Source: a bacterium
GTDB taxonomy: Bacteria; Joyebacterota; Joyebacteria; Joyebacterales; Joyebacteraceae
Reading direction: 5' to 3'
Assembly: GCA_025774935.1 (NCBI GenBank)
Contig: JALGZK010000009.1
Location: forward strand, 1 to 64,000
Length of the DNA: 64,000 nt
Shown here: piece by piece, positions 1-64,000 of the stretch
Position numbering within the stretch: the stretch's first letter is position 1
How the letters are laid out: every line of letters begins with the position of its first letter
Position numbers and translations under genes: made by a program
The notes under the pieces: generated by a model
The model's database searches: none
What the model saw: the letters and a program-made list of their open reading frames with translations, nothing else
What the model was told of the DNA's origin: nothing

Positions 1-531
1 GAGCCGGACCTCACCCACGCCGACTGGGAGTTCGTCCACCCGTCGGACGACAACGACAACCCCGACGTCCCGAACCTCCGGCACTGCGCGGGTTCCGACG
101 TCGACATCGCGCTCGCGAACGGGGGGGACGGCATCCTCATCGCCACCGGGGACGACACGACGGCCGCGATCGACTGCGACACGGTCGTCGACGGCGTGAA
201 CTGGGCCGGCGTGTCCGACCCGGTCCCCATCACCTGGACCTCGTGCGAGGATCCTGCGTTCGCCGCGGGTGTCCCGCAGGGGAACTCCCTCGGGAGGTGC
301 CCCGGCGGGATCGACGGGAACGTGTCGAGCGCTGAGGACTGGTTCATGACGATCCCCTCGCCGGGAGCGCCCAACATGCCGTCCTGGCCATCCGACTGCT
401 CGGTCGGCGTCACGGAAGAGCGGGCGAGCTGGGGGCTCATCAAGGCCATCTACCGCCCCGGCGCCCTCGCGGCCGTGGGAACGCCCGGGGTCCTGGGCGC
501 GTCCGGAGGGGACTCCCGCCCGCGCCGTTGA
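1..531 (+). CDS. Secreted lamin-tail-domain protein, C-terminal part (5' end outside window)
   Basis: The reading frame is open from the first base, so the gene starts upstream of the window; 176 codons are visible. The visible part ends a lamin-tail (LTD) domain: a 'GGDGILIATGDD' strand, a Cys pair around 'TSCEDPAFAAG', 'GNSLGRCPGG' and the characteristic 'DWFMTIPSPGAPN' end. LTD domains occur in extracellular bacterial proteins, so secretion is inferred; the signal peptide is not visible. Close to the C-terminus lies 'ASWGLIKAIYR', the same motif that forms the extreme C-terminus of three other secreted proteins in this window, but here 24 further residues rich in Gly, Ala and Pro follow before the stop. 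Function unknown. Confidence 0.8.
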   Translation, partial: EPDLTHADWEFVHPSDDNDNPDVPNLRHCAGSDVDIALANGGDGILIATGDDTTAAIDCDTVVDGVNWAGVSDPVPITWTSCEDPAFAAGVPQGNSLGRCPGGIDGNVSSAEDWFMTIPSPGAPNMPSWPSDCSVGVTEERASWGLIKAIYRPGALAAVGTPGVLGASGGDSRPRR

Positions 532-557
532 CCGCGCCGCCCCGGCCGCGGTAGAAT
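528..557 (+). promoter_or_regulatory. Putative sigma-70-type promoter for acpS
   Basis: TTGACC at 528-533 and TAGAAT at 552-557 are separated by 18 bases; the predicted transcript would start about 40 bases before the acpS start codon. The -35 overlaps the stop codon region of the preceding gene. Confidence 0.5.
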
Positions 558-608
558 ACCTGGACCCGATCGGAATCAGGCTCCTGACGGAGGCGGTGGA
601 GGCGCGTC

Positions 609-1004
609 TTGATCGTCGGAGTGGGAGTCGACATCGTCGATCTCGAGGATTTCCGCGCGCGGCTGACCGACGACCTCATCCAGGAGCTGTTCCTTCCCGA
701 TGAGATCAGCTACTCGTCGTCGCGGGCGCGGCCCTGGGAGAGCTACGCGGCCAGGTTCGCGGCCAAGGAAGCCGTCATGAAGGCCTTGGGAGCGGGACTG
801 TCCCAGGGGCTCTCGTGGAAGGACGTCGAGGTTCGGCGGGAGGAGTCGGGCGAGCTCGGGCTCCGTATGACGGGAGCGGCGCTCGAGCGCGCTCGGGGGA
901 GGGGCGCGGCCTCGTCGCGGCTCTCGGTGGCCCACTCGAGAAGGAGCGCCGTTGCGGTGGTCGTCCTCGAGGACGCGCGGGGCGCGGCGCGGGAGGACGC
1001 GTGA
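609..1004 (+). CDS. acpS: Holo-[acyl-carrier-protein] synthase
   Basis: Transfers 4'-phosphopantetheine from CoA to the conserved serine of apo-ACP. The 131-residue product matches AcpS in length and in its two metal-binding motifs: 'VGVDIVD' with Asp8 and 'RFAAKEAVMKALG' with Glu54. The start is TTG at 609, preceded by GGAGG at 599-603. The C-terminal third is arginine- and alanine-rich. The stop overlaps or nearly abuts the next gene, and an ACP gene lies two genes downstream, so enzyme and substrate are probably made from one transcript. Cytoplasmic. Confidence 0.9.
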   Translation: MIVGVGVDIVDLEDFRARLTDDLIQELFLPDEISYSSSRARPWESYAARFAAKEAVMKALGAGLSQGLSWKDVEVRREESGELGLRMTGAALERARGRGAASSRLSVAHSRRSAVAVVVLEDARGAAREDA

Positions 1005-1036
1005 GCGGGACCCGGAGAACATCGAAAGGAACGGCA

Positions 1037-2782
1037 TTGAGCAACATCGGTTCTTACGACGAGAGACTGAAGGGTTTCGACTGGGGGATTGCGAGAGAGA
1101 TCCTCGGCTGGGAGGAAGGAGACCTCCTTAACATCGGCGCCATCTGCTCGGACCGCGTCTGCGCGCGCGATGGTGCCGGCAAGATCGCGCTCATCTGGGA
1201 GGGGTTCGGGGACAGGAAGGCGACCTACACGTTCGACGACCTTCGCGTGTACTCGAACGGCTTCGCCGACTTCCTCGTCGGGCAGGGCATCGAACCCGGC
1301 GACAGGGTCTGCGTCTTCATGGACAAGATCCCGAGCCTCTACTTCTCGTTCCTTGGCGTCCTCAAGATGGGCGGCATCGTTCAGCCGCTCTTCTGCGCGT
1401 TCGGCGACGAGTCGCTCGAGGTGCGCCTCGCGAGCGCCGGCACGCGCGCTATCCTGACGACGCAGAAGCACGTCCGCAAGGTCCGGAAGATCCAGGAGCG
1501 GCTCCCTTCGCTCGAGAAGGTCATCGTCGTCGCGGGTGACGAGTCGAAGCTCAAGGACGGCGAGGTCTTCTTCGACGTCGAGGCGGCACTGCGAGTCGAG
1601 GAGTTTGAGTCTCACGCGGCTGGCCCGGAGACTCGCTCCGTCCTCCACTACACGTCCGGCACGACGGGTCAGCCGAAGGGCGCGCAGCACGTGCACGACT
1701 CGATCTGGGGACAGGTGCTCACGACGTCGTGGGTCCTCGACCTCCGGGACGACGACGTCTACTGGTGCACGGCCGACCCGGGCTGGGTCACGGGGACGAG
1801 CTATGGGATCATCGGACCGTGGGCGCTCGGCATCACGCAGTGCGTGCTCGACTCCGGCTTCACCTCGTCGAGGTGGTACCAGTTCATCCAGGACAACCGG
1901 GTCACCGTATGGTACTCCGCCCCGACCGCCATCCGCTCGCTCATGCGCGACGGAGAGGAGGTCGCGGCGAGATTCGACCTGTCCTCGCTCCGCCACCTCA
2001 CTTCGGTCGGCGAGCCCCTGAACGCCGAGGCCGTCGTCTGGAGCGAAAAGGCGTACGGCCTGCCGTTCCTCGACACCTACTGGCAGACGGAGACCGGCTC
2101 GATCATGATCACGAACTTCCCCGGGATGAAGGTCAAACCGGGATCGATGGGGAAGGCGTTCCCCGGGATCACCGCGGCTCTCCTCGACCTCCGGACCCAC
2201 GAGCCGATCGGGGAGCCCGGGAAGGTGGGGCTCATCGCGTTCCGGCCCGGGTGGCCCGCGATGTTCCGCGAGTACAGGGGCCAGGACGACGTCTACCGGA
2301 GCAAGTTCGTGGGCGCCGCGGACGACGCGACGCCCGACGAGCTCCGAACGAACGAGGATCTGTGGTACGTCTCGGGCGACCGCTCCAGCATCGACGCCGA
2401 CGGTTACTTCTGGTTCGTGGGGAGGGACGACGACGTCATCAACACCGGCGGGCACCTCGTGGGTCCCTTCGAGATCGAGTCGGCGCTCGTGGAGCACGAG
2501 GCGATCGCGGAGGCCGCCGCCATCGGCAAGCCGGATGCTGTGAACATGGAGGTCGTGAAGGCCGTGGTGACCCTGAACCCGGGTTTCGAGCCTTCCGGTG
2601 ACCTCGAGCTCAGCATCATGAACTTCATCAGGAAGCGGCTCTCGCCCCTGGCGATGCCGCAGGAGATCGAGTACGTGGAGAAGCTCCCGAAGACACGCTC
2701 CGGGAAGATCCTGAGGCGGTATCTTCGGGCCCTCGAGTGGGGCGAAGAGGTCGGCGACCTCTCGACGCTCGAGCACGACTAG
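1037..2782 (+). CDS. acsA: AMP-forming acetyl/acyl-CoA synthetase (AcsA-like)
   Basis: Activates a carboxylate to its adenylate and then to the CoA thioester. ANL-superfamily motifs are in order: 'YTSGTTGQPKG' (phosphate loop), 'YWQTETGSIM', 'LWYVSGD', 'GRDDDVINTGGHLVGPFEIE' (hinge) and the catalytic lysine in 'KTRSGKILRR'. The 'MKVKPGSMGKAFPG' stretch resembles Bacillus AcsA, so acetate or a short acyl acid is the likely substrate; I cannot exclude another acid. The start is taken as TTG 1037 with AAGGAA in front; a GTG at 1001 overlapping the acpS stop is an alternative that adds 12 residues. The position between acpS and an ACP gene leaves open that it feeds acyl groups to that carrier protein. 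Confidence 0.85.
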   Translation: MSNIGSYDERLKGFDWGIAREILGWEEGDLLNIGAICSDRVCARDGAGKIALIWEGFGDRKATYTFDDLRVYSNGFADFLVGQGIEPGDRVCVFMDKIPSLYFSFLGVLKMGGIVQPLFCAFGDESLEVRLASAGTRAILTTQKHVRKVRKIQERLPSLEKVIVVAGDESKLKDGEVFFDVEAALRVEEFESHAAGPETRSVLHYTSGTTGQPKGAQHVHDSIWGQVLTTSWVLDLRDDDVYWCTADPGWVTGTSYGIIGPWALGITQCVLDSGFTSSRWYQFIQDNRVTVWYSAPTAIRSLMRDGEEVAARFDLSSLRHLTSVGEPLNAEAVVWSEKAYGLPFLDTYWQTETGSIMITNFPGMKVKPGSMGKAFPGITAALLDLRTHEPIGEPGKVGLIAFRPGWPAMFREYRGQDDVYRSKFVGAADDATPDELRTNEDLWYVSGDRSSIDADGYFWFVGRDDDVINTGGHLVGPFEIESALVEHEAIAEAAAIGKPDAVNMEVVKAVVTLNPGFEPSGDLELSIMNFIRKRLSPLAMPQEIEYVEKLPKTRSGKILRRYLRALEWGEEVGDLSTLEHD

Positions 2783-2847
2783 AGGGGAACGGAGCGGACC
2801 GACGGGGGCGGGCCTCCTGTCCGTCGGGGCGCGGAAGGAAGGACGAC

Positions 2848-3093
2848 ATGGACGAGATCAAGGACGTTGTTCTCGAGTACGTGATCGACGAGTACGTCGA
2901 GGAGGACGACATGGAGGTGACGTTCGACACGCCGCTCATCTCCTCGGGCCTCGTAGACAGCTTCTCGATGGTCTCGCTGAAGGCGTTCCTCGAGAAGAAG
3001 TACGACATCAGCATTCCCGACGCCGACGCGACCCCCGAGGCGTTCGACACGGTGAACTCGATCGTCGGGATCGTCGAGAAGCACAAGAGCTAG
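2848..3093 (+). CDS. Acyl carrier protein
   Basis: An 81-residue acidic four-helix ACP. The phosphopantetheine attachment site is Ser38 in 'SGLVDSFSM', at the start of helix II. The start ATG at 2848 follows a strong AAGGAAGGA ribosome site; longer in-frame upstream sequence is shadow. The motif reads DSFS, not the DSLD of the housekeeping fatty-acid AcpP, so this looks like a dedicated carrier and not the main AcpP. It sits 65 bases after acsA and 39 bases before kbl, with acpS two genes upstream, suggesting one operon. Its acyl cargo cannot be told from sequence. Confidence 0.85.
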   Translation: MDEIKDVVLEYVIDEYVEEDDMEVTFDTPLISSGLVDSFSMVSLKAFLEKKYDISIPDADATPEAFDTVNSIVGIVEKHKS

Positions 3094-3132
3094 CGCCGCA
3101 CCGGATACGGACGAGAGAGGGAGCAGGTTCAC

Positions 3133-4380
3133 ATGGCCTATTCCGACACGAGGCGTCGGATGTTCGCCGAGAGCATCGACGCGATCAAGGAGAAGGGGCT
3201 CTACAAGGAGAAGCGGTTCATCTGGTCGCCGCAGGACGCGGAGATCGAGGTCGAGTATCCAGAGGGAGCGTCGCACGAGAAGGTCCTGAACTTCTGCGCG
3301 AACAACTACCTCGGTCTCTCGAGTCATCCTGAAGTGATCAAGGCCGCGCACGACGGCCTCGAGGAGCGGGGCTACGGGATGAGCTCGGTCAGGTTCATCT
3401 GCGGGACCCAGGACATTCACCGCGACCTCCAGGACAAGGTGTCCGCGTTCCTCGGGATGGAGGACACGCTCCTCTTCCCGTCGTGCATGGACGCGAACGC
3501 AGGTGTCTTCGAAGCGATCCTGGAGGCTGAGGACGTCATCATCGCCGACCGGCTCATCCATGCGTCGCTCGTCGACGGCATCCGGCTCTGCTCGGCGGAG
3601 TACGACACGTTCAAGCACATGGACATGAAGCACCTCAGGAAGAAGCTCGAGCTCCATCAGGACAAGCGCCACCGTCTCATCGTCACCGACGGGGTCTTCT
3701 CGATGGACGGCGACCTGTGTCCGCTCGACGAGATGTGCGACCTCGCCGAGGAGTACGACGCGATGATCCTGGTCGACGACTCACACGCTTCCGGGTTCAT
3801 CGGGAAGACGGGGAGGGGCGTGCACGAGCATTTCGGCATCATGGACAAGGTAGACCTCATCACGACGACGTTCGGGAAGGCCCTGGGAGGCGCCTCCGGC
3901 GGGTGCGTCTCCGGTCGGAAGGAGCTCGTCGAGCTCTGCAGGCAGAAGGCGAGACCGTACCTCTTCTCGAACTCGCTCTCGCCGGTCATCGTCGCAGCGA
4001 CGATCCGCGTGATCGACATCCTCTCGAAGACGACCGAGCGGAGGGACAAGCTCGAGGAGAACACGAAGCGCTTCCGGAAAGGGATCACCGAGGCGGGGCT
4101 GAACGTCCGAGAGGGCGTGACGCCGATCGTGCCGGTGATGCTCTACAACGCGAAGCTCGCGAACGACATGTCGCGCGACATGTACGCCGAGGGAATCTAC
4201 GTGATCGGGTTCTTCTTCCCGGTCGTTCCCGCGGGAGCCGCGCGGATCCGAGTGCAGCTCTCGGCCGCGCACGAGAACGAGCACATCGACAAGTGCGTCG
4301 CCGCCTTCAAGAAGGTCGGGGAGAAGTACGGCATCCTCGGTCTCGACAAGAAGGGGATCGTCGAGAAGTACGGGATGTAG
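3133..4380 (+). CDS. kbl: 2-amino-3-ketobutyrate CoA ligase (glycine C-acetyltransferase)
   Basis: PLP-dependent alpha-oxoamine synthase that cleaves 2-amino-3-ketobutyrate with CoA to glycine and acetyl-CoA, or runs in reverse. Kbl signatures run throughout: 'FCANNYLGLSSHPE', 'SSVRFICGTQD', 'TDGVFSMDG', 'VDDSHASGF', and the PLP lysine Lys249 in 'TTTFGKALGGASGG'. The 415-residue length is slightly longer than E. coli Kbl, with about 17 extra residues at the C-terminus. A threonine dehydrogenase of the SDR type lies head-to-head downstream, which supports a threonine-degradation role. Other oxoamine synthases (BioF, serine palmitoyltransferase) are less likely given the close match to Kbl motifs. 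Confidence 0.88.
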   Translation: MAYSDTRRRMFAESIDAIKEKGLYKEKRFIWSPQDAEIEVEYPEGASHEKVLNFCANNYLGLSSHPEVIKAAHDGLEERGYGMSSVRFICGTQDIHRDLQDKVSAFLGMEDTLLFPSCMDANAGVFEAILEAEDVIIADRLIHASLVDGIRLCSAEYDTFKHMDMKHLRKKLELHQDKRHRLIVTDGVFSMDGDLCPLDEMCDLAEEYDAMILVDDSHASGFIGKTGRGVHEHFGIMDKVDLITTTFGKALGGASGGCVSGRKELVELCRQKARPYLFSNSLSPVIVAATIRVIDILSKTTERRDKLEENTKRFRKGITEAGLNVREGVTPIVPVMLYNAKLANDMSRDMYAEGIYVIGFFFPVVPAGAARIRVQLSAAHENEHIDKCVAAFKKVGEKYGILGLDKKGIVEKYGM

Positions 4381-4417
4381 CCCGCGGGCGTTGGGCGTAG
4401 CGGGATACGAAGAGAGA

Positions 4418-4444
4418 GAGGGGCCGCGTTCTCCGCGGCCCCTC
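4418..4444. terminator. Bidirectional terminator between kbl and the threonine dehydrogenase
   Basis: Perfect 11-bp stem, GAGGGGCCGCG (4418-4428) with CGCGGCCCCTC (4434-4444), loop TTCTC, followed by GTTCGTT. It lies between two convergent genes and can serve both. Confidence 0.75.
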
Positions 4445-4485
4445 GTTCGTTGCCCGTTGGAGCTGTCCGCGTGGAGCTGAGCGCC

Positions 4486-5481
4486 TCAGGCGGGCTGCCC
4501 CTTGTAGAGCCGTCCCTCGGCGTGACGTCTCGAGAGCCGGTCGAGCATGTCCTCGGTCATCGCACCGAGGTCGTACGAGGGGCTCCATCCCCACTCCCTG
4601 CGCGCCGCCGAGTCGTCGATCGACGACGGCCAGGAGTCGGCGATCGCCTGCCGGTAGTCCGGCTCGTAGACGATGTCGAATTCGGGAATGCGGCGCCGTA
4701 TCGACTCGGCAAGTTCTCCGGCGCTGAAGCTCATCGACGCCAGGTTGAAGTTGCCGTGGTGCTCGAGCGAGTCGAAGTCGGCCTCGAGGAGCTGGACGGT
4801 CCCCTTGATGCAGTCGGGCATGTACATCATCGGGAGCCTCGTGTCCTCGCCCACGTAGCAGCGGAACTGCTTCCCCTCTACGGCCGCGTAGTAGATCTCG
4901 ACCGCGTAGTCCGTCGTCCCGCCTCCCGGAAGCGTCTCGGCCGACACGATGCCCGGGTAGCGGAGTCCTCTTGCGTCGACTCCGAAGTGGTCGACGTAGT
5001 AGTCGCACAGGAGCTCGCCCGCGACCTTGGTGATGCCGTACATGGTCGAGGGGAGGAGGACCGTCTCCTGCGGCGTGTTCTCGCTTGGGCACCCTGCCCC
5101 GAACACGGCGATCGAACTCGGACAGAGAACACGGTTCAGGTCCAGCTCCCGCGCCAGCTCGAGGACGTTGATGAGGCCGGTCACGTTCACGTTCCACGCG
5201 AGAGCGGGTTCCCTCTCGCCCTTCGCTGAGAGGATTGCCGCCATGTGGACCACCGTGTCGATCCGGTGCCTCCGCAGGATCTCCGCGAGCCTCTGCCGGT
5301 CGGTGACGTCGGCGATCTCGAACGGTCCTGCCTGACCTTCCTCCTCGGCGGCCGGCGCCCTCAGGTCGGACGCGACCACGTTGTCGGCTCCGTAGCGCTC
5401 GCGGAGGTCGCCGACGAGCTCCGAGCCGATCTGCCCCTCCGATCCCGTGACCAGGATCCTCTTGATGTCCGTCGTGCCCAC
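4486..5481 (-). CDS. tdh: L-threonine 3-dehydrogenase, SDR (NAD-dependent epimerase-like) type
   Basis: Oxidises L-threonine to 2-amino-3-ketobutyrate, the Kbl substrate. It carries the Rossmann glycine motif 'ILVTGSEGQIGSEL' at the N-terminus, the 'YGITK' catalytic Tyr/Lys pair, and 'LRYPGIVS..LPGGGTTDYAVEIYY', a hallmark of the short-chain-type threonine dehydrogenases and not of sugar epimerases. About 331 residues. GTG at 5481 is chosen because it sits at the usual distance from the Rossmann strand and has GAGAGG upstream; a GTG at 5508 would add nine residues. Converges on kbl, so the two-step threonine-to-glycine pathway is encoded by facing genes. Confidence 0.82.
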   Translation of the reverse strand: MGTTDIKRILVTGSEGQIGSELVGDLRERYGADNVVASDLRAPAAEEEGQAGPFEIADVTDRQRLAEILRRHRIDTVVHMAAILSAKGEREPALAWNVNVTGLINVLELARELDLNRVLCPSSIAVFGAGCPSENTPQETVLLPSTMYGITKVAGELLCDYYVDHFGVDARGLRYPGIVSAETLPGGGTTDYAVEIYYAAVEGKQFRCYVGEDTRLPMMYMPDCIKGTVQLLEADFDSLEHHGNFNLASMSFSAGELAESIRRRIPEFDIVYEPDYRQAIADSWPSSIDDSAARREWGWSPSYDLGAMTEDMLDRLSRRHAEGRLYKGQPA

Positions 5482-5628
5482 TCGTCCTGCCTCTCTTCTG
5501 CCCGCCACATGTCGTTCGCTGGGACGAGCCTACCAGAACGGACCTTCGAGCGCCACAGATCGATGCCCCGGGACCAGGGCGCAGCGGGTGAGCGGCGTTC
5601 GGCTCTTCGCGGGAGTGCGCGGCTCGGG

Positions 5629-5634
5629 TATAAT
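5629..5634 (+). promoter_or_regulatory. Putative -10 box upstream of the 5721 gene
   Basis: A perfect TATAAT at 5629-5634, about 85 bases before the start codon; the -35 (TTCGCG, 17 bases upstream) is poor. Confidence 0.35.
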
Positions 5635-5720
5635 CGTGTGAGGGTGAAACGGCGCCCGCGGACTCAGGGCGAGCGGTGGGACGGACCGGTCGTCGGGCCT
5701 GCGACCCGACGGGGGAACCG

Positions 5721-6047
5721 ATGCATCAGAGGAAGTGGGAGACCCTGGTCGACCGGATCGAGAAGCTCTTCGGCTTCATCGAGCACACGGTCGACGAGTA
5801 TCCGGAGAGCAGGATGACCGTCGAGACCGTTGTCTTCGACGGAGCCTCGGGTAAGATGATGCTCGAGAGAACGAAGAAACCGCTCGTCATCGATCAGAAG
5901 ACGTCGTTCTCGAAGAGGATCGGGAGCGAGGTGTCCGTGGAGTACGTCCTCTCGGACGACGAGTTCGTCGACACGGTGAAGTGCTACCGGTGGGACCGGG
6001 CCGTTCGGGACTGGCGCGAGGTCGACATCGAGGACATCGGGCGCTAG
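5721..6047 (+). CDS. Conserved-looking small hypothetical protein
   Basis: 108-residue cytoplasmic protein without signal peptide or membrane segment. I do not recognise a family. It is rich in charged residues and predicted to mix helix (N-terminal 'KWETLVDRIEKLFGFIEHTVDEYPES') with strands ('MTVETVVFDGASGKMMLER', 'VSVEYVLSDDEFVDTVKCYRWD'). The start ATG at 5721 follows GGGGGAA. It is followed directly by a strong terminator, and preceded by its own -10 box, so it looks like a monocistronic unit. Codon usage matches neighbours. Confidence 0.7.
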   Translation: MHQRKWETLVDRIEKLFGFIEHTVDEYPESRMTVETVVFDGASGKMMLERTKKPLVIDQKTSFSKRIGSEVSVEYVLSDDEFVDTVKCYRWDRAVRDWREVDIEDIGR

Positions 6048-6074
6048 TCACGGCCGGACAATCGGATACGCATT

Positions 6075-6101
6075 GAGGGGCAGGCAGCCGGCCTGCCCCT
6101 C
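6075..6101 (+). terminator. Rho-independent terminator
   Basis: Perfect 11-bp stem GAGGGGCAGGC (6075-6085) / GCCTGCCCCTC (6091-6101), five-base loop, followed by TCTCTGTTT. Confidence 0.85.
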
Positions 6102-6342
6102 TCTCTGTTTGCGGACCGCATCCTGGCGATCCACGCGGGCAATCGGATGACGACGGTCAATCGCGGGTACGGAACTTGCTTCCTGAGGCACTGCGGGCGC
6201 CCCGAGCGGTGCCCCGCGAAGAGAGGCTGTGGCCCCGCTGCGACCGTTCGGGCGGCCGCGGCTTCCCCGTGCGCGCATCGGCTCGCCAAGTGCGATCCGC
6301 TCCGGTGCGCTGCGTTGTGCGAGTGGGACAGGGGGCAAGGCG

Positions 6343-7494
6343 ATGTCTGAGGAGCTGAACGAGCCGAAGGGCAGAGTGCTGGTCGTCGACGACGAGTCCT
6401 CCATCCGGGAGATCGTGTGCAGGATCCTCACGGACGAGGGATACCTGTGCGAAGGCGCGGGCGATGCCGACGAGGCTCTCTCGAGGCTCTCGCAGGGCGA
6501 CTACGAGTGCGTGCTCACCGACATCCACATGCCCGGGATGGACGGGGTCGACCTCCTGAGACAGATCAGGCTCATGAGCGAGGACGTCGCTGTGATCATG
6601 ATCACCGGCGCTCCCGACATGGACAACGCGCTGGAAGCCATGAGGCTCGGCGCGTACGATCACCTCTCGAAGCCCCTGAACCTCGCGCAGCTGACGCTCA
6701 CCGTTCAGCGCGCCGTCGAGAAGAAGAGGCTCGTCGAAGAGAATCGCGAGTACCAGCGCATCCTCGAGCAGAAGGTCCAGGAGCGCACGAAGCAGCTCTA
6801 CGACGCTAATCAGGAACTCCGCAGGCTCTTCCTCTCCAGCATCAAGGCACTCGCCCAGGCACTGGAAGCCAAGGACGAGTACACGCAGGGTCACTCCACG
6901 CGCGTGGCGGAGGAGTCCGTGAGGATCGCGAGGTATCTCAAGCTCTCGGAGCACGAGGTGGAGAACATCTGGCTCGCCGGCTTCCTCCACGACATCGGGA
7001 AGATCGGCATCAGGGAGAATGTGCTCAACAAGCCGGGCAAGCTCGACGCGGCCGAGTGGGACCTCGTCCAGCAGCACCCGGTCCTCGCGGAGAAGATCCT
7101 CGAGCCGATCGAGGAGCTGGCGGAGGTCATCAAGATCGTCCGCCACCACCACGAGCGGTTCGACGGCAGCGGGTATCCGGACGGGGTCACGGGGAGCGAG
7201 ATCCCGCTCGGCGCGCGCATCCTCGGCGTCGCCGACGCCTTCGACGCCCTCACGTCCCGTCGTCCATACCGCGAGGCGCTCACGGTCAGTGAGGCCCTCG
7301 ACGTCCTCGAGGACGCCGCGGGAACCCAGTTCGACACCGTCCTCGTACGGGCGTTCGTGAGCGCTCGGGCCGAGGCGGGCGGCCTCGAAGAGACACCAGG
7401 AACACCCCCCGAACCGGACGTTTTGCAGGATGCGAAAGGCCCCGGGACTGTCTCAGCGGGGGCCGTGCCGTTTCGCCTCGATGATCTGAGTTAA
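6343..7494 (+). CDS. Response regulator with HD-GYP domain (putative cyclic-di-GMP phosphodiesterase)
   Basis: 383 residues. The N-terminal receiver domain (about residues 10-125) has the acidic pair in 'VVDDES', the phospho-acceptor Asp in 'VLTDIHMPGMDG', the Thr in 'MITGA' and the Lys in 'LSKPLN'. A charged coiled coil (about 125-165) leads to an HD-GYP domain with 'GHSTRVAE', 'LHDIGKIGI', 'HP..AEKIL', 'HHHERFDGSGYPDG' and 'DAFDALTSRRPYR'. Complete HD-GYP residues predict hydrolysis of cyclic di-GMP in response to phosphorylation. The start ATG follows GGGGGCAAGG. It lies just upstream of the type IV pilus locus, a common target of cyclic-di-GMP control. The last 45 residues are low complexity, and the coding sequence there contains a GGCCCC/GGGGCC hairpin (7439-7467). 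Confidence 0.88.
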   Translation: MSEELNEPKGRVLVVDDESSIREIVCRILTDEGYLCEGAGDADEALSRLSQGDYECVLTDIHMPGMDGVDLLRQIRLMSEDVAVIMITGAPDMDNALEAMRLGAYDHLSKPLNLAQLTLTVQRAVEKKRLVEENREYQRILEQKVQERTKQLYDANQELRRLFLSSIKALAQALEAKDEYTQGHSTRVAEESVRIARYLKLSEHEVENIWLAGFLHDIGKIGIRENVLNKPGKLDAAEWDLVQQHPVLAEKILEPIEELAEVIKIVRHHHERFDGSGYPDGVTGSEIPLGARILGVADAFDALTSRRPYREALTVSEALDVLEDAAGTQFDTVLVRAFVSARAEAGGLEETPGTPPEPDVLQDAKGPGTVSAGAVPFRLDDLS

Positions 7495-7543
7495 CTTACC
7501 CACCTGTATGTAGTTACGTCCCTCACATCCGCTCTGTTCATAC

Positions 7544-7559
7544 TGGCATGTGCCTTGCA
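7544..7559 (+). promoter_or_regulatory. Sigma-54 (RpoN) promoter for the pilB operon
   Basis: TGGCATG-N4-TTGCA at 7544-7559 matches the -24/-12 sigma-54 consensus at the invariant GG and GC and nearly all other positions. Transcription would begin near 7571, about 50 bases before the GTG start of pilB, which argues against the in-frame ATG at 7548 as the true start. Confidence 0.7.
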
Positions 7560-7619
7560 TCTTCCCTTTCAGCGGATGTAATCCGCCGCTTGAACTCGTC
7601 ACGGCACAAGGACTTAGAC

Positions 7620-9152
7620 GTGAGTCAAATGGAGCCAGATGCCGGTGCGAGGCTCGCTCTGTCGGACCTCGACATCGATTGCCACGTTGTCCGCCTGATC
7701 CCGCGGGAGATGGCGAGGCGCTTCTGCCTCGTTGCGATCGGCAGGGAAGAGGACACGCTCCTCGTCGCGATGAGCGATCCCTACGACGTCATCGCGACGG
7801 ACACGGTCACGGCGAACACGGGCTACGAGATCAAGCCGGCCGCCGCCGCCCCCGAGGAGATCCTCGCGATCATCGATCGGTACTACGGCGAGGAGATCGA
7901 CATCGAGGAGAGCATCCAGAGCATCCTCGACGTCGAGGTCGAGGGCGACGGACGGGCCGACGCGGACACCGAGCAGCTCTCGATCGAGCCGAACGACGCG
8001 CCGGTCATCAGGCTCGTCAACCTGATCATGCTCCAGGCGATCGAGGAAGGCGCGAGCGACATCCACATCGAGCCGCGCGAGAAGGGGCTGGCCGTGAGAA
8101 TCAGGGTCGACGGTCGACTCAGGGAGATCCTCCCGCCGCCGAAGCGGATGCAGTGGGCGATCGTCTCCAGGATCAAGATCCTCTCCGGTCTCAACATCGC
8201 TGAGCGGAGGCTTCCCCAGGACGGAAGCTGCAGGGTCCGGATCATGGCCAAGGTCGTCGACATGCGTGTCTCGGTCATCCCGACGATCTACGGCGAGAAG
8301 GTCGTCATGCGTCTCCTCGACAAGACGAACCTCATGACCGACTTCGCGGACCTCGGCTTCGACGACCGTTCCCTCTCGATCATCAAGAAGGCGATCGCGG
8401 AGCCGCACGGCATGGTGCTCCTCACGGGTCCCACCGGGAGCGGTAAGACGACGACGCTCTACTCGGCGCTGACGTACATCAACACGCCGGACAAGAACAT
8501 CATGACTGTCGAGGATCCGGTCGAGTACGAGTTGGCGGGGATCAACCAGGTGCGCGCGCGGCCGGAGATCGGGCTGGACTTCGCGGCGGCGCTCCGTTCC
8601 TTCCTGCGACAGGACCCGGACGTGATCCTCGTTGGCGAGATCCGCGACCTCGAGACCGCTTCGATCGGGATCAAGGCGGCCCAGACGGGACATCTCGTCT
8701 TCAGCACGCTGCACACGAACGACGCGACCTCGACGGTCGACCGGCTCCTCAACATGGGGGTCGAGCCGTACCTCCTCTGCGCCTCCCTGAACCTCGCCAT
8801 CGCGCAGCGCCTCGTTCGGAAGATTTGCGAGAACTGCCGCGAGCCGTACCAGCCGACACCCGGGCTGCTCGCTCGGTTCCGGGAGTGGCTGCCCGACGCT
8901 GGCGAAGTGACCTTCTATCACGGCAAGGGCTGCTCGGATTGCGGACAGACTGGTTACCGCGGGAGGATGGCGATCTACGAGATCTTCCCGATCACGCGCG
9001 CGGTGAAGGACTCGGTGCTCTCCGGGACGCTCGGAGCGGGGATCAGGGACCAGGCGATCGCCGATGGCATGAAGCCGCTTGCTCAGAACGGGATGGAGAA
9101 GGTCAGCGAAGGACTCACGACGATAGACGAAGTGCTCAGCGTCGCGGCGTAG
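7620..9152 (+). CDS. pilB: Type IV pilus extension ATPase PilB
   Basis: Hexameric cytoplasmic motor for pilus polymerisation. The N-terminal region (residues about 1-110) is an MshEN-like domain; the ATPase has Walker A 'GPTGSGKTTTLY', the Asp box 'DPVEYEL', Walker B 'DPDVILVGEIRDLETA' and the His box 'LHTNDATST'. The Zn-binding Cys tetrad 'CENC...CSDC' near the C-terminus separates PilB/GspE from PilT. At 510 residues it is somewhat short for PilB. The start GTG at 7620 has AAGGA seven bases upstream and lies downstream of the sigma-54 promoter; ATG 7548 lies inside that promoter. First gene of the pilus operon. Confidence 0.92.
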   Translation: MSQMEPDAGARLALSDLDIDCHVVRLIPREMARRFCLVAIGREEDTLLVAMSDPYDVIATDTVTANTGYEIKPAAAAPEEILAIIDRYYGEEIDIEESIQSILDVEVEGDGRADADTEQLSIEPNDAPVIRLVNLIMLQAIEEGASDIHIEPREKGLAVRIRVDGRLREILPPPKRMQWAIVSRIKILSGLNIAERRLPQDGSCRVRIMAKVVDMRVSVIPTIYGEKVVMRLLDKTNLMTDFADLGFDDRSLSIIKKAIAEPHGMVLLTGPTGSGKTTTLYSALTYINTPDKNIMTVEDPVEYELAGINQVRARPEIGLDFAAALRSFLRQDPDVILVGEIRDLETASIGIKAAQTGHLVFSTLHTNDATSTVDRLLNMGVEPYLLCASLNLAIAQRLVRKICENCREPYQPTPGLLARFREWLPDAGEVTFYHGKGCSDCGQTGYRGRMAIYEIFPITRAVKDSVLSGTLGAGIRDQAIADGMKPLAQNGMEKVSEGLTTIDEVLSVAA

Positions 9153-9187
9153 AACCGCCGGGGCGGGGCGGACGACTGGAGCGAACA

Positions 9188-10282
9188 ATGAAGCCGGAAA
9201 TGAAGAAGCTGTTGGACGAGATGGTCGAGCGGAGGGCGTCTGACCTCCACATCACGGCCGGCGTGCCGCCGCAGTACCGGATCGACGGCACGCTCGTCGC
9301 CGTCGACCACCCGCCGCTCGATCCGGCGACGAGCCGGGAGTACTCCTACGCGATCCTCGACGAGCGGAGGATCGCGAAGTTCGAGGCCGAGAAGGGTCTC
9401 GATACGTCGTTCAGTGTGGAGGGTTTGGGCAGGTTCCGGGTGAACGTCTTCCTGCAGCGCGGTAGCGTCTCCGCGGCGATCAGGCATCTGCCGTGGGACA
9501 TCCCGCAGATGGAGGAGCTCGGCGTGCCGCTCATCATGCGGGAGTTCTGTGAGAAGCTCTCGGGGCTCGTCCTCGTCAGCGGTCCCACGGGCTCGGGGAA
9601 GTCGACGACGCTCGCTTCGATGATCGACTACATCAACACGACTCACAACGTACACATCCTCTCGGTCGAGGACCCGATCGAGTATCTGCACACGCACAAG
9701 TTCTCGCTCGTGAACCAGCGAGAGATCGGCAGGGACGCGACGTCGTTCCCGCACGCCGTCCGCCAGGTCCTCCGGCAGGACCCCGACGTCATCTGCATCG
9801 GCGAGATCCGTGACCTCGAGACCGTCCGCACCGCACTGACGCTCGCGGAGACCGGACACCTCGTGCTCTCGACGGTTCACACGAGCGACGCGCCGCAGGC
9901 CATCAGCCGGATCATCGACATCTTCCCGCCGCACGAGCAGCAGGGTGTGCGAACGCAGATCTCGATGTGCCTCCAGGGCGTGCTCGTTCAGAAGCTTCTT
10001 CCGGAAGCGTGTGGAGTAGGCCGTTGTCTTGCTACAGAGCTGATGGTGGCGACCTCGGCCGTCCGGAACCTGGTCAGGGAGAACAACCTGCAGCAGCTCC
10101 GGTCGGCCATCGAGACCGGCGCAAAGGATGGCATGCACAGCCTGAACGCGTCGCTCCTCACACTCGTCGGCGACAACAGGATCACGGCCGAGCTGGCCAT
10201 CGCAGTCACGAACGACGTGAAGGGAATCCTTCGCGAGCTCGGGCGCAGCAGGCCCGACCTCGCGGTGGGACTGAGGAACTAG
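9188..10282 (+). CDS. pilT: Pilus retraction ATPase PilT
   Basis: 364 residues, typical of PilT. Drives pilus depolymerisation and twitching. It has Walker A 'GPTGSGKSTTLA', Asp box 'EDPIEYLH', Walker B 'DPDVICIGEIRDLET', His box 'LSTVHTSDA' and the PilT start 'LLDEMVERRASDLHITAGVPP'. It lacks the Cys tetrad of the extension ATPase. The start ATG at 9188 lies 35 bases after pilB, and pilC follows 34 bases later, so the three are cotranscribed. The usual PilT C-terminal AIRNLIRE motif is seen as 'AVRNLVREN'. Confidence 0.93.
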   Translation: MKPEMKKLLDEMVERRASDLHITAGVPPQYRIDGTLVAVDHPPLDPATSREYSYAILDERRIAKFEAEKGLDTSFSVEGLGRFRVNVFLQRGSVSAAIRHLPWDIPQMEELGVPLIMREFCEKLSGLVLVSGPTGSGKSTTLASMIDYINTTHNVHILSVEDPIEYLHTHKFSLVNQREIGRDATSFPHAVRQVLRQDPDVICIGEIRDLETVRTALTLAETGHLVLSTVHTSDAPQAISRIIDIFPPHEQQGVRTQISMCLQGVLVQKLLPEACGVGRCLATELMVATSAVRNLVRENNLQQLRSAIETGAKDGMHSLNASLLTLVGDNRITAELAIAVTNDVKGILRELGRSRPDLAVGLRN

Positions 10283-10316
10283 AGCGAACCGACCCGACAC
10301 CAAGAGGACATGGAAC

Positions 10317-11522
10317 ATGCCCGACTTCGTATACACGGCAAAGTCACCAAACGGCAAGACGGTCAACGGCACCCGGTACGCGGACAGCGAGGTCGGTCTC
10401 GTCTCGCTCCTCCGGAAGGAAAACCTGGTCGTCCTGTCCGTGACGCCGGCAGCGGCGGCGAGCAAGCCCTCAAGGGCCGCGCGAGGCAAGGTCAAGGTTC
10501 GGGATCTCGCGATCCTCTGCCGCCAGCTCGCGACGATGCTCGAAGCCGGACTGCCGGTCCTCGAGTCGCTCGATGGCATCGGCGACCAGATCGAGAACGA
10601 GACCCTGGGCCACATCCTCGCGCAGGTCACCGCCGACATCGAGGCAGGCTCGACGCTCTCGCAGGCCCTTGGGAAGCACGACGCGGTCTTCTCGATGCTC
10701 TTCGTCTCGATGGTGAGAGCGGGCGAGGAGTCCGGCGCCCTCCCGAAGGTCCTGGCGCGGCTGGCCGACTACCTCGAGGCGAGGGACGCCCTCGCGAGGA
10801 AGATCAGGTCAGCGTCAGCGTATCCCCTGTTCATCGCTGGCTTCTTCATCGTCGCCGTCGCGGGAATCATGCTCTTTCTCATCCCGCAGTTCGAGAGCAT
10901 CTTCGAGAGCTTCGCGCTCGATCTGCCGCAGCTCACGAAGGTGCTCATCGCGATCTCACGGTTCGTCGGCAGGAACCTCGTGTTCGAGCTCATCCTGATC
11001 GCGGGCGGTGGGTACGCCTTCTGGAAGTGGAAGGACACCGCCTCCGGCAAGCGGAAGCTCGACGAGATCCTCCTGAGGCTCCCGATGTTCGGGAAGCTGA
11101 TTCTCAAGGCCGCGGTCGCGCGGTTCTCGAGAACCCTCGGAACACTCCTCGAGAACGGCGTGACGGTCATCGCGGCTCTCGAGATCGTCGGAGAGACCTC
11201 AGGGAACGACATCATCAAGGAAGAGGTTCAGAAGGTGAGCGTCGGCGTGGTCAACGGATCCACGATCTCCGAGAAGCTCGCGGAGTCCCCGGTCTTTCCG
11301 AAGATGGTCGTGAGCATGGTCGCGGCCGGAGAGGGATCAGGGAACCTGCCTCAGATGCTCACAAAGGTGTCCGAGTTCTACACGCGCGAGGTCGACTCGG
11401 CGATCAGCGCGCTGACGTCGATGATCGAGCCCGCGTTGATCGTGGGGCTCGGCGCCATCGTGACGGTTGTTGTCCTTGCGATCTACCTGCCCATCTTCCA
11501 GATGGCGACAGGGATACAGTAG
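10317..11522 (+). CDS. pilC: Type IV pilus inner-membrane platform protein PilC
   Basis: 401 residues, the family length. Polytopic platform protein that couples the PilB/PilT motors to the growing pilus. Two GspF domains each begin with a cytoplasmic helical bundle ('LAILCRQLATMLEAGLPVLESL' and 'VARFSRTLGTLLENGVTVIAAL'), with membrane segments at about residues 170-195, 215-235 and 372-397. Spacing to pilT is 34 bases. Followed by the prepilin genes. Confidence 0.93.
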   Translation: MPDFVYTAKSPNGKTVNGTRYADSEVGLVSLLRKENLVVLSVTPAAAASKPSRAARGKVKVRDLAILCRQLATMLEAGLPVLESLDGIGDQIENETLGHILAQVTADIEAGSTLSQALGKHDAVFSMLFVSMVRAGEESGALPKVLARLADYLEARDALARKIRSASAYPLFIAGFFIVAVAGIMLFLIPQFESIFESFALDLPQLTKVLIAISRFVGRNLVFELILIAGGGYAFWKWKDTASGKRKLDEILLRLPMFGKLILKAAVARFSRTLGTLLENGVTVIAALEIVGETSGNDIIKEEVQKVSVGVVNGSTISEKLAESPVFPKMVVSMVAAGEGSGNLPQMLTKVSEFYTREVDSAISALTSMIEPALIVGLGAIVTVVVLAIYLPIFQMATGIQ

Positions 11523-11569
11523 ATCGCGGGTAAGGGGGAGATTTGAGCAAGAGAGGAGGTGGAAAAGAT

Positions 11570-11989
11570 ATGCGCGGGAACAAGGGTTTCACCCTCGTCG
11601 AGCTGATGATCGTAGTCATCATCGTCGGCATCCTTGCTGCTGTGGCCATCCCGATGTACCAGGGCGCGACTGAGCGCGCCAAGGCGTCGGAGGCCGTCGC
11701 GGCTCTCGGCACTATCCGTGGTGCGATGCGTGTGTACTACGCCGAGCACGGCACGTACGTCAACGCTAGCTTTACGGACGGCGCTCAGGTCACGAACGGC
11801 AGTGTTCTGGATGTGAGTGACAGCGATCTGATGGGCCGATACTTCAGCTCTGCATGCTACACGTTCAACGGCGCTCCTACGGCTGCCGCATTCAGCATTG
11901 AGTGCGACGGCGCTCTTAGCGCTGCTCCGAACGCGAGCGAGGTGGCGAGCATCGTCCGGACGATCAACCAGGACGGCGACATCTCGTAG
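11570..11989 (+). CDS. pilA: Type IV prepilin (candidate major pilin)
   Basis: 139 residues with a class III leader: MRGNKG is followed by FTLVELMIVVIIVGILAAVAIP, with cleavage after Gly6, N-methylated Phe and the invariant Glu5. The globular part has 'YYAEHGTYVNASFTDGAQVT' and two cysteines ('SACYTF', 'IECDG') likely to form the D-loop disulfide. ATG 11570 has AGGAGG ten bases upstream; a TTG at 11543 is an alternative. It is first of three tandem prepilins and is followed by a strong hairpin, consistent with higher expression than downstream genes. Four paralogs with the same layout lie in this window. Confidence 0.9.
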   Translation: MRGNKGFTLVELMIVVIIVGILAAVAIPMYQGATERAKASEAVAALGTIRGAMRVYYAEHGTYVNASFTDGAQVTNGSVLDVSDSDLMGRYFSSACYTFNGAPTAAAFSIECDGALSAAPNASEVASIVRTINQDGDIS

Positions 11990-12005
11990 CAACTATGTCC
12001 ACACG

Positions 12006-12035
12006 CGGGGGCGGCGCCTCCTGGCGCCGTCCCCG
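12006..12035 (+). terminator. Hairpin after the first pilin (terminator or attenuator)
   Basis: CGGGGGCGGCGCC (12006-12018) pairs with GGCGCCGTCCCCG (12023-12035), loop TCCT, one G-T pair. No T-run follows, so it may attenuate read-through or protect the pilin mRNA 3' end. Confidence 0.55.
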
Positions 12036-12168
12036 ACAGCCCGGAGGTGGGGCAGGCGGGATTGCTACGGTGGTGGTTCGGCGCTGGCCTGATGGCGCGC
12101 GACTTGTCGGAGACGCGCGGTTCCGTGAGAGGCGGCAGATGGTGGCAGGGACGAGGAAGCCTCGAAAG

Positions 12169-12666
12169 ATGGATGCGATTCCGGGAGAGAACACCAGAGG
12201 TTTCACCGTCGCCGAGCTCATGATTGTACTGATCGTGATCGGCCTTCTCGCTTCGGTCGCCATTCCGCTCTATCAGGTCGTGCCGGAGAAGTCGAAGGAG
12301 ACAGAGGCCATCGCGAAGCTCGTTCTCATCCGCGACGCGATGCTCGCATACCGCGAGGAGAACGCGACCTTCGGGCACCCGAGCTTCACGGACGGGGCGC
12401 CCGTTCCGGTTGAGGGGACTCCGGATGAGGAGGGCCCCACGTCGGCAGGAAGCCTCGGGCTCAGGCGTGAGGAGCTCCTGGGTCGGTACTACAGCCACGA
12501 GTGCTTCTCCTTCGAGGGGACGCCGGGCCAGGACGGGTTCGTGATCGTCTGCGACGGCTCCCGAAGCTCGGCTCCGTACGGGAGTGAAGTCGCGAGGCTC
12601 GTCTACACCATCGACGGCAACGGCAGCATCGACGGCGGGGTACGGGCGGGGCTCGGAAGGCGGTGA
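12169..12666 (+). CDS. Type IV prepilin-like protein (minor pilin)
   Basis: 165 residues. The leader MDAIPGENTRG precedes FTVAELMIVLIVIGLLASVAIP, with Glu5 retained. The globular domain aligns with the first pilin: 'FTDGAPVPVEG', 'LLGRYYSHECFSFEG', 'FVIVCDG' with the same two cysteines, but has an insertion ('GTPDEEGPTSAG') and a shorter conserved 'YREENATFGHPS' in place of 'YYAEHGTYVNAS'. It is more divergent than the other three paralogs. ATG 12169 follows GAGGAAG; ATG 12139 would give a 21-residue leader. A processed substrate of PilD, probably a minor pilin. Confidence 0.82.
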   Translation: MDAIPGENTRGFTVAELMIVLIVIGLLASVAIPLYQVVPEKSKETEAIAKLVLIRDAMLAYREENATFGHPSFTDGAPVPVEGTPDEEGPTSAGSLGLRREELLGRYYSHECFSFEGTPGQDGFVIVCDGSRSSAPYGSEVARLVYTIDGNGSIDGGVRAGLGRR

Positions 12667-12851
12667 GGGGGAACGGAGGCAAGCGAGGAGAGATTGCGAA
12701 CGCTGTTTCGTGGTCGGCAGGACTCACTGCCGGCACGCAGAGAACCGGGATTGACAACGGGCAGACCGAGACACCTTCCGCCGGTCGGGTTCGGCGGGCA
12801 GCTCCCGCGGGGAAGATGCGGAAGGTGGACCGAACACTGGAGGTGGGCCAG

Positions 12852-13286
12852 ATGACCCCGAGGAACAGGGGAGGCTTCACCCTCGTCGAACTCATGATCG
12901 TTGTGATCGTCGTCGGCGTGCTCGCCGCCGTCGCGATACCGATGTACCAGATCATGCCGCAGCGATCGAGGGGGACGGAAGCCGCAGCGGCGCTCGGGCT
13001 CGTTCGAAGCTCGATGCGCGTCTACTACGCGGAGCATGGGACCTTCGTGAACGCCAGCTTCACGGACGGAGCTCGGGTGACGACAGGGGGTCTCCTCGCG
13101 GTGAACGACTTCGACCTCCTGGGGAAGTACTTCAGCACAGAGTGCTACACGTTCGACGGCGCACCGACCGCGAACGCGTACACCATCGAGTGCGACGGTG
13201 CGAACAGCACGGCGCCGAGCGCGGCCGTTGTCGCCGGCATCGTGATGACGATCGACCAGGACGGCGAGATCACCAACAACTGGTAG
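12852..13286 (+). CDS. Type IV prepilin
   Basis: 144 residues. The leader MTPRNRGG precedes FTLVELMIVVIVVGVLAAVAIPMYQ. The C-terminal domain repeats the paralog pattern 'YYAEHGTFVNASFTDGARVT', 'DFDLLGKYFSTECYTFDG', 'IECDG', with the paired cysteines. GGAGGTG lies eight bases before ATG 12852. The gap of 185 bases after the previous pilin holds no other gene. Close to the first and fourth pilins in sequence, so either an alternative major subunit or a minor one. Confidence 0.88.
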   Translation: MTPRNRGGFTLVELMIVVIVVGVLAAVAIPMYQIMPQRSRGTEAAAALGLVRSSMRVYYAEHGTFVNASFTDGARVTTGGLLAVNDFDLLGKYFSTECYTFDGAPTANAYTIECDGANSTAPSAAVVAGIVMTIDQDGEITNNW

Positions 13287-13301
13287 ACGCCGCCTGTCGC
13301 G

Positions 13302-13320
13302 GCGCGGGCTCGACCCGCGC
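13302..13320 (+). terminator. Hairpin after the third pilin
   Basis: GCGCGGG (13302-13308) / CCCGCGC (13314-13320) with a five-base loop, no T-run; probably attenuates read-through into pilM. Confidence 0.4.
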
Positions 13321-13428
13321 ATCGGAGGGTGCGGAGTGGGACGACTGTTACCGGGTGCATCCCGAGGGAGTGACGCGAGGACCGACTCCGGGCCTCGTTC
13401 CCGAGGGATCAACTGGGGGAACAGCAGC

Positions 13429-14448
13429 TTGCTGAGCTCAGAGTCGAAGAGGCTCATAGGACTCGATCTCGGATCGCGTTCCGTGAAGCTCGTAGAGCTC
13501 TCGGGGACGCGGCCGGACTTCGAGCTCGAGAGCATCGCGTTCGCGTCCGTCGAAGGGGACGACCCGGTCGCCGGGTACACTCAGGCGATCCGTTCCGTCC
13601 TCGAGACGGGCGGCGTGTGCACGAGGCGAGTCGCGACGTCGGTCTGCGGTTCGCACGTCGCGGTGAGGAGCTTCAGATTCCCGAAGCTCTCGACCGCGGA
13701 GCTCGAGGGGGCGGTCTTCTACGAAGGCAGCCAGGTCATCGCGTTCGACATCGACGACGCCTACGTGGATCACACGGTTCTCACGGAGCTCTCAGAAGAC
13801 GAGGAGATGACCGAGGTCCTCTTCGTCGCCGTCAGGAAGGAGAACGTCGACGCCAGGACGAAGCTCGTCGAGGAGAGCGGGCTCGAGCCCAGGATCGTCG
13901 GGGTCGACGCTCTCGTCCTCCTGGAGGCCCTGCTCCTCGAAGAGGGGCTCCCGGAGACCGTCGCCGTCATCGACATAGGGTCGAGGAGCAGCAGCATCGG
14001 GGTGACGAAGCGGGGGGCCGCGCCCTTCGTGCGAGACATCGAGATCGCGGGCAGTTCGTTCACGGAGGCAATCGCATCCAGCCTCGGTATCTCCATGGCA
14101 GAAGCGGAGAGTGTGAAGCTGTCGGATTCGCGCCGCCTCCCGGCGATCGTCGGCGCCATCGAGGACGCCACGCGTCGGTTGGTCTCCGAGGTGCGGCGCT
14201 CCCTCGTCTACTACCAGACGAGGGAACACGGCAGCAACGTCGACGCCATCTTCATCTGCGGGGGATGCTCGCAGCTTCCGGGTCTGCCCGAGAGCATCTC
14301 GGATGCGACCGGGATCAGCGTCAAGCGGTGGAGCCCGCTGAGGCGCGTGAAGGTGAGCGACGAGAAGTTCGACCGGAACGCGGTGCGTGAGCTGGAGCCC
14401 GCCATGTCGCTGGCGGCCGCGCTGGCCATGCAGAGGGACGGCAACTGA
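13429..14448 (+). CDS. pilM: Type IV pilus assembly ATPase PilM
   Basis: Actin-like cytoplasmic protein that binds the PilN N-terminus. It has phosphate-1 'IGLDLGSRSVKLVEL', phosphate-2 'VAVIDIGSRSSSIGV' and adenosine motif 'IFICGGCSQLPGL'. TTG at 13429 is chosen as start (GGGGGA upstream, and the first strand begins nine residues later), giving 339 residues, close to the family's 350. The next gene starts two bases after its stop, so translational coupling to pilN is likely. Confidence 0.9.
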   Translation: MLSSESKRLIGLDLGSRSVKLVELSGTRPDFELESIAFASVEGDDPVAGYTQAIRSVLETGGVCTRRVATSVCGSHVAVRSFRFPKLSTAELEGAVFYEGSQVIAFDIDDAYVDHTVLTELSEDEEMTEVLFVAVRKENVDARTKLVEESGLEPRIVGVDALVLLEALLLEEGLPETVAVIDIGSRSSSIGVTKRGAAPFVRDIEIAGSSFTEAIASSLGISMAEAESVKLSDSRRLPAIVGAIEDATRRLVSEVRRSLVYYQTREHGSNVDAIFICGGCSQLPGLPESISDATGISVKRWSPLRRVKVSDEKFDRNAVRELEPAMSLAAALAMQRDGN

Positions 14449-14450
14449 CG

Positions 14451-15077
14451 ATGTACGACATCAATCTCATCAGGCACCGGCTGGTACCACAGAGGCACAA
14501 GAACGTCGTCTTCTCTCTCCTTGGGTTTTCGGCTCTCGCCTACGTGCTGACGATCCTCGCGGTGGTCGTGTTCTCGATCGGAGGGACGAAGACGATCGAC
14601 GTCTACGCGAGCGACGTCGCGACGCTCCGGAACAGCATCGACACAGTGTCCCCGGCCGCTCCGCCCAGCGCAGGACAGGTGCAGGCAATGGTCGAGGAGA
14701 TGAAGCCCAACCTCATCGACATCGGCGGACTCGTCGAGCAGAAAGAGGACTTCGTCCCGCTCTGGCGGGGCGTCGCTGCGGCGGTGCCCGACAGCGTGTG
14801 GCTGACCGGGGTGAGGGTGATGTCTCCGGGCAAGGCCGGGCAGAGCTCGTCCGGTCGCAGCAAGGCCAAGGCGAGGTTCCGGGGCATCGTCATCGAGGGC
14901 ATGACGGCGGCCGGTGTCGAGGGGGGCGGAGATCTCATCCGCAGGTTCGCGCGGAGGCTCGAGGGGCAGGCCGAGCTCAAGGACTACATCGCCCAGGCGA
15001 AGTTCGTCGAGACGGGCATACAGACCATCGGAGGGACCGACGTGATCGGCTTCGAGATCACGTGTCCCTATCGTTAG
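14451..15077 (+). CDS. pilN: Type IV pilus assembly protein PilN
   Basis: 208 residues. The N-terminal 'MYDINLIRHRLVPQR' is the PilN motif that sits in the PilM groove, followed by a membrane helix at about residues 21-44 and a periplasmic coiled-coil/ferredoxin-like domain. Part of the inner-membrane alignment complex with PilO and PilP. It starts two bases after pilM. Confidence 0.9.
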   Translation: MYDINLIRHRLVPQRHKNVVFSLLGFSALAYVLTILAVVVFSIGGTKTIDVYASDVATLRNSIDTVSPAAPPSAGQVQAMVEEMKPNLIDIGGLVEQKEDFVPLWRGVAAAVPDSVWLTGVRVMSPGKAGQSSSGRSKAKARFRGIVIEGMTAAGVEGGGDLIRRFARRLEGQAELKDYIAQAKFVETGIQTIGGTDVIGFEITCPYR

Positions 15078-15109
15078 CAGAGCGCAGGAGAGCGGGGAGC
15101 GGAGAGTCG

Positions 15110-15775
15110 ATGGGGTTCCTTCAGGCGATAGACGACGCTGTGCACCGCCGGAACGGTGAGACGGACGGACCGGTCGATGGAGACGGTTGCGTGCCCGTGA
15201 ACGCCGCGGCCTGGGGATCCCGCGAGCGGGTCGTGGACTGGTTTGCGCGCGCGCTCCATCCGCGAAGCAACGCAGGCGCCCGCAGATCGGCCTGGAGACT
15301 CGCCGCCGTGGCGATTGCCGTCTACGTTCTCGCGGTCTCTCTCTCGTACCTGTTCGTCCTGAAGCCGATCTGGGAGCGGAGGGACGCGCTCGTCGCCGAG
15401 AAGACGATGCTGCAGGACTACATCGTCCTCACCAGATCGAACGTCGTCGTCTCCAACTTCCGCGAGGGGCTCATGCAGGGCGACCAGCGCATGACCGTCA
15501 TCTCGGAGCTCGAGGAGCTGGCGCGTGAGACGGGCCTGGAGGTCGTGGGCGACGCCGGACTCCTTCGATCGAAGGAGGTCTCGGACCACATGACGGAGTA
15601 CCCGATCGAGCTCAGCGTGAGGGGCGACTACCACGAGGTCGGCGAGTTCATCGGTCTCGTGAACGGCTCAAGCCGCTGTCTGATCGTCAAGGAGATCGAT
15701 CTCAGCTCGCGCGCACCGCGGTCCAAGGGAAACGACGTGACCCTCCTCGTGGGGGCCGTCTCCTGGGAGAAGTAG
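15110..15775 (+). CDS. pilO: Type IV pilus assembly protein PilO
   Basis: 221 residues. A 60-residue cytoplasmic N-terminus, longer than usual, precedes one membrane helix ('LAAVAIAVYVLAVSLSYLFV', about 65-84), a coiled coil and a periplasmic ferredoxin-like fold ('YPIELSVRGDYHEVGEFIGLVNG', the PilO signature). Partner of PilN. The start ATG 15110 follows GGAGAG; longer upstream frame is shadow over pilN. Confidence 0.88.
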   Translation: MGFLQAIDDAVHRRNGETDGPVDGDGCVPVNAAAWGSRERVVDWFARALHPRSNAGARRSAWRLAAVAIAVYVLAVSLSYLFVLKPIWERRDALVAEKTMLQDYIVLTRSNVVVSNFREGLMQGDQRMTVISELEELARETGLEVVGDAGLLRSKEVSDHMTEYPIELSVRGDYHEVGEFIGLVNGSSRCLIVKEIDLSSRAPRSKGNDVTLLVGAVSWEK

Positions 15776-15820
15776 ACGCGGGGAGCGGACGGACCGACTC
15801 GCGCCATCGACAGGTGGACC

Positions 15821-16321
15821 ATGAAGAAGGCACCAGGAAACAAGAAGAGACTCGTGCTCGTCATCGCTGCCGCCGTGCTGGTCATGGTGCTCGGACTCAA
15901 GTTCCTGGCGCCCGGCGGAGGCGGCGGAGGGAGCGCCGAAGCAGCAGGCGCGACTGGCGGGGTGGAGGCCGCCGGCGTCCTGGATTCACGGCCGCAGTAC
16001 CTCATCACGATCGCCAGGATTGCTCGGGCCTGCCGGCCGACGGAGTACGAGCACGCTGACCTCAGGGACCCGACCGTCCCCCTCGTCGCGGAGCCGACGC
16101 GCCGCAGCAGCACGCCTTCGGCCCCGCGCGAGGTGGAGATCGTCCTGCCCGAGATGTCGTTCGAGGGAATCGTGTGGGACGACGCCAACCCGGTGGCACT
16201 GATCGACGGCAACGCGTACCGCAGAGGTGACGAGGTGAAGGGCGCGCGGGTCGTCGAAGTGGGTAGAGAGAGTGTAACCCTTTCGTACAGGTCAAGGCAG
16301 TTCGTCCTGACCGTCAAGTAA
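15821..16321 (+). CDS. pilP: PilP-like pilus assembly protein
   Basis: 166 residues. An N-terminal membrane anchor ('RLVLVIAAAVLVMVLGLKFLA', about 10-30) is followed by a Gly/Ala linker and, from about residue 105, a small beta domain 'FEGIVWDDANPVALIDGNAYRRGDEV' typical of PilP/GspC homology-region domains. It has no lipobox, unlike classical PilP lipoproteins. Its position between pilO and the secretin supports the role of linking the inner complex to PilQ. Confidence 0.78.
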   Translation: MKKAPGNKKRLVLVIAAAVLVMVLGLKFLAPGGGGGGSAEAAGATGGVEAAGVLDSRPQYLITIARIARACRPTEYEHADLRDPTVPLVAEPTRRSSTPSAPREVEIVLPEMSFEGIVWDDANPVALIDGNAYRRGDEVKGARVVEVGRESVTLSYRSRQFVLTVK

Positions 16322-16332
16322 GGAGGTTCGTG

Positions 16333-17679
16333 ATGTTTGTGAAGCGCACGAATGCGTCGCGAGCGGGGGCGGCCGGTCTCATCGTTCTGGTGACCGTCCT
16401 TCTGCTCGGCACCGCTGCCGTGGCGTGGGGGCAGGAGACAGGGGGGGCGGTGGATGTTGGGCGAGCCCAGAGGATCTCGCTCAACCTCCAGGACGTCACG
16501 CTCGGCAACGTCCTCAAGGTCATGACCCAGAAGTCGGGAATCAACTTCCTGATCGGGGCCGACCTGGTGGGCAAGCGCATCAACGTCTACCTCGAGGACG
16601 TGCTGGTGGAGGATGCCCTCGCGGCCATCATGAGAGCCAACGGGCTCTGGTACACGCGCCAGAAGGGCACCAACATCTACGTGATCATGGACGCCCCCGA
16701 GGGACCCCCCGTGACCACGGTCACGGAGGTCGTGAAGACGAACTTCGCCGACGCGAACGAGTTGGCGCCGACGCTCGAGGCGGTCCTGACAGAGGTCGGG
16801 AGCATCGTCGTCGACGTCAGAACGAACGCGCTCGTCATCTCGGACATCCCGGAGAACATCACGACGCTCCAGGCGCTCGCGAGGGACCTCGATGAGCCGT
16901 CCGGTCAGATCCTGATCGAGGCGAAGATCGTCGAGGTGCACGAGAACGATGGGCTGCAGCTTGGAGTCGAGTGGGACTACGTCGACTTCAGCGCCGGAAG
17001 CACCGACGCCTCGTACGGGTCGAGCTTCGACACTGCCGAGGAGAACGTGTTCGATCTGACGCTCGGGATGTTCGACTCCTTCCAGGAAGTCCAGGACTTC
17101 ACGGCCAGACTGAGCGCGATGGTGCACGAGGGCGTAGCCGAGATACTGGCCACGCCGAGCGTCCTCACGCTCGACAACAAGGAAGCCTACATCGGCATCA
17201 CCGAGCACATCGCCCTCGCCAGGAAGACCACCTTCCGCGAGTCAGGGGCATCGTCTCAGGTGGAGCCGATCTACGGCGACATCGGCGTCACGCTCAAGGT
17301 CCTTCCGCACCTCAACAACGACCAGTTCGTGACTATGACGATCGAGCCGCTCGTGAGCGGTGCCGAGCCGTCGCAGTACTTCCCGGATGACGCCGTCGAC
17401 ACGAAGACGCGCACAGCGACGACGACCGTTATGGTCAAGGACGGTCAGACTGTCGTCATCGGCGGACTGCTCCGGACGGACGTCGTGGAGAACTACTTCA
17501 AGGTCCCGCTCCTCGGCGATATCCCGCTCCTCGGCTACCTGTTCAAGAAGACGGAGACCGTCGAGAAGAAGACCGAGATCATGCTCTTCCTGACGCCGCG
17601 CATCATGGGCCCCGAGGCTCTGAAGCGCTACAGCGAGCGGGTCGAGACGCACATGGACGAGAGGCTCGAGGAGCAGTAG
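16333..17679 (+). CDS. pilQ: Type IV pilus secretin PilQ
   Basis: Outer-membrane pore for the pilus. A signal peptide (to about residue 35, 'AWGQE') is followed by an STN domain ('NLQDVTLGNVLKVMTQKSGINFLIG'), a secretin N1 domain and the secretin domain with 'VEWDY', 'ATPSVLTLDNKEA', 'LKVLPHLNNDQFVTM' and the terminal 'VPLLGDIPLLGYLFKK'. At 448 residues it is shorter than most PilQ and has no AMIN domains. ATG 16333 is preferred over GTG 16330 because AGGAGG ends six bases before it. Confidence 0.9.
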   Translation: MFVKRTNASRAGAAGLIVLVTVLLLGTAAVAWGQETGGAVDVGRAQRISLNLQDVTLGNVLKVMTQKSGINFLIGADLVGKRINVYLEDVLVEDALAAIMRANGLWYTRQKGTNIYVIMDAPEGPPVTTVTEVVKTNFADANELAPTLEAVLTEVGSIVVDVRTNALVISDIPENITTLQALARDLDEPSGQILIEAKIVEVHENDGLQLGVEWDYVDFSAGSTDASYGSSFDTAEENVFDLTLGMFDSFQEVQDFTARLSAMVHEGVAEILATPSVLTLDNKEAYIGITEHIALARKTTFRESGASSQVEPIYGDIGVTLKVLPHLNNDQFVTMTIEPLVSGAEPSQYFPDDAVDTKTRTATTTVMVKDGQTVVIGGLLRTDVVENYFKVPLLGDIPLLGYLFKKTETVEKKTEIMLFLTPRIMGPEALKRYSERVETHMDERLEEQ

Positions 17680-18441
17680 GTGATCTCAGTCGGCCTGTTT
17701 CTAGTGGGGGCTCTGTTCGGGAGCTTCCTCAACGTGATCATCCTCCGGATGCCGGTCGGGCAGTCGATTGTCCGGCCGGCGTCCTCGTGTCCGGAGTGCG
17801 GCGAGAGAGTCCGGCCCCGCGACAACGTCCCGATCCTGAGCTACCTTCTCCTTAAGGGGAGGTGCAGGGACTGCGGGGTCAGGATCTCGCCGAGGTACGC
17901 GGTCGTCGAGGCACTGGCCGGGCTACTGCCCGTGCTCCTGTACACACGGTACGGCTTCGGTCGTGAGTTCTTCGTCTACTGGGGCCTCGCGTACGTGCTC
18001 CTGGTGATCTCGTTCATCGACCTCGACCACAGGATCATCCCGGACCGCGTGACACTTCCGGGGATAGCCGTCGGGCTCGTCGTGGCGCCGCTCCTCGGGC
18101 TCACGACGTTCCCCGAGTCTCTGGTCGGGGCCGCCGTCGGGGGAGGGTCGCTCTATCTCATTGCCGTCCTCGGGGCCGCGGTCTTCCGGAAGGAGAGCAT
18201 GGGGGGGGGCGACATCAAGCTCGCGGCGATGCTCGGCGCATTCGTCGGGTGGGAGGCCGTGCTCTTGCTCCTCTTCGTTGCGTTCTTCCTGGGAGCCATC
18301 GCCGGGGTAATCGCCATGTCCGGCAAGGGGAAGGAGTGGGACCGGACGATCCCGTTCGGCCCGTTCATCGCTCTCGGAGCGATCCTGGCCACGATCTGGG
18401 GCGACGCTGCGCTCGGGTGGTACATGGCGCTCCTCGGCTGA
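17680..18441 (+). CDS. pilD: Prepilin peptidase / N-methyltransferase PilD
   Basis: 253 residues, polytopic. Cleaves the prepilin leaders and methylates the new N-terminus. The cytoplasmic domain has two CxxC pairs ('CPECGERVRPRDNVPILSYLLLK' then 'CRDCGVRISPRY'), and the two catalytic aspartates are in 'FIDLDHRIIPD' and 'GGGDIKLAAMLGA'. GTG start at 17680 directly follows the pilQ stop. Last gene of the operon, followed by a strong terminator. Confidence 0.93.
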   Translation: MISVGLFLVGALFGSFLNVIILRMPVGQSIVRPASSCPECGERVRPRDNVPILSYLLLKGRCRDCGVRISPRYAVVEALAGLLPVLLYTRYGFGREFFVYWGLAYVLLVISFIDLDHRIIPDRVTLPGIAVGLVVAPLLGLTTFPESLVGAAVGGGSLYLIAVLGAAVFRKESMGGGDIKLAAMLGAFVGWEAVLLLLFVAFFLGAIAGVIAMSGKGKEWDRTIPFGPFIALGAILATIWGDAALGWYMALLG

Positions 18442-18508
18442 GCCGGGGGACGCGAGGACCGCCGGGATCAGCCTCGGCCGAAGCAGGCGGCGCAAGGAGA
18501 TTCACGAG

Positions 18509-18534
18509 AGAGCCCCCGCTCACGCGGGGGCTCT
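18509..18534. terminator. Bidirectional terminator after pilD
   Basis: AGAGCCCCCG (18509-18518) / CGGGGGCTCT (18525-18534), six-base loop. It separates pilD from the convergent fourth pilin gene. Confidence 0.75.
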
Positions 18535-18585
18535 TCGATGTCGCGGAGGCGTTGGACTGGGCCACGCCCGCATGCGTTGCCGCTC

Positions 18586-19005
18586 CTACAGTAGGTCACC
18601 GTCCTGGTTGATCGTCCGAACGACGCCGGCCACCTCGCTCGCGTTCGGGGCGGTGCTGTTCGCACCGTCGCACCTGATGCGGAAGCCGACGGCCGTAGGG
18701 TCGCCATCGAACGTGTAGCACTCCGAACTGAAGCACCGACCCAGGAGTCCGAAGTCGGTGATCTTCAGGATGCCGGCGTTCGTGACCTGGGCTCCGTCTG
18801 TGAAGCTGGCGTTCTCGTACGTACCATGCTCCGCATAGTACAGCCGCATCGCGGTACGAATCGTGCCGAGAGCCGCGTCAGCCTCGGTCGTGTTGGCGCG
18901 TTCGGTCGTTCCTCCGTACATGGGGATCGCCACCGTGGCGAGAACACCTACGATGCCGACGACGACCACCAGCTCGATGAGGGTGAAACCCCTGCTGTCG
19001 CGCAT
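18586..19005 (-). CDS. Type IV prepilin (fourth paralog)
   Basis: 139 residues, same length as the first pilin. The leader MRDSRG precedes FTLIELVVVVGIVGVLATVAIPMYG. The globular part is a close relative of pilins one and three: 'YYAEHGTYENASFTDGAQVT', 'DFGLLGRCFSSECYTFDG', 'IRCDG', ending 'VVRTINQDGDLL'. It has an additional cysteine ('GRCFS'). GAGGAG precedes ATG 19005. Last gene of the minus-strand unit after the PilX-like protein. Confidence 0.88.
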   Translation of the reverse strand: MRDSRGFTLIELVVVVGIVGVLATVAIPMYGGTTERANTTEADAALGTIRTAMRLYYAEHGTYENASFTDGAQVTNAGILKITDFGLLGRCFSSECYTFDGDPTAVGFRIRCDGANSTAPNASEVAGVVRTINQDGDLL

Positions 19006-19096
19006 GCTGCGTTCACTCCTCTCTTGCTCTCTCCCCCTGGTCTGCTGTGTCCTTCATCGATAACGTCGCTTGAAGAACGGACGGGCGGTCCTCCGC

Positions 19097-20542
19097 CTAC
19101 GCGGGCAGGGACGGAGTCACCTCCCTCCAGTTCAGCCTCGTAGCGAAGCCGCCCTGGAAGAACTCGATGAACCCGGGCGGGGCGATCTCGAAGAGCCTCG
19201 GGTCGTAGTGGTAGTCCTTCATGTAGCCGGTCTGGACGACGAACTGCTGGCCGTCCCAGTAGCCGGTGCCGACCGGTCCGCGGAAGTCCTGCGCCATGCT
19301 CCCGTAGAACGTCAGATAGCCACGCGGGTCCCCGGTGGCCCAGTTCTCGACGCGGAAGCAGTTGTTGATGGAGATGGCGGCCGCGTGGACCACGCAGTCG
19401 CTCTGATTCGGCACCGTGTTGGAGATGTTCAGATCGGTGCCCGCCACGAGGCCGAGGAGGTCGTCGCAGTCGGGCGAGGGGCCGTCGGGACCGCTGTCGC
19501 GATAGACCACGTCGTCGATGATGTACATCGAGCCGCTCGAGACGACGGTCATCACGCCGTCGAGGACGCCCGACACGCTGATCGACCCGTTGACGTACAG
19601 GACCGGTTCCTCGAGGCTCGAGATCTCGACGTCGGTCCACTCCTCGTTCTTCCGGTAGCTCACGTAGCCGTACATCGGTTCGCCCGTGACCTCGTCCGGA
19701 CGGCCGAACATCACCTCGTAGTTGCCGCTCTTGAAGATGCCCCCGTCCATCGCCATGCCCTTGAGATCGACAATGGCCGGGTGGGTCGGGTATTCGATCT
19801 CGTTGCACCCCAGCTGGAACCCCTCCGCGAACAGAGGGTTGTCGAACGGCGCGTTCTGGCCCAGCGTCGACTCGATGTGGTTGTGGTCGTCGCCGTTGTA
19901 GTAGAGGAAGGACGCGTCGTGGTTCTGGTTTCCGTCGTTCGGCCCGCCGTAGGCGCTCCCCACGAAGTCGAGGAACTGCGGGTCACCGAAGATACTGATC
20001 TGGTCGTTCGTGAAGAGCGGGCCGTCGATCACGTCGTAGGTGCAGAACCAGAGCGGGTTGCCGGAACCCGGCTCGTGCTCGGTGTCGGTCAGATAGAGGA
20101 AGAGCGAGATTGGTCCGAGGGCCACGTCGGTCTCGAGCCAGCGCTCACGCCCGTCCACGATCCCGATCGACGTGACCGTGAAGACGCGGCGGGCGCTGTT
20201 CAGCGTTGTGGAGTCCGGAAGGATGGACACCAGGTAGCTGCCCGTGGCCAGCGCCTCGGGGATGTCTCCGAAGGGGTAGATGAGCCCCGCGTCACCCGGC
20301 GGCGGCGCCTGAGCCTCGAGCCAGGACTCGCCCACGGCCAGGCCCGCCTCGGCCAGGAAGAGCGCCTGCTCCCGACACTGCTCGGCGTACACCAGGCTCT
20401 GATCCTGCCAGGCGAACTGGAAGATCGACAGCGTGAGGATCAGGATGACCACCACGACGAAGGCGATCAAGGGCAATACGGCACCGCGGGCGTTCCGGAG
20501 CGGCGCCGCCACTCTGTTCGTGACGTCCGGTCGCGCATACAT
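19097..20542 (-). CDS. PilX/DUF4900-type pilus assembly protein
   Basis: 481 residues. The N-terminal part has the PilX pattern: 'GAVLPLIAFVVVVILILTLSIFQFAW' followed by 'EQALFLAEAGLAVGESWLEAQ'. The rest is a large extracellular beta-rich domain of the DUF4900 kind with 'VLYVNGSISVSGVLDGVMTVVSSGSMYIIDDVVY', which folds like repeated strands. It ends in 'LNWREVTPSLPA'. A paralog of the 21755-23155 gene (shared 'LFLYLTDTEHEP/YIYFTEDEHLP', 'FGDP', 'YHYDPRLFEIAPPGF'). No class III cleavage site is obvious. Probably a large tip or priming component of the pilus. Confidence 0.8.
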   Translation of the reverse strand: MYARPDVTNRVAAPLRNARGAVLPLIAFVVVVILILTLSIFQFAWQDQSLVYAEQCREQALFLAEAGLAVGESWLEAQAPPPGDAGLIYPFGDIPEALATGSYLVSILPDSTTLNSARRVFTVTSIGIVDGRERWLETDVALGPISLFLYLTDTEHEPGSGNPLWFCTYDVIDGPLFTNDQISIFGDPQFLDFVGSAYGGPNDGNQNHDASFLYYNGDDHNHIESTLGQNAPFDNPLFAEGFQLGCNEIEYPTHPAIVDLKGMAMDGGIFKSGNYEVMFGRPDEVTGEPMYGYVSYRKNEEWTDVEISSLEEPVLYVNGSISVSGVLDGVMTVVSSGSMYIIDDVVYRDSGPDGPSPDCDDLLGLVAGTDLNISNTVPNQSDCVVHAAAISINNCFRVENWATGDPRGYLTFYGSMAQDFRGPVGTGYWDGQQFVVQTGYMKDYHYDPRLFEIAPPGFIEFFQGGFATRLNWREVTPSLPA

Positions 20543-20682
20543 GGCAGTTCCCCCAATACATGACCTCCGACCCCGGATTCATCCGGAGTCAGGACTCGGG
20601 GCAACCTGTGGGAATCAGGAAGCCCCCCCGATGTGTGGTCGTACGGTCAGAATGCCTGTTTGGCGCAACCCGACCTGTCGGA

Positions 20683-21219
20683 CTATGCTCCGATCAGGGT
20701 CGTGACGGTCACGCTGTCCCGCGGCGCCGACGCGGGCCAGGCAATCCTGACTTCCACCCTCTTCGCATTGACATCATCACCGGGGCTTGTCCACGAGACG
20801 TCGGTCACGGCCCAGGTGAGACTCCCGATGACGTCGTTGCTGCCGTCGGTGTCTCCCCTGGTGTTCACGACGATGCTCGGGTCGTTGGGATGGGTGCCAG
20901 TGCTCAGATTCACACTCGTGATGTCGGCGTCGCTGCCGGCCGAGCCGTAGCCCGCCGCCATCAGCTGTTCCACCTTGCGCTCGACGAGCCGCAGGGCCAT
21001 TCTGCTCTCTCCCCGCCGCGCGGCGAGGACCCTTCCGAATACGAGGGCGTCGAAGATCGGGACGATCACGATGCCGAGGATGATCACGGAGATCAGGACC
21101 TCCATGATCGTGGCGCCCGCATCGCCGCCGCGGCCGCCGAGGCGCGGCAGTATGCGACGCCGCTTCGGGCGCCTCCCGCGCTGGGCTGAAGCTCCGGTTC
21201 CGGCAAGACAGGTCCGCAT
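20683..21219 (-). CDS. PilV-like minor pilin
   Basis: 178 residues. A long basic leader (about 37 residues) ends in GGDAG before 'ATIMEVLISVIILGIVIVPIFDALVFGR', a class III type helix with Glu at position 5. The following 'RMALRLVERKVEQLMAAGY' is typical of PilV/GspI-type minor pilins. ATG 21219 is chosen for its GGAGGA site seven bases upstream. It lies in a minus-strand unit with PilW- and PilX-like genes, the set that primes pilus assembly in other bacteria. Confidence 0.78.
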   Translation of the reverse strand: MRTCLAGTGASAQRGRRPKRRRILPRLGGRGGDAGATIMEVLISVIILGIVIVPIFDALVFGRVLAARRGESRMALRLVERKVEQLMAAGYGSAGSDADITSVNLSTGTHPNDPSIVVNTRGDTDGSNDVIGSLTWAVTDVSWTSPGDDVNAKRVEVRIAWPASAPRDSVTVTTLIGA

Positions 21220-21244
21220 CGTCTCTTCCTCCGTCTCCACGCCA

Positions 21245-21733
21245 CTAGTTCCTGCAGGCCACCGTCGATGAGATGAGCACCGCCTGGTCGTCCTGCGATG
21301 CCTCAGGTGTCTCCATCTCGTCCTTGAGAAGCACGTCGATGTTCACGGTCGAGCCCGCAGCCGAGAATCCCAGGGAGTCGACCTCTGTCACGAGGACGGT
21401 CCCGTCCATGTCTATCAGGCGGTCCTGGTCGTCGAGGTAGTAGACCGCGATCACTGAGTCGACCGTTCCCGTCCAGAAGTAGACGGTCAGTGAGTCTCCG
21501 GCAGCGCTGATGTCGCAGCTGCTCGCATCGCGGATGTCGCGCACCATGACCTCCATCGCGAAAGAGGCCTCCCGCTGGATGCGCGTGAGGCTGGCGGTGC
21601 CCTCCCACGAGTGGATCGTCCCGAGATACGTGACGACACCCGCGAGGATCACCACGAGCGTCACGCCGATCGACACGATGAGTTCCGTTAGGGTGAACCC
21701 GCCCTGGCCTCGCATGGCCGCAATCGCTTTCAT
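21245..21733 (-). CDS. PilW-like minor pilin
   Basis: 162 residues. The leader MKAIAAMRGQGG precedes FTLTELIVSIGVTLVVILAGVVTYLG, and 'RIQREASFAMEVMVRDIRDASSC' is the PilW/GspJ pattern. It ends with a cysteine-containing 'TVACRN'. The start ATG 21733 follows GAAGGGCGG. It is 25 bases upstream of the PilV-like gene and 21 bases downstream of the PilX-like gene, so one transcript is likely. Confidence 0.8.
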   Translation of the reverse strand: MKAIAAMRGQGGFTLTELIVSIGVTLVVILAGVVTYLGTIHSWEGTASLTRIQREASFAMEVMVRDIRDASSCDISAAGDSLTVYFWTGTVDSVIAVYYLDDQDRLIDMDGTVLVTEVDSLGFSAAGSTVNIDVLLKDEMETPEASQDDQAVLISSTVACRN

Positions 21734-21754
21734 GGTCGTTCCGCCCTTCACGGT

Positions 21755-23155
21755 CTAGGCCGCCTCGATCTCTCTCCACGAGAGCTTCTCGTACATGCCG
21801 GTCAGGAAGTAACCCGGCGGCTGCATCGAGCTGAACCGCTGATCGTAGTGGTAGTTCTTCGCGTACCCCGTCCTGATGACGACCTGGTCGCCCTGGATCG
21901 TGCCCGTCCCCACGGCTCCCCTGAACTGCTGGATGATGCCGCCGTGCACGGTGAGCGTTCCCCTCGGGCTCCCGCTGTTGTAGTTCTCCGCCGTGAACGA
22001 CGTCCCGAGCGCCATGACGTGCGCGTGGATGTTCACGCCGTTCGAGTTGGCGGTGTTGTTGTCGATGATGACGTTCTCCTGCGAAACGAGTCCGAGGACG
22101 TCGTCGCAGCCATCGTTGGGGCCCTCGACCGGGTCGGCGTCGTGGTAGACGACGTCGCCCAGGACGTAGGTGTCGCCGCCCGATGCGACGGTGAGGGTCC
22201 CGTCGAGCACGCCCTGGATCTGCACGTCGCCCGTCACGTAGAGTACGCCGTTGAAGGACGAGATCTCGACGTCGGTCCACCGACCGCCGGGCTGCCGGTA
22301 GCTCACGTAGCCGACCATCGGTTCGCCGTGGACCTCCCGGGCCAGCTTGATTTGGTAGCTCCCGCTCAGGTAGACGCCGCCGTCCGTGGCGATCGCCTGG
22401 AGGTCGTCGAGGTACTGCGGGAGCTCGATGGCTGACGCCCCGAGCTCGTAGCCATCTTCGAACGCCGGCTCGTCGTAGGGCGCGTTGGAGGGCTCCGCCG
22501 ACTCCAGGTGGTTCCAGAAGCTCCCGTTGTAGTACAGGAACGACGGATCGTTGTTCGGATCGGGATCGTCGGGTCCGCCGTGCGCGCTCGACACGTGGCC
22601 CCCGAACGTGGGGTCGCCGAAGATGTTGAGCTGCCCGTTGGTGTGGGCCGTCCCGTCGATGTAGTCGGCCGAGCAGAACCACACCGGGGTCGAGGAGTTG
22701 GGGAGGTGTTCGTCCTCGGTGAAGTAGATGTACTGCGCGAACGACTGGGTCATCACCTCGCGGCTCAGGGTCCTCGTCCTGGCTCCCACCGTGCCGCTCG
22801 AGATGATGGTGTACCTCTTCATCGTCCCTGCTCCGTTACTCGCGTGCGGTCGTATTGTCACGGCGTACGTGCTGCCGCCCTCCAGCGTGTCAGGGTGCGC
22901 CCCGAACGGGTGGACATCGGCCACACCGGCGGGAGGGGAGGGCTGTGCCTCGAGCCATCCCAGGCCGCGGGCCAGACCCGCCTCCGCTGCGTAGAGCGCC
23001 CGGGACTTCTCGGTCGTCGCCTTCGCAAGCGATGCGTCCTGTGCCCCGAACTGACAAACCGCGGCCACCGTGATCAGCATGATGAACGCTATGAGCACGG
23101 CAGCCGTGAGCACCGATCCAGACTCGTCTCTCGGAAGCAATGGCGTCTTGAGCAT
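21755..23155 (-). CDS. PilX/DUF4900-type pilus assembly protein, first gene of the minor-pilin operon
   Basis: 466 residues. N-terminal membrane segment 'GSVLTAAVLIAFIMLITVAAVCQFG' followed by 'EKSRALYAAEAGLARGLGWLEAQ', then a DUF4900-like beta domain with 'VLYVTGDVQIQGVLDGTLTVASGGDTYVLGDVVY'. Both this protein and its paralog carry a matching strand-repeat and end with 'LSWREIEAA' or 'LNWREVTPSLPA'. Aromatic- and Asp/Asn-rich loops suggest a surface-exposed tip. The sigma-54-like element upstream implies regulation in step with pilB. Confidence 0.8.
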   Translation of the reverse strand: MLKTPLLPRDESGSVLTAAVLIAFIMLITVAAVCQFGAQDASLAKATTEKSRALYAAEAGLARGLGWLEAQPSPPAGVADVHPFGAHPDTLEGGSTYAVTIRPHASNGAGTMKRYTIISSGTVGARTRTLSREVMTQSFAQYIYFTEDEHLPNSSTPVWFCSADYIDGTAHTNGQLNIFGDPTFGGHVSSAHGGPDDPDPNNDPSFLYYNGSFWNHLESAEPSNAPYDEPAFEDGYELGASAIELPQYLDDLQAIATDGGVYLSGSYQIKLAREVHGEPMVGYVSYRQPGGRWTDVEISSFNGVLYVTGDVQIQGVLDGTLTVASGGDTYVLGDVVYHDADPVEGPNDGCDDVLGLVSQENVIIDNNTANSNGVNIHAHVMALGTSFTAENYNSGSPRGTLTVHGGIIQQFRGAVGTGTIQGDQVVIRTGYAKNYHYDQRFSSMQPPGYFLTGMYEKLSWREIEAA

Positions 23156-23249
23156 ATCGACGCCTCCCTTCGGATCGTGTGGTTCGCCGGCCGAATGGAA
23201 CGCCCTCGCCCGGAACCCCCACAGTCAGGGCATTGTCCGAGTGACAATA

Positions 23250-23265
23250 TGCACAACTTGTGCCA
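23250..23265 (-). promoter_or_regulatory. Sigma-54-like promoter for the minor-pilin operon
   Basis: On the minus strand TGGCAC-AAGTTG-TGCA: invariant GG and GC with correct spacing, one mismatch in the TTGC box. Transcription would start about 85 bases before the PilX-like start codon. Confidence 0.6.
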
Positions 23266-23395
23266 CTTCTCAAGTATTACATATTGAGATGGGGTCAGTC
23301 AAGGAAGGATTCAGGGGGGCGGGCCGACCTCAAGCACGGCCGTTGGGGCCGGGCGGGGAGAATCTGCCGTTTCCAGTCCTGGGAGGCCAGGAAAC

Positions 23396-23420
23396 GGGCC
23401 CGACACAGCGCGCCGGGCCC
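23396..23420 (-). terminator. Terminator of XRE-cupin operon 1
   Basis: GGGCCCG (23396-23402) / CGGGCCC (23414-23420), read on the minus strand and followed there by GTTTCC. Confidence 0.5.
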
Positions 23421-23484
23421 GGCCTGACAGAGCAGCAGAATTACAGTGAACGACCTCAGTAATGGTGCACGAGAACGAACGCGG

Positions 23485-24057
23485 CTACCAGCTCTCCCGG
23501 GACGGGGCCGCCCCGATCCCTATGACCTCGCTCGGCTCCTCGCCGAGGGTCTCGACGGCGTAGCCGTTGGCGAGCTGGAACTGGATCGTGTCGCCCTCAC
23601 GGAGAACGTACTCCTGCTCGCCCGCTACGGTGACCTTCACCATCCCGCGAAGTGTGAGGAGTACGAGCTCCCCGGGCTCCGGCGCTCGCTCCGAGCGGTC
23701 GCCCGGCTTGCCCGTCGCCCGGAACACCCGAAGCGCCGCCCAGGGTGGCTCGGCGTTCATCTGCTCGAGGTTGATGACCCTGCCGTCCTTGTCGCAGATG
23801 AAGACCTTGGCTCGGTCCTCCTTGCGCGTGAGGACGGTGAGGGGGGCGTCGCGCTCCTCCACGAAGTGCGCCGGACGCTCCTCGAGAGCGGAAGCGATGC
23901 GTTGGAGCGCGCCGATGGTGGGGGAGGTCTTGCCGCGCTCGATCTCCGAGATGTGAGTCGCGGACATGCCGGACCGTCTCGCGACGTCCTTGAGTGTCAG
24001 CTTGCGACGGAATCTCGACATCCGGACTCTGCGCCCGACTTCCTCTTTCGTCGGCAT
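23485..24057 (-). CDS. XRE-family regulator with C-terminal cupin domain (array member 1, type A)
   Basis: 190 residues. HTH domain (about 10-65) with 'LKDVARRSGMSATHISEIERGKTSP' broken into scaffold and recognition helices; cupin domain from about 115 with 'GELVLLTLRGMVKV' and 'YVLREGDTIQFQLANGY'. The usual cupin His ligands and the 'PH' of XRE-cupin proteins are missing, so no metal site is evident. Type A members (this and member 6) start MPTKEEVGRRVRM and have an Arg-Arg 'RFRRK' where type B has 'RFERG'. It is the last gene of operon 1. The ligand is unknown. Confidence 0.85.
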   Translation of the reverse strand: MPTKEEVGRRVRMSRFRRKLTLKDVARRSGMSATHISEIERGKTSPTIGALQRIASALEERPAHFVEERDAPLTVLTRKEDRAKVFICDKDGRVINLEQMNAEPPWAALRVFRATGKPGDRSERAPEPGELVLLTLRGMVKVTVAGEQEYVLREGDTIQFQLANGYAVETLGEEPSEVIGIGAAPSRESW

Positions 24058-24124
24058 GGCAGCCTCCTGGTTTCTACGTCCCGCAGTCTGTCGCCGCCGC
24101 GGGCTCGTGGCCCGGCGGCGCGGC

Positions 24125-24697
24125 CTAGACCGTGAAGAGGGTCGGCGACACGAGGATGGCCAGAAGCTCCGCGTCGTCCTCCCCGATGTTCACGCCGGCG
24201 TAGCCGTCGTCCAGGCGCATCTGGATCGTGTCACCCTCCCGGAGCACATGCGATTCGTTCGTGCCGGCCGTTATCCGCAGCATCCCCTTCGTGCACAGCA
24301 GAACGACCTCGCCGATCATGGGGTAGCCGACTGTCAGCTCCCCCGGTGCGGCCGCCCAGCTGAATACCTGCATGCTCCCACCGGCCACTCCCGGGCTCAC
24401 GATCTCGCTCTCTATGGGCTTGCCGTCCTGGTCCGCCACATAGAACTTGCAGCGCTCGCCGCCCCGCGTCACGACCACACCCGGCAGCCTCTCCTCGCGA
24501 ACGAACTGCGATGATCTCTCTCCGAGGGCCTCCGAGATCCTCTGAAGGGCCCCGATGGTGGGGGAGGTCTTCCCTCGCTCCACCTCGGAGATGTGCGTGG
24601 CCGACATCCCGCACCGGGCCGCGACCTCCTTCAGGGTCATGCCCCGCTCGAACCGAGCGAGTCGAAGCCTGCGCCCCAGTTCCTCTTTCGTCAGCAT
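24125..24697 (-). CDS. XRE-cupin regulator (array member 2, type B)
   Basis: 190 residues. HTH 'LKEVAARCGMSATHISEVERGKTSP' then cupin with 'IGEVVLLCTKGMLRI' and 'SHVLREGDTIQMRLDDGY', ending 'VSPTLFTV'. Of the type B members it is nearest to member 7: both start MLTKEELGRRLR and share 'GEVVLLCTKGM'. Since member 7 also lies directly before a type A gene, the pair 2-1 appears to be a duplicate of the pair 7-6. ATG 24697 is used because all paralogs start here; upstream in-frame sequence is intergenic. Confidence 0.85.
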   Translation of the reverse strand: MLTKEELGRRLRLARFERGMTLKEVAARCGMSATHISEVERGKTSPTIGALQRISEALGERSSQFVREERLPGVVVTRGGERCKFYVADQDGKPIESEIVSPGVAGGSMQVFSWAAAPGELTVGYPMIGEVVLLCTKGMLRITAGTNESHVLREGDTIQMRLDDGYAGVNIGEDDAELLAILVSPTLFTV

Positions 24698-24754
24698 TGC
24701 CTGTCTCCCCTCCCCTCGCGCGGCACCCCTCCCGGGGCCGCGCACCGTCCCGGA

Positions 24755-25327
24755 TCAGATCGTGAACGGGCGCGGCGAAACGATGAACGCCAGGAGCTCC
24801 GCGTCGTCCTCGCCCACGTTCTCCCGCTCGTACCCCTCGTCAAGCCTCATCTGGATGGTGTCGCCCTCACGTAGAACATGCGACTCGCCGCTGCCGGCGG
24901 TGATTCTGACCATGCCGAGCATGCAGATGACAGCGATCTCGCCGATCATGGGATGGACGTTGATCTTCTCTCCCGGCGCGATGTGCGTCCCGAAGATCTG
25001 CAGTGTGCCGCCCGGGAGCCCGGGGCTCAGGACTCCCGCCGTCAGCGGCCTTCCTTCCTTGTCCGCGGCGAAGAAGTCGCCTCGCTCCGCCGCCCTCGAA
25101 ACCGCGAACTTCGGGAGGAAGTCCTCGCGCACGAAGTACGACGGTTCCTCGCCGAGGGCCTTCGAGATGCGCTGCAGGGCGCCGATCGTGGGCGAGGTCT
25201 TGCCCCGCTCCACCTCAGAGATGTGCGTCGCCGACATGCCGCAGCGCGCCGCGACGTCCTTCAGGGTCAGACCTCGTTCGAACCGTGTACGTCTGAGTCT
25301 TCGCCCGAGTTCCCGTTTCGTCAGCAT
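24755..25327 (-). CDS. XRE-cupin regulator (array member 3, type B)
   Basis: 190 residues. Starts MLTKRELGRRLRRTRFERG; recognition helix region 'GMSATHISEVERGKTSP' identical to its neighbours. The middle segment (about 75-110), 'VSRAAERGDFFAADKEGRPLTAGVLSPGLPGGTLQIFGTHI', differs from other members and is where specificity is likely to lie. Cupin ends 'SHVLREGDTIQMRLDEGYERENVGEDDAELLAFIVSP'. Fifty-seven bases separate it from member 2 and from member 4. Confidence 0.85.
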   Translation of the reverse strand: MLTKRELGRRLRRTRFERGLTLKDVAARCGMSATHISEVERGKTSPTIGALQRISKALGEEPSYFVREDFLPKFAVSRAAERGDFFAADKEGRPLTAGVLSPGLPGGTLQIFGTHIAPGEKINVHPMIGEIAVICMLGMVRITAGSGESHVLREGDTIQMRLDEGYERENVGEDDAELLAFIVSPRPFTI

Positions 25328-25384
25328 CGGTTCCGTGTCTCCCTACTCGGCGCTGTCGAGACTGCCGCGTCCGTCCGGTCGTCC

Positions 25385-25957
25385 CTATACCGTGATCGGG
25401 CGGGGCAAGGCGAGGAAGGCCAGAAGCTCGGCCTCGTCCTCCCCGACGTTCTCGCGCGTGTACCCGCCGTCGAGCCTCATCTGAATGGTGTCGCCCTCGC
25501 GCAGGACGTGCGACTCTCCGGTCCCCGCGGTCACGCGGAGCATGCCCCTTAGGCAGTGGACCACGAGTTCGCCGATCCGCGGGTGGAGCGCCGTCTTCAT
25601 GCCCGGAGGTACGGTCGTCGCGAAGATCTGCAAGGTGCCCCCGGGCAGGCCAGGGCTCAAGACCCCCGTGGCGACCGGGACGCCTTCCTTGTCCGCGCCG
25701 AAGAGCTGCTCGCGCTTGGGGCCCCTCGTGACGTTCACTTTCTTGACGGAGTCCTCGCGGACGAAGTACGAGGGGTCCTGGCCGAGCGCCTTCGCGATGC
25801 GCTGGAGCGCGCCGATCGTCGGGGAGGTCTTGCCCCGCTCCACCTCGGATATGTGCGTCGCCGACATGCCGCAGCGCGCCGCGACGTCCTTCAGGGTCAG
25901 ACCTCGCTCGAAGCGGGTGCTCCTCAGTCGGCGCCCGAGTTCCTTCTTCGTCAGCAT
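25385..25957 (-). CDS. XRE-cupin regulator (array member 4, type B)
   Basis: 190 residues from ATG 25957. HTH as in members 3 and 5. The linker reads 'VTRGPKREQLFGADKEGVPVATGVLSPGLPGGTLQIF', clearly related to member 3. The cupin has a distinct 'RIGELVVHCLRGMLRVTAG' strand with a single histidine. Members 3, 4 and 5 are closest to one another and probably expanded by tandem duplication inside operon 1. Confidence 0.85.
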   Translation of the reverse strand: MLTKKELGRRLRSTRFERGLTLKDVAARCGMSATHISEVERGKTSPTIGALQRIAKALGQDPSYFVREDSVKKVNVTRGPKREQLFGADKEGVPVATGVLSPGLPGGTLQIFATTVPPGMKTALHPRIGELVVHCLRGMLRVTAGTGESHVLREGDTIQMRLDGGYTRENVGEDEAELLAFLALPRPITV

Positions 25958-26018
25958 CGGTGACGGATTCCTCCTGCATGAAGCGGCCGATACGAACCGG
26001 CCCCAGCTCTGTCCCTGC

Positions 26019-26591
26019 CTAGATCGTGAATGGTCTGGGCGACGCGACGAACGCCACGATCTCGGCGGCGTCCTCGCCCACGTTCTCGCTTGCGTACCCG
26101 CTGTCGAGGCGAAGGTGAATGGTGTCGCCCTCGCGCAGGACGTGCGACTCGCCGCTGCCGGCTGTGATTCTGACCATGCCCTGGAGGCAGAGGACCACCA
26201 TCTCGCCGATCCTCGGATCGACCGAGATTCTGGCACCGGGAGCGACAGACCTCTCGAAGATCTGCAGGGCTCCTCCCGACAGTCCGGGGCTCAGGACGTT
26301 CACCGCCAACGGCCTTCCTTCCTTGTCCGAAAGGAACAGATCGGCTCGTTCCTTCGCTCTCGTGACCACCACCTTCGGAACGGAGTCCTCGCGGACGAAG
26401 AACGATGGCTCCTGGCCGAGCGCCTTCGCGATGCGCTGGAGTGCGCCGATCGTCGGGGAGGTCTTGCCCCGCTCGACCTCCGAGATGTGCGTGGCCGACA
26501 TGCCACAGCGGGCCGCGACGTCCTTCAGGGTCAGGCCCCTCTCGAAGCGGGTTCGCCTCAGCCGCCGCCCCAGTTCCCTCTTCGTCAGCAT
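26019..26591 (-). CDS. XRE-cupin regulator (array member 5, type B; first gene of operon 1)
   Basis: 190 residues from ATG 26591. HTH 'LKDVAARCGMSATHISEVERGKTSP'. Linker 'VTRAKERADLFLSDKEGRPLAVNVLSPGLSGGALQIFERSV', cupin 'RIGEMVVLCLQGMVRITAG' and 'SHVLREGDTIHLRLDSGY'. The promoter at 26742-26770 lies 150 bases upstream. A long leader may allow further control. Confidence 0.85.
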   Translation of the reverse strand: MLTKRELGRRLRRTRFERGLTLKDVAARCGMSATHISEVERGKTSPTIGALQRIAKALGQEPSFFVREDSVPKVVVTRAKERADLFLSDKEGRPLAVNVLSPGLSGGALQIFERSVAPGARISVDPRIGEMVVLCLQGMVRITAGSGESHVLREGDTIHLRLDSGYASENVGEDAAEIVAFVASPRPFTI

Positions 26592-26741
26592 CGGTTTCGG
26601 ATTCCTTTCCGACGAGCGGCTCAGACGAACCCTCGCTCGGTTTCCCTCATGCGACACAGGACGACCGGTGCTGACTGAATGTTCACTCGCCCAGAATCGT
26701 CCGGATTGCGCGTTGGTTATCGCTGTCTGTGACTTCCCATA

Positions 26742-26790
26742 CAGATAACGTGGAAGGTCATTCCGGTCAAGTCAAATATCCGACCGGAAT
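26742..26790 (-). promoter_or_regulatory. Promoter and conserved upstream element of XRE-cupin operon 1
   Basis: Minus strand: -35 TTGACC (26765-26770) and -10 TATCTG (26742-26747), spacing 17. Immediately upstream (26765-26790) is a 26-bp element found again at operon 2 with 21 of 26 positions identical; it contains half of a palindrome, ATTCCGGTC (26760-26768) / GACCGGAAT (26782-26790). Confidence 0.7.
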
Positions 26791-26958
26791 ACGGCGTCAG
26801 CGTAGCCGCCCACGCGGCCGTAACGTAGTCCCCGGTATACGGTTGGCTCTCTCGCAGTTCCCCCGTCGCCGGAGCCGAATCGGAAAACCACGCCACCGGC
26901 AACGAGGGACGGCAGTTCCTGCTGCCGAGGTGCGTGTCCGCTGGTCCCGGAAAGGAAG

Positions 26959-26982
26959 ACACCCGCTCCTGAGAGCGGGTGT
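26959..26982 (-). terminator. Terminator of XRE-cupin operon 2
   Basis: Perfect 10-bp stem ACACCCGCTC (26959-26968) / GAGCGGGTGT (26973-26982), four-base loop; on the minus strand followed by CTTCCTTTCC. Confidence 0.7.
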
Positions 26983-27084
26983 GAGCAGTCGGATGGGTTG
27001 TTCATGGGGCCCCGTCTCGAGCGGCGGACTCGGGGACGCTTCTGTACGTGGACGACGGGTGCCCCGGTAGATGCTCGTCGAGAT

Positions 27085-27654
27085 CTACCAGGCGCTCCGC
27101 GCGGGGTATACTCCGATCCCGAGGGCCTCGCTCTCTTCCTCGCCGAGGGTCTCGATGACGTACCCGTTCTCGAGCGGGAACTGGACCGTGTCACCCTCGC
27201 GCAGGACGTACGACTCATCCCCGACGGTGATCCTGATCATGCCGCGAACCGTGAGGATCACGACCTCACCCGCTTTCGGGGATCGCTCGGCCCGATCGCC
27301 CGGGCCGCTGACCGAGCGGAAGAGTCGGAGGGTCGCCCAGGGGGGGTCGTTGTTGACCCGCTCGGTCTCGTGGACGTGTCCTTCGACATCGCAGAAGAAG
27401 ACCCCCGCTCGCTCCCGCCTCTTTGTGAGGACGGCGAGAGGTGTGTCGCGCTCCTCGACGAAGTGCGCGGAACGCTCGTTCAGCGCGGCGGCGATCCTCT
27501 GGAGCGCGCCGATCGTGGGGGAGGTCTTGCCGCGCTCGATCTCCGAGATGTGCGTTGCGGACATGCCGGATCTCTGCGCGACCTCCTTGAGGGTCATGTT
27601 CCTCCGGAAGCGCGCCATCCGGACCCTGCGTCCGACTTCGTCCTTCGTCGGCAT
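27085..27654 (-). CDS. XRE-cupin regulator (array member 6, type A)
   Basis: 189 residues from ATG 27654. Starts MPTKDEVGRRVRMARFRRN; HTH 'LKEVAQRSGMSATHISEIERGKTSP'. It resembles member 1 along its whole length ('HFVEERD.PL.VLT', 'PPWA.LR.FR..G.PGDR.ER.P..GE', ending 'RESW' or 'RSAW'). It is the last gene of operon 2, as member 1 is of operon 1. The cupin carries 'YVLREGDTVQFPLENGY'. A Cys in 'VFFCDVEG' matches 'VFICDKDG' of member 1. Confidence 0.85.
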   Translation of the reverse strand: MPTKDEVGRRVRMARFRRNMTLKEVAQRSGMSATHISEIERGKTSPTIGALQRIAAALNERSAHFVEERDTPLAVLTKRRERAGVFFCDVEGHVHETERVNNDPPWATLRLFRSVSGPGDRAERSPKAGEVVILTVRGMIRITVGDESYVLREGDTVQFPLENGYVIETLGEEESEALGIGVYPARSAW

Positions 27655-27713
27655 CTGCGCAACCTCCTCCCGCCCCGGCATGCCTGGCTCAGCCTCCGGC
27701 CGCCCCCCGTTGC

Positions 27714-28286
27714 CTAGATCGTCAAGAGACTGGGAGACACGAAGATCGCCATCACCTCTGCTGCGTCCTCGCCGATGTTCGTCTCCGTGTACCCGTCGTC
27801 CATCGTTCTCTGTAGGGTGTCGCCTTCTCGAAGAACGAACGACTCACCGCCCTCCGAGGTAATCCGCACCATCCCCTTCGTGCAGAGGAGAACGACCTCG
27901 CCGATCACCCGCGGAGTGGTCACAGTCTCCCCGGGCGCGCTGGTCCTCCTCAGTAGCTGCATGAGGCCGCCGGGAATTCCGGGACTCAGGATTTCGATCT
28001 CGAGCGGCTTGCCGTCCCGGTCCGCCACGAAGATCTTCGTTCGCTCAAGGAACCGCGTGAACTTGGACAGCGGGACCCTGGTCTCCCGGACTAAAGACGA
28101 TGACTTGACACCCAGAGCCCGCGAGATCCGCTGGAGCGCTCCAACGGTCGGGGAGGTCTTGCCCCTCTCCACCTCGGAGATGTGCGTGGCCGACATCCCG
28201 CAGCGGGCGGCCACGTCCTTCAGCGTCATGCCCCGCTCGAATCGCGCCATTCGGAGCCGCCGCCCCAGCTCCTCCTTCGTCAACAT
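27714..28286 (-). CDS. XRE-cupin regulator (array member 7, type B; first gene of operon 2)
   Basis: 190 residues. Starts MLTKEELGRRLRMARFERG; HTH 'LKDVAARCGMSATHISEVERGKTSP' with TVG in place of TIG after it. Linker 'KFTRFLERTKIFVADRDGKPLEIEILSPGIPGGLMQLLRRTS'; cupin 'IGEVVLLCTKGMVRITSEG' and 'SFVLREGDTLQRTMDDGY', end 'VSPSLLTI'. Fifty-nine bases separate it from member 6. The promoter at 28420-28448 lies 135 bases upstream. Confidence 0.85.
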   Translation of the reverse strand: MLTKEELGRRLRMARFERGMTLKDVAARCGMSATHISEVERGKTSPTVGALQRISRALGVKSSSLVRETRVPLSKFTRFLERTKIFVADRDGKPLEIEILSPGIPGGLMQLLRRTSAPGETVTTPRVIGEVVLLCTKGMVRITSEGGESFVLREGDTLQRTMDDGYTETNIGEDAAEVMAIFVSPSLLTI

Positions 28287-28419
28287 GCCTCAGCGGTCCT
28301 TTCGCCGGTCCGGCGTCCGCTCTACATCGGTTCAGGCGAACCGACGACGGCGGTCCGGGTCCAGTCCACTTTGACTTGACCGCCCTCCAAGGACAGCGGA
28401 GTGCGCAAGCCTTTCCTCA

Positions 28420-28468
28420 AAGATATCGGTGGTCGGGATTACGGTCAAGCGAATAATCCCACCGGAAT
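28420..28468 (-). promoter_or_regulatory. Promoter and conserved upstream element of XRE-cupin operon 2
   Basis: Minus strand: -35 TTGACC (28443-28448), -10 TATCTT (28420-28425), spacing 17, with the 26-bp conserved element at 28443-28468 overlapping the -35. Same architecture as operon 1. Confidence 0.7.
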
Positions 28469-28652
28469 CCACCGGGTCTCGGGCGGTGGATGAGCGGTAA
28501 TTCAATGAGTGGCCTCAGGTTGGAACGACGCGAGCTTCGTGGATTTGGCCCCGACGGCCCGCCTCATCAGTCGGCGGTAGACACGCTCCGGCGGGCCGCT
28601 CTGACGCCGCCGCTGACCACGGGAGACCGGTCCAGGACCCCCAAGCTGTACC

Positions 28653-28682
28653 TTGACACCTCAGGCTGACGCCTGATATCCT
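28653..28682 (+). promoter_or_regulatory. Promoter with palindromic operator in front of the aminotransferase
   Basis: TTGACA (28653-28658) and TATCCT (28677-28682) with an 18-base spacer. Sixteen of the spacer bases form a perfect palindrome, TCAGGC-TGAC-GCCTGA (28661-28676), placed where a repressor would block RNA polymerase. Confidence 0.6.
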
Positions 28683-28729
28683 CATCAGTCGGCCAAGGTC
28701 TCATGGAAGAGCGTTCACCGGGAGGCAGC

Positions 28730-29983
28730 ATGATCAGCGATCTTCACGAGGTCTTCTCACTCAGCGCGAAGGGCATGAAGAAGTCCGTCATCCGGGAGCT
28801 TCTCAAGCTCACCAGGCGCCCCGAGGTCATATCGTTCGCGGGCGGCCTTCCGGACCCGAGCACGTTCGCGGTGGATGAGGTGGCAGAGATCGCAGCGGAA
28901 GTTCTGGCGACGAACGGGGCCCAGGCGCTCCAGTACAGCCCGACGGAGGGTGACCCCAAGCTCAAGGATGAACTCATCGCGCACCACGAACGCGAGGACG
29001 GGATCAAGCTCTCGCCGGAGAACATACTCGTCACGGTCGCGTCGCAGCAGGGACTCGACCTCCTGGCGAAGATCTTCGTCGACCGCGGCGACCCCGTGAT
29101 CGTGGGACTCCCGACGTACGTCGGCGGACTCGGCGCCTTCAACAGCTACGGTGCCGACATGATCGGCGTCCCGCTCGACGAGGATGGGATGCGGATGGAC
29201 CTCGTGGAGCGCGAGCTCGAGAGACTGAGGAAGCGTGGCGAGAAGCCGAAGCTCATCTACGTGGTGCCGGACTTCCAGAACCCCGCGGGCATCACGATGA
29301 GCGAGGAGCGGCGGCTCAAGCTCATCGAGCTGGCACGGCACTACGACGTCCTCATCGCCGAGGACAGCCCGTACAAGGAGCTCAGGTACGAAGGCGAGCC
29401 TGTCCGGTCGATCTTCGCGCTCGACGGATCCGGGCAGGTGATCGGGCTGCACACGTTCTCGAAGATCCTCTTCCCGGGGATGAGGCTCGGGTGGGTCATC
29501 GCGGACGAGTCCGTGATACAGAAGCTGGTCATCGCCAAGCAGTCGACGGACCTCTGTACGCCCGCCTTCACGCAGGCGATCGTGGCGGAGTTCGCTTCAC
29601 GCGGGCTGCTGGGCATGGCGATCGAGAAGGTGAAGGGGATCTACCGCGAGAAGCGCGAGATCATGCTGAAGGCGCTCGACGACTACATGCCCGACCTGCC
29701 GGGCCTCCACTGGACACGTCCCGACGGCGGGCTCTTCCTCTGGGTCTGCCTGCCCGAGCACATCGACGCCGACGAGCTCTTCTACGAGGCGATCGAGCAG
29801 AATGTCGCCTTCGTCATCGGGTCCGCGTTTCACTGCGACGGGAGCGGCCGCAACTGCATGCGTCTGAACTTCTCGTTCCCGACGAAGGAGAACATCGTCG
29901 AAGGTGTGAAGAGACTCGCGAAGGTCATAGAGGCTCACGAGGAGTCGCGCCGGACGACCGGAGACATCGTCGCGACGCCTTAG
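28730..29983 (+). CDS. PLP-dependent aminotransferase, class I/II (LysN/ARO8-like)
   Basis: 417 residues. Fold type I aminotransferase with 'VISFAGGLPDPSTF', 'LQYSPTEGDPKLKDEL', 'YVVPDFQNPAGITMSEERR', 'AEDSPYKELRYEG' and the PLP lysine in 'HTFSKILFPGMRLGW'; C-terminal Arg in 'NCMRLNFSF'. The pattern matches 2-aminoadipate / aromatic / branched-chain amino acid transaminases related to Thermus LysN; the substrate is not decidable. The start ATG 28730 has GGAGG upstream and suits the predicted transcription start near 28689. Divergent from the XRE array; a regulatory link is possible but unproven. Confidence 0.85.
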   Translation: MISDLHEVFSLSAKGMKKSVIRELLKLTRRPEVISFAGGLPDPSTFAVDEVAEIAAEVLATNGAQALQYSPTEGDPKLKDELIAHHEREDGIKLSPENILVTVASQQGLDLLAKIFVDRGDPVIVGLPTYVGGLGAFNSYGADMIGVPLDEDGMRMDLVERELERLRKRGEKPKLIYVVPDFQNPAGITMSEERRLKLIELARHYDVLIAEDSPYKELRYEGEPVRSIFALDGSGQVIGLHTFSKILFPGMRLGWVIADESVIQKLVIAKQSTDLCTPAFTQAIVAEFASRGLLGMAIEKVKGIYREKREIMLKALDDYMPDLPGLHWTRPDGGLFLWVCLPEHIDADELFYEAIEQNVAFVIGSAFHCDGSGRNCMRLNFSFPTKENIVEGVKRLAKVIEAHEESRRTTGDIVATP

Positions 29984-30076
29984 GAATGAACGATGGGTTG
30001 CGCGCGGGGCTGAGCGCGCGTATGTTGGCGCCGGCAAGGCGAAATCGGGATCAACCGAGCATCAGGAGAGAACGGG

Positions 30077-31210
30077 ATGACGATTGCCGACAAGAAGGCG
30101 GACCTGGCGGGTCCGGGCATCAGCACGTACGCCGAGGTGGAGAAGATCCTCCCGAGCGACTACGTGGCGCTCCAGACGCCGATGAACAGGATGAAGGCCC
30201 TCTACGAGATCAAGCGGTACATCGAGGACGGTCTCGCAAAGGAGCTCAACATCCAGATGGTGCGGGTCCCGCTCATCGTGGACCGCGAGAGCGGCATGAA
30301 CGACTACCTCGACCGCGACGGTTCCAGGACTCCGGTCGAGTTCCCCGCCGGCCTCGGCCTCGACAAGCCGATCCAGGCGCAGGTCGTCCAGGCGGCCACA
30401 AAGTGGAAGCGCTACGCGCTGAAGCAGTTCGACTGCAAGGTCGGTGAGGGGATCAACACCGACATGCTCGCGGTCAGGAAGGACTACTTCCTCGACCACG
30501 ACCACAGCTCGTACGTCGACCAGTGGGACTGGGAGAAGGTCATCAGCGACGAGGACCGCACGCTCGACTATCTCAAGGACACCGTCCGGAAGATCTGGAA
30601 GGTCCTCAGAGGAGCCGGCAAGCACGCGCAGGAGCTCTTCCCGGAGCTCAAGTCCGACAAGTACCCGGACTTCCCCGAGGAGCTCGAGTTCTTCCACGCG
30701 GAGGAGATCCTGGAGATGTACCCCGACCTCCCGCGGAAGCAGCGCGAGACCGCCATCCTCCAGGACCACCCGGCGATCTTCATCGTAGGCATCGGCTGGG
30801 TCCTCGACGACGGCTACCCGCACGAGATGCGCGCGGCCGACTACGACGACTGGGTCACCGAGACGGTCACCGAGAAGGGGAAGCCGGCACACGGTCTGAA
30901 CGGCGACATCCTCGTCTGGAACCCCGTCACGAAGCGGCGTCACGAGCTGACGTCGATGGGGATCCGCGTGACGAAGGACATCCTGAAGACGCAGCTCGAG
31001 CTCTCAGGACAGCTCGACTTCCTCGAGCTCCCGTACCACCAGATGATCCTGAACGACGAGATCCCGCTCTCGATCGGCGGTGGCATCGGCCAGTCGCGGA
31101 CGTACATGTACTTCCTCCGCACGGCGCACCTGGGCGAGGTGAGCGTCACCGTCTGGCCCAAGGAGCTCAAGGACATCTGCGAGAAGAAGAACATCCACGT
31201 GCTCAAGTAG
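30077..31210 (+). CDS. asnA: Aspartate--ammonia ligase (AMP-forming asparagine synthetase)
   Basis: Makes asparagine from aspartate, ammonia and ATP. It resembles class II aminoacyl-tRNA synthetase cores: 'LNIQMVRVPLIVDRESGMNDYLDRDGSRTPVEF', 'VVQAATKWKRYAL', 'GINTDMLAVRKD', 'SSYVDQWDWEKVI', and motif 3 'SIGGGIGQSR'. It is 377 residues against about 330 in E. coli, with the extra length mostly in the 'LFPELKSDKYPDFPEELEF' insertion. AGGAG precedes ATG 30077. It follows the aminotransferase by about 90 bases and ends in a terminator, so may be cotranscribed with it. Confidence 0.92.
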   Translation: MTIADKKADLAGPGISTYAEVEKILPSDYVALQTPMNRMKALYEIKRYIEDGLAKELNIQMVRVPLIVDRESGMNDYLDRDGSRTPVEFPAGLGLDKPIQAQVVQAATKWKRYALKQFDCKVGEGINTDMLAVRKDYFLDHDHSSYVDQWDWEKVISDEDRTLDYLKDTVRKIWKVLRGAGKHAQELFPELKSDKYPDFPEELEFFHAEEILEMYPDLPRKQRETAILQDHPAIFIVGIGWVLDDGYPHEMRAADYDDWVTETVTEKGKPAHGLNGDILVWNPVTKRRHELTSMGIRVTKDILKTQLELSGQLDFLELPYHQMILNDEIPLSIGGGIGQSRTYMYFLRTAHLGEVSVTVWPKELKDICEKKNIHVLK

Positions 31211-31233
31211 TGCCGGGCACCGAACGAACGAAC

Positions 31234-31283
31234 CCGAGGGCCACCTGCTGAGGACACACCTCTTCCGGCAGGTGGCCCCTCGG
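31234..31283 (+). terminator. Terminator after asnA
   Basis: Arms CCGAGGGCCACCTGC (31234-31248) and GCAGGTGGCCCCTCGG (31268-31283) pair with one bulged C; 19-base loop. Confidence 0.65.
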
Positions 31284-31324
31284 TATCCGGTCGGCGGACT
31301 CCCGCCGGGAACGGAGGGACGCGA

Positions 31325-33403
31325 GTGACCGACGGCCGTGGCATCTCACGCACTGGTTCCGCGGCTCGAGGCTCCGGGGCCCGATGCTCTGCAGCTCGGA
31401 GCGTCTCGACGTTCCTCTATCTCGTCCTCTTCGGAGCGGCGGCCGGAGGTGTGGCGGGTTTCCTCGAGGCCGTGGTCGTGGCGGCCGTGCGCTCGGCCGA
31501 CAGCGCGCTCTCCGATCTTGTCGACTTCGTCGCCCTCTATATGATCGTGTGGGCCTCGGCGGGCGCGGCCGTCGGTCTCGTCTCGTGGGTCGCCTGCGCC
31601 GTGAGGGGCGCGGCGGACCGCGAGGACAGGAGGCGGGCATTCCACGGCTCGCTCCTCGTGAGCCTGATCGTCCTCGTGATTGTCGCAGGCTACGTCAACA
31701 TCCACCTCCTCCCGACGCACCTCTCCGCTCGCTCGCTGGTCGTCACCGGTCTCATCACGGCCGGTTGCGGGGCGCTCTGGGTTCTGATCTACCGGACGTG
31801 GCGCCGGCGTCTCGGGGCCGTCCCGCGGAGGTTCGGCCTCGCTTCCCCGCTCGCGGTCCTCGCCGTCGCGCTCGTCCTCTTCGTCGCTGTGGGCGCTCCT
31901 CTCACGCGGACCGCCGGCGAGTACCAGGCTCCTCCGGTCGACCGCGGCGCGGGGGGGCCGAGCGTCCTCTTCCTCTTCGTCGACTCGATGCGCGCCGACC
32001 ACCTCGGCTGCTACGGGTACGAGCGCGACACCTCGGAGACGATCGACAGCCTGGCGGCGGAGGGTGTCCTCTTCGCGCACGCGTACTCGCAGGGCTGCCG
32101 GACGAAGGAGGCCTCCGCGTCCGTCGTCACCTCGCTCTTCCCCTCGACGCACGGCATGCACCTGCTCTCCCACGTCCTTCCCGACGCCTACCCCACGCTG
32201 ATGGAGGGGATGCGCGACGCGGGCTACTCAACGGCGATCTTCTCCGCGAACCCGATCGTCTCGCCGGTCTTCGGGTTCGGGCGCGGCACCGACTTCTTCT
32301 ACACGGAGGCCCCGACCGCAGGCGCCAAGAGCGTGGTCAACCACGTTGCGCGCGTGCTCGGATGGGACGCGCCGCGCCTTCACTGGGTCCACACTTTCAT
32401 CGAGACGGCCGACGAGCTCGTGTCGAAGAGGCACGGCGCGCTTCCGTACGAAGGGGGAGGAGCCGACGAACTCAACGCCGCGCTCCTCGAGTGGATCGAC
32501 ATGAACCCCGACGCGCCGTTCTTCGCGTTCGTCCACTACATGGACCCGCACTACCCGTACGCCCCACCTCCGCCCTACGACGACATGTTCGATCCGGAGT
32601 ACGAAGGCCCGAAGGTCACCGAGTACCCGGGCCGGATGACGATGATGCTCCCGTTCGCTGAGGGCGAGGCGATCCCGGAGCGCGAGAGGCAGAACATGCT
32701 CGCCCAGTACGACGGGTCGATCGCCTACTTCGACCGGGAGCTGGGACTCCTCCTCGCAGCGCTCGGCGACCGCGGGCTCCTCGACGATCTCCTGATAGTC
32801 CTGACCGCCGACCATGGCGACGAGTTCTACGACCACAGGGGCTGGGGACACGGGCAGTCGCTGTACGAGGAGCTCATTCACGTGCCGCTCGTGCTCTGGC
32901 ATCCCGACGTGCTCGGGGAGGGGATGGTCGTCGACCGGACGGTCCGTCACGTCGACCTCATGCCGACGCTCCTCCGGGCCGTGGGCGGCGACGCCGGGCC
33001 CGCACCGGCCTGGGACGACGTCGACGTGGAGACAGCCCTCCTCACCGGGGTCGACCTCTGGCCGGCCATCTCTGCGGGCGCAACGACGGGGCCCGACCTG
33101 CCGGTCCTCGCGGAGCTCGACGCCGGCGGGCACGACGGCCGAGCCCTCAGGGTGGACGACTGGAAGCTGATCCGGGCGAGGTTCGCATCCGAGAGGCTCA
33201 GTATGCTCTTCGATCCGGTGGCGGACCCGCTCGAGCAGGACGACCTCGCCGGCGAGAGGCCCGACGTCGTCGACAGCCTCTCTTCCCTTCTTGACAGGAC
33301 CCTCACGGCTCTGCAGTCCCTCAGGCTTTCCGAGGATGTCGACGAGACCACGATCGACCCGGCGATGGAGGAGCGGCTGCGGGCGCTGGGATACATCGAG
33401 TAA
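31325..33403 (+). CDS. Membrane-anchored sulfatase-fold hydrolase or transferase
   Basis: 692 residues. The N-terminal 200 residues hold about five membrane helices; the rest is an alkaline-phosphatase/sulfatase fold facing the periplasm: 'FLFVDSMRADHLGCYGY' (metal Asp), 'HYMDPHYPY', 'LTADHGDEFYDHRGWGHGQSLYEELIHVPL'. The place of the formylglycine motif CxPxR is 'GCRTKEASASVVTSLFPSTHG', which lacks that motif; Thr or Ser there could be the nucleophile, as in LtaS and phosphoethanolamine transferases. Substrate unknown. It ends with 'RLRALGYIE', common in this group. GTG start at 31325 with GGAGG seven bases upstream. Confidence 0.82.
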   Translation: MTDGRGISRTGSAARGSGARCSAARSVSTFLYLVLFGAAAGGVAGFLEAVVVAAVRSADSALSDLVDFVALYMIVWASAGAAVGLVSWVACAVRGAADREDRRRAFHGSLLVSLIVLVIVAGYVNIHLLPTHLSARSLVVTGLITAGCGALWVLIYRTWRRRLGAVPRRFGLASPLAVLAVALVLFVAVGAPLTRTAGEYQAPPVDRGAGGPSVLFLFVDSMRADHLGCYGYERDTSETIDSLAAEGVLFAHAYSQGCRTKEASASVVTSLFPSTHGMHLLSHVLPDAYPTLMEGMRDAGYSTAIFSANPIVSPVFGFGRGTDFFYTEAPTAGAKSVVNHVARVLGWDAPRLHWVHTFIETADELVSKRHGALPYEGGGADELNAALLEWIDMNPDAPFFAFVHYMDPHYPYAPPPPYDDMFDPEYEGPKVTEYPGRMTMMLPFAEGEAIPERERQNMLAQYDGSIAYFDRELGLLLAALGDRGLLDDLLIVLTADHGDEFYDHRGWGHGQSLYEELIHVPLVLWHPDVLGEGMVVDRTVRHVDLMPTLLRAVGGDAGPAPAWDDVDVETALLTGVDLWPAISAGATTGPDLPVLAELDAGGHDGRALRVDDWKLIRARFASERLSMLFDPVADPLEQDDLAGERPDVVDSLSSLLDRTLTALQSLRLSEDVDETTIDPAMEERLRALGYIE

Positions 33404-33463
33404 TCCCCGGAGCGGCGCGCCCGGCGGCTCGCCGAGGGCACGTCATCGCCGCGAGCGCCGCCC

Positions 33464-33492
33464 TTCGAGAACCTTCCCGGCTGTGCTATCAT
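33464..33492 (+). promoter_or_regulatory. Putative promoter for buk-ptb
   Basis: TTCGAG (33464-33469) and TATCAT (33487-33492), spacing 17, about 45 bases before the buk start codon. Confidence 0.5.
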
Positions 33493-33543
33493 GTTCCGTT
33501 CAACGCGGTGCGAAGAGCGTGTCGCGCAGGAGGTAGGTACGCC

Positions 33544-34623
33544 GTGAGCGCGTCTCCCAGGATCCTCGCCGTGAACCCGGGCGGCATGACGACGAAGATC
33601 GCCGTCTACGAGGGCGAGGAGCGCGTGTTCGAGGCGAACGTCGAGCACGCGCCCGCTGACTTCGCGGAGTTCGAGACCATCCCTGACCAGCTCGACTTCC
33701 GCCGGCTCGCGATCGAGAAGGCGCTCGAGGACGGCGGCCAGCTCGGCCGGCCGTTCGACGCGATCGCCGGTCGCGGCGGGCTCCTCCGCTCGATCCCGAG
33801 CGGCACGTACGTCGTGAACGACCTCATGCTAGAGGACGCCCGCGTGGGCTACCAGGGCCAGCACGCGTCGAACCTGGGGCCGCTCCTCGCGGACGCGCTC
33901 GCGAAGGACCTCGGAGGGACGCCGTTCATCACCGACCCGGTCTCGGTCGATGAGTTCGAGCCGCTCGCGCGGTACTCCGGACACGCGGAGATCGAGCGGA
34001 AGAGCCTCGGGCACGCGCTCAACACCAAGGCGACGGCGAAGAAGGCCGCAAAGAAGCTCGGGCGGCCGCTCGACTCGATGAACCTCATCCTCGCGCACCT
34101 CGGGAGCGGGATCTCGATCGCGCCTCTGAGGCGCGGGAAGATGATCGACGTCAACAACGCGGCTTCGGGCGGTCCGTTCTCGCCGGAGCGGACGGGCGCG
34201 CTCCCTCTCGTCGAGATGCTGAACTGGATGGCGGAGAACGACGTCGCGCCGGACCGCATGGTGAAGATCGTCATCAAAGAGGGCGGGCTCCTCTCGCTCC
34301 TCGGCACGAACGACTTCAGGGAGGTCGAGGCGAGCGCCGCCGGGGGAGACGTGAAGGCGCGCGAGGTCATCGAGGCGATGGCGTACCAGATCGCGAAGGA
34401 GATAGCCGCGATGGCCGCAACGCTGTCGGGCGACGTCGAGTCGATCGTCCTCACCGGGTCGCTCGCGCACTCGGAGCTACTCGTCGGGCTCGTCACCGGA
34501 CGCGTCTCGTTCATCGCCGACGTCATCGTGCTCCCGGGCGAGAACGAGCTCGAGTCCCTCGCGATGGGAGCGCTCGAGGTCCTGACGGGAGAGGAAGAGT
34601 CCCGGAGCTATCCGTCCGGCTGA
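33544..34623 (+). CDS. buk: Butyrate kinase
   Basis: 359 residues of the acetokinase family. 'RILAVNPGGMTTKIAVYEGE' is the N-terminal phosphate loop, with 'GRGGLLRSIPSGTYVVND', 'HLGSGISIAPLRRGKMIDVNNA' and 'GPFSPERTGALP' as family blocks, and 'SIVLTGSLAHSE' near the end. Interconverts butyrate and butyryl phosphate, or related branched acyl phosphates. GTG 33544 has AGGAGGT nine bases upstream. The next gene, 65 bases on, encodes the matching phosphotransferase, so an operon for acyl-CoA to acid conversion with ATP formation. Confidence 0.9.
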   Translation: MSASPRILAVNPGGMTTKIAVYEGEERVFEANVEHAPADFAEFETIPDQLDFRRLAIEKALEDGGQLGRPFDAIAGRGGLLRSIPSGTYVVNDLMLEDARVGYQGQHASNLGPLLADALAKDLGGTPFITDPVSVDEFEPLARYSGHAEIERKSLGHALNTKATAKKAAKKLGRPLDSMNLILAHLGSGISIAPLRRGKMIDVNNAASGGPFSPERTGALPLVEMLNWMAENDVAPDRMVKIVIKEGGLLSLLGTNDFREVEASAAGGDVKAREVIEAMAYQIAKEIAAMAATLSGDVESIVLTGSLAHSELLVGLVTGRVSFIADVIVLPGENELESLAMGALEVLTGEEESRSYPSG

Positions 34624-34687
34624 GGCGCCGGCGGTCGGACGCCGCGGCAGACCGCGGCCATCGGAGCAGCATTCGAAAGGAGTCACG

Positions 34688-35632
34688 ATGGGCGACAACG
34701 GGATTGGGCCGAGGAGCTTCGACGAGCTGAAGCACAAGGCGCTCACCTACGGACACGAGAAGGGGAAGGCACGCTTGGGGGTCGCCGCGGCGTGGGACGC
34801 GAACGCGCTCGAAGCGGCGTACGACGCGTGGCAGATCGGCCTCGTGAAGCCCGTCCTGATCGGCGTGCCCGATCTCATCCAGGGGGCCGCGAAGGACGCG
34901 GGGGTGGACGTGTCGGGTTGGGAGACCGTGGAGGCCGCGGACGACATCGAGTCGACGCGGATCGCCGTCGAGCTCGTGCGCGAGGGCAAGGTCGACTTCC
35001 TCATGAAGGGGAAGGTGCAGACCGCCGACCTCATGAAGGCCGCGCTCGACAAGGAGACCGGCATCCGCGCGGGGAAGCTCATGAGCCACATCGCGCTCGT
35101 GTGGACCCCGTCGTTCGGCAGGATCCTCGCGATGTCCGACGGCGGCATCGTCCTCGCGCCGGACCTCGAGAAGAAGGCCGCCATCATAAGGAACGCCGTC
35201 GACGCCATGCACAAGCTCGGGTGGGAGAACCCGAAGGTCGCAGTCGTCGGCGCGCTCGAGCAGGTCAACCCGGCCATGCCGCACTCGATCGACGCCGCGG
35301 CGCTTGCCAAGATGAACGACCGCGGACAGATTACGGGGTGCGTGGTCGACGGCCCGTTCGGGTTCGACAACGCCGTGAGCGAGCTGGCCGCGGAGCGGAA
35401 GGGGATCGTCAGTCCCGTCGCGGGGAAGGCGGACCTCGTGACCTTCGCCGACATCGACGTGGGCAACGTCTTCTACAAGGCCCTCTACTTCATGACCGAA
35501 GGGGTCCAGAACGCGGGCGTCCTGATAGGGGCCAGGGTCCCGATCGTGATGCCTTCCAGAGCCGACGGCCCGGACACGAAGCGGAACTCGATCATCGCGG
35601 GAGCGGTGATCGCCCACGCGTCGAGGGCCTGA
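34688..35632 (+). CDS. ptb: Phosphate butyryltransferase
   Basis: 314 residues, the family length. Converts butyryl-CoA and phosphate to butyryl phosphate and CoA. Conserved blocks: 'VDFLMKGKVQTADLMKAALDKETGIR', 'MSDGGIVLAPDLEKKAAIIRNAV', 'GCVVDGPFGFDNAVS', 'ADLVTFADIDVGNVFYKAL'. AAAGGAG precedes ATG 34688. The stop lies four bases before tRNA-Leu, so the transcript may run into the tRNA. Confidence 0.9.
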   Translation: MGDNGIGPRSFDELKHKALTYGHEKGKARLGVAAAWDANALEAAYDAWQIGLVKPVLIGVPDLIQGAAKDAGVDVSGWETVEAADDIESTRIAVELVREGKVDFLMKGKVQTADLMKAALDKETGIRAGKLMSHIALVWTPSFGRILAMSDGGIVLAPDLEKKAAIIRNAVDAMHKLGWENPKVAVVGALEQVNPAMPHSIDAAALAKMNDRGQITGCVVDGPFGFDNAVSELAAERKGIVSPVAGKADLVTFADIDVGNVFYKALYFMTEGVQNAGVLIGARVPIVMPSRADGPDTKRNSIIAGAVIAHASRA

Positions 35633-35636
35633 CACC

Positions 35637-35721
35637 GCGAGAGTGGCGGAACTGGTAGACGCGCTGGATTTAGGTTCCAGTAGGGAGACCTGTGGGGGTT
35701 CGAGTCCCCCCTCTCGCACCA
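35637..35721 (+). tRNA. tRNA-Leu (anticodon UAG)
   Basis: Acceptor stem GCGAGAG (35637-35643) / CTCTCGC (35711-35717), anticodon stem CTGGA/TCCAG around loop TTTAGGT, a long variable arm typical of leucine tRNA, T-loop TTCGAGT, and encoded CCA at 35719-35721. It begins four bases after the ptb stop. Confidence 0.95.
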
Positions 35722-35798
35722 GAAGCGCCGGAACGAGCCCGTGTACAGGGAGTTATGCAGTTCCGGGCATGGTTCCTGCAAGTCACAAGGAGAATCAC

Positions 35799-37181
35799 TT
35801 GAACGTCCGACTGGAAGAACTTGACAACTGGAAAAGACGTCTGACCATCGACCTGCCCGAGGACGAGGTGGGGAAGAAGGCGGACGAGCTCTTCGAGGAG
35901 CTGGCGGCGAAGGCCGAGGCGCCGGGCTTCCGCAAGGGCAAGGTCCCGCGTGACATGCTCGAGCGGAAGTACGGCGAGCAGGTGAAGATCGAAGCGCTCG
36001 AGTCCCTCATCCCGGACGCGTACTTCGCCGCGGTGAAGGAGACGGGGATCGCGCCGATCTGCGACCCGACCGTCGAGATGGGGAGCGCCAGCCCGAGCGA
36101 CGGGAGCTACCAGGTGACCGTGACCGTCGAGGTCCGCCCGGAGATCGAGCTCAAGGACTACAAGGGGCTCGAGTTCACCGAGAAGGTCCCGATCGTCACG
36201 AACGAGGACGTCGAGAAGGCGCTCGAGGAGATCCGCGAGGGGCAGGCGGACCTCGTCGGCGTCACGCGTCCTTCCGTTCCCGGCGACTACGCGATCGTCG
36301 ACTTCGAGAGGCTCGACGAGAACGGGGAGCCGGTGCCCGACACGAAGCAGGAGGGGTTCCCGGCCGAGGTCGGGTCGGGCCGTATCCCACAGGAGCTCGA
36401 GGAGGCCATCCTCGGCGCGTCGGCGGGCGAGGAGAAGACCGTTCCCGTGACGTACCCGGCCGACTATGGCGCGGAAGAGCTCGCGGGGAAGACGATCACG
36501 CTCAGGCTCAGGGTCACCGAGGTGAAGGAGAAGCGCGTCCCGCCGCTCAGCGACGAGCTCGCCAAGAAGGCGGGCAACTTCGCGACGGTCCTCGACCTCA
36601 GGGTCGGCATCAGGAACCAGCTCGAGGCCGAGGCGAAGGCCTGGGCCAGGAGGCGTCTCGAGGAGGAGATCGTCGGGAAGCTCATCGAGGGCAACCCGTT
36701 CGAGCTCCCGGAGTGCCTCATCACAGAACGGCTCGACCGGATGCACGAGCGGTTCGCGCAGGGCCGGAAGGAAGAGGCACAGGGCGGGGACGGCGGCAAC
36801 GGCGGCGCCGACGATACGAACCGCGATGCGTTCGACCGGGTGTACAGACCGGTCGTCGAGCATCAGCTCAAGGCCGGTCTCATCCTCGGCGTGCTCTCGA
36901 AGGAGCACGGGATCGAGGTGACGCGGCAGGACATCGAACAGCGGATCGCCCTCATCGCGGAGCAGCACGGGCGCGAGCCCGCGGAGCTCCTCAAGGACCT
37001 CGAGGGGAGCGAGTCGCTCTCGGAGATCGAGAACGACATCTGGCTCGGCAAGGTGCACGAGCTCATCGTGGGGTTCTCGAAGGTGACGACCGAACCGTTC
37101 GACGTCGCGAAGGCGAGGGAAGAGGCGGAGGCACAGGCGGCGGAGGCCGCGGCGAAGGACGACGCTGAGAAGACAGACTAG
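35799..37181 (+). CDS. tig: Trigger factor (ribosome-associated chaperone and peptidyl-prolyl isomerase)
   Basis: 460 residues. The ribosome-binding signature is in 'EAPGFRKGKVPRDMLERKYG' (GFRxGKxP). The middle FKBP-type domain starts 'GDYAIVDFERLDENGEP', and the C-terminal chaperone arms contain 'ARRRLEEEIVGKLIEGNPFELPECLI'. The tail is acidic and alanine-rich, and a Gly/Asn-rich insertion ('EAQGGDGGNGGADDTN') interrupts the C-terminal domain. TTG start at 35799 has AAGGAG six bases upstream. clpP and lon follow, the common proteostasis order, but clpX is absent. Confidence 0.93.
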   Translation: MNVRLEELDNWKRRLTIDLPEDEVGKKADELFEELAAKAEAPGFRKGKVPRDMLERKYGEQVKIEALESLIPDAYFAAVKETGIAPICDPTVEMGSASPSDGSYQVTVTVEVRPEIELKDYKGLEFTEKVPIVTNEDVEKALEEIREGQADLVGVTRPSVPGDYAIVDFERLDENGEPVPDTKQEGFPAEVGSGRIPQELEEAILGASAGEEKTVPVTYPADYGAEELAGKTITLRLRVTEVKEKRVPPLSDELAKKAGNFATVLDLRVGIRNQLEAEAKAWARRRLEEEIVGKLIEGNPFELPECLITERLDRMHERFAQGRKEEAQGGDGGNGGADDTNRDAFDRVYRPVVEHQLKAGLILGVLSKEHGIEVTRQDIEQRIALIAEQHGREPAELLKDLEGSESLSEIENDIWLGKVHELIVGFSKVTTEPFDVAKAREEAEAQAAEAAAKDDAEKTD

Positions 37182-37250
37182 CGACACACGCCCGTACGGG
37201 CTTCACCAGTGCGGGCCCAAACGGATGCCGGAATCGGAGGGCGGAACGCA

Positions 37251-37841
37251 ATGGGACTGACCCCGTTCGTGATCGAGCAGACGCGGTACGGAGAGCGCTC
37301 CTACGACATCTTCTCGAGGCTGCTTCGTGACAACATCGTCTTCATCGGCATGCCGATCGACGACAAGGTCGCCAACATCGTCATCGCGGAGTTGCTCTTC
37401 CTCGAGGCTCAGGACCCCGAGCGGGACGTCTACCTCTACATCAACAGCCCCGGCGGGTACGTGGCGTCGGGCCTCGCCATCTACGACACGATGCAGTACA
37501 TCAGGCCGGACATCCACACCATCTGCATGGGGCAGGCGGCGAGCATGGCCGCCGTCCTCCTCGCGGCCGGGACGAAGGGCAAGCGCTCGGCGCTCCCGCA
37601 CTCGCGGATCATGATCCACCAGCCGGCCGGCGGGAGCGAGGGCCAGGCGAGCGACATCGAGATCTACGCGAAGGAGATCCTGAGGCTGAAGGACAAGCTG
37701 ACCGCCATCCTCGCCAAGCACACCGGTCAGTCGCCCGAGAGGATCCTCGAGGACTCCGACCGGAACTACTTCATGTCCGGCGAGGAGGGCGTGGAGTACG
37801 GCCTTATCGACCAGGTGATCGAGCGGAAGCAGGAGGAGTAG
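37251..37841 (+). CDS. clpP: ATP-dependent Clp protease proteolytic subunit
   Basis: 196 residues. Serine protease with the Ser in '[15 protein letters not shown]', the His in 'RIMIHQP' and an Asp downstream. Heptameric rings pair with an AAA+ unfoldase; none is encoded next to it. The start ATG 37251 has GGAGG upstream and gives the usual N-terminus '[23 protein letters not shown]'. Seventy bases after tig. Confidence 0.94.
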
Positions 37842-37852
37842 CACCCGTTCGA

Positions 37853-37870
37853 GGGGGTTTCGCGACCCCC
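37853..37870 (+). terminator. Weak hairpin after clpP
   Basis: GGGGGT (37853-37858) / ACCCCC (37865-37870), six-base loop, no T-run; more likely an mRNA end or attenuator than a strong terminator. Confidence 0.3.
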
Positions 37871-38032
37871 GCGGGGCCTTGCGGGGCTTCGGGGCGGGGT
37901 TATGTTGGACCCGGAGACGGTACTCTAGGGCCCCGACGGCCCTGTGAAACGACGATAGACGACCGAGAACGCGGGCCCAGACGCCCTCCCGCCCGTTCCG
38001 GGCGGGCCACGGACCGCATTCCAGGAGACACG

Positions 38033-40456
<2,424 letters not shown>

Positions 40457-40476
40457 AACCGGCAACAGAGCATGAG

Positions 40477-40511
40477 AGAGGGGCCTTGCGGGCGGACTGC
40501 GGGGCCCCTCT
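40477..40511 (+). terminator. Terminator after lon
   Basis: AGAGGGGCC (40477-40485) / GGCCCCTCT (40503-40511), followed by TCTTCG. Confidence 0.65.
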
Positions 40512-40580
40512 TCTTCGCACGACTCAGGCCACGCCGCGCACGTGCGGGCGAAGCGCGCCGGGCTCGCCTCTGGGGGGATC

Positions 40581-41171
40581 ATGAAGGTCAAGACGGCCGA
40601 GTTCGTTCTCGGCGCCGCGAGCACGAAGCAGCTCCCGGGCGACGGACTCCCGGAGATCGCGTTCGCCGGACGGTCGAACGTCGGGAAGTCGTCGCTCATG
40701 AACAAGCTGCTCGGCAGGAAGAACCTCGCCAGGACCTCCGGGAAGCCGGGCAAGACGCGCGAGCTCAACATCTACTCGATTAACGAGAAGCTCCTGTTCG
40801 TCGACCTCCCGGGCTACGGGTTCGCCAAGGTCCCGAAGGCCATGAAGGAGAAGTGGGGGAAGCTCGTGGAGTCGTACGTGGAAGGACGCGAGGAGCTCGC
40901 GGGAGTCGTACACCTCGTCGACGCGCGGCACGTTCCGACGGCGCAGGATGTCCAGATGCAGGAGTGGCTCAGGCACCTCGGTGTCCGGACATTGATTGCG
41001 GCGACGAAGGCTGATAAGATACCGAAGGGCAAGCGAGACGCGACCCTCCGGATGATCAGGAACACACTCGAGGTCCCGGACGAGACGCCGGTCGAGTTCT
41101 TCTCCGCGATGACCGGTGAGGGTCTGCGTCCCGTCTGGAGCTGGGTCGAACAGACTGCCGGGCTCAAGTAG
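40581..41171 (+). CDS. engB: Ribosome biogenesis GTP-binding protein EngB/YsxC
   Basis: 196 residues. GTPase for large-subunit assembly: G1 'GRSNVGKSSLMN', G2 'RTSGKPGKTRELN', G3 'DLPGYGFAKVP', G4 'TKADKIPKG', and 'FSAMTGEG' for G5. ATG 40581 follows GGGGGAUC-like spacing. Adjacency to lon is conserved in many bacteria. Confidence 0.93.
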   Translation: MKVKTAEFVLGAASTKQLPGDGLPEIAFAGRSNVGKSSLMNKLLGRKNLARTSGKPGKTRELNIYSINEKLLFVDLPGYGFAKVPKAMKEKWGKLVESYVEGREELAGVVHLVDARHVPTAQDVQMQEWLRHLGVRTLIAATKADKIPKGKRDATLRMIRNTLEVPDETPVEFFSAMTGEGLRPVWSWVEQTAGLK

Positions 41172-41236
41172 CCGGGCTGAGACGCGTGGCAGAAGACGAA
41201 CGTGCACACGAGCGACGCAACCACCGGGAGGCTCTG

Positions 41237-42376
41237 ATGAAGTCGAAGCTCTTCACGCCGGGACCGACGAAGATCCCCGGCGCCGTGCTTTCGGCCGTGG
41301 GGAAGCAGGTGCTCCATCACCGGTCGCCGGAGTTCTCCGAGAAGGTGCGGCACGTCCAGGACGAGTTCGGGAGGCTCCTCCAGACGCATCACGACGCGCT
41401 CCTCTTCACGTGCTCGGGGACCGGAATGATGGAGGCGGCCGTCGCGAACCTGCTGTCGCGGGGCGACAAGGCGATCTGCGTGAACAACGGTAACTTCGGG
41501 GAGCGGTGGGTCGAGATATGCAAGGCCTACGGTGTGGAGGTCGTCGAGCTGGTGCTCGAGTGGGGGAAGAGCGTGACCCCCGAGGAGCTCGGGAAGTCGC
41601 TCGACAATCACCCGGACGCGAAGGCGGTCTTCATCATCCACAGTGAGACCTCGACCGGAGCGCTGAACGACATCAAGTCGCTCGCGAAGGCCGCGCACGA
41701 CCACGACGCGATCGTCGTCATCGACGCGACGTCGAGCGTGGGAGTCCACGAGATCCGAATGGACGAGTGGGGGATCGACGTCATCGTCGCCGGGACGCAA
41801 AAGGCGCTCATGACCCCGCCCGGTCTCGCGTTCGTGGCGCTGAACGGTCGCGCATGGGGCCTGGTGTCGGACTCCGATCTCCCGACGTACTACTTCGACT
41901 TCACGAAGACGTGGAAGCGACTCCAGAAGAAGGGTCAGACACCGTTCACGACGGCGGTCTCGCTCGTGCACGGTCTCGAGGTCGCACTCGCGATGATGGA
42001 GGACGAGGGCTGGGACAACGTCTACGCGCGGCACGCCAGGATGGGAGCCGCGATGCGTGCGGCCGTCGAGGCCCTCGGGTTCGAGGTGCTGCCGGAGTTC
42101 CCCGTGAACGGGGTAACGGTCGCGGTCTGCCCGGATGACGTCGACGGGAACCGGCTCGTTCGTACCCTCGACGACGAGTTCGGGGTCAGAGTCGCCGGCG
42201 GCCAGAATCGACTCTCCGGCAAGGTCATCCGCATCGGGCACATGGGCGGCATCCGCGAGCGCGACCTTCCGATGATGGTCGGCGCGCTCGAGAGCGCGCT
42301 CAACACCATGGGGAAGTGCGTCGAGTGCGGCACAGGACTGGCCGCGCTCCAGAATGTGCTGATGGGCAAACGGTGA
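41237..42376 (+). CDS. Class V PLP-dependent aminotransferase (serine/alanine--glyoxylate family)
   Basis: 379 residues. Starts 'LFTPGPTKIPGAVLSAVG' as typical for this family, with 'TCSGTGMMEAAVANLL', 'HSETSTGALNDIKSLAKAAH', 'IDATSSVGVHEIRMDEWGIDVIVAGTQKALMTPPGL' (PLP Lys in TQKAL), and 'GHMGGIRERDLPMM'. Members transaminate serine, alanine or phosphoserine-like substrates with glyoxylate or pyruvate, and many sit beside serA; no serA is present here. The C-terminal 'GKCVECGTGLAALQNVL' has a cysteine pair. GGGAGG is five bases before ATG 41237. Confidence 0.88.
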   Translation: MKSKLFTPGPTKIPGAVLSAVGKQVLHHRSPEFSEKVRHVQDEFGRLLQTHHDALLFTCSGTGMMEAAVANLLSRGDKAICVNNGNFGERWVEICKAYGVEVVELVLEWGKSVTPEELGKSLDNHPDAKAVFIIHSETSTGALNDIKSLAKAAHDHDAIVVIDATSSVGVHEIRMDEWGIDVIVAGTQKALMTPPGLAFVALNGRAWGLVSDSDLPTYYFDFTKTWKRLQKKGQTPFTTAVSLVHGLEVALAMMEDEGWDNVYARHARMGAAMRAAVEALGFEVLPEFPVNGVTVAVCPDDVDGNRLVRTLDDEFGVRVAGGQNRLSGKVIRIGHMGGIRERDLPMMVGALESALNTMGKCVECGTGLAALQNVLMGKR

Positions 42377-42389
42377 ACCAGCTCTGGTT

Positions 42390-42465
42390 GGGCCGTTAGC
42401 TCAGCTGGTAGAGCACCTGCCTTTTAAGCAGGGAGTCGCTGGTTCGACCCCAGCACGGCCCACCA
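42390..42465 (+). tRNA. tRNA-Lys (anticodon UUU)
   Basis: Acceptor stem GGGCCGT (42390-42396) / ACGGCCC (42455-42461), D-arm AGCTCAGCTGGTAGAGC, anticodon loop CTTTTAA, T-loop TTCGACC, and encoded CCA at 42463-42465. Confidence 0.96.
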
Positions 42466-42540
42466 CTGGCGTTCAAGGGACGCCGGAATGCACGCCGCGT
42501 CGCGCGGCGGCCCGGCTCGCAGGGGGATCGGAGGAGCATC

Positions 42541-42774
42541 ATGGGTCAGTTCTGTCACTCGTGCGGCATCCCGCTCGACATGCCCGACATCAAGGTGATG
42601 GCCGAGAAGTTCTGCCAGCACTGCACCGACGACGAAGGCAACGTCAAGAATCGCGAGGACATCCAGAAGGGTATCGCGTCGTGGCTCAAGTCGTGGCTTC
42701 CGGACATCTCCGAGGAAGAGGCCATGAAGAGGGCCGACCACTACATGCGCGCGATGCCGGAGTGGGCCGAGTAG
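42541..42774 (+). CDS. Small zinc-ribbon protein
   Basis: 77 residues. 'FCHSCGIPL' and 'FCQHCTDDEG' supply a four-cysteine zinc-binding ribbon, matching the putative zinc-ribbon family in which these two pairs lie about 20 residues apart. The remainder is helical and acidic ('GIASWLKSWLPDISEEEAMKRADHYMRAMPEWAE'). Function unknown. GGAGG precedes ATG 42541. It lies between tRNA-Lys and tRNA-Glu. Confidence 0.85.
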   Translation: MGQFCHSCGIPLDMPDIKVMAEKFCQHCTDDEGNVKNREDIQKGIASWLKSWLPDISEEEAMKRADHYMRAMPEWAE

Positions 42775-42823
42775 CTCACACCGCGTTTGGGGTCTCCCCG
42801 ACCTCACGCGAAAGCGACATAGC

Positions 42824-42901
42824 GTCCCCATCGTCTAGCCAGGTTTAGGACACCGCCCTTTCACGGCGGCAACACGGGTTCGAATCCCGTTGGGGACGCC
42901 A
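42824..42901 (+). tRNA. tRNA-Glu (anticodon UUC)
   Basis: Acceptor GTCCCCA (42824-42830) / TGGGGAC (42891-42897), anticodon stem CCGCC/GGCGG with loop CTTTCAC, T-arm ACGGG-TTCGAAT-CCCGT, encoded CCA at 42899-42901. Its 3' end is the parent sequence of the repeats that follow to 51.8 kb. Confidence 0.96.
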
Positions 42902-42942
42902 AGCACAAGAAGCCCACCCGAGAGGGTGGGCTTCTTGTGCTT
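42901..42942 (+). terminator. Terminator of tRNA-Glu
   Basis: Perfect 19-bp stem, AAGCACAAGAAGCCCACCC (42901-42919) with its complement at 42924-42942, loop GAGA. Confidence 0.85.
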
Positions 42943-42944
42943 CG

Positions 42945-42980
42945 TATCCGATGGATACTGCGTTCCGTCGGGTTCGACTG
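42945..42980 (+). repeat. TCCGATGGATACT box, copy 1
   Basis: Two 15-base blocks, TATCCGATGGATACT and CGTCGGGTTCGACTG, separated by six bases. Each block differs by one base from the copy at 46123-46159, which also follows a tRNA-end repeat and a hairpin. Confidence 0.6.
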
Positions 42981-43062
42981 CTGTGCGCGCTGTCCAGCGC
43001 GCGTGCGAATGAAGGCCGCGAAGCGGCCGTCCTTGGCAGGATCGCGCCCGGAGGGCGCGGGC

Positions 43063-43080
43063 AATCCCGTTGGGGACGCC
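43063..43080 (+). repeat. tRNA-Glu 3'-end repeat, copy R1
   Basis: 18 bases, AATCCCGTTGGGGACGCC, identical to the tRNA-Glu 3' end at 42883-42900 and exactly 180 bp from it. Upstream of the T-loop the identity ends abruptly, as at an integrase attachment site. Confidence 0.75.
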
Positions 43081-43311
43081 GGCATGCTGAGACCTGCCGG
43101 GTGCGGCAGACCTCAGCGCAGGCCGGCATGCCTCCTCCCCGGACCTCATTCTCGGACCCGCACGGCGGGGCCGACTCGGCGATTGGAGAAGGTCAGGGGG
43201 ATTCCCGCCAACTTCCCGATCACTCATGTGTACCTGTCTACGGTGAACGACCCAGCCTCTGTCAGCGGTGGTCGCGCTCCTCCGTCATGGAAGCTTGTCC
43301 GCATGGGATGA

Positions 43312-43340
43312 TTGACGCTCGCTCAACAAAGTGATATGAT
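43312..43340 (+). promoter_or_regulatory. Promoter for the RCC1-repeat gene
   Basis: TTGACG (43312-43317) and TATGAT (43335-43340), 17-base spacer, about 235 bases before the start codon. Confidence 0.6.
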
Positions 43341-43580
43341 ATGTTCCTGCACGCACTACGAAGGATCTACCGGTTTCCTGCCGCCTCCGCCGAGATCGCG
43401 CGAGACGATCGCGTCGGTGCGGAGATCCCCTGTGAGTGCTGATGCCGCGCGGCGCGGCGTGGTTGGTTATGGCGTGGGAGGGTGCCCTTCCCCCGAACGG
43501 TTGACGCATTGCTGTCGGCTACGCGCTCCCACGAGGAGAACCTCGGCTTGCTGTCCTGCCGTGAAAGGGGGACGAGCATC

Positions 43581-45908
43581 ATGAAGCAGATGCTAGCAGT
43601 GTGGGGATTCGTATGCCTGGCCGCCCTGGTACTCGTAACCGGGGTCGCCCATGGCCAGTCGACCGGGTTCATCGTGGGATGGGGCGGTCAGGTCATTGTA
43701 GAACCGTCGGCGCTGGAGGATCTCGCGGGGGTCGCGGCGGGCTCCTCTCACAGCCTTGCCCTCAAGTCTGACGGGACGATCGTGGTCTGGGGGAGCAATG
43801 GAAGCGGTCAGTGCGATGTCCCTGCACCGAACGCCGACTTCGTAGCGATCGCGGCGGGCCATGATCACAGCATGGGTCTCAAGTCTGACGGGACAATCCT
43901 GGCCTGGGGGGCCAACTCCCAGGGCCAGTGCGACGTCCCAGCGCCGAACGCCGACTTCGTGGAGGTCGCGGGTGGCTATTCCCACAGCCTGGGCCTCAAG
44001 TCCGACGGGACGATCGTAGCCTGGGGGAGCAACGGCCTCGGCCAGTGCGACGTCCCCGCGCCGAATGCTGATTTCGTGGCAATCGCGGGAGGCGCGTGGC
44101 ACAGCCTTGGGCTCAAGTCCGACGGGACGATCGTAGCTTGGGGACGCAACGACGATGGGGAGTGCGAGATCCCCGCGCCGAACGCCGACTTCGTTGCCGT
44201 CGCGGGGGGCGGCTCTCTGGCGTACCCGACGATCTTCTGGGGTCACAGTCTGGGTCTCAAGTCCGACGGGACGATCGTGGCTTGGGGGGCCAACTACGAT
44301 GGCCAGTGCGATGTCCCCGCGCCGAACGACGGCTTCGTCGCGGTTGCCGGGGGCGGGAGATACAGTCTGGGGCTCACGTCCGACGGGACGATCGTAGGGT
44401 GGGGGAGCAACGGCTTCGGCCAGTGCGACGTCCCCGCGCCAAACGCCGACTTCGTGACGGTCGTGGCGGGCGATCGTCACAGTCTGGGCCATAAGTCCGA
44501 CGGGTCGGTCGTGGCCTGGGGGGAAGACTACTACGGACTGTGCCATGTTCCCGCGCCGGACGCCGACTTCGCTGCGGTTGCGGGGGGCCGGAATCACAGC
44601 CTGGGTCTGAGATCCGACGGGACGATCATGGTTTGGGGGCCCAATGTCAGCGGCGAGTGCGACATCCCCGCGCCGAACGCCGGCTTCGTTGCGGTTGCGG
44701 GGGGCCAGCATCACAGCTTGGGTCTCAGATCCGACGGGACGATCGTAGCCTGGGGGCACAATGAGCATGGCCAGTGCGATGTCCCCGTGCCGAACGCCGA
44801 CTTCACGGCGGTCGCGGGGGGGAGCTGGCACAGCCTGGGCGTCAAGTCCGACGGGACGATCGTAGCCTGGGGGAACAATGAGGGCGGCCAGTGCGATGTT
44901 CCCGCGCCGAACGCCGACTTCATGGCGGTCGCTGGGGGCCTTTGGCACAGCCTGGGCCTCAGGTCCGACGGGACGATCGCGGCCTGGGGGTCCAACTTCG
45001 AGGGCCAGTGCGACGTCCCCGCGCCGAACGCCGACTTCGTGGCGGTCGCGGGGAGGGTTCGTCACAGCCTGGGGCTCAAGTCCGACGGGACGATCGTAGC
45101 GTGGGGGATGAATGAGTACGGCCAGTGCGATGTTCCTGTGCCGAACACCAACTTCGTGGCGATCGCGGCGGGCTATGATCACAGTCTGGGGCTCAAGTCC
45201 GACGGGACGGTCGTAGCGTGGGGGAGGAACGAGCACGGCCAGTCCGATGTCCCCGCACTGAACGCGGACTTCGTGGCCGTCGCGGGTGGCGAGCGTCACA
45301 GCTTGGGCATCAGGAGCCCGGGCACCACGCCCGTTGAGACTGTCTTCTATGCCACGCTCGTGCCTGAGGATGACGCTGTGCTGCTCAGGTGGTCGCTCCC
45401 GAGCTGCTCCGGTGGCGTCGGTCTCATGATCCACCGGTCGCTCTCTGAGGACGGTCCCTACAGCTGTATCACGCCGGAGCCGCTGCCTGCTGCTGCACTC
45501 GGCAGCTACGTCGACGAGACCGCGTCGTCTGGCGGGACGTTCTGGTACGAGCTGCGCGCGCTCATGCCTTCCGGCGAAGAGGTCCTCGCGACAGACATAC
45601 ACGCGTCAGTTGTCGTCCCCGGAACGGTCACGTTCGGGATCCGACACGTGATGCCCAATCCTGCCACGGCGCGAACGACCATCGGTTACACGCTCCCCGA
45701 GCGGTGGCGATCAGCCCGGCTCTCGGTGCATGACGTGGCTGGCCGGCTCGTCCGGGGGTTGGACCCCGCGACGGGAGATCGCGGGTTCCTCTCGGTCGAT
45801 TGGGACGGGAGAGCCAGTTCCGGGGAATGGGTCGCATCCGGCGTGTACTTCGTTCGGCTGGAGGTCGACGGTGCGGTGGCGACGGAGAGGATGGTGTTGT
45901 TGCGGTGA
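43581..45908 (+). CDS. Secreted RCC1-type repeat protein with FlgD-like C-terminal domain
   Basis: 775 residues. A signal peptide ('MLAVWGFVCLAALVLVTGVAHGQ') is followed by 13 complete 39-residue RCC1-like repeats built on 'VAWG.N..GQCDVPAPNADFVAVAGG..HSLGLKSDGTI', enough for about two seven-bladed propellers. Nearly every repeat has one cysteine (GQCDVP). The fourth has a nine-residue insertion. A short fibronectin-like segment and a FlgD/T9SS-A-like domain ('IRHVMPNPATARTTIGYTLPE..VHDVAGRLVR..DWDGR...GVYFVRLEVDG..ATERMVLLR') close the protein; such domains mark cell-surface proteins in FCB-type bacteria. AAGGGGG precedes ATG 43581. Probably a surface ligand-binding protein; partner unknown. 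Confidence 0.85.
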   Translation: MKQMLAVWGFVCLAALVLVTGVAHGQSTGFIVGWGGQVIVEPSALEDLAGVAAGSSHSLALKSDGTIVVWGSNGSGQCDVPAPNADFVAIAAGHDHSMGLKSDGTILAWGANSQGQCDVPAPNADFVEVAGGYSHSLGLKSDGTIVAWGSNGLGQCDVPAPNADFVAIAGGAWHSLGLKSDGTIVAWGRNDDGECEIPAPNADFVAVAGGGSLAYPTIFWGHSLGLKSDGTIVAWGANYDGQCDVPAPNDGFVAVAGGGRYSLGLTSDGTIVGWGSNGFGQCDVPAPNADFVTVVAGDRHSLGHKSDGSVVAWGEDYYGLCHVPAPDADFAAVAGGRNHSLGLRSDGTIMVWGPNVSGECDIPAPNAGFVAVAGGQHHSLGLRSDGTIVAWGHNEHGQCDVPVPNADFTAVAGGSWHSLGVKSDGTIVAWGNNEGGQCDVPAPNADFMAVAGGLWHSLGLRSDGTIAAWGSNFEGQCDVPAPNADFVAVAGRVRHSLGLKSDGTIVAWGMNEYGQCDVPVPNTNFVAIAAGYDHSLGLKSDGTVVAWGRNEHGQSDVPALNADFVAVAGGERHSLGIRSPGTTPVETVFYATLVPEDDAVLLRWSLPSCSGGVGLMIHRSLSEDGPYSCITPEPLPAAALGSYVDETASSGGTFWYELRALMPSGEEVLATDIHASVVVPGTVTFGIRHVMPNPATARTTIGYTLPERWRSARLSVHDVAGRLVRGLDPATGDRGFLSVDWDGRASSGEWVASGVYFVRLEVDGAVATERMVLLR
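43782..45329 (+). repeat. Thirteen tandem 117-bp coding repeats
   Basis: Each unit encodes one 39-residue RCC1-like repeat. Units are very alike at DNA level (GACGGGACGATCGTAGCCTG and GATGTCCCCGCGCCGAACGC recur), so unit number may vary between strains through unequal recombination. Confidence 0.85.
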
Positions 45909-46053
45909 GCCAGATGACTCGTGCGGGACTGATCGCGCGACGTAGCTGGCCAGCTAGCGAATGCAGCCGCTACCGCGCATGCACTGTGAACGTAAGCTCT
46001 GCCGCCCACAACCAGTTCCGAGGCAAGTCACCAGCCGAAGCCATGTGAGGAGC

Positions 46054-46083
46054 CGGTTCCAACTCCCGAGCATTAGGGACGCC
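46054..46083 (+). repeat. tRNA-Glu 3'-end-like repeat, copy A
   Basis: A T-loop-like GGTTCCAACTCCC followed by TTAGGGACGCC (46073-46083), one mismatch from TTGGGGACGCC of the tRNA. The 14-mer GCATTAGGGACGCC recurs exactly in copy E. Confidence 0.65.
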
Positions 46084-46086
46084 GGA

Positions 46087-46118
46087 TCAACGGGGGCCCC
46101 GCTGTGGGCCCCCGTTGA
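46087..46118. terminator. Hairpin after repeat A
   Basis: TCAACGGGGGCCC (46087-46099) / GGGCCCCCGTTGA (46106-46118), perfect 13-bp stem. It lies where tRNA-Glu has its terminator and between convergent RCC1 and lipoprotein genes. Confidence 0.65.
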
Positions 46119-46122
46119 CCTG

Positions 46123-46159
46123 TCTCCGATGGATACTCCGCACACGTCGGGTTCGACGG
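46123..46159 (+). repeat. TCCGATGGATACT box, copy 2
   Basis: TCTCCGATGGATACT and CGTCGGGTTCGACGG, seven bases apart; homologous to 42945-42980. Confidence 0.6.
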
Positions 46160-46282
46160 GCATGGCGCCCCGCTCCGACAGAGACGTCGCAGCGGCCTCC
46201 TCCAGACGCTGCCTGTCCCGCTGGATCTGAGGATTGATCGGAGGCTTCGGAGTTCGGTGCACACCCGACCGCCGCGTCCGCA

Positions 46283-46684
46283 CTACGCGCGGAACCTGAC
46301 GAATGCGCCGGTCGCTGCCTCGAAGACTCGTATCTCGAGGATCACATCTGGCCGATGGTTGTCGTACACAGAGACGTCGACGTAACGCGCATCGTCGGCG
46401 GGCCGGTGGAGCAACCACGCGCCCGGTGGGACGTCGAACGCGAGCGACTCGCAATCCCCCGGTTGGGGCTGTTGTCCCGGAGGTCTCCCGGGAAACCAGA
46501 TGCGGCAGGATCCTGGCGGCGGCAGGTGGCCGGGAGGGATCTTCAGCGGTGGATGCTCCGTTGCGCCGACATCCGTGTCTTCGACTCCTCCACCTGGGTG
46601 TCGGTACTCCAGCATCACAGATGAGCAGCCATTCAGCAGCAGTGCACATAGAATCCCGGTGAAGGCGGCGACAGGAGGTCTCAT
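46283..46684 (-). CDS. Small outer-membrane lipoprotein
   Basis: 133 residues. Signal peptide with lipobox 'LLNGC' (Cys20), so it is lipidated. The mature part is Pro/Gly-rich: 'IPPGHLPPPGSCRIWFPGRPPGQQPQPGDCESL' and 'VPPGAWLLHRP', a module I recall from small lipoproteins of many bacteria, with two cysteines. The C-terminal 'YVDVSVYDNHRPDVILEIRVFEAATGAFVRFR' is predicted to be strands. Function unknown. The ATG at 46684 follows GGAGAGG. Sole gene between repeats A and B. Confidence 0.78.
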   Translation of the reverse strand: MRPPVAAFTGILCALLLNGCSSVMLEYRHPGGGVEDTDVGATEHPPLKIPPGHLPPPGSCRIWFPGRPPGQQPQPGDCESLAFDVPPGAWLLHRPADDARYVDVSVYDNHRPDVILEIRVFEAATGAFVRFRA

Positions 46685-46985
46685 TCCTCTCCTCCTCGCT
46701 GGGGCTCACCCCGCCCACCGACCGATGCATGCGGTGTGCCAGGCTCGGCGTTTCCCCCTTTCCCGTGCGTTGACGGCCCGAAGGTTCACCCTGGGGATTC
46801 CAGTTACATTGCGCAACGGGGCCTGCGACGCGGCCAGGGCTGGTTTCACGTGGTCCAGCACGCCTTCCAAAGACTCGAAGCGGACCGTGGGACCCTGACG
46901 AAGAAGGGTATCCTGCTTCAGCCGGGGAGTTGGCGGGTGCCCGCGCGGTCACAAATCGGCAACGCGCCGAAGCCGCCGAGCGAGC

Positions 46986-47016
46986 GGGTTCCAGGTCTCA
47001 GACACTAGGGACGCCA
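46986..47016 (+). repeat. tRNA-Glu 3'-end-like repeat, copy B
   Basis: GGGTTCCAGG then CTAGGGACGCCA (47005-47016), followed by AG as after the tRNA CCA. Also preceded by GCCGAAGCC, as copy A is. Confidence 0.6.
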
Positions 47017-47059
47017 AGTTCACCTTCTGAGAAGCCGGAGCGTGTGACCCGACTCGCCC

Positions 47060-47089
47060 TTGACATTGTACCCCCTGAGGAGATAGAGT
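47060..47089 (+). promoter_or_regulatory. Promoter for the fasciclin gene
   Basis: TTGACA (47060-47065), 18-base spacer, TAGAGT (47084-47089). It implies a leader of about 320 bases. Confidence 0.5.
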
Positions 47090-47413
47090 TTCTCCGTTCA
47101 AGGCATCGGCATCAACACCTCGGACGCCGGCGGCCGGTACCCCGGGTGCCGTGTGGTCGGTCTCGGCACTGCTGCTCCGTCATACTTGGCTTGGCATCCG
47201 AGCCTCCCTGAGGCTCGCGAACAGCTCCGGAGGCACCCGTGCGGGCGCCCCGGAACCATAGCGAGCCCCTGCAAGGGAACGCCGATCGCGGCGGCTGTCA
47301 GTCGGCACGAATCCCCGGATGAGCCGCGGCATCCAAAATCGCGTGTTCGCTGGGCTGTCCTGGGGCGGGACCCAGGTGGTCCGTAAATGTGAGGGAAAGA
47401 AAGGAGAAGAACC

Positions 47414-48355
47414 ATGAAGCGGATTCTGAGCCTCATCGTCGTTATCTCGGCTCTCGTCGTCGTTGCTGCTCCGATCGCTTTCGCCGACTGCGGCAAAGAC
47501 CATGATCACAAGGCTCACGAGGGTGCGAAGGCGATGGACGACATCGTCGACACGGCAGTGAAGGCCGGCAGCTTCGGCACTCTTGCCACGGCGCTGACGG
47601 AGGCCGGACTGGTCGAGGCGCTTAAGGGCGAGGGACCGTTCACGGTGTTCGCCCCGACGGATGATGCCTTCGCGAAGCTTCCGGAGGGCACCGTCGAGAG
47701 CCTGCTCAAGCCCGAAAACCGCGATCAGCTGGTCGCGGTGCTGACGTATCACGTGGTCCCCGGAAGTGTTCAGGCCAAGAAGGTGGTCGAACTCGATGCG
47801 GCGGAGACGCTCAACGGTCAGCGCGTCGACATCAAGGTGGCCGACGGGACCGTCATGGTCGACGGCGCGAAGGTGATCAAGGCCGATGTCATGGCGAGCA
47901 ACGGTGTGATCCACGTGATCGACAAGGTGATCCTCCCGACCTCCGATACAATTGCGGAAGTCGCGGAAGGTGCCGGGACGTTCGGCACTCTCCTGGCAGC
48001 CGTGAAGGCTGCTGGCCTGGCCGACGTGCTCATGGGGGAGGGACCTCTCACGGTCTTCGCTCCGACCGACGAGGCCTTCGCGAAGCTCCCCGAGGGCACC
48101 GTCGAGTCGCTGCTCGAGAAAGAGAACATCGAGAAGCTCCAGAAGATCCTCACGTATCACGTGGTGAGTGGACGAGTGTTCTCGGACGCCGTTCTTAAGA
48201 GCCAGAGCCTCGAGACGCTTGCGGGCGTGGGCGTCGCGGTGAGCCTCAAGGACGGCAGCGCCATGGTCAACGACTCAGTGATCGTGGCGACGGACATCGA
48301 TGCATCGAACGGTGTTGTCCACGTCATTGATGCCGTCTTGCTTCCTCCCATGTAG
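47414..48355 (+). CDS. Secreted protein with two fasciclin (FAS1) domains
   Basis: 313 residues. Signal peptide to about residue 24 ('[16 protein letters not shown]', a short Cys/His-rich start of the mature chain), then two FAS1 domains (about 40-175 and 178-313). Each has H1 '[19 protein letters not shown]' and '[19 protein letters not shown]', and H2 'YHVVPG'/'YHVVSG' with '[15 protein letters not shown]' and '[15 protein letters not shown]'. FAS1 domains mediate adhesion. The domains are about half identical, pointing to an internal duplication. AAGGAG precedes the ATG, and a strong terminator follows. Confidence 0.9.
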
Positions 48356-48433
48356 CAGTCTCCTGCGGATCGGCCGCCCCAGGGTCGCGCCCCGCTGTGC
48401 CCGGGCCGCCGTCGATTCGGAGTGGGGTTCGCT

Positions 48434-48479
48434 CTGCAGCAAGAAGGGCTCGTTCGTCTCGAACGAGCCCCTTCTGCAG
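48434..48479 (+). terminator. Terminator after the fasciclin gene
   Basis: Long stem: CTGCAG (48434-48439) and GGGCTCGTTCG (48446-48456) pair with CGAACGAGCCC (48460-48470) and CTGCAG (48474-48479), with a small bulge and three-base loop. Confidence 0.7.
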
Positions 48480-48886
48480 TGCCCGGCGGATGCCTGGAGT
48501 CGGTGGACGCCATCCGCTCTTCAATACCTCACAACGTCGCTCTGATTCCGCCGAAGGACTTGAACCTATTCAGGGCTCTGGAACTCCGCTGGGTAGACAC
48601 CTTCCTGCTGAGACGCTCCAGTTCGAGTGGGACCTCGACGAGCTCGGGGTAGGAACCGGCGGACTCTCTTTCCTTCGCGTTGCGGCTGAAGGCTCGGCCG
48701 CGTCGGTCAGGGCCACCCTCATCCGATGGCCCACCGCGCGCGTCCATCTGGCTGCTGCGTCGAGGATCAACCGCCGCACCGCGTTAGGCTGGCTGGGTCC
48801 CAACGACGACCCGCGCGGGGACGGAGGGAGTCTGCTCTGCCGCGGGCAGTACACCGGAAGGCTGGGCACGCGGCGAAGCCGCATGC

Positions 48887-48925
48887 GGTTCCAGCTTCGA
48901 GCAATCAGGATTGGGGGGCGCCAAG
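48887..48925 (+). repeat. tRNA-Glu 3'-end-like repeat, copy C
   Basis: GGTTCCAGC, then TTGGGGGGCGCCAAG (48911-48925), against TTGGGGACGCCAAG at the tRNA end. It retains the AAG that follows the tRNA 3' end and AACA against CACA beyond it. Confidence 0.6.
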
Positions 48926-49077
48926 AACACCGGTGTCCGCCGGTGATGGCGGGCATTCCGCGGGGGGAGGAGCCCTGCCGGATTCGATGTGGACGGGCGT
49001 GTTTGGAAGGGAGTACGCTTCTCAAGCCATAGCCTGGCGGCGGCCGGCGACGCGTCAGTCGGAGAGGAGGAGTCCGC

Positions 49078-49581
49078 GTGGAGAAGAGCACGCGACAGGG
49101 CTTTACCGTCAAGCGTATCGGCGGCTATCTCCACAAGATCGTCCCCGTGGTGGACGGTGCCGGCAAGGTGATCAGCTACGCCGTGAGCCCGCTCATGTGG
49201 GAACTCCGCCCGCGCGACGTCATGCAGATCATCGTCGGAGCTTCCGTGCTGGCGGTGCCCGTTGCTTTCACTGAGGAAACCTGGGTCCTGGGGCAGATAC
49301 TTCCTCTGGGGAACGTCCTCGCCCTGGGAGCGGTGTCAGTGGCGTTCATCGCTCTCTTCGTCTACTACAACTTCTACCGGGGAGCCATGAAGGGTCACGT
49401 CATGGAGTACGTGAAGCGCGTCGTCGCTATCTACGTGCTGTCCCTGGTCGTCGTCGGCGGACTGCTGACGCTGATCCAGAAGTGCCCATGGCGCGCGGAC
49501 GTGCTTCTGGCGTTCAAGCGGGTCGTGATCGTGGCGTTCCCAGCCTCTATGAGCGCGGCGATCAGCGACATGCTGAAGTAA
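49078..49581 (+). CDS. DUF2391-like integral membrane protein
   Basis: 167 residues with four predicted membrane helices (about 42-62, 75-100, 118-140 and 145-165). 'WELRPRDVMQIIVGASVLAVPVAFTEETWVLGQ.LP' resembles the DUF2391/TIGR02587 family of putative membrane proteins; I assign it with moderate certainty. No function is known for this family. GTG 49078 follows GAGGAGG. First of three plus-strand genes between repeats C and E. Confidence 0.75.
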   Translation: MEKSTRQGFTVKRIGGYLHKIVPVVDGAGKVISYAVSPLMWELRPRDVMQIIVGASVLAVPVAFTEETWVLGQILPLGNVLALGAVSVAFIALFVYYNFYRGAMKGHVMEYVKRVVAIYVLSLVVVGGLLTLIQKCPWRADVLLAFKRVVIVAFPASMSAAISDMLK

Positions 49582-49729
49582 GCCTGCGGGATCGCCAGCG
49601 CGCAGTGCTTCCCAGAGGACAAACGAACGCGCTAGAATGGTGTGGGGTGGCCCCGGCGGGTACCTTGGCGGCTGGCGGTCAGAACTGTGGAAGACCGAGC
49701 GTCCGACGTCCGAACCAGGAGCATGCGAG

Positions 49730-50470
49730 ATGGCCGCACAGAGGCGGTTCGTGATCGACACCTTCGACTTCGAGGAAGGTGACGTACTGGCCGGGAAGTA
49801 TGAGGTTGTTTCCTCGCTCGGGTCTGGGTGGGAGGGCGAGGTCCTCCTGGTCTGCGAGCTGAACACGGGGATCGAACGGGCGGCGAAGTTCTTCTTCCCG
49901 CAGCGCAACCCGAGCAACCGAACGCTCGCATACTACGCGAAGAAACTCCACCGTCTCCGCCACTGTCCGATCCTCATCCAGTATCACACGCAGGAGACGA
50001 TCAGCTACCGCGGCATCCCCGTGACGTTCCTCGTCTCCGAGTATGTCGAAGGGGAGCTCCTGAGTGAGTTCCTCAAGCGACAGCCGGGCCAGCGTCTCGA
50101 CCCGTTCCAGGCGATGCACCTGCTCCACGCGCTCGCCAACGGGATGGAGAGCATCCATCATCTTCGCGAGTACCACGGCGACCTCCACACCGAGAACATC
50201 ATCGTCAAGCGCGCCGGCGTGGGCTTCGATGTGAAGCTCGTCGATCTCTACAGGTGGCGAGCACCCACACGTCAGAACATCCAGGACGACGTATGCGATC
50301 TCGTTCGGATCTTCTACGATGCCGTCGGCGGGAAGGAGCGCTACTCGCGCCAGCCCCCGGAGGTGAAACGCATCTGCTGCGGCCTCAAGCGCTCACTCAT
50401 CCTCAAGAAGTTCTCGACCGCCGGACAACTCAGGCAGTGGCTCGAGACAATGCCCTGGGAGTCGCGGTAA
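49730..50470 (+). CDS. Protein-kinase-like protein with altered DFG motif
   Basis: 246 residues. Kinase-like fold: Gly loop 'LGSGWEGEVLLV', the Lys53 in 'RAAKFFFP', and the catalytic loop 'YHGDLHTENIIV' (Asp151, Asn156) as in bacterial kinases and choline/aminoglycoside kinases. The DFG motif is replaced by 'VDLY' (Asp172 kept). The C-lobe is short, with no APE motif, and there is no other domain. It could be an active small kinase or a pseudokinase. ATG 49730 has AGGAG upstream. The preceding TAGAAT at 49632 may be its -10 box. Confidence 0.75.
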   Translation: MAAQRRFVIDTFDFEEGDVLAGKYEVVSSLGSGWEGEVLLVCELNTGIERAAKFFFPQRNPSNRTLAYYAKKLHRLRHCPILIQYHTQETISYRGIPVTFLVSEYVEGELLSEFLKRQPGQRLDPFQAMHLLHALANGMESIHHLREYHGDLHTENIIVKRAGVGFDVKLVDLYRWRAPTRQNIQDDVCDLVRIFYDAVGGKERYSRQPPEVKRICCGLKRSLILKKFSTAGQLRQWLETMPWESR

Positions 50471-50969
50471 GCCACTTCGCTGGCGGCTCGCAGGCCCGCA
50501 TGAACAGGCACCTGTTGCCCGAGTCGCCGACGGCCCCAAACGCGGTCCTTCTGCCCCTTCCGCGGGTCCACAGAGTAGCCTGCAGGCGGCCGTCCCCGCT
50601 TCCGCGGACACGCATTTCCTGTTCGACAGCACTGGATTCCGAAGTGGTATAATCGGTGTGGAGGAGTGGCGAGAGGCGGCTACTGGCCATGTTCTCCGCG
50701 ACTCCGAGAGCGAGAACCCTGCCGCGGGTTTGTGCAGTTGGGCCTGTGTGTGGAAGAGGAGGACTCGAAGAAGCGCCCGGCGCATCTCGGTTACATCTGA
50801 ACCGAAGCCGGGACTGGGTGGTTCTTTGACAGTAGCGTTGTGTTGGTAGCGGGTTGTCCGTCCTGGCGTGGAGGAGGCGCGACGTGCGGGCGGCAGGGAC
50901 GTCGGCGACCCGCCTCCTGCCGGGCAGGGGAGCGGGCGGAGCTCCGCTCCTGGCGGAGGCACTGACGCG
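50471..50969. other. Long structured leader of the RRM gene
   Basis: No gene. A perfect TATAAT at 50648-50653 gives a leader of about 310 bases. Two hairpins precede the start: CGGCAGG/CCTGCCG (50891-50922) and GGAGCGG/CCGCTCC (50929-50950), the latter six bases before the ribosome site GGAGG (50955-50959). Confidence 0.55.
50648..50653 (+). promoter_or_regulatory. -10 box upstream of the RRM gene
   Basis: Perfect TATAAT in an otherwise GC-rich context; the -35 is weak (TTCGAC 20 bases upstream). Confidence 0.5.
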
Positions 50970-51431
50970 ATGGCCACAACCATCTATGTCGGCAACCTGC
51001 CGTTCGAATCGAGCGAGGCAGACGTCGAGGCCCTGTTCGCTCCGTTCGGCGAGGTGCGGTCGATCAGATTCGTGATCGACCACAGCAGCAGTCCTGGCCA
51101 GTGCTACGCTTTCGTCAGCATGAAGGAAGAGGAGGCGAGAGAAGCGGCGAGCTTCCTGGATAGTATGGACTTCAGGGGACAGACTCTCGTCGTGAATCTC
51201 GACAGAACCAGGGAGCGACGCAGCAAGAGAGACCATCGTCGCGATCGGGAGGAGGCCAGGCAACTGAAGCGTCGTAAGCCGCCCAGGCACCCGAGCTGGG
51301 CGGACGACGACGAGGACGAAGAGGACAGCAAGGACGATCGCGAGGACGACGGCTGGTGGGGAGATGAGGAAGACACCGGCTGGTACGGACTGCGCGGCTG
51401 GAGAGTCGAGGACGACGAGGCCGGCTCCTAA
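50970..51431 (+). CDS. RRM-type RNA-binding protein with basic-acidic tail
   Basis: 153 residues. One RRM (about 1-80): RNP2 'TIYVGNLPF' and RNP1 'GQCYAFVSM' with the aromatic residues needed for RNA stacking. A basic Arg/Lys segment follows ('RTRERRSKRDHRRDREEARQLKRRKPPRH') and then a strongly acidic tail ('DDDEDEEDSKDDREDD') with Trp residues. Bacterial RRM proteins of this kind (such as cyanobacterial Rbp) are often cold-regulated; the long leader is in line with that, but it is inference. ATG 50970 follows GGAGG. Confidence 0.85.
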   Translation: MATTIYVGNLPFESSEADVEALFAPFGEVRSIRFVIDHSSSPGQCYAFVSMKEEEAREAASFLDSMDFRGQTLVVNLDRTRERRSKRDHRRDREEARQLKRRKPPRHPSWADDDEDEEDSKDDREDDGWWGDEEDTGWYGLRGWRVEDDEAGS

Positions 51432-51596
51432 GTCCGCGGAGGAACGCGATAGTCGCTGACAAGGCGCCCCTTGCCGGCGCGCTCGAATCGCCGGGCATCG
51501 GTGGTTCGGAGACCGCGCCGGTGGGGGGCGTCGCTCTATCACGGAGTGGGGTGGTGCTTCCTTCGGACGTCAAGCCGCAGGTACTGGACGCACGTG

Positions 51597-51611
51597 ACGG
51601 GTTCGAATCCC
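51597..51611 (+). repeat. tRNA-Glu T-arm repeat, copy D
   Basis: ACGGGTTCGAATCCC, 15 bases identical to the tRNA-Glu T-arm (42874-42888), followed by CTCGGGGAG where the tRNA has GTTGGGGAC. Confidence 0.6.
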
Positions 51612-51730
51612 CTCGGGGAGAACGGAGTAGCACGGCGATCGCGGCCTGGGAGCGGTACTTCCGCTCTCAGGCCGCCCTCATGAGCGCCTGCCTGAGCGCA
51701 TCCATATCCTCAAGCCACTGATCGAGGTGT

Positions 51731-51758
51731 TTCGAACTAGCACGCATTAGGGACGCCA
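51731..51758 (+). repeat. tRNA-Glu 3'-end-like repeat, copy E
   Basis: TTCGAACTAGC, then GCATTAGGGACGCCA (51744-51758). The first 14 bases of that string are identical to copy A. Confidence 0.65.
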
Positions 51759-51770
51759 GATCTGAGAAGA

Positions 51771-51805
51771 GACGACGCGGGTCGCATTGAGCGACCCGCG
51801 CCGTC
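51771..51805. terminator. Hairpin after repeat E (terminator of the 51844 gene)
   Basis: GACGACGCGGGTCGC (51771-51785) pairs with 51791-51805 with one mismatch; on the minus strand it is followed by CTCTTCTC. Confidence 0.65.
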
Positions 51806-51843
51806 ACATCCGCTACTCGAGATCCTACTGCAGACCGCTCAAT

Positions 51844-52467
51844 CTACCGGAAGAGGCCCTTGATCGTGCTCCAGGTCATGCTCTCGATCGAGGTCTGCGG
51901 GCTGCCATAGATCCTGGCCATCCAGCGGAAGTAGGAGCCGGGTCCGTCCCAGGTCACGCAGTCAAAGGACCAGTCGTGAGGGATGATGACTCCGGATGCA
52001 GCCGTCGCCATGTCGGCGCCCACCACCACCTGGTACTTGATGTAGTAGAGCGTTCCCTCCGTGACGTAGACGGCCGGAACCAGGTTCTCCCCCTGCCAAC
52101 CGTGTGTCGCCGACTCCGTATACGACACGGTCGCGAGGACCGGCCCGGTCGGCGCGCCGCTGCCATCGTCTTCGAGCAGCGAGACGGCCACGGAACCGCC
52201 GACTCCGCCAGCGTAGAACTCGATCCTCTCGAAGGCAAAGCTCGTACTGGGAACGTACGCAAACCCGAAACACTCGGCCGCGTATTGCCCCCACGGTTCG
52301 TAGGGTTGGCCGTCGTTCCAACCCTCGATGTACTCCTCTCTGGGCGCATCTGTGGGTATTGCCTCCCCTCCCGGAGACGCGGGCTCGGCACCACCCACTG
52401 TCAGTGCCAGAGCCAAGCCAGGCACCACGATGAGGAGAACGGCCAGGAAAAGAGCGAGGCTTCTCAT
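51844..52467 (-). CDS. Secreted protein ending in the WSTIKGLFR motif
   Basis: 207 residues. Signal peptide 'RSLALFLAVLLIVVPGLALALT', then a beta-rich domain: 'WNDGQPYEPWGQYAAECFGFAYVPSTSFAFERIEFYAGG', 'VAVSLLEDDGSGAPTGPVLATVSY', 'LYYIKYQVVVGADMATAASGVIIPHDW'. This resembles the choice-of-anchor/jelly-roll modules of secreted proteins describing device-like 'LEDDGSGAPTG' repeats, so carbohydrate or surface binding is possible. The chain ends 'ESMTWSTIKGLFR', the motif shared by three other proteins here. ATG 52467 has GGAGG upstream. Confidence 0.82.
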   Translation of the reverse strand: MRSLALFLAVLLIVVPGLALALTVGGAEPASPGGEAIPTDAPREEYIEGWNDGQPYEPWGQYAAECFGFAYVPSTSFAFERIEFYAGGVGGSVAVSLLEDDGSGAPTGPVLATVSYTESATHGWQGENLVPAVYVTEGTLYYIKYQVVVGADMATAASGVIIPHDWSFDCVTWDGPGSYFRWMARIYGSPQTSIESMTWSTIKGLFR

Positions 52468-52985
52468 GTGCCCTCCGTCCTGCAGTTGGATCCCATGGCA
52501 CGAATTCCCTGCCACGCCAGCGCGCAGCACCGCTCGAGTTCGGCGGGCACAAGCTCGGCTGTCACCGACAGGCACAGAGACAGCACCCGCTGGTGCGCCG
52601 AGTATACCACAGACGAGCCGGCGTGTCGAGAATGACCCGCCGGCAGCCTCTCCGGCCTGTCGTGCGGCTCACTCGCCCAGTGGCGCTCAGGTGATGGCGT
52701 CCCAATCACGCTCGGAGCGAGAGGAAGCTCAACATCCTCTGCCTGCCGAGGGGACAGAACTCGGGAGTCAAGCCGCAGTGGCTTGCTTGCGGATCGTCTC
52801 CGCATCCAGGAGCCGCTCCTCAGTGTGGTTCCAGCTGAGGTGCTGAGGGACTGTCACCTCACAAGGTGTCCGCAGATATGGGCTCCTTGTGGGGTCCTAT
52901 CAGCGGACACCGCACCTCGAATCCCACCCACCTCACGTGCGTCCAAACAGCAGGCACGTAGGCTGGTCTGGGCAGGGAGGGGACT
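52468..52985. other. Intergenic region between divergent 51844 and msrBA genes
   Basis: No convincing gene or strong promoter. The stretch near 52768 (TCAAGCCGCAG) repeats TCAAGCCGCAG at 51570, upstream of repeat D, but no tRNA end follows. Confidence 0.4.
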
Positions 52986-53927
52986 ATGCGGAAGCTCGTG
53001 GCGGCAATCGCCTTGTTGGCCATGCCGCTGGTCTTCGGGCTCGTCTGGGCGGGAGAGGAGACCGGCATGAGCACCAAGGAGTATCGCGAACTCACGCCTG
53101 AAGAGGAGGCGGTGATCGTCGACAAGGGGACGGAGTTTCCCTTCTCCGGGGAGTACTACGACCATTTCGAGAAGGGCACCTATCACTGCAGGCGCTGCGA
53201 CGCGCCGCTCTATCGGTCGAGCCATAAGTTCGCGACGTCCTGCGGATGGCCGAGCTTCGACGACGAGATTGAGGGCGCGGTGAGGCATGAGACGGACGCG
53301 GACGGGATGAGGACCGAGATCCTCTGCGCCGACTGCGGCGCTCACCTGGGGCACGTGTTCGAGGGGGAGATGCTGACGGACAAGAACGTCCGACACTGCG
53401 TGAACTCGATCTCCCTCGTCTTCGTGCCCGATGAGGAGACTGTGGACACAGCACGCGCGTACTTCGCCGGAGGGTGCTTCTGGGGAGTCGAGCACCTCTT
53501 CGAAGGTCAGGAGGGAGTGATCTCCGCCGCCTCTGGCTACATGGGCGGTTCGACAGAGAACCCCACGTACGAGGAAGTGATCTCCGGCATCACGGGCCAC
53601 ATGGAGACCGTCGAGGTCGAGTACGATCCTGAGAAGGTCACCTACGAGGAACTCGCCCGCTACTTCTTCGAGATCCACGACCCGACGCAGGCAGGCGGTC
53701 AGGGTCCCGACATCGGCGAGCAGTACCTGTCGGCGGTCTTCTACCGGAACGACGAGGAGAAAGAGACGGCAGAGAGGCTCATCGGCATCCTCAGGGACAA
53801 GGGGTACGACGTCGTGACGAAGGTGCTCCCCGCGGGGCAGTTCTGGGAGGCCGAAGGCTACCACCAGGACTACTACGCTCGCACGGGGCGTCAGTCCTAC
53901 TGCCATGTCTACACGAAGAGATTCTAG
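52986..53927 (+). CDS. Exported methionine sulfoxide reductase MsrB-MsrA fusion
   Basis: 313 residues. Signal peptide to about residue 22, then MsrB (about 27-150) with zinc Cys68, Cys71, Cys114 and Cys117 and catalytic Cys138 in 'RHCVNS', then MsrA (about 155-313) with catalytic Cys164 in 'GGCFWGVE' and 'ISGITGHMETVEVEYDP'. Together they reduce both epimers of methionine sulfoxide. The signal peptide places it in the periplasm, where it must get electrons from a membrane thiol carrier not seen here. GGGAGGGG precedes the ATG. MsrB-before-MsrA order is the reverse of most fusions. Confidence 0.92.
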   Translation: MRKLVAAIALLAMPLVFGLVWAGEETGMSTKEYRELTPEEEAVIVDKGTEFPFSGEYYDHFEKGTYHCRRCDAPLYRSSHKFATSCGWPSFDDEIEGAVRHETDADGMRTEILCADCGAHLGHVFEGEMLTDKNVRHCVNSISLVFVPDEETVDTARAYFAGGCFWGVEHLFEGQEGVISAASGYMGGSTENPTYEEVISGITGHMETVEVEYDPEKVTYEELARYFFEIHDPTQAGGQGPDIGEQYLSAVFYRNDEEKETAERLIGILRDKGYDVVTKVLPAGQFWEAEGYHQDYYARTGRQSYCHVYTKRF

Positions 53928-54016
53928 TCTCCCCGCGACTTGACACTCGCACGCTCGTCAGCACCGCTCGCAGGAGGCGGTGAGGAGAGAGACGTCCTGA
54001 CAGGTGACACCAACTT

Positions 54017-54045
54017 GAGAAGGCCCGCGGGAGCGGGCCTTTCTC
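54017..54045. terminator. Bidirectional terminator between msrBA and the cupredoxin gene
   Basis: GAGAAGGCCCGC (54017-54028) / GCGGGCCTTTCTC (54033-54045), one bulge, four-base loop. Confidence 0.75.
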
Positions 54046-54084
54046 ATCGTACGGATGCTTGAAGTCGGTCGAGTCCGCTCCCGA

Positions 54085-54519
54085 TCAGCGGTAGAGTTCC
54101 TTGATGCGTCCCCAGGACACCGCCTCGTCCGGCGCCCTGGTGTCGATTCCGACGCCAACGGAACCCACCATGCCGAAGAGAGAGCCGTGCGGCTGGCAGA
54201 AGTAGTCGTAGACCCCTCCAGGAACCGGATTCGCGATGAGGAATGCAGCGTCGAACACCACATCGAAGGTGGTTCCCGCGAGATCTGGGGGGCCAGAGGA
54301 GAAGTAGGGTGTGGGCGATCCCGGAACGCCCGAGACGACGTTGTGCCCACCGCTGTCCCATACCCAGTGTACCGTGTCACCCACAGCTACAGTGACGTCC
54401 GCGGGCGAGAACGTGAACAGTCCGCCGGGGCCAACAGTGACGTTATGCGTCACGGCGGTCGCCGAGAAGGCAGTGAACACAAGAGCCGCCGCAACCAGAG
54501 CTACACTGGTCATCTTCAT
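54085..54519 (-). CDS. Plastocyanin-like cupredoxin ending in the WGRIKELYR motif
   Basis: 144 residues. Signal peptide to about residue 23, then one cupredoxin domain. Copper ligands can be read directly: His59 ('GGHNVVSG'), Cys108 and His111 ('YFCQPHGSLFGM'), and Met117. An electron carrier of the cell envelope is the likely role. The last residues 'EAVSWGRIKELYR' follow a short linker ('GVGIDTRAPD') after the domain end, which shows that the motif is an added tail. AAGGAAGG precedes ATG 54519. Confidence 0.88.
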   Translation of the reverse strand: MKMTSVALVAAALVFTAFSATAVTHNVTVGPGGLFTFSPADVTVAVGDTVHWVWDSGGHNVVSGVPGSPTPYFSSGPPDLAGTTFDVVFDAAFLIANPVPGGVYDYFCQPHGSLFGMVGSVGVGIDTRAPDEAVSWGRIKELYR

Positions 54520-54923
54520 TGCTGGACCTTCCTTTGCAGGAGGCTCACGACCGGTTGACCGGAGCATGCAACTCCCCCCTCACCAGCTGTTTAGATGACG
54601 TTTCCTCCCTCGGGTTGCCTGCCGAGGGTCGGGTGGGACCCGTGGGGTCCCTTCTGTGTGATGTGGCCGTCCAGCATGGCCGCAGATCACGTGGCGGCTC
54701 GTGATTCCGAGATGTCCTGGCTCGAGAGGAGAGCGCTGCGACGCCACCTTCGGGGGAGACTGCCCAGCTCTGCGAGCCACCTCCAGCACGGGCGCCATAC
54801 AGAGGACGGCAGGCCTCCCGTGTGAAGTTGACCCACCCTCTCTGATGCGGTAGCTTCGGGGTGCCGTCCCCGCAGTCTCACCTCCGTGAGCACGTCGTCC
54901 GCGATTCGCAGAGAGGCAATCAC
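54520..54923. other. Divergent intergenic region upstream of the 510-residue secreted protein
   Basis: No gene. A hairpin GGGACCC/GGGTCCC at 54635-54651 and the promoter at 54828-54856 are the only signals seen. Confidence 0.45.
54828..54856 (+). promoter_or_regulatory. Promoter for the 54924 gene
   Basis: TTGACC (54828-54833), 17-base spacer, TAGCTT (54851-54856), 68 bases before the ATG. Confidence 0.5.
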
Positions 54924-56456
54924 ATGGCCGTGACTCCCCCCGCCCGTCCTACCCAGCTTCCCGCAGCCCTTGTCGTCGTCTTGTGTCTGCTCCAGCCCGC
55001 CATTCCCCTGGGCGACGACACCGCGCACGCGCAGGCGTCGCGCGTCGCTCGGATCGCCGACCCGTGTTGCGAGATTGCGGACGTCCCGGGTGTGGTCTGG
55101 TACGGGATGGACTCCACGCTGACGGTCGATAGACTCGCCGCCTACTGTGCCCCCATTCTCTGGTTCTCGCCCGACGAACCGCTCCTCGACGACAGGACGG
55201 GAGAGGACATCCGTCTCCCCGAGCCCTTTCCGTTCGAGGACGCACCCGACGCGCCGGTGGTCTACTACCGCCTGCGCAAGGTGTACGCGCGCGACGACAA
55301 CGAGGCGCCGCCGTACGTCCCGGCCGGAGACGACCGCGGGGCTGCGCTCGTTGACCTCGAGAACGCGTCCGCCGTGGAGCTGGACTTCTTCTTCTACTAC
55401 TCCGGCGAAGAGGGGTTCGGCGGCCACGCGCACGACGTCGAATCGGTCGAGATGAAGATCGGGATTGGCGACCGCGATTGCGAGAACTGCAAGTTCGGGT
55501 TCGCGGTAATGCGCGTGAATGCCAAGGCGCATGGCGTCCTCTGGTACGACAACACGCTCACTTCGGACGTCCACACCGTGTTCCCGATGACCATCCTAGT
55601 GGAGGAGGGGAAGCACGCGAGCTGCACCGACAAGAACGGCGACGGTTACTACACCCCGGGCTATGACGTCAGCGAGCGGATCAACGACGCGTGGGGGGTA
55701 CGCGACGTGATCAGAAGCGGCATGCTGGCGTCGGGCGGTTTCGAGAGCTGGATGGCCAAGGTGCGGAGGCCCGACACCCGGGTCTTTCCCCCGCTTCCCG
55801 AGGACAGCCCGCTCCTTGCGGCGCATCACGGGAACGAGTGGTACGAGAGCAGTGACCACGCTGTCTACGAGCTGCGCGAGTTTCCGCGGCCCGAGATGGC
55901 CGAGCACGACGAGCATCTCTACCCGTTCATCGAGAACAAGGGGAATCCCGACTGGCCGGAGGTGGACGAGGACGTCCAGTTCAAAGAGGTCACCGACTGG
56001 CTCTACGACGGGAGCGCGCGACGGTCGCTCTCGGTCGCGTACCGCTACGACGGCGATCACGGTGTCTCCTTCGTGTTCCCGTTCTTCATCATCAAGAACC
56101 TGGAAGTGAAGGTGACGGGGGGATGGCTCGTCCAGCGCGTGATCCTCTCGGACTATCGCCTGCGGGACATCACGTGGCAGGGCATGTACACGACGTCGGC
56201 GTCGCGGTGGGTCTCCGGCTACTTCGCCGCCGGCGCCAAGTGGGACAAAGACGACAGCGGGCACCGGGCCACGTATTTCGCCAGCGAGACCGGACTCAAG
56301 TTCCGGGCGAACATCGGGAGCACGCCGCTCCGGTTCCTGAGACACCTCGGGACCGACTTCTGGGGGCTCCGCGCGGGCATTCGATACGTCGGCGCCGGTG
56401 CGTGGAGCTTCGACGACATCGGCTACGTGATCGAGTTCGGCGCGGGAGCGTTCTAG
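54924..56456 (+). CDS. Large secreted protein of unknown function, probably outer-membrane associated
   Basis: 510 residues. N-terminal signal region 'LPAALVVVLCLLQPAIPLGDDTAHAQA'. The first two thirds hold His/Asp/Glu-rich loops that could bind metal ('GGHAHDVESVEMKIG', 'DKNGDGYYTPGYD' resembling a calcium loop, 'AAHHGNEWYESSDHAVYEL'), plus a Cys pair 'DCENC'. A distant likeness to Vps62/DUF946 proteins ('HAHDVE', 'WYESSDHAVYE') is only suggestive. The last 130 residues alternate like a beta barrel and end in 'VIEFGAGAF', with the C-terminal aromatic residue typical of outer-membrane proteins. ATG 54924 follows GAGAGG. Confidence 0.7.
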   Translation: MAVTPPARPTQLPAALVVVLCLLQPAIPLGDDTAHAQASRVARIADPCCEIADVPGVVWYGMDSTLTVDRLAAYCAPILWFSPDEPLLDDRTGEDIRLPEPFPFEDAPDAPVVYYRLRKVYARDDNEAPPYVPAGDDRGAALVDLENASAVELDFFFYYSGEEGFGGHAHDVESVEMKIGIGDRDCENCKFGFAVMRVNAKAHGVLWYDNTLTSDVHTVFPMTILVEEGKHASCTDKNGDGYYTPGYDVSERINDAWGVRDVIRSGMLASGGFESWMAKVRRPDTRVFPPLPEDSPLLAAHHGNEWYESSDHAVYELREFPRPEMAEHDEHLYPFIENKGNPDWPEVDEDVQFKEVTDWLYDGSARRSLSVAYRYDGDHGVSFVFPFFIIKNLEVKVTGGWLVQRVILSDYRLRDITWQGMYTTSASRWVSGYFAAGAKWDKDDSGHRATYFASETGLKFRANIGSTPLRFLRHLGTDFWGLRAGIRYVGAGAWSFDDIGYVIEFGAGAF

Positions 56457-56848
56457 CGGTCGGCGGCCTTGCCGGGTGCTGGGAGGCCTCGCAGCCAGCG
56501 ACTCTCGCTCTGTGCGGCTGACCCGTGGCCGCGGATGGGGTTGAGATCACGGATTCCCAGCCGCCCGGGGGATCATGCTGAGCGGCACGGTCATAGCGGC
56601 GCTGGTCGCTTCCCTCTTCGGGGGAGAGGCCAGCGCCGTCTCAGGTGATGCCCTTGACAACAGGCTGGCTCTTCAGCCGACCGCCGATCGCTCTGGACCG
56701 CTCGGATCACTTCCTTCGCCGACGCATCTGATAGTGAGTAGGGAGTGAGTCCGAATGTGGGTGCACGCCCCGCAGGCGCCCGAGGTTGACTTGCGGTTCT
56801 CGCGACGGAGTGTTCGCGGGACCGCAGATCACAGAGGAGGAGGATAGA
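56457..56848. other. Intergenic region with one doubtful small ORF
   Basis: Apart from the small ORF at 56575-56748, nothing is recognised. No strong promoter is visible upstream of the AhpD-like gene. Confidence 0.4.
56575..56748 (+). CDS. Doubtful small ORF with signal-peptide-like start
   Basis: 57 codons: 'MLSGTVIAALVASLFGGEASA' looks like a signal peptide with an AxA end, followed by 36 polar residues. GGGGGA lies only two bases before the ATG, too close for a good ribosome site. It may be chance. Confidence 0.2.
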   Translation: MLSGTVIAALVASLFGGEASAVSGDALDNRLALQPTADRSGPLGSLPSPTHLIVSRE

Positions 56849-57250
56849 GTGGCAACATCAACGGTGGCAACGTCAGCGGAGGTGTTCCAGGAGGTCGAGA
56901 AGGCCCTCGGTGTTGTTCCCACGTTTCTGAAGGAGCTCGACTACGACCCGGTGGCACTGGAGCACAGCTGGGCGCTGATACAGAAGTTCATTCTGGGGGA
57001 GTCTGAGATCCCGCCCAAGTACAGGGAGCTCATGGGCGTCGCTGTCGCGTCGGCGGTGCACTGTCGCTTCTGCGTCACGTTCCACGCGGCGGTCGCGAAG
57101 CTGTACGGAGCCACGGACGAGGAGATCAAGGAAGCGTCCTTCCTGGCCAAGCATACCGTCGGGTGGAGTTCCTTCGTGGATGGACGCCTCGCCGACATCG
57201 GGCAGCTGGAGAAGGAGCTGGCGATGATAGGGGAGCACATGTCGAAGTAG
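56849..57250 (+). CDS. AhpD/carboxymuconolactone-decarboxylase-family protein
   Basis: 133 residues. Contains the AhpD-like redox site 'AVHCRFCVTFHAAVAK' (CxxC followed by xxxH) in an all-helical fold. Members reduce peroxidase partners or act as decarboxylases; the CxxCxxxH motif favours a peroxidase or thiol-reductase role. GTG 56849 has GAGGAGGAGG six bases upstream. A terminator follows. It joins MsrBA and the cupredoxin in a short run of redox genes. Confidence 0.85.
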   Translation: MATSTVATSAEVFQEVEKALGVVPTFLKELDYDPVALEHSWALIQKFILGESEIPPKYRELMGVAVASAVHCRFCVTFHAAVAKLYGATDEEIKEASFLAKHTVGWSSFVDGRLADIGQLEKELAMIGEHMSK

Positions 57251-57278
57251 GTCGCATCCCCGGAGCTCAGGAACAACG

Positions 57279-57309
57279 AAGAAACCCGCCCCTCAGGGAC
57301 GGGTTTCTT
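57279..57309. terminator. Bidirectional terminator after the AhpD-like gene
   Basis: AAGAAACCCG (57279-57288) / CGGGTTTCTT (57300-57309), followed by GTT on the plus strand and by C/A-rich sequence on the other. Confidence 0.75.
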
Positions 57310-57364
57310 GTTACGCACTGGCACGTCAGGGCGGCGAGGACGGGGCGCTCGATCCCTGCGACGA

Positions 57365-58099
57365 TCACCTATAGAGCGCCTTGATCGTTCCCCAGGTGGT
57401 CCCCTCGACGATCGATGCGCTCCAGCACACCTGGAGCGTCGCGTCCCTTCCTGTTGTCGTCCCTACCTGGTCTTGCAGGACACTCCCCAACGCACCCACG
57501 AACTCGATCTGGTACGACAGGTCGAAGAAGCTGTCGACCTGGAAGTCGGTTCCTGGTCCCCCCAGGCGCGTGAGAGTGGTCGTTCCGGACGCCGGGAGGC
57601 TGAGGTCGGAGCCCGTACGGAACTGGAGCAGATCGAAGTCAGGGTCGTTGAGTATCTCTCCCTCAAGCTCCACGAGCTCACCCGCGTACGGCTGCACGGC
57701 ATCGTTCAGGACCCGCGGCCCCCACTCTGCGACACCGGACACCGGCATGTGGAGCATGCGACTGAATCCACCCAGGTTACCGGTCCCGGACATCTCCAGC
57801 AGGAGCATCGCGTCGAAGGTCGACTGCGTCCCGCCGAGTCCGCCTCCGATGATCTCGAGCACGTTGCCCACATCGAACAGAGTCGCGTCGATCTCGATCG
57901 TGGCGTTGGTGAGCCCGTTCACGATCTCCAGATCGCCTCGGTACCCGTCGAGGCAGTTCGGCGGCATCGTCACCGTCCCGGCGCCGTTATCAGGAAGCTG
58001 GCACGGGCAAGGCTCCTGTGCGACCGCTGAGTCGATGGCCCCCGCGAAGGCCACGACGGCCATGGCAGCGGTCGTTGCGAGTCTGGCAGCTGTTCTCAT
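57365..58099 (-). CDS. Secreted protein ending in the WGTIKALYR motif
   Basis: 244 residues. Signal peptide 'ARLATTAAMAVVAFAGAIDSAVAQ', then 'EPCPCQLPDNGAGTVTMPPNCLDGYRGDLEIVNGL' with three cysteines near the mature N-terminus. The chain is beta-rich and low in charge; I recognise no family. The segment 'GPRVLNDAVQPYAGELVELEGEILNDPDFDLLQFRTGSD' is well ordered. It ends 'EGTTWGTIKALYR'. AGGAGG precedes ATG 58099. It faces the AhpD-like gene across a terminator. Confidence 0.8.
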   Translation of the reverse strand: MRTAARLATTAAMAVVAFAGAIDSAVAQEPCPCQLPDNGAGTVTMPPNCLDGYRGDLEIVNGLTNATIEIDATLFDVGNVLEIIGGGLGGTQSTFDAMLLLEMSGTGNLGGFSRMLHMPVSGVAEWGPRVLNDAVQPYAGELVELEGEILNDPDFDLLQFRTGSDLSLPASGTTTLTRLGGPGTDFQVDSFFDLSYQIEFVGALGSVLQDQVGTTTGRDATLQVCWSASIVEGTTWGTIKALYR

Positions 58100-58794
58100 T
58101 GCGCTCCTCCTTGCTGTTCGCGCTCACCGAGATAGTCTCTGGCCAGCCCCGGGCTGCCGCTCTGGTGGTCAAGGCCTGCCCCGACCGGGACCAGGCACGC
58201 GGCCATGTACTTCCTACGTATGCTACGTGGATATCACCTTCTGATGAACGACGACGACAACGGGTTCTTCCTCAGTCTGGCCTCTCGTGGAAAGAGAACG
58301 AGCTTGACGCCGCCCCCGCTTCCCTGCATACTCGCAACTGGCGCGCACCCGCGCGTCACCCATCACGGTCGTCAGTCTGTTCAGGTCACCGACTCTGAAC
58401 GAGGATCGTGCGAGAGCTCCCGTGTCCGACTGACGTCCGCCGGGGCCGTCCACCTCATCTCTGCTCCGGTTTGCCTTCCCTATCCACATAGGCTTCGAAG
58501 GGCCAGGCAGCAGTCCGTCGAACGACGGGATTGCCCACCTTCGGGCAGGATTACAGACGTCCTCGGGCCCGCCCCAAGGGTCTTTAGGGCCATTCGGAAC
58601 GGTTGGCTGGGCGAGGCATCTATAGAGGAGAAGGACGAGCCAGGGACGCCGGCCGATCTTGACACCCTCGGTCGAGGCGATTCGCGATACTGCGCGTCAT
58701 CCAGCCCCAGCGAGTTCGACGGCACGTGTGAGTCGCCAACCTGCCCAGCAACCGTATTCACTCAGGACCGCTCGTTCACATCGAGGCCAAGTGA
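58100..58794. other. Intergenic region upstream of the kinase cluster
   Basis: No convincing gene: the long frames here overlap the kinase start in another frame. A TTGACA at 58658 lacks a -10 at the usual distance. AGGGACGCC at 58642-58650 may be a further tRNA-end relic but has no T-loop before it. The last 25 bases, including GTTCACATCGAGG, recur before the third kinase. Confidence 0.45.
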
Positions 58795-58797
58795 ATG
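58773..58797 (+). repeat. Duplicated kinase leader, copy 1
   Basis: GTTCACATCGAGGC and the sequence to the ATG recur at 63409-63433 with two differences, and the homology continues into both genes. Confidence 0.7.
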
Positions 58798-61434
58798 GAG
58801 AAGAGACTCCTCCACTACGAGATCCTCCACCGCATCGGGAAGGGCGGGATGGGGGACGTCTACGCTGCCGAGGACACCAAGCTCGGGCGCACGGTCGCGT
58901 TGAAGATCCTACCTCCGGAGATGGCTGCGGACCCCGAACGGCGCGCGCGCTTCGAGCGCGAGGCGAGGGCGGTCGCGGCTCTCAACCACCCGAACATCGT
59001 GACGATCCACTCGGTCGAGGAAGCGGACGGCGTGCACTTCATCACGATGGAGCTGGTTGAAGGCAAGACCCTCTCGGAGTTGATCCCGAAGGGCGGCTCC
59101 GAACTGGCGCAGTTCCTCGATCGGGCCGTCGCCTTGACCGACGCCGTCAGCGCAGCCCACAAGAGGGGAATCACGCACCGGGACCTGAAGCCGGACAACG
59201 TCATGCTGAGCGACGACGGCCGCGTCAAGGTGCTGGACTTCGGACTGGCGAAACTAAGGGGGGCGGCCACGGACGATGCCGCCGCGACGCGGCTTGCAGG
59301 CCACGAGCAGACAGCAGAGGGCAAGATTCTCGGAACGGTGGCCTACATGTCACCGGAGCAGGCTGAGGGGAAGGCGGTCGACCCACGGTCCGACGTCTTC
59401 TCGCTCGGGATCATCCTCTACGAAATGGCCACAGGACAACGCCCGTTCAAGGGCGACACTCCCATATCGACAGTCTCATCTATTCTCAGGGACACGCCCA
59501 CCGCCGTAACTGAGCTCAAGGCGTCCCTGCCGCGACATCTCGGCAGGATCGTGAAGCGGTGTCTGGCCAAGGACCCCGACCGCCGATACCAGACCGCCGT
59601 TGATCTGAGGAATGACCTAGAGGGATTAAAGGAGGAGATCGAGTCCGGCGAGATCCTGCTCGAGAGGCCTGGGGCGTCTGTCGGCGCGGGCGGATTCCGG
59701 GGACGACGTCTCGTCCTTGGAATCGCGGTGCTCGCGGTGGCCGTCGTCGGTGTGAGCTACGGGGTCTACGGGCTCGTAGGCCTCGGCGCGGGGGAACCCG
59801 GCACGACCGCTCCCTTCCAGCAGATGGAGATGACGCGGCTGACGAGCAAGCAGGGAGGTCCCTGGAACCCGGCCGTCTCCCCCGATGGCAAGTATGTGGT
59901 CTACGTGCAGGACGATGGAGGAAGAGACAGCCTGTGGCTCCTGCAGACGGGCACGGCGCGCAGCGTCCAGATCGTCCCCACCTCCGGCGCCGGTATCTGG
60001 GGTCCGAGCTTCTCTCCCGACGGAGATCTCATCTACTACGTCAGCCGGGTGGGCGACGCGGACCCCGGCACGCTGTATCGCGTGCCCGTGCTGGGCGGCC
60101 CCTCCACACGGGTTCTCGAGGACGTGGATGGGAGGATCTCGTTCTCGCCGGACGGGAGCCAGTTCGTCTTCCTGCGCACCGAGGGAGTCCAGAGATACAT
60201 GCTGGTGGTGGCGGATGCGGACGGCAGAAACGAGCACGTGATAGCGAGCCGCACCAGTCCGGATGAGTATCATCGGGCTCCGGCCTGGTCTCCGGACGGC
60301 AGTGTCGTCGCCGTGGCAGCCCTTACGCGCGCCGACGGTGACGAGTACAGCCTCGTCGTGGTGCCTTCCGAAGGTGGAACCGAGCGGACGATCTCCTCGA
60401 GGACCTGGGGACATATTGACAATCCGGCGTGGCTTCCCGACGGAAGCGGACTCGTCGTCACCGAGTCATTTCAGCTGTGGGAGCAGCCATATCCGGAAGG
60501 GACAGCGCGGAGGATCACCAACGATCTGAACTCCTACAGCGCTGTCAGCCTGGCGGCCGATGGCCAGTCGCTGGTCACTCAGGTGATGGAGAGGCAACAG
60601 ACGCTGTGGGTCACGTCCGTCGGGGAGTCCGGCGAGCCGCAGCAGATTACGTCCGGGGACCTGAGGGTCCACAGCAGGGGGGTCTCCTGGACCCGCGACG
60701 GCAGGATCGTCTACGGGGTCCGGTCCGGGCAGTCCGTCGATCTGTGGATCACGGGAGTGGGCGGGGGGAAAGCGACGCAGCTCACGTTTGGCGGTGCGGA
60801 CACGCATCCCTCGGTCTCCTCCGACGGCCGGTATGTCGTCTTCAACAGCCGCCCCCCATCTGAGAGACACATCTGGAGGATCGGTCTCGATGGAGGAGAC
60901 CCGGTTCAGCTGACCTTCGGTGAGGGCGAACGCCTACCGCAGTGTCATCCCGAAGGACGCTGGGTGCTCTACCTCGGCGACACTCCCGATGGAGACGCGC
61001 TCTACAGGGTGCCGATCGAGGGGGGAGAGCCCGAACTGCTCAGCGAGATGATCCTGGCGAGAACGTCCCCGGCCATCTCTCCCGACGGGGAGATGGTAGC
61101 CGTTCAGGTCGGCGACGAGAGCACGGATGAGACGTTGACGGGGATCCTCCGAATCGAAGGAGGGGAACCGGTACGAACGCTCGGTCTCGATACCAGCGCA
61201 TATCGATCGTCTCTTCGATGGTCCCCTGATGGTGATGCCCTTGATTATGTCGATGTCAAAGGGGGAGTCGGCAACATCTGGTCTCGGCCTCTCGACGGCG
61301 GCCCACCCCGGCAGCTGACGCACTTCGAGGACAAGTACATAGACGACTTCGCGTGGGCGCCGGACGGGAAGACCGTCGCTGCGATAAGGCGGAACCACAC
61401 TTGGTCAGTGGTCCTCCTGAAGAACTTCCGGTGA
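58795..61434 (+). CDS. Ser/Thr protein kinase with C-terminal PD40 beta-propeller
   Basis: 879 residues. Kinase domain about 7-275: 'IGKGGMGDVYAAED', Lys37 ('VALKIL'), 'HRDLKPDN' (Asp130), DFG 148-150, 'GTVAYMSPEQ'. One membrane helix at about 304-328 ('LVLGIAVLAVAVVGVSYGVYGL'). The extracytoplasmic part is a TolB/PD40-type propeller with recurring 'SPDG', such as 'PAVSPDGKYVVYVQ', 'PSFSPDGDLIYYV', 'SPDGSQFVFLR', 'WSPDGSVVAVA'. A transmembrane sensor kinase is the natural reading. It lacks PASTA domains. Start ATG 58795; closely related to the third kinase. Confidence 0.92.
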   Translation: MEKRLLHYEILHRIGKGGMGDVYAAEDTKLGRTVALKILPPEMAADPERRARFEREARAVAALNHPNIVTIHSVEEADGVHFITMELVEGKTLSELIPKGGSELAQFLDRAVALTDAVSAAHKRGITHRDLKPDNVMLSDDGRVKVLDFGLAKLRGAATDDAAATRLAGHEQTAEGKILGTVAYMSPEQAEGKAVDPRSDVFSLGIILYEMATGQRPFKGDTPISTVSSILRDTPTAVTELKASLPRHLGRIVKRCLAKDPDRRYQTAVDLRNDLEGLKEEIESGEILLERPGASVGAGGFRGRRLVLGIAVLAVAVVGVSYGVYGLVGLGAGEPGTTAPFQQMEMTRLTSKQGGPWNPAVSPDGKYVVYVQDDGGRDSLWLLQTGTARSVQIVPTSGAGIWGPSFSPDGDLIYYVSRVGDADPGTLYRVPVLGGPSTRVLEDVDGRISFSPDGSQFVFLRTEGVQRYMLVVADADGRNEHVIASRTSPDEYHRAPAWSPDGSVVAVAALTRADGDEYSLVVVPSEGGTERTISSRTWGHIDNPAWLPDGSGLVVTESFQLWEQPYPEGTARRITNDLNSYSAVSLAADGQSLVTQVMERQQTLWVTSVGESGEPQQITSGDLRVHSRGVSWTRDGRIVYGVRSGQSVDLWITGVGGGKATQLTFGGADTHPSVSSDGRYVVFNSRPPSERHIWRIGLDGGDPVQLTFGEGERLPQCHPEGRWVLYLGDTPDGDALYRVPIEGGEPELLSEMILARTSPAISPDGEMVAVQVGDESTDETLTGILRIEGGEPVRTLGLDTSAYRSSLRWSPDGDALDYVDVKGGVGNIWSRPLDGGPPRQLTHFEDKYIDDFAWAPDGKTVAAIRRNHTWSVVLLKNFR

Positions 61435-61573
61435 CATCGGCGTCGGTGATGTCCGGCGTCATCTCCGCTTCCGCCTGAGGCGTACGCGTCCGAAACCTGG
61501 CAGACGAGGGCTGTTTCGGATAGAATCACGAATGCCATTCGCGAGCCGGATCGATCCGAAGGAGCGACCGCCC

Positions 61574-63358
61574 ATGATCTGCAGGACCCTCGCCCACTAC
61601 GAGATCATCGAGAAGATCGGCGCCGGCGGCATGGGCGAGGTGTACCGCGCCCGTGATCAGCAGCTGGATCGTGATGTGGCCCTCAAGCTCCTTCCCGAGG
61701 CCTGGTCCAGCGATTCCAGTCGCCTGAGTCGTTTCGAGCGTGAAGCCAAGGTGCTCGCCTCCCTCAATCATCCCCACATCGCGGCCGTGTACGGATTCCA
61801 CACAGAGAACCATGTGCACTTCATTGCGATGGAGTTGCTGGAAGGCGAGACCCTCGCGTCAAGCATCGTCGAGGGAGGGCTCTCCCTCGACCGGTTACTT
61901 GAGATCGGGATTCCGCTCGCCGACGCGATTGCGTTCGCCCACGACAAGGGCGTGATTCATCGCGATCTCAAACCCTCAAACGTCATGTTGGACGCGTCCG
62001 GCAGAATCCGCGTACTCGACTTCGGCGTGGCCGGCCTGAGACAGGTGGAGTCGGACATCGATGCTGACGCGACCCTCGACGCACTGACCGGGGTGGGTGA
62101 GGTCGTGGGGACCGTCGCCTACATGCCGCCCGAGCAGTTGGAAGGGCGCATTGTGGATGCGCGCGCAGACGTGTTCTCGATCGGCGTGGTGCTCTACGAG
62201 CTGGCAACCGGCAAGAGACCCTTCCGCGCCGACAGCACCGCCGGCCTCATCTCGACCATACTCCGCGGCGACTTCGCCCCACTGACCGAGGTCCGCCCGG
62301 ATCTCCCCGCGGATCTGGCCCGCGTGGTTCGACGCTGTCTGGAGAAGAAGGCCGAGAGACGAATGCAGACGGCGGCGGACGTTCGCAACGAGCTTGAGGA
62401 TCTCCAAGCGGGGATGTACACGGACGAGCCATCGCGGTCAGTCCGCATTTCGGTGAATTCCCAGTCGCCTGCTGAGCACCGCATGGTGATCACGACCGAG
62501 CATGTGCGGCAGTTGTCCACACAGATCCCGCGCATGATCGGCGACTCGATGACATATCTTGACAACGAGCGCAACTCTGATGTGCTGGTCTTCTTCCTGC
62601 ACGGTATCGGTGGCGACCAGGATCAATTCGGAGAGATCCTCCGGCAGACGCCGTTCCGGGCCGTCGCCCCTTCCCTCTACGGTTTCGGGCAGGAGGCCCG
62701 CGTGAGGCCTCCGCTCCACTTCACCGATCACAACCTGCTTGTAGCGATCCTGTTGAAAGAAGTGGGTCGGCGAGTCCGGCCGCGGATCCAGGTGCTGGTG
62801 GGTCACTCGTCCGGCGCGGATCAGATGCTCCGGATCGTTGCGTCGGAGGAGGGCGAACGAGTCCGTCCCGACGGTCTCATCCTGGGGGGTCTGCAGGTCA
62901 GACCGGGCGCCGGGTTCGTGAGCGGCCCGCTCTCCAGATTGACGGACGATCCGACTGACATCCTGAATGTGGCCCGGGCGGTGGCGGCGGCTGCAGAAGA
63001 CCTGGACACCTGGCTCCACCTTCACGACTACCTGGTCCGTGCGCTCGGCAAGTTTGGCAAGGACACGGACGCACTGCGGACGTTCGCCCAGGAGCTCATC
63101 GCCGTCTACGGCGATGATGAGTTCTTTGAGCTCTTCCGGACAGTAACGGAGCGTGTGCAGCACGTTCGGTGCGTATTCAGCTCAGATGAGCGCGAGGATG
63201 TCGACTATGTTCTGGAGCGGCATATCGGCGACAATGTACTCGGAGACCGCTACTCCGAAGAGATGATCGTGATGGAGTCGGTAGGACACGTGCAGCTAAG
63301 AAGCGCTTCGATTCTCCTTCCCTATGTCGAGGAGATCGTGCAGAGCACGCGGGGGTAA
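61574..63358 (+). CDS. Ser/Thr protein kinase fused to an alpha/beta hydrolase-like domain
   Basis: 594 residues. Kinase domain about 8-275: 'IGAGGMGEVYRARD', Lys38, 'HRDLKPSN' (Asp131), DFG 149-151, 'GTVAYMPPEQLEG'. A linker of about 50 residues leads to an alpha/beta hydrolase domain (about 335-594): 'DVLVFFLHGIGGDQDQF' (oxyanion HG), nucleophile elbow 'VLVGHSSGADQML' with Ser412, and a late His in 'ESVGHVQLRS'. No membrane helix or signal, so cytoplasmic. The hydrolase may be the output switched by the kinase. ATG 61574 has AGGAG nine bases upstream; ATG 61532 adds 14 residues. Confidence 0.87.
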   Translation: MICRTLAHYEIIEKIGAGGMGEVYRARDQQLDRDVALKLLPEAWSSDSSRLSRFEREAKVLASLNHPHIAAVYGFHTENHVHFIAMELLEGETLASSIVEGGLSLDRLLEIGIPLADAIAFAHDKGVIHRDLKPSNVMLDASGRIRVLDFGVAGLRQVESDIDADATLDALTGVGEVVGTVAYMPPEQLEGRIVDARADVFSIGVVLYELATGKRPFRADSTAGLISTILRGDFAPLTEVRPDLPADLARVVRRCLEKKAERRMQTAADVRNELEDLQAGMYTDEPSRSVRISVNSQSPAEHRMVITTEHVRQLSTQIPRMIGDSMTYLDNERNSDVLVFFLHGIGGDQDQFGEILRQTPFRAVAPSLYGFGQEARVRPPLHFTDHNLLVAILLKEVGRRVRPRIQVLVGHSSGADQMLRIVASEEGERVRPDGLILGGLQVRPGAGFVSGPLSRLTDDPTDILNVARAVAAAAEDLDTWLHLHDYLVRALGKFGKDTDALRTFAQELIAVYGDDEFFELFRTVTERVQHVRCVFSSDEREDVDYVLERHIGDNVLGDRYSEEMIVMESVGHVQLRSASILLPYVEEIVQSTRG

Positions 63359-63408
63359 GACCGGGGGCAGTGGAGCTGTCTCCAGTGCGAGACCGGATTC
63401 ATAGCACC

Positions 63409-63433
63409 CGTTCACATCGAGGCTAAGCGAATG
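63409..63433 (+). repeat. Duplicated kinase leader, copy 2
   Basis: Same leader as 58773-58797, with C to T and T to C changes. Confidence 0.7.
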
Positions 63434-64000
63434 AAGAAGAAGCTGCTTCACTACGAGATCCTCCACCGCATCGGGAAGGGCGGAATGGGCGAGGTCTACA
63501 GTGCCCGAGACACGAAGCTCGGACGCGAGGTCGCGTTGAAGGTCCTGCCTTCGGAGATGGCTGCCGACCCGGAGCGACGACAGCGCTTCGAACGGGAGGC
63601 CAAGGCTGTGGCCAGCCTCCAGCACCCCCACATCGTGACGATCCACTCGATCGAGGAGGCCGAAGGCACGCACTTCCTCACGATGGAGATAGTGCGGGGC
63701 AAGACGCTTCACGAGGTCATCCCAAAGGACGGCGTGACGCTCGACCAGCTCTTCGAGATCGGCATTCCCCTGGCGGATGCCGTGCATGCCGCCCACGAAC
63801 AAGGCGTCATCCATCGTGATCTCAAACCCGGCAATGTGATGATCGACGACGCCGGTCACCTCAAGGTCCTCGACTTCGGCCTCTCGAAACTGCTCACGGT
63901 CGCAGAAGACGGCGCCGACGCGGAGACCATGGCCGCCCAGGACTCCACACAGGATGGGCGCGTTCTCGGGACGGTGGCGTACATGTCACCCGAGCAGGCC
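63431..64000 (+). CDS. Ser/Thr protein kinase, N-terminal part (3' end outside window)
   Basis: 190 codons are visible and the frame stays open to the window edge. 'MKKKLLHYEILHRIGKGGMGEVYSARDTKLGREVALKVLP', with the same first 40 residues as the 58795 kinase bar a few changes; then 'HRDLKPGN', 'LDFGLSKLL' and 'GTVAYMSPEQA'. All catalytic residues seen are intact. Whatever follows the kinase domain is unknown. It shares its leader with the first kinase, so this pair duplicated recently, flanking the kinase-hydrolase gene. Confidence 0.9.
   Translation, partial: MKKKLLHYEILHRIGKGGMGEVYSARDTKLGREVALKVLPSEMAADPERRQRFEREAKAVASLQHPHIVTIHSIEEAEGTHFLTMEIVRGKTLHEVIPKDGVTLDQLFEIGIPLADAVHAAHEQGVIHRDLKPGNVMIDDAGHLKVLDFGLSKLLTVAEDGADAETMAAQDSTQDGRVLGTVAYMSPEQA

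Follow-up and report, generated by a model that had tools for sequence, protein, structure and literature searches.

A short C-terminal WGxIK tag on proteins of a Joyebacterota genome: a candidate sorting signal kept inside a run-on protein

Introduction

PEP-CTERM proteins are numerous in each genome that has them, belong to mixed domain families, and share a short signature near the C terminus. The same holds for MYXO-CTERM (PMC11980579) and GlyGly-CTERM (PMC3237569), as far as the available text of these two sources goes. In all three, a transmembrane (TM) helix and a basic cluster lie behind the signature. Other C-terminal signals are read by the type IX secretion system (T9SS). Those treated in the available parts of the literature are folded domains of at least 40 residues (PMC11969387), and the Ig-like architecture of the signal domain is called essential in the accessible portion of PMC11285876. 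Shortened T9SS C-terminal domains (CTDs) are described from Prevotella intermedia in the sections of PMC11969387 available; they measure 40-51 residues and contain motifs B, D, and E (GxY, basic end). Hbp35 is also cited there: for GFP to be secreted in P. gingivalis, its last 22 residues were absolutely required, and no other part of it was. Type B CTDs are 150-235 residues long, have dedicated PorP/SprF shuttles, and are often encoded beside the shuttle gene; a single T9SS can thereby serve several signal classes, each via a different shuttle (PMC12618676, available sections).

The tag that we describe here, a linear stretch of 9-16 residues, resembles each of these systems in part. With the PEP-, MYXO-, and GlyGly-CTERM groups it shares the many carriers per genome, the mixed domains, and the short signature near the C terminus, but 58 of its 65 carriers in the genome studied end at the R of the motif and four end one residue later, leaving no helix behind it. 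Like the type A CTD of the T9SS (PF18962 / TIGR04183), it is C-terminal, its carriers begin in a signal-peptide-like manner and have mixed domains, and it is found in genomes with SprA and PorV; moreover, related proteins of the same genome bear a C-terminal FlgD_ig domain instead of the tag. However, the type A signal folds into an Ig-like domain tens of residues long, and none of the 65 tag proteins matched PF18962 (Por_Secre_tail) or FlgD_ig at E <= 0.01. The P. intermedia CTDs are shortened signals too, but none of their motifs, as given in the available text, was seen in the tag. Compared with the type B domains the tag is far shorter, and a pairing with shuttle genes is not established.

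Results

The first protein of the window

The window, i.e., the whole stretch of 64,000 nucleotides that was analyzed, comprises bases 1-64000 of its contig, and for this reason its first open reading frame (ORF) is open at the 5' end (Table 1). The first-pass annotation had located a motif inside this protein, 24 residues before its end, and this was borne out: the tag, with its core WGLIKAIYR at 430-456, is followed by 24 amino acids and then by TGA. Of the span 451-531 assigned to this feature, the end is correct and the start falls within the motif, on the codons for YR. The name "lamin-tail protein" given to it is weak. The fragment in the window has no match to LTD (PF00932), and an ortholog from the same genus (L066) reaches 22.4 bits (E 1.7e-4, residues 31-116 of 290) against a Pfam cut-off of 34.3. 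The counterpart of this region would be missing almost entirely here, falling upstream of the first base of the contig. A signal-peptide-like start is present in the ortholog rows, the copy in the window being without its N terminus. Structure prediction of the LTD ortholog (17 sequences) gave a mean pLDDT of 33.7, too poor for any use of the fold.

Six-frame translation of the window gave three matches to the strict nine-residue motif. The two besides that of the first protein are both on the minus strand, with the stop codon adjoining the motif. A fourth tag protein, also on the minus strand, has the variant tail TWSTIKGLFR directly before its stop and is invisible to a search for the strict WG.

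Table 1. Coordinates of the run-on protein, its parts, and the other tag proteins of the window
Feature	Position	Strand	Remark
C-terminal part of the first protein, 176 aa and stop; orthologs with signal-peptide-like start and weak LTD match	1..531	+	5' end missing
ASWGLIKAIYR C-terminal tag	424..456	+	W, G, and K invariant in 18 aligned rows
24-residue run-on extension PGALAAVGTPGVLGASGGDSRPRR	457..528	+	No amino-acid constraint seen
TGA stop	529..531	+	Common to sister genome G002
Plastocyanin-like protein, signal-peptide-like start, ending SWGRIKELYR-stop	54085..54579, tag 54088-54114	-	Stop-to-stop frame; stop adjoins tag
Protein with signal-peptide-like start, ending TTWGTIKALYR-stop	57365..58123, tag 57368-57394	-	Stop-to-stop frame; stop adjoins tag
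Protein of 274 aa with variant tag, ending SIESMTWSTIKGLFR-stop	51844..52668, tag 51847-51873	-	Stop-to-stop frame

The tag across the genome

The DNA pattern for WGxIK..[YF]R has 65 matches in the 3.24-Mb genome and its reversed control has none, which excludes a chance origin of the tag. Each of the 65 strict matches was inspected, and all lie in open frames. The tag is genome-wide and sited at or near the protein C terminus: besides the 58 frames with the stop immediately after the nine residues, four have one more residue (E, D, P, or R) and three have 8, 9, and 24 more, the first protein of the window being the most extended of all. None of these three longest extensions is a hydrophobic helix. 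Those of L020 (+9, QRARRRPPG) and L043 (+8, NGNRRDRR), on other contigs, are both strongly basic, in contrast to the often acidic short extensions seen in the LTD orthologs (see below). When the second residue was allowed to be G, A, S, R, T, or C and the fourth I, M, L, or F, with a stop required, there were 70 matches against none for the control, i.e., the 58 strict ones and 12 variants, four of which were inspected in context. The fuller consensus over the 65 tags is [ST]PVExx[ST]WGxIK[AGS][LM]YR, with column counts of 43 for P, 45 for V, 46 for E, 60 for T/S, 62 for A/G/S, 54 for L/M, and 56 for Y; W, G, I, K, and R are imposed by the search pattern and hence have no independent counts.

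No family models the tail in the Pfam and NCBIfam scans of the carriers (for NCBIfam, 25 of 27 families listed). Literature queries with motif strings returned no title on a bacterial tag, and the terms "type IX," "T9SS," and "C-terminal" are absent from the main text of a paper on the phylum Candidatus Effluviviacota of seeps (PMC11323493).

Proteins that carry the tag

Most carriers look Sec-exported. Among the 60 tag ORFs with a known 5' stop, 54 have a signal-peptide-like start, as judged with a simple hydropathy rule and not with a trained predictor. With starts restricted to the first 60 codons, the figures were 45 of 60 tag ORFs versus 13 of 46 gene-like ORFs of the window without the tag, these controls having been picked by codon GC and including genuine exported proteins. 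A first control, with 5 of 44, was discarded since it was drawn from the longest frames, which surely include antisense ones; the 13 of 46 is the fairer comparison. Six of the 60 tag ORFs had no such start, and two of the 65 carriers are short frames; our best explanation leaves both unaccounted for.

The mean column identity of the 65 carriers is 8%, some of them being paralogs, and their consensus is essentially the tail alone. Pfam domains among them include right-handed beta-helices (11), MAM-like domains (5), CBM_20, PKD, LTD, and copper-binding domains. The NCBIfam families choice-of-anchor J, choice-of-anchor V, and MYXO-CTERM-anchored MXAN_6652 were matched by two carriers each (E <= 0.1). 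Choice-of-anchor domains occur with many different anchors.

Related proteins in the same genome end in different ways. The beta-helix search gave 46 matches, from which 30 loci were returned and 24 inspected: nine end in the strict tag, three in a variant (WSAIKAMYR, WSMLKAMYR, and WGALKAGFR), two in a C-terminal FlgD_ig domain, and three in neither, while the ends of seven lie beyond the fetched stretch. The seven LTD matches comprise one protein that ends in the tag, one match with neither ending, three that run beyond the fetched stretch, and two within a single protein whose FlgD_ig end scores 26.6 of 27 bits, i.e., just below the Pfam cut-off. The Ig-like C-terminal domain is likely a T9SS-type signal, but in the three scanned proteins with such an end Pfam calls FlgD_ig and not Por_Secre_tail, which counts against reading of the tag by the T9SS.

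Spread among genomes

The tag is present in all 20 genomes of the phylum (one family), with 14-65 copies each and 766 in total for the pattern without a stop. Across these genomes, the reversed control gave one match, in G012 (strict pattern without stop). A stop-like codon, searched as TRR and thereby admitting TGG, directly follows 653 of the 766; the other 113, or at least 15% of the phylum tags, have a non-stop codon next. When the stop was required, 46 of 290 sampled genomes had the tag, namely, the 20 of the phylum and 26 of the 270 others (20 families, 1-19 copies each), and no control match was among those listed. One locus was inspected in 15 of the 26 outside genomes, and all proved to be ORF ends, two of them cut or fragmentary. 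A match in G026, where the frame stops within the pattern, was due to chance and was dropped.

In seven genomes of five other families, the strict tag is carried by just one protein, a small one that ends in WGSIKA[ML]FR directly before the stop (L091/L098, L092/L105, L099, L100, L101, L102, and L106). It has a signal-peptide-like start, six of the seven copies are linked by BLASTP, and it looks fibronectin-type by eye, no Pfam family being over the cut-off in the two copies tested. Among the clients of the tag, this protein may be the ancestral or the core one. Its solitary status would also suit a tag that acts after export as a functional peptide, e.g., a membrane-surface or docking helix or a periplasmic protease site, and not as a sorting signal; the W, I, [LM], and [YF] together with K and R could give a small amphipathic helix. 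We consider such a role unlikely, given that a single genome has the tag at or near the C terminus of 65 proteins with diverse domains and that it alternates with the Ig-like C-terminal domain in related proteins.

Relation to type IX secretion

SprA_N was detected in 87 of the 290 genomes, including 17 of the 20 in the phylum, and the three without it are 57, 73, and 78% complete. It was found in 42 of the 46 tag-plus-stop genomes versus 45 of the 244 others. Outside the phylum, SprA_N is present in 25 of the 26 tag genomes versus 45 of the 244 without the tag (Fisher, 1.1e-15), and 45 of the 70 SprA genomes there lack the strict tag. PF18962 matches occur in all 46 tag genomes versus 76 of the 244 others. 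However, among genomes with at least 15 scored PF18962 hits, SprA does not predict the tag (p = 0.36), and because the association vanishes there, shared ancestry can explain it. Secretin (PF00263), tried as a control family, is nearly universal (260 of 290 genomes and, by eye, all 46 tag genomes) and was therefore uninformative. In the genome studied, the SprA (1963 residues of frame) has a match to 6h3i, a SprA chain of solved structure, at 2.4e-30, and the search for PorV, which covered this genome, gave three PorV-family proteins, two of them over the cut-off. One PorV-family gene (contig C27, 9168-9734) lies ca. 1.9 kb from a tag protein (11615-11640), a proximity that may be coincidental at a density of 65 tags per 3.2 Mb. 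Por_Secre_tail matches were found in all 20 genomes of the phylum, so the T9SS there has tag-free cargo.

A receptor was sought in 13-19 kb around the single-carrier proteins, using a crude ORF finder, which at L128 missed the tag protein. Over 8 loci from 6 families, no gene other than the small tag protein itself recurred in more than two families. Two genome pairs, each within one family, had several neighborhood genes in common. Between families, just two relations were seen: one frame of the L129/L130 neighborhoods was similar to one in L132 (E 4e-20 and 3e-20, in the better direction), and L131 and L132 shared a match at E 9e-27 with a weaker neighbor at 8e-4.

That the T9SS reads the tag is our best guess, and one that is not separable here from shared ancestry. 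The different shuttles described for type B signals and the 22 residues of Hbp35 are precedents for it, whereas the size of the folded T9SS signals and their Ig-like architecture, called essential in PMC11285876, count against it. A possible, if doubtful, alternative is that the tag serves a dedicated machine other than the T9SS, such as a processing or surface-attachment enzyme, for which it would be a sorting or anchoring signal, the T9SS being merely co-inherited. The choice-of-anchor domains among the carriers would suit such a machine, as would the occurrence of Por_Secre_tail matches alongside the tag in every genome of the phylum and the loss of significance of SprA co-occurrence in genomes rich in that family. 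Yet the eight neighborhoods contain no candidate for it, all but one of the tag genomes outside the phylum have SprA, and no hydrophobic helix stands behind the tag as it does in sortase-like systems.

Evolution of the run-on extension

Orthologs of the first protein were found in 17 of the 20 genomes of the phylum, its own included. We inspected 19 ortholog rows, again counting that of the window; one is a 62-residue fragment. W-G-x-[IL]-K is kept in all 19, and the ninth residue of the motif is R, except for K in two rows and G in one. Four rows stop at the tag, the case that the first-pass annotation had proposed to look for among orthologs, and 15 extend beyond it, by 1 residue (one row), 2 (two), 4 (five), 5 (two), 8 (three), 24 (the window), or 28 (G002, same genus). 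The short extensions are often P plus acidic residues and are alike within clades. In this family some extension is the rule, whereas phylum-wide at least 15% of the tags are followed by something other than a stop. An extension in the absence of the motif core, the finding named beforehand as a refutation, occurs in none of the 19 rows. The proposal that the tag tolerates downstream residues is supported; the rows speak neither for nor against a need to remove those residues, the long extension not being conserved in sequence.

We placed 18 rows in a tree rooted only at the midpoint; in it, the long form (24 or 28 residues) constitutes a single clade (support 100/96), and its neighbors are two lineages ending at the tag. 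With this rooting, the tree agrees with the stop loss that the first-pass annotation had proposed as one of two readings. Over the 152 codons of the core, the window and G002 differ at 8, 4, and 37 first, second, and third codon positions, respectively, the pattern of a gene under constraint, whereas over the 24 codons of the extension the figures are 7, 10, and 6, with 15 nonsynonymous and 3 synonymous codon changes. Differing bases make up 32% of the extension versus 11% of the core, and the spacer has 8 differences over 68 aligned bases; a 12-base in-frame indel separates the two extensions. The spacer itself (532-608, before acpS), closer to G002 than the extension is, includes a conserved stretch, GCGGTAGAATAC, perhaps a promoter. 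Judging from these substitutions, the long extension is drifting without amino-acid constraint; by the tree, it has a single origin in the genome studied and its sister.

The extension could instead be functional, e.g., be cut off to expose the tag or alter the fate of the protein. The 15 extended rows could mean a functional role in this family, which counts against our best explanation, and the clade-wise similarity of the short, often P-plus-acidic extensions goes in the same direction. For the long form, we find it distinctly improbable: it lacks the third-position excess, it changes three times faster than the core and more than the noncoding spacer, and it has the indel just mentioned. 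An assembly or sequencing error that removed the stop from this metagenome-assembled genome is scarcely credible. The gene does lie at a contig end in a 40-contig assembly; however, error is disfavored because a second genome of the genus, G002, shares this run-on frame and its TGA.

Discussion

We give a probability of about 0.5 to the reading in which the tag is a short linear sorting signal on Sec-exported proteins, probably read by the T9SS, with the run-on tolerated after loss of the stop. A role as a sorting signal is the most likely one for the tag. The carrier would be exported by Sec, after which a receptor in the envelope would bind the C-terminal tag and route the protein across or onto the outer membrane. 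The likeliest receptor would be a shuttle or translocon of the T9SS (PorV-like or SprA). The W-G-x-I-K core would be the recognition element, and the free carboxylate after R would be usual and dispensable. In the common ancestor of the genome studied and its sister, the stop after the tag would have been lost, and translation would proceed until it meets another in-frame TGA; the 24-28 residues gained in this way appear to be tolerated. The extended protein is presumably still sorted. Since its tag is followed by 24 unconstrained residues, the reader of the tag seems not to need an extreme C terminus. As a tentative generalization, to be held at less than even odds, the T9SS of several uncultured phyla might accept 9-16 residues of linear peptide as a complete signal, without any folded C-terminal domain and even where the peptide is not at the extreme C terminus.

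The run-on protein provides a natural experiment on position dependence, with W, G, and K retained while the residues downstream vary freely. If the T9SS reads the tag, the minimal T9SS signal would be far smaller than the domains described in the available text of the papers cited. If the tag is a sorting signal, some 70 proteins of this genome would gain a predicted surface or extracellular location, and the same would apply to carriers elsewhere: those of the phylum's remaining 19 genomes and, going by the pattern, those of the 26 genomes outside it.

Follow-up and report, generated by a model that had tools for sequence, protein, structure and literature searches.

Results

Organization of the array

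The window analyzed here is a 64,000-nucleotide stretch of contig C28 from a 3.24-Mb, 40-contig genome. On its minus strand, between 23485 and 28286, lie seven adjacent genes for XRE-cupin regulators. All seven open reading frames (ORFs) are intact, with no stops or frameshifts, and each is 189–190 codons long. In a phylogenetic tree the proteins form two separate clades, type A (g1 and g6) and type B (the other five). For comparison we used 20 genomes from one family. The relatives that have names are MAGs of Ca. Eisenbacteria and Ca. Effluviviaceae, and by similarity the window genome is assigned to Ca. Eisenbacteria (Effluviviaceae-like). The genes and associated hairpins are as follows, with dN/dS values referring to the 1:1 ortholog in the sister species G002.

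27714–28286, minus strand: g7, XRE-cupin regulator of type B, heading operon 1 (dN/dS 0.34)
27085–27654, minus strand: g6, XRE-cupin regulator of type A, closing operon 1 (dN/dS 0.13)
26959–26982, minus strand: strong intrinsic terminator between operons 1 and 2
26019–26591, minus strand: g5, type B, heading operon 2
25385–25957, minus strand: g4, type B (dN/dS 0.26)
24755–25327, minus strand: g3, type B (dN/dS 0.12)
24125–24697, minus strand: g2, type B (dN/dS 0.14)
23485–24057, minus strand: g1, type A, closing operon 2 (dN/dS 0.23)
23386–23428, minus strand: G+C-rich hairpin 3' of g1, the likely end of operon 2

The gaps inside the operons are 57, 57, 59, 61, and 67 bases, and 493 bases separate g6 from g5. 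An alternative upstream ATG for g6 is possible at 27681. A promoter and a palindrome before both g7 and g5, together with the terminator at 26982–26959, support the existence of two transcription units, with the order B-A (g7-g6) in operon 1 and B-B-B-B-A (g5 to g1) in operon 2. This arrangement agrees with the first-pass annotation of this DNA, which had described seven adjacent genes of these lengths and spacings in two operons (5-4-3-2-1 and 7-6), each closing with a type A gene. A strong hairpin 3' of the A gene was also present in all eight relatives tested, making nine genomes in all. A search of positions 18000–31000 against Rfam recognized no known RNA family in the leaders.

An invariant DNA-reading helix and divergent cupins

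All seven proteins matched HTH_3/HTH_31 above the Pfam cut-off, indicating an N-terminal Cro/C1-type helix-turn-helix (HTH). Matches to Cupin_2 or Cupin_3 were below the cut-off only, and for g2 there was none among the matches listed. A C-terminal cupin barrel is nonetheless predicted from structural models. AlphaFold2 gave an HTH plus a cupin barrel for the B member g5 (pLDDT 89.7), and the model of an A-type protein was less confident (pLDDT 78.7). By fold comparison, the predicted beta barrel resembles the solved XRE-cupin structures 1y9q and 6b8w. The first of these (1Y9Q), an HTH_3 family regulator from Vibrio cholerae, was the best full-length match in both sequence and fold, with 22% identity in the fold alignment. 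PuuR has the same HTH-then-cupin order and a weak, near-full-length similarity to the array proteins. However, scores against the PuuR model (NCBIfam NF007408) were 39.5 and 38.6 bits, far below the curated equivalog cut-off of 211, and no putrescine genes were recognized beside the array.

Alignment of the seven array proteins showed that each contains GMSATHISE(V/I)ERGKTSP, as had been claimed earlier. We compared this region with the rest of the protein across the family set of 49 proteins (21 A and 28 B). Entropy in the recognition helix (residues 32–41) was 0.00 among the A proteins and 0.02 among the B proteins, compared with 1.1–1.8 in the linker and cupin, and the only type-fixed difference in the helix is V39/I39. 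Between pairs of window proteins, identity was 69–96% in the HTH and 30–68% in the cupin. These values bear out the first-pass view that the linkers and cupins are divergent. The cupins of the five B proteins in this array vary at many positions, including those adjoining the lost ligand sites described below.

The same annotation had noted that the cupins lack the usual His ligands. Metal-binding cupins carry a 3-His-1-Glu set, and the array family does not retain it. All three His positions are substituted in nearly all 49 proteins, the first His being kept in only four of the 28 B proteins, among them g3 and g4, and the ligand Glu is retained in all 49. A dispersed paralog on contig C21 retains the full 3-His-1-Glu set. 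Loss of the metal site is consistent with, but does not prove, a replacement of metal by organic ligands.

A palindrome overlaps the promoters of both operons

Upstream of both operons is a 31-bp palindrome, ATTNCGGTC-N13-GACCGNAAT, that overlaps the –35 box and is a candidate operator.

28438–28468, minus strand: probable operator of operon 1, ATTCCGGTG-N13-GACCGTAAT, with one mismatch; the right arm contains the –35 box TTGACC
28420–28425, minus strand: –10-like TATCTT of operon 1, 17 bases past TTGACC
26760–26790, minus strand: probable operator of operon 2, a perfect palindrome ATTCCGGTC-N13-GACCGGAAT; the right arm contains the –35 box TTGACC (26765–26770)
26742–26747, minus strand: –10-like TATCTG of operon 2, 17 bases past TTGACC, read from the sequence

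An element at 26765–26790 had been proposed previously. Its extent was drawn too short and should be the 31-bp palindrome at 26760–26790. A pattern search of the 3.24-Mb window genome allowing up to two mismatches found two sites, both heading array operons, and the reversed control found none. A profile scan with a model built from 20 sites returned the same two sites. Because the training set of the profile included the window sites, the independent evidence comes from the pattern search and its control. With just two sites in the window genome at up to two mismatches, we rejected a wide regulon.

An operator match was also found in 19 of the 20 genomes of the family, the exception being a genome that is 57% complete, and the control was zero throughout. 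Extra two-mismatch matches away from the array occur in a few genomes, and the matches in G017 are not array sites because the array head is missing from that assembly. At every assembled array head, TTGACC is 129–179 bases 5' of the ATG and inside the palindrome, with a –10-like box approximately 17 bases further on. The window genome and G002 have two sites for two operons, and G008 has one clear site and one that is degraded. Across the family, the number of clear sites tracks the number of array operons.

A palindromic core-promoter site near the gene of the regulator itself is what is seen in XRE-cupin regulators. In Pseudomonas aeruginosa these proteins are described as local repressors acting on core-promoter palindromes, and autoregulation is described or suspected for some (PMC7901475). 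PsdR, PauR, ErfA, and others resemble the array proteins in having an HTH plus a cupin, a core-promoter palindrome, and a site beside their own gene (PMC7901475). The N13 spacing of the palindrome matches the spacers of 12–14 bp reported for XRE motifs (PMC12565409). Because it overlaps the –35 box, the palindrome may act through occlusion, as has been proposed for the P. aeruginosa XRE-cupins (PMC7901475). The invariant helix and the occurrence of the same palindrome at the head of both operons give good support to the earlier proposal that the array combines one DNA-binding specificity with many sensors, as far as sequence can indicate.

The window genome also encodes two dispersed paralogs, on contigs C14 and C21, that have nearly identical recognition helices (MSPTHISEIERG), and the profile scan found no operator near either of them. 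Thus, either helix identity alone leaves the site unfixed or these paralogs are not autoregulated. These paralogs lend some weight to the idea that a different regulator acts on the palindrome to control the array, with the array proteins binding elsewhere. We consider this improbable, and the least probable of the alternatives weighed here, since in the window genome the palindrome is found only at array promoters, site number in the family follows operon number as expected of autoregulation, and a spacer of N13 suits an XRE dimer.

Genes flanking the array

The array lies next to genes for minor pilins, a feature that the first-pass annotation did not mention. The flanking features are listed below.

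19097–23155, minus strand: minor-pilin operon, 3' of the array
23250–23265, minus strand: sigma-54-like –24/–12 element of the pilin operon, TGGCACAAGTTGTGCA, also readable as a small palindrome
21755–23155, minus strand: PilX/DUF4900-like gene
21245–21751, minus strand: PilW-like gene
20683–21240, minus strand: PilV-like gene
19097–20542, minus strand: second DUF4900-like gene
28703–29983, plus strand: PLP aminotransferase, a divergent, conserved neighbor
30077–31210, plus strand: aspartate-ammonia ligase AsnA, a divergent, conserved neighbor

A type IV pilus locus with a retraction-type ATPase, a PilC-like protein, prepilins, a secretin, and a prepilin peptidase is encoded on the plus strand at 8.8–18.4 kb. 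Wherever the contig extends far enough in the family, the B-A array is directly 5' of the PilX/PilW/PilV-like genes on the same strand. This, and the fact that P. aeruginosa XRE-cupins all bind beside their own gene (PMC7901475), raises the possibility that the array controls the adjoining pilin operon as a local regulator-target unit through a second, different kind of contact. Several observations make this unlikely. A TGGCACANNNTGTGCA-like element precedes the pilin operon in all 18 assembled ends and has GG-N10-GC spacing as for sigma-54, so that the operon appears to have a promoter of its own; RpoN is encoded in the window genome. In addition, a hairpin separates the array from the pilin operon, and the profile scan found no match to the array operator before the pilin genes. 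Synteny in the family extends over approximately 20 kb around the array, which makes the adjacency a poor guide to function. With its own sigma-54-like promoter and no array operator, control of the pilin operon by the array is only a guess. The sigma-54-like element, being also a small palindrome, may alternatively be an operator.

Evolution of the array within the family

Strong homologs were found in 19 of the 20 family genomes, the exception again being the genome that is 57% complete. The window genome has nine full-length homologs, namely the seven array members and the two dispersed paralogs, and the latter are also present in most relatives. A B-A pair is at the locus wherever the locus is assembled, and this pair is the ancestral state for the family. 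Copy number ranges from two to seven, with more than three copies only in the genus of the window and in a neighbor. In fully assembled arrays, B comes first and A closes each unit. Most genera have just B-A, whereas G006 has B-B-A, G008 has B-A-B-A, and the window has B-A-B-B-B-B-A. Within the genus of the window, G001 has B-A only and G002 carries six or more members split between two contigs, with the contig break inside the array. In G004, two-gene and three-gene versions are on separate contigs, perhaps from a mixed assembly. Trees built separately from the HTH and cupin parts both split A from B. These results fit the earlier suggestion that a B-A pair was duplicated and type B then expanded. 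The trees give weak support on whether the duplication in G008 was shared or independent.

The variation in copy number, including the presence of only two copies in the same-genus G001, might mean that the additional B copies are products of tandem duplication that are retained chiefly for their dosage or are inert, with all members binding the same ligand and the cupins drifting under weak constraint. Six of the seven window genes have a 1:1 ortholog in G002, with dN/dS of 0.12–0.34. For these pairs dN/dS was 0.03–0.13 in the HTH and 0.15–0.52 in the cupin, so that for most pairs the cupin value exceeds the HTH value by a factor of two to five. The faster change in the cupin is in line with drift. 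By contrast, the seven intact ORFs, dN/dS values well below 1, and the variation among the five B cupins of the window, which extends to positions beside the lost ligand sites, argue against redundancy, and we think this explanation unlikely. It had also been considered that relatives might carry one such gene, with the rest being decaying copies. Decay is ruled out by the intact ORFs and dN/dS below 1, and the copies are under purifying selection. Selection thus retains the array copies, and change is fastest in the sensor part. Because dN/dS in the cupin is raised but below 1, selection for new ligands and relaxed constraint are equally possible causes of this change.

Tandem XRE-cupin genes in other genomes

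We also searched more widely, in 336 genomes, most of them one per genus. Among the matches listed, other tandem XRE-cupin genes of comparable similarity were pairs in family f170 (L097 and L098) and sets of three to four genes in the unrelated family f25, where L100 and L101 have four-gene arrays and three genes were found in L099. The f25 arrays resemble the window array in being tandem genes with an invariant helix of their own, GYSKALISR(I/V)E, and in having higher identity in the HTH (45–63%) than in the cupin (26–34%). This contrast between HTH and cupin suggests that the principle of a frozen helix recurs. The f25 arrays differ from that of the window in their helix, in having four copies, and in that some of their cupins retain His. 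Alignment of upstream regions and a palindrome search gave no clear shared operator for the f25 arrays. Their neighbors, at the single locus that was read completely, are sulfatase and radical-SAM genes, and no pilin neighbors were recognized. No homologs of the window minor pilins were found beside XRE-cupin loci outside the family, where the only match was one to PilD in L103.

The first-pass annotation knew of no described array of this size. The literature we searched contained no description of tandem XRE-cupin arrays or of paralogs sharing an operator, which does not prove their absence, and no array larger than the seven-gene one was among the matches listed from the 336 genomes. The claim needs qualifying, since arrays of two to four genes with frozen helices do exist elsewhere, one unrelated lineage included. 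What is unusual is therefore the size of the array, whereas its type of arrangement occurs elsewhere as well.

Discussion

Taken as a whole, the sequence features are probably best explained by a family of XRE-cupin repressors that has been amplified and is autoregulated. In this model, all seven proteins have the same recognition helix and would bind as dimers to one type of site, the 31-bp palindrome. Binding over the –35 box of both operons would occlude RNA polymerase and keep expression of the array low. Each cupin has lost its metal site, and its ligand is probably a different small organic molecule; ligand binding would weaken DNA binding so that any one of several signals could raise expression of the whole pool. 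Since the members are coexpressed and have a common HTH part, homo- and heterodimers may compete for the one site, allowing the pool to integrate signals. Multi-input switching and mixed dimers, which the first-pass annotation had suggested, are thus plausible as readings of the sequence. We infer binding of the palindrome by the array proteins, repression, ligand differences between members, and mixed dimers. What counts against this model is that it has no evident output, because the only site of the regulators is at their own promoters. The best candidate for an output is the adjoining minor-pilin operon, a guess made on position only.

A more ambitious version of this model is that the array is a multi-input switch, produced by tandem amplification, in which a fixed DNA reader, varied pockets, and a pool of homo- and heterodimers act on one operator, that such switches arose independently at least twice (in Eisenbacteria and in family f25), and that the one described here possibly tunes type IV pili. 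We regard this version as doubtful.

After a duplication, the resulting paralogous regulators of bacteria would normally be expected to diverge in DNA specificity. The XRE-cupins of P. aeruginosa have distinct motifs and share no targets (PMC7901475). The array, by contrast, appears to have one helix and one operator rather than a separate motif and a non-overlapping set of targets for each member. It also differs from the P. aeruginosa proteins in that its cupins are without metal ligands. The array thus shows the seeming opposite of the separation in P. aeruginosa, with DNA reading frozen and sensing diversifying. A defined operator and a series of family members with two to seven copies make these ideas testable in vitro. 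The presence of one type of site, found just at the promoters of the regulators themselves, suggests a single decision informed by several signals. If confirmed, the array would offer a natural and compact way of integrating several signals.

Flanking elements in the window

Upstream of the type IV pilus minor-pilin operon lies a sigma-54-like element that was conserved in 18 of 18 assembled ends from the window's family, and both operons of the array of seven XRE-cupin genes have long leaders.

23250-23265, sigma-54-like element TGGCACAAGTTGTGCA, 5' of the pilin operon
26592-26741 and 28287-28419, leaders from the array promoters to the first ATG, about 130-150 bases

The sigma-54-like element is a small palindrome as well. 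Conservation of the two leaders among relatives was partial, and comparison of both with Rfam gave no match. The divergent aminotransferase (28703-29983), which lacks an HTH, is similar to the aminotransferase half of regulators of the MocR/PdxR type.

Related loci in and beyond the family

Two dispersed paralogues, both kept in most of the family, have recognition helices nearly identical to that of the array, and the full cupin metal site is retained in the C21 copy.

C14:85339-85887, XRE-cupin paralogue L008
C21:73714-74274, XRE-cupin paralogue L009

In genome G004 the array locus is present in two forms, one B-A and the other B-B-A (A and B being the two protein clades), on contigs C75 and C38 (L050, L051). 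Each form clusters with a different species, and G004 is possibly a mixed assembly. Four genomes of genus g3 have in common an extra site, away from the array, that resembles the predicted operator and has a sequence near GTTCAGGTC...GATTGACCGGAAT.

G013:C217:78339, G017:C168:414, G004:C11:28783 and G015:C319:3176, operator-like site

Tandem XRE-cupin genes also occur in two other families.

L097:7473-8763, pair, f170
L098:6099-7482, pair, f170
L099:6892-9085, minus strand, array, three genes found, f25
L100:6572-9067, plus strand, four-gene array, f25
L101:6528-9076, minus strand, four-gene array, f25

The helices of the f170 pairs are GLSATHLSE(V/I)ERG and GISATHVSEIERG. A sulfatase gene and a radical-SAM gene lie near the L100 array. 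In the unrelated family f25, array members have the helix GYSKALISR(I/V)E in common, and their cupins are divergent.

Follow-up and report, generated by a model that had tools for sequence, protein, structure and literature searches.

Over seventy exported but otherwise unrelated proteins of this bacterium share a short C-terminal tail. It is specific to exported proteins, restricted to genomes with a type IX secretion system (T9SS), and interchangeable, among homologous passengers, with a T9SS CTD. Since it is confined to T9SS genomes and swaps with the type-A CTD on the same proteins, the tail is most likely a surface address label. Specifically, we consider it probable that it represents a minimal T9SS sorting signal, i.e., a short peptide used instead of the type-A CTD of ~80 residues, although T9SS-dependent secretion, receptor, cleavage, and attachment are all inferred, and the evidence for the link to T9SS is entirely computational, without any experiment.

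Within the window, i.e., the whole 64,000-nucleotide stretch analyzed, three genes encode tail carriers (Table 1). The original prediction held that three secreted proteins with unrelated folds end in one motif, and the three C-termini were found exactly as described, all on the minus strand and directly before a stop codon. Plausible signal peptides were present on all three carriers, and their domains were indeed unrelated (DUF4082, cupredoxin, and no match), although the DUF4082 match lies barely above its cut-off. As had also been proposed, the cupredoxin tail sits beyond the domain, about 11 residues past its end; an AlphaFold2 model of this cupredoxin alone was uninformative, with a pLDDT of 34. 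A fourth copy of the motif is followed by 24 residues (PGALAAVG...SRPRR) before the end of the open reading frame and is therefore not C-terminal. By chance, no occurrence of the tail pattern would be expected in the window (0 of 100 shuffles). The RCC1-repeat protein lacks the tail; its FlgD-like domain, from which the tail had been set apart, is a T9SS type-A CTD, and the two therefore probably serve the same system.

Table 1 Tail copies, carrier genes, and the comparison protein in the window.
Feature	Position	Strand	Match or remark
Carrier 1: DUF4082-like domain between signal peptide and tail	51844..52530	-	PF13313, 29.3 bits (cut-off 28.4)
Carrier 1 C-terminal tail, TWSTIKGLFR-stop	51844..51876	-	
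Carrier 2: plastocyanin-type cupredoxin with signal peptide, joined to the tail by a linker	54085..54567	-	PF00127, 43.8 bits
Carrier 2 (cupredoxin) C-terminal tail, SWGRIKELYR-stop	54085..54117	-	
Carrier 3: unclassified domain between signal peptide and tail	57365..58099	-	No Pfam/NCBIfam match
Carrier 3 C-terminal tail, TWGTIKALYR-stop	57365..57397	-	
Fourth copy, ASWGLIKAIYR, non-terminal	424..456	+	Open reading frame entering from the window edge, ending at 531
RCC1-repeat protein with type-A CTD/FlgD_ig domain at its end (comparison, no tail)	43482..45908	+	TIGR04183, PF13860
FlgD_ig/type-A CTD of the RCC1-repeat protein	about 45648-45896		TIGR04183, 24.6 bits (cut-off 23); PF13860, 39.4 bits (cut-off 27)

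Next, we evaluated the tail across the 3.24 Mb genome, where the pattern W..[IVM]K..[YF]R-stop occurred 73 times versus 0 times for the reversed pattern, confirming the enrichment at C-termini. Among called genes, 71 signal-peptide proteins carried the tail core at most 25 residues from their end, and one further gene in the window had it 24 residues before the end. The motif is thus real, but its consensus is longer than first proposed and includes a PVE linker ([ST]PVExx[ST]W[GS]xIKx[LM][YF]R, also given as [ST]PVExxTWGxIKALYR-COOH, with a core of ~10 residues, TWGxIKxLYR). Tryptophan and lysine are invariant, while the terminal arginine, initially thought to be fixed, is found in 65 of 71 tails; the other ends have K or Q in its place or 1–8 residues after it, and Q or E ends also occur in other lineages. 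The 73 copies include 71 different DNA 30-mers and use all synonymous arginine codons as well as all three stops, which rules out a single copied DNA repeat as their source. No NCBIfam model describes the tail, and no description of it was found in the literature searched.

Tail carriers are diverse, and nearly all have a signal peptide. A signal peptide was identified at the start of 62 of 64 called carrier genes, compared to 150 of 387 neighbors (p = 1.4e-20), using a simple home-made rule rather than SignalP; these gene-level statistics were drawn from stretches around tail matches and not from complete genome gene sets. At least 22 Pfam families are represented among the carriers, and an alignment of 68 carriers displayed a mean column identity of 10%, with nothing constant besides W, K, and R. 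Most are small (median of 271 aa vs 605 aa for CTD proteins), some form clusters of tandem paralogs (L045, L048, and L051), and sequence inspection revealed no membrane helix before or after the motif. NCBIfam matches among carriers included choice-of-anchor V, choice-of-anchor J, and MXAN_6652 models. The names of these families refer to variable C-terminal anchors. Two structural interpretations of the tail itself were rejected. As an amphipathic helix, its hydrophobic moment at 100 degrees ranked only 106 of 500 permutations, which is not significant, and the strand angle performed no worse. As the aromatic C-terminal beta-signal of outer-membrane beta-barrels, it is inconsistent with carriers ending in Arg and with the absence of barrel families among their Pfam matches.

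Comparison of homologous proteins linked the tail to the type-A CTD. None of the 68 carriers matched TIGR04183, PF18962, or PF13860, nor the type-B model TIGR04131 from NCBIfam, while type-A models do match the RCC1-repeat protein and L298. Homologs of the window cupredoxin retain the tail in five other genomes (G001, G226, G383 with three proteins, G117, and G213), and the only tail-less homolog (G044) has a TIGR04183/FlgD_ig type-A sorting domain in the same place, with 52% identity over 127 aa between the tailed (G226) and CTD-bearing (G044) forms. Similarly, tailed and CTD-bearing beta-helix proteins of the genome under study share up to 40% identity over 410 aa (E = 2e-55), and further exchange pairs were identified (L048/L171, L061/L187, and L162/L162). 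Tail and type-A CTD are thus mutually exclusive on one protein and interchangeable on homologous passengers. Together with the C-terminal and signal-peptide enrichments, this homolog comparison supports the original proposal of an uncharacterized sorting, anchoring, or processing signal.

The distribution of the tail across genomes was also consistent with a link to T9SS. The tail was detected in all 20 sampled genomes of its own phylum (23–78 matches each), with controls near 0 everywhere, and recurs in lineages labeled Eisenbacteria, Krumholzibacteriota, Latescibacterota, and Effluviviaceae. Most of these other tail lineages lack the PVE linker. SprA was present in 26 of 27 genomes with the strict tail pattern and missing only from a bin of 57% completeness. 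Outside the phylum, SprA was likewise present in 15/15 strict-tail genomes versus a background of 99/366 (p = 1.3e-9), and the strict pattern had no match in the 267 SprA-negative genomes. In the genome under study, the core T9SS components score higher than their curated cut-offs (SprA, 529 bits vs 200; PorU, 531 vs 420; PorV family, 231 vs 90), and a conserved PorU-PorV-M6-like gene cluster is present. This genome encodes 11 PorV-family proteins, with PorV itself at C22:320405-321307. PorU proper was confirmed in this genome only, other genomes being scored by C25 family alone. Given this co-occurrence and the domain exchange, the most likely partner of the tail is the T9SS rather than the unknown membrane protease originally envisaged. 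Importantly, however, T9SS presence is not sufficient for tail occurrence: outside the phylum, tails were found in roughly 36 of 99 SprA-positive genomes (control, 0), and the approximately 60 without a tail by the patterns used, which would miss variants ending in Q or E, include the highest SprA scorers (G222, G352, G107, G247, and G375). The co-occurrence is also confounded by shared ancestry, as both tail and SprA are features of this broad group of phyla, although the separate families in which the tail is found there number some 20 or more and are without exception SprA-positive. The tail may have originated on one ancestral carrier, an FnIII-like protein (F1) ending TWGSIKAMFR, before spreading onto unrelated exported proteins.

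If the tail is a T9SS signal, a Sec signal peptide would take the carrier to the periplasm. There, the C-terminal peptide, in which Trp and Lys are invariant and the aromatic-Arg end is nearly so, would be recognized at the SprA translocon, with PorV or a PorV-family shuttle as the probable receptor. The carrier would then pass through SprA and be anchored or released, with PorU possibly cutting off the tail at the PVE linker. Of the CTD residues that contact the translocon, a single one is conserved, a Lys bound by PorV (PMC10994853). PorV-family copy number does not separate tail-positive (5–29) from tail-negative genomes (2–21), and a receptor specific to the tail was therefore not identified. 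Other candidate partners were also rejected: the peptidase C25 expansion (26 copies) has several counterparts in tail-negative genomes (G022 and G031), no neighbor of the single-copy F1 carrier is conserved across families, and among the genes of the PorU operon that lie between the M6-like protein and F4, both F6 and F4 occur in a tail-negative genome (G028). A third gene of the PorU operon, the NHL-propeller-like F18, is found in the phylum and in G044 and not in G028, which is suggestive of a receptor but rests on very few data points.

The tail could alternatively address a different and unknown machinery of the cell envelope, such as a receptor, protease, or anchor, confined by chance to T9SS lineages, in which case the CTD-to-tail swap could signal relocation instead of the same route, e.g., retention at the outer membrane, on either its periplasmic or its outer face. 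This remains possible, if rather unlikely: the tail does not resemble CTDs in sequence, PorV copy number is not discriminating, and the fact that, outside the phylum, only about one T9SS genome in three has tails suggests an additional lineage-specific factor, yet a separate machinery requires the extra coincidence of SprA restriction together with repeated one-for-one CTD exchange on the same passenger families. A tag that a periplasmic protease reads for degradation or quality control, or a tail that binds a chaperone, might also be a short C-terminal peptide with a near-fixed end, and some carriers end in Q, K, or E or run on a few residues. We consider this very improbable, as the tail is found on dozens of enzymes and binding proteins, is kept across phyla on the cupredoxin and F1 families, and its T9SS restriction and CTD exchange would be left unexplained.

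The idea of a processing signal of the exosortase/PEP-CTERM kind that lacks a transmembrane helix is largely refuted and hardly tenable, even though PVExATW resembles the VPEPATW start of PEP-CTERM, most phylum members have one exosortase per genome, and the genome encodes one true PEP-CTERM protein ("VPEPATWALL...") adjoining a tail carrier. PEP-CTERM models match that protein and none of the carriers, no membrane helix flanks the motif, most other tail lineages lack the PVE linker, and exosortase is excluded as an obligate partner because none was matched in G044, which is 100% complete and has 25 tails, or in G011, which is 98% complete and has 51 tails. Finally, the tandem paralogs might point to one duplicated carrier family, or the tail to a mobile element or copied DNA repeat, but the range of Pfam families, the low column identity, and the distinct 30-mers already refute shared descent and leave it virtually no chance. 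Overall, a minimal T9SS sorting signal remains our preferred interpretation, and we are inclined to believe that the tail constitutes a peptide-length fourth class of type IX signal, or a T9SS-coupled route with its own receptor, on hundreds to thousands of proteins from several uncultured phyla and absent from current databases. If so, this natural ~10-residue tag would show the minimum that the translocon must read, offer a compact label for surface display, and make surface proteomes predictable for Eisenbacteria, Krumholzibacteriota, Latescibacterota, Effluviviacota, and relatives, in which many hypothetical exported proteins lack a recognized signal.

Among known systems, PEP-CTERM/exosortase, GlyGly-CTERM/rhombosortase, and MYXO-CTERM are likewise short, homologous signals at the C-termini of many exported proteins unrelated to each other, discovered by comparative genomics and with choice-of-anchor-type passengers. 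They require a transmembrane helix, a basic cluster, and an integral-membrane processing enzyme, whereas the tail has no such helix. Type-B (TIGR04131) and type-C CTDs are alternative T9SS signals, each with its own sequence family, but are about 100–235 aa long and do not resemble the tail in length or sequence; type B uses PorP/SprF shuttles, and the mere length of the tail, about 10 aa compared with the ~100-aa ChiA-type C-terminal region, argues against a type-C CTD. The type-A CTD (TIGR04183/PF18962; FlgD_ig-like PF13860 in the phylum) is the closest parallel in being C-terminal on diverse Sec-exported proteins, limited to SprA-positive genomes, located at the same position on homologous passengers, and endowed with a conserved Lys near the C-terminus; the tail differs in its length, its invariant Trp, and its lack of a folded beta-sandwich, motifs B or D, and HMM similarity. 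In the cited papers, T9SS signals are folded domains of roughly 80–235 residues (types A, B, and C), or somewhat fewer for the "short CTDs" of Prevotella, which are known T9SS signals (PMC11969387). The last 22 residues of HBP35 are a minimal T9SS signal (cited in PMC10202324 and PMC11285876), and the sufficiency of a short peptide has been a standing question since that result. The HBP35 and Prevotella signals show that T9SS export may need no more than a short segment at the C-terminus that includes a basic motif E, but they are parts or shortened forms of the type-A CTD that keep motifs D/E (GxY...K), whereas the tail contains neither and is free-standing.

The original prediction was that three unrelated exported proteins of the window share an uncharacterised C-terminal sorting, anchoring or processing signal, and all three ORFs and tails (~10 residues, consensus TWGxIKxLYR) lie exactly where it had placed them. 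Three matches to the corresponding DNA pattern, W..[IVM]K..[YF]R-stop, lie in the window vs none in 100 shuffles. Genome-wide recurrence, which the prediction had made a test of, was also found, with 73 copies on both strands of the 3.24-Mb source genome (G000), against none for the reversed pattern. Among 451 genes called with home-made scripts in the stretches around all G000 matches, from which gene-level counts are drawn, the expected enrichment in signal peptides (called by a simple hydropathy rule) was likewise recovered, with signal-peptide-like starts in 62 of 64 strict-tail genes vs 150 of 387 others (p = 1.4e-20). When variants were included, 71 signal-peptide proteins carried the core ≤25 residues from their end, 65 of them ending exactly one residue past the aromatic. 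These 71 tails all contain W and K, along with G (65; S in 6), I (60), Y (61; F in 10), R (65), and T/S preceding W (67), while P (49), V (49), and E (50) are found upstream of W. Since the search expression demands W and K and restricts what may stand at G, I, and Y, frequencies are unbiased at other positions only. The 73 DNA copies represent 71 distinct 30-mers using every Arg codon and every stop, which indicates selection on the peptide. An ORF entering at the window edge includes ASWGLIKAIYR followed by 24 more residues before the stop; this may be a tail that has decayed or been extended.

Across an alignment of 68 longer carriers, the only common residues were the tail W, K, and R. Carriers included 22 Pfam families (beta-helix, Cleaved_Adhesin, cohesin, PKD, LTD, cupredoxin, starch-binding, and others) and matched the NCBIfam choice-of-anchor V, choice-of-anchor J, and MXAN_6652 models, names that point to variable C-terminal anchors. 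No T9SS C-terminal signal domain (CTD), PEP-CTERM, or other C-terminal signal domain model in the library matched these carriers; as a positive control, the library detected the 24-residue PEP-CTERM of the lone such protein seen in G000 (TIGR02595, 23.7 bits, cut-off 16). Exosortase is encoded by most phylum members, but it was not found in genomes G044 and G011, which harbor 25 and 51 tails, respectively, and can therefore be ruled out as a required partner. The only PEP-CTERM protein among the stretches examined (VPEPATWALLSTGLVGFGAAFRKRLFR) and the lone exosortase gene elsewhere in G000 may possibly form a dedicated one-substrate pair.

The tail was detected in 20 of 20 genomes of the single-family phylum (23–78 copies each), and its strict form in 27 of 386 sampled genomes. 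For a PVE-extended pattern, the matches listed among GTDB genomes included Ca. Eisenbacteria, Krumholzibacteriota/-iia, Latescibacterota, Effluviviaceae (phylum Effluviviacota), and one record labelled Gemmatimonadota; among the matches listed, the closest carriers came from a bacterium MAG (88% amino acid identity) and Ca. Eisenbacteria MAGs (~70%). A general form, searched in 80 genomes positive for SprA, the T9SS outer-membrane translocon, added multi-copy lineages (12–40 copies; G085, G226, G191, G213, G255, G383, G153, and G290) and many single-copy ones, with zero control matches throughout, although matches in G167 and G259 were chance-like or doubtful. Single-copy lineages mostly encode one small protein, F1 (signal peptide, FnIII-like region, TWGSIKAMFR/ALFR). 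F1 is weakly similar to known domains, its end is nearly invariant across ~15 genomes of ~10 families, and in most of these it is the sole tail found. The sampled genomes are mostly MAGs and the strict pattern overlooks variants; since some tails terminate in Q or E, as in G383 and G117, counts requiring a terminal R are lower bounds. In family f99, tails often end this way (WSQVKALFQ, WSELKQLFQ, and WGQVKALFE; stretches L296, L300, and L301 of G383 and L297 of G117), so that the terminal Arg is lineage-dependent.

The search for a co-occurring protease or transporter, suggested alongside the original prediction, pointed to T9SS. SprA was identified in each of an initial 26 tail genomes and in 26 of the 27 strict-tail genomes, missing only from a bin that is 57% complete, and Peptidase C25 (PorU family) in every tail genome tested. 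Outside the phylum, 15 of 15 strict-tail genomes encoded SprA vs 99 of 366 overall (hypergeometric p = 1.3e-9, a value that overstates independence, the sampled genomes being related). Of 267 SprA-negative genomes from outside the phylum, none had a strict tail, and the looser single matches in some of them were no commoner than the reversed control. As ~36 of the 99 SprA-positive genomes carried a tail, T9SS appears necessary, but not sufficient, in this sample. SprA, PorU (sortase), and PorV (shuttle family) of G000 score above NCBIfam cut-offs, and the latter two sit in a conserved cluster. G000 (family f1) encodes 26 C25 copies, most of them in ORFs of ~800–1650 aa, within a phylum range of 12–30; only one was identified as PorU itself. 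Uncharacterised genes (F4, F6, and F18) lie beside PorU-PorV-M6-like; F18 was seen in clusters of the phylum and G044, and not in that of tail-negative G028.

Elsewhere in the window, a cluster of several prepilin-like genes, with GFTLVELMIVV starts and found on both strands, also holds a secretin-like gene and resembles a type IV pilus or type II secretion locus. Of two tandem Ser/Thr protein kinases, one is fused to a beta-propeller-like domain and the other is followed by an apparent alpha/beta-hydrolase-like half.

Locations of tail carriers and other features (L, genome stretches; C, contig)
Feature	Location	Remark
Tail carrier	window 51844..52530 (-)	
Tail carrier	window 54085..54567 (-)	cupredoxin
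Tail carrier	window 57365..58099 (-)	
Window-edge ORF	window 1-531	
Prepilin-like genes	window 11543-23155	
Secretin-like gene	window 16330-17679	
Tandem kinases	window 58795-61434, 61532-63358	
PEP-CTERM protein	L058:5556-5873	G000:C21 about 20056-20373
Exosortase	G000:C32:17807-18562	
F4	L250:2948-6397	~1100 aa, 50-residue SprA-like patch
F6	L261:5017-6716	~280 aa
F18	L261:3954-4952	NHL-propeller-like; lipobox-like start in G044 copy
F1	L231:9034-9438, L232:9520-9966, L234:6336-6767, L237:9284-9715, L238:9195-9683, L240:5035-5451	
F1, no coordinates	L268-L270, L273, L283-L286	

That the tail does the job of the CTD is best supported by shared passengers ending in one or the other. In the G000 stretches, 71 exported proteins had a tail and 37 proteins ended in a type-A FlgD-like CTD, with none having both (median size 271 aa for tail vs 605 aa for CTD proteins). 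The G000 beta-helix family includes both forms, up to 40% identical over 410 aa, and in stretch L070 one tail gene adjoins one CTD gene. Homologs of the window cupredoxin retain the tail in G001 (82%), G226, G117, and G383 (three proteins), as well as in G213, where it follows an LTD domain, while the G044 homolog (PF00127 44.7) has a type-A CTD end (TIGR04183 25.4, cut-off 23; FlgD_ig 47.9, cut-off 27). Further passenger pairs with either end were also found.

The tail is real, C-terminal, specific to exported proteins, restricted to T9SS genomes, and exchangeable with the CTD. Most likely, it behaves like a T9SS signal, although secretion itself is inferred. Tailed proteins would be exported by Sec, a PorV-family shuttle might then read the tail as a free C-terminal peptide within the SprA pore, and release, or anchoring mediated by PorU, would follow. 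In type-A CTDs, one conserved Lys contacts the translocon, PorV-bound (PMC10994853), and the final 13 residues are indispensable, as are the motif-E lysines (PMC10202324); for HBP35, the last 22 residues are enough for GFP secretion (PMC10202324). The invariant tail Lys, five residues from the end, fits this picture without constituting proof. Our literature search found no mention of the tail. Known T9SS signals are longer, with ~100 residues and seven beta-strands for type-A CTDs, 150–235 residues for type B, and ~100 for type C (PMC10202324, PMC12618676), and short Prevotella CTDs retain motifs B, D, and E (PMC11969387). None of the models scanned recognises the tail, and it is not part of the type-A CTD family.
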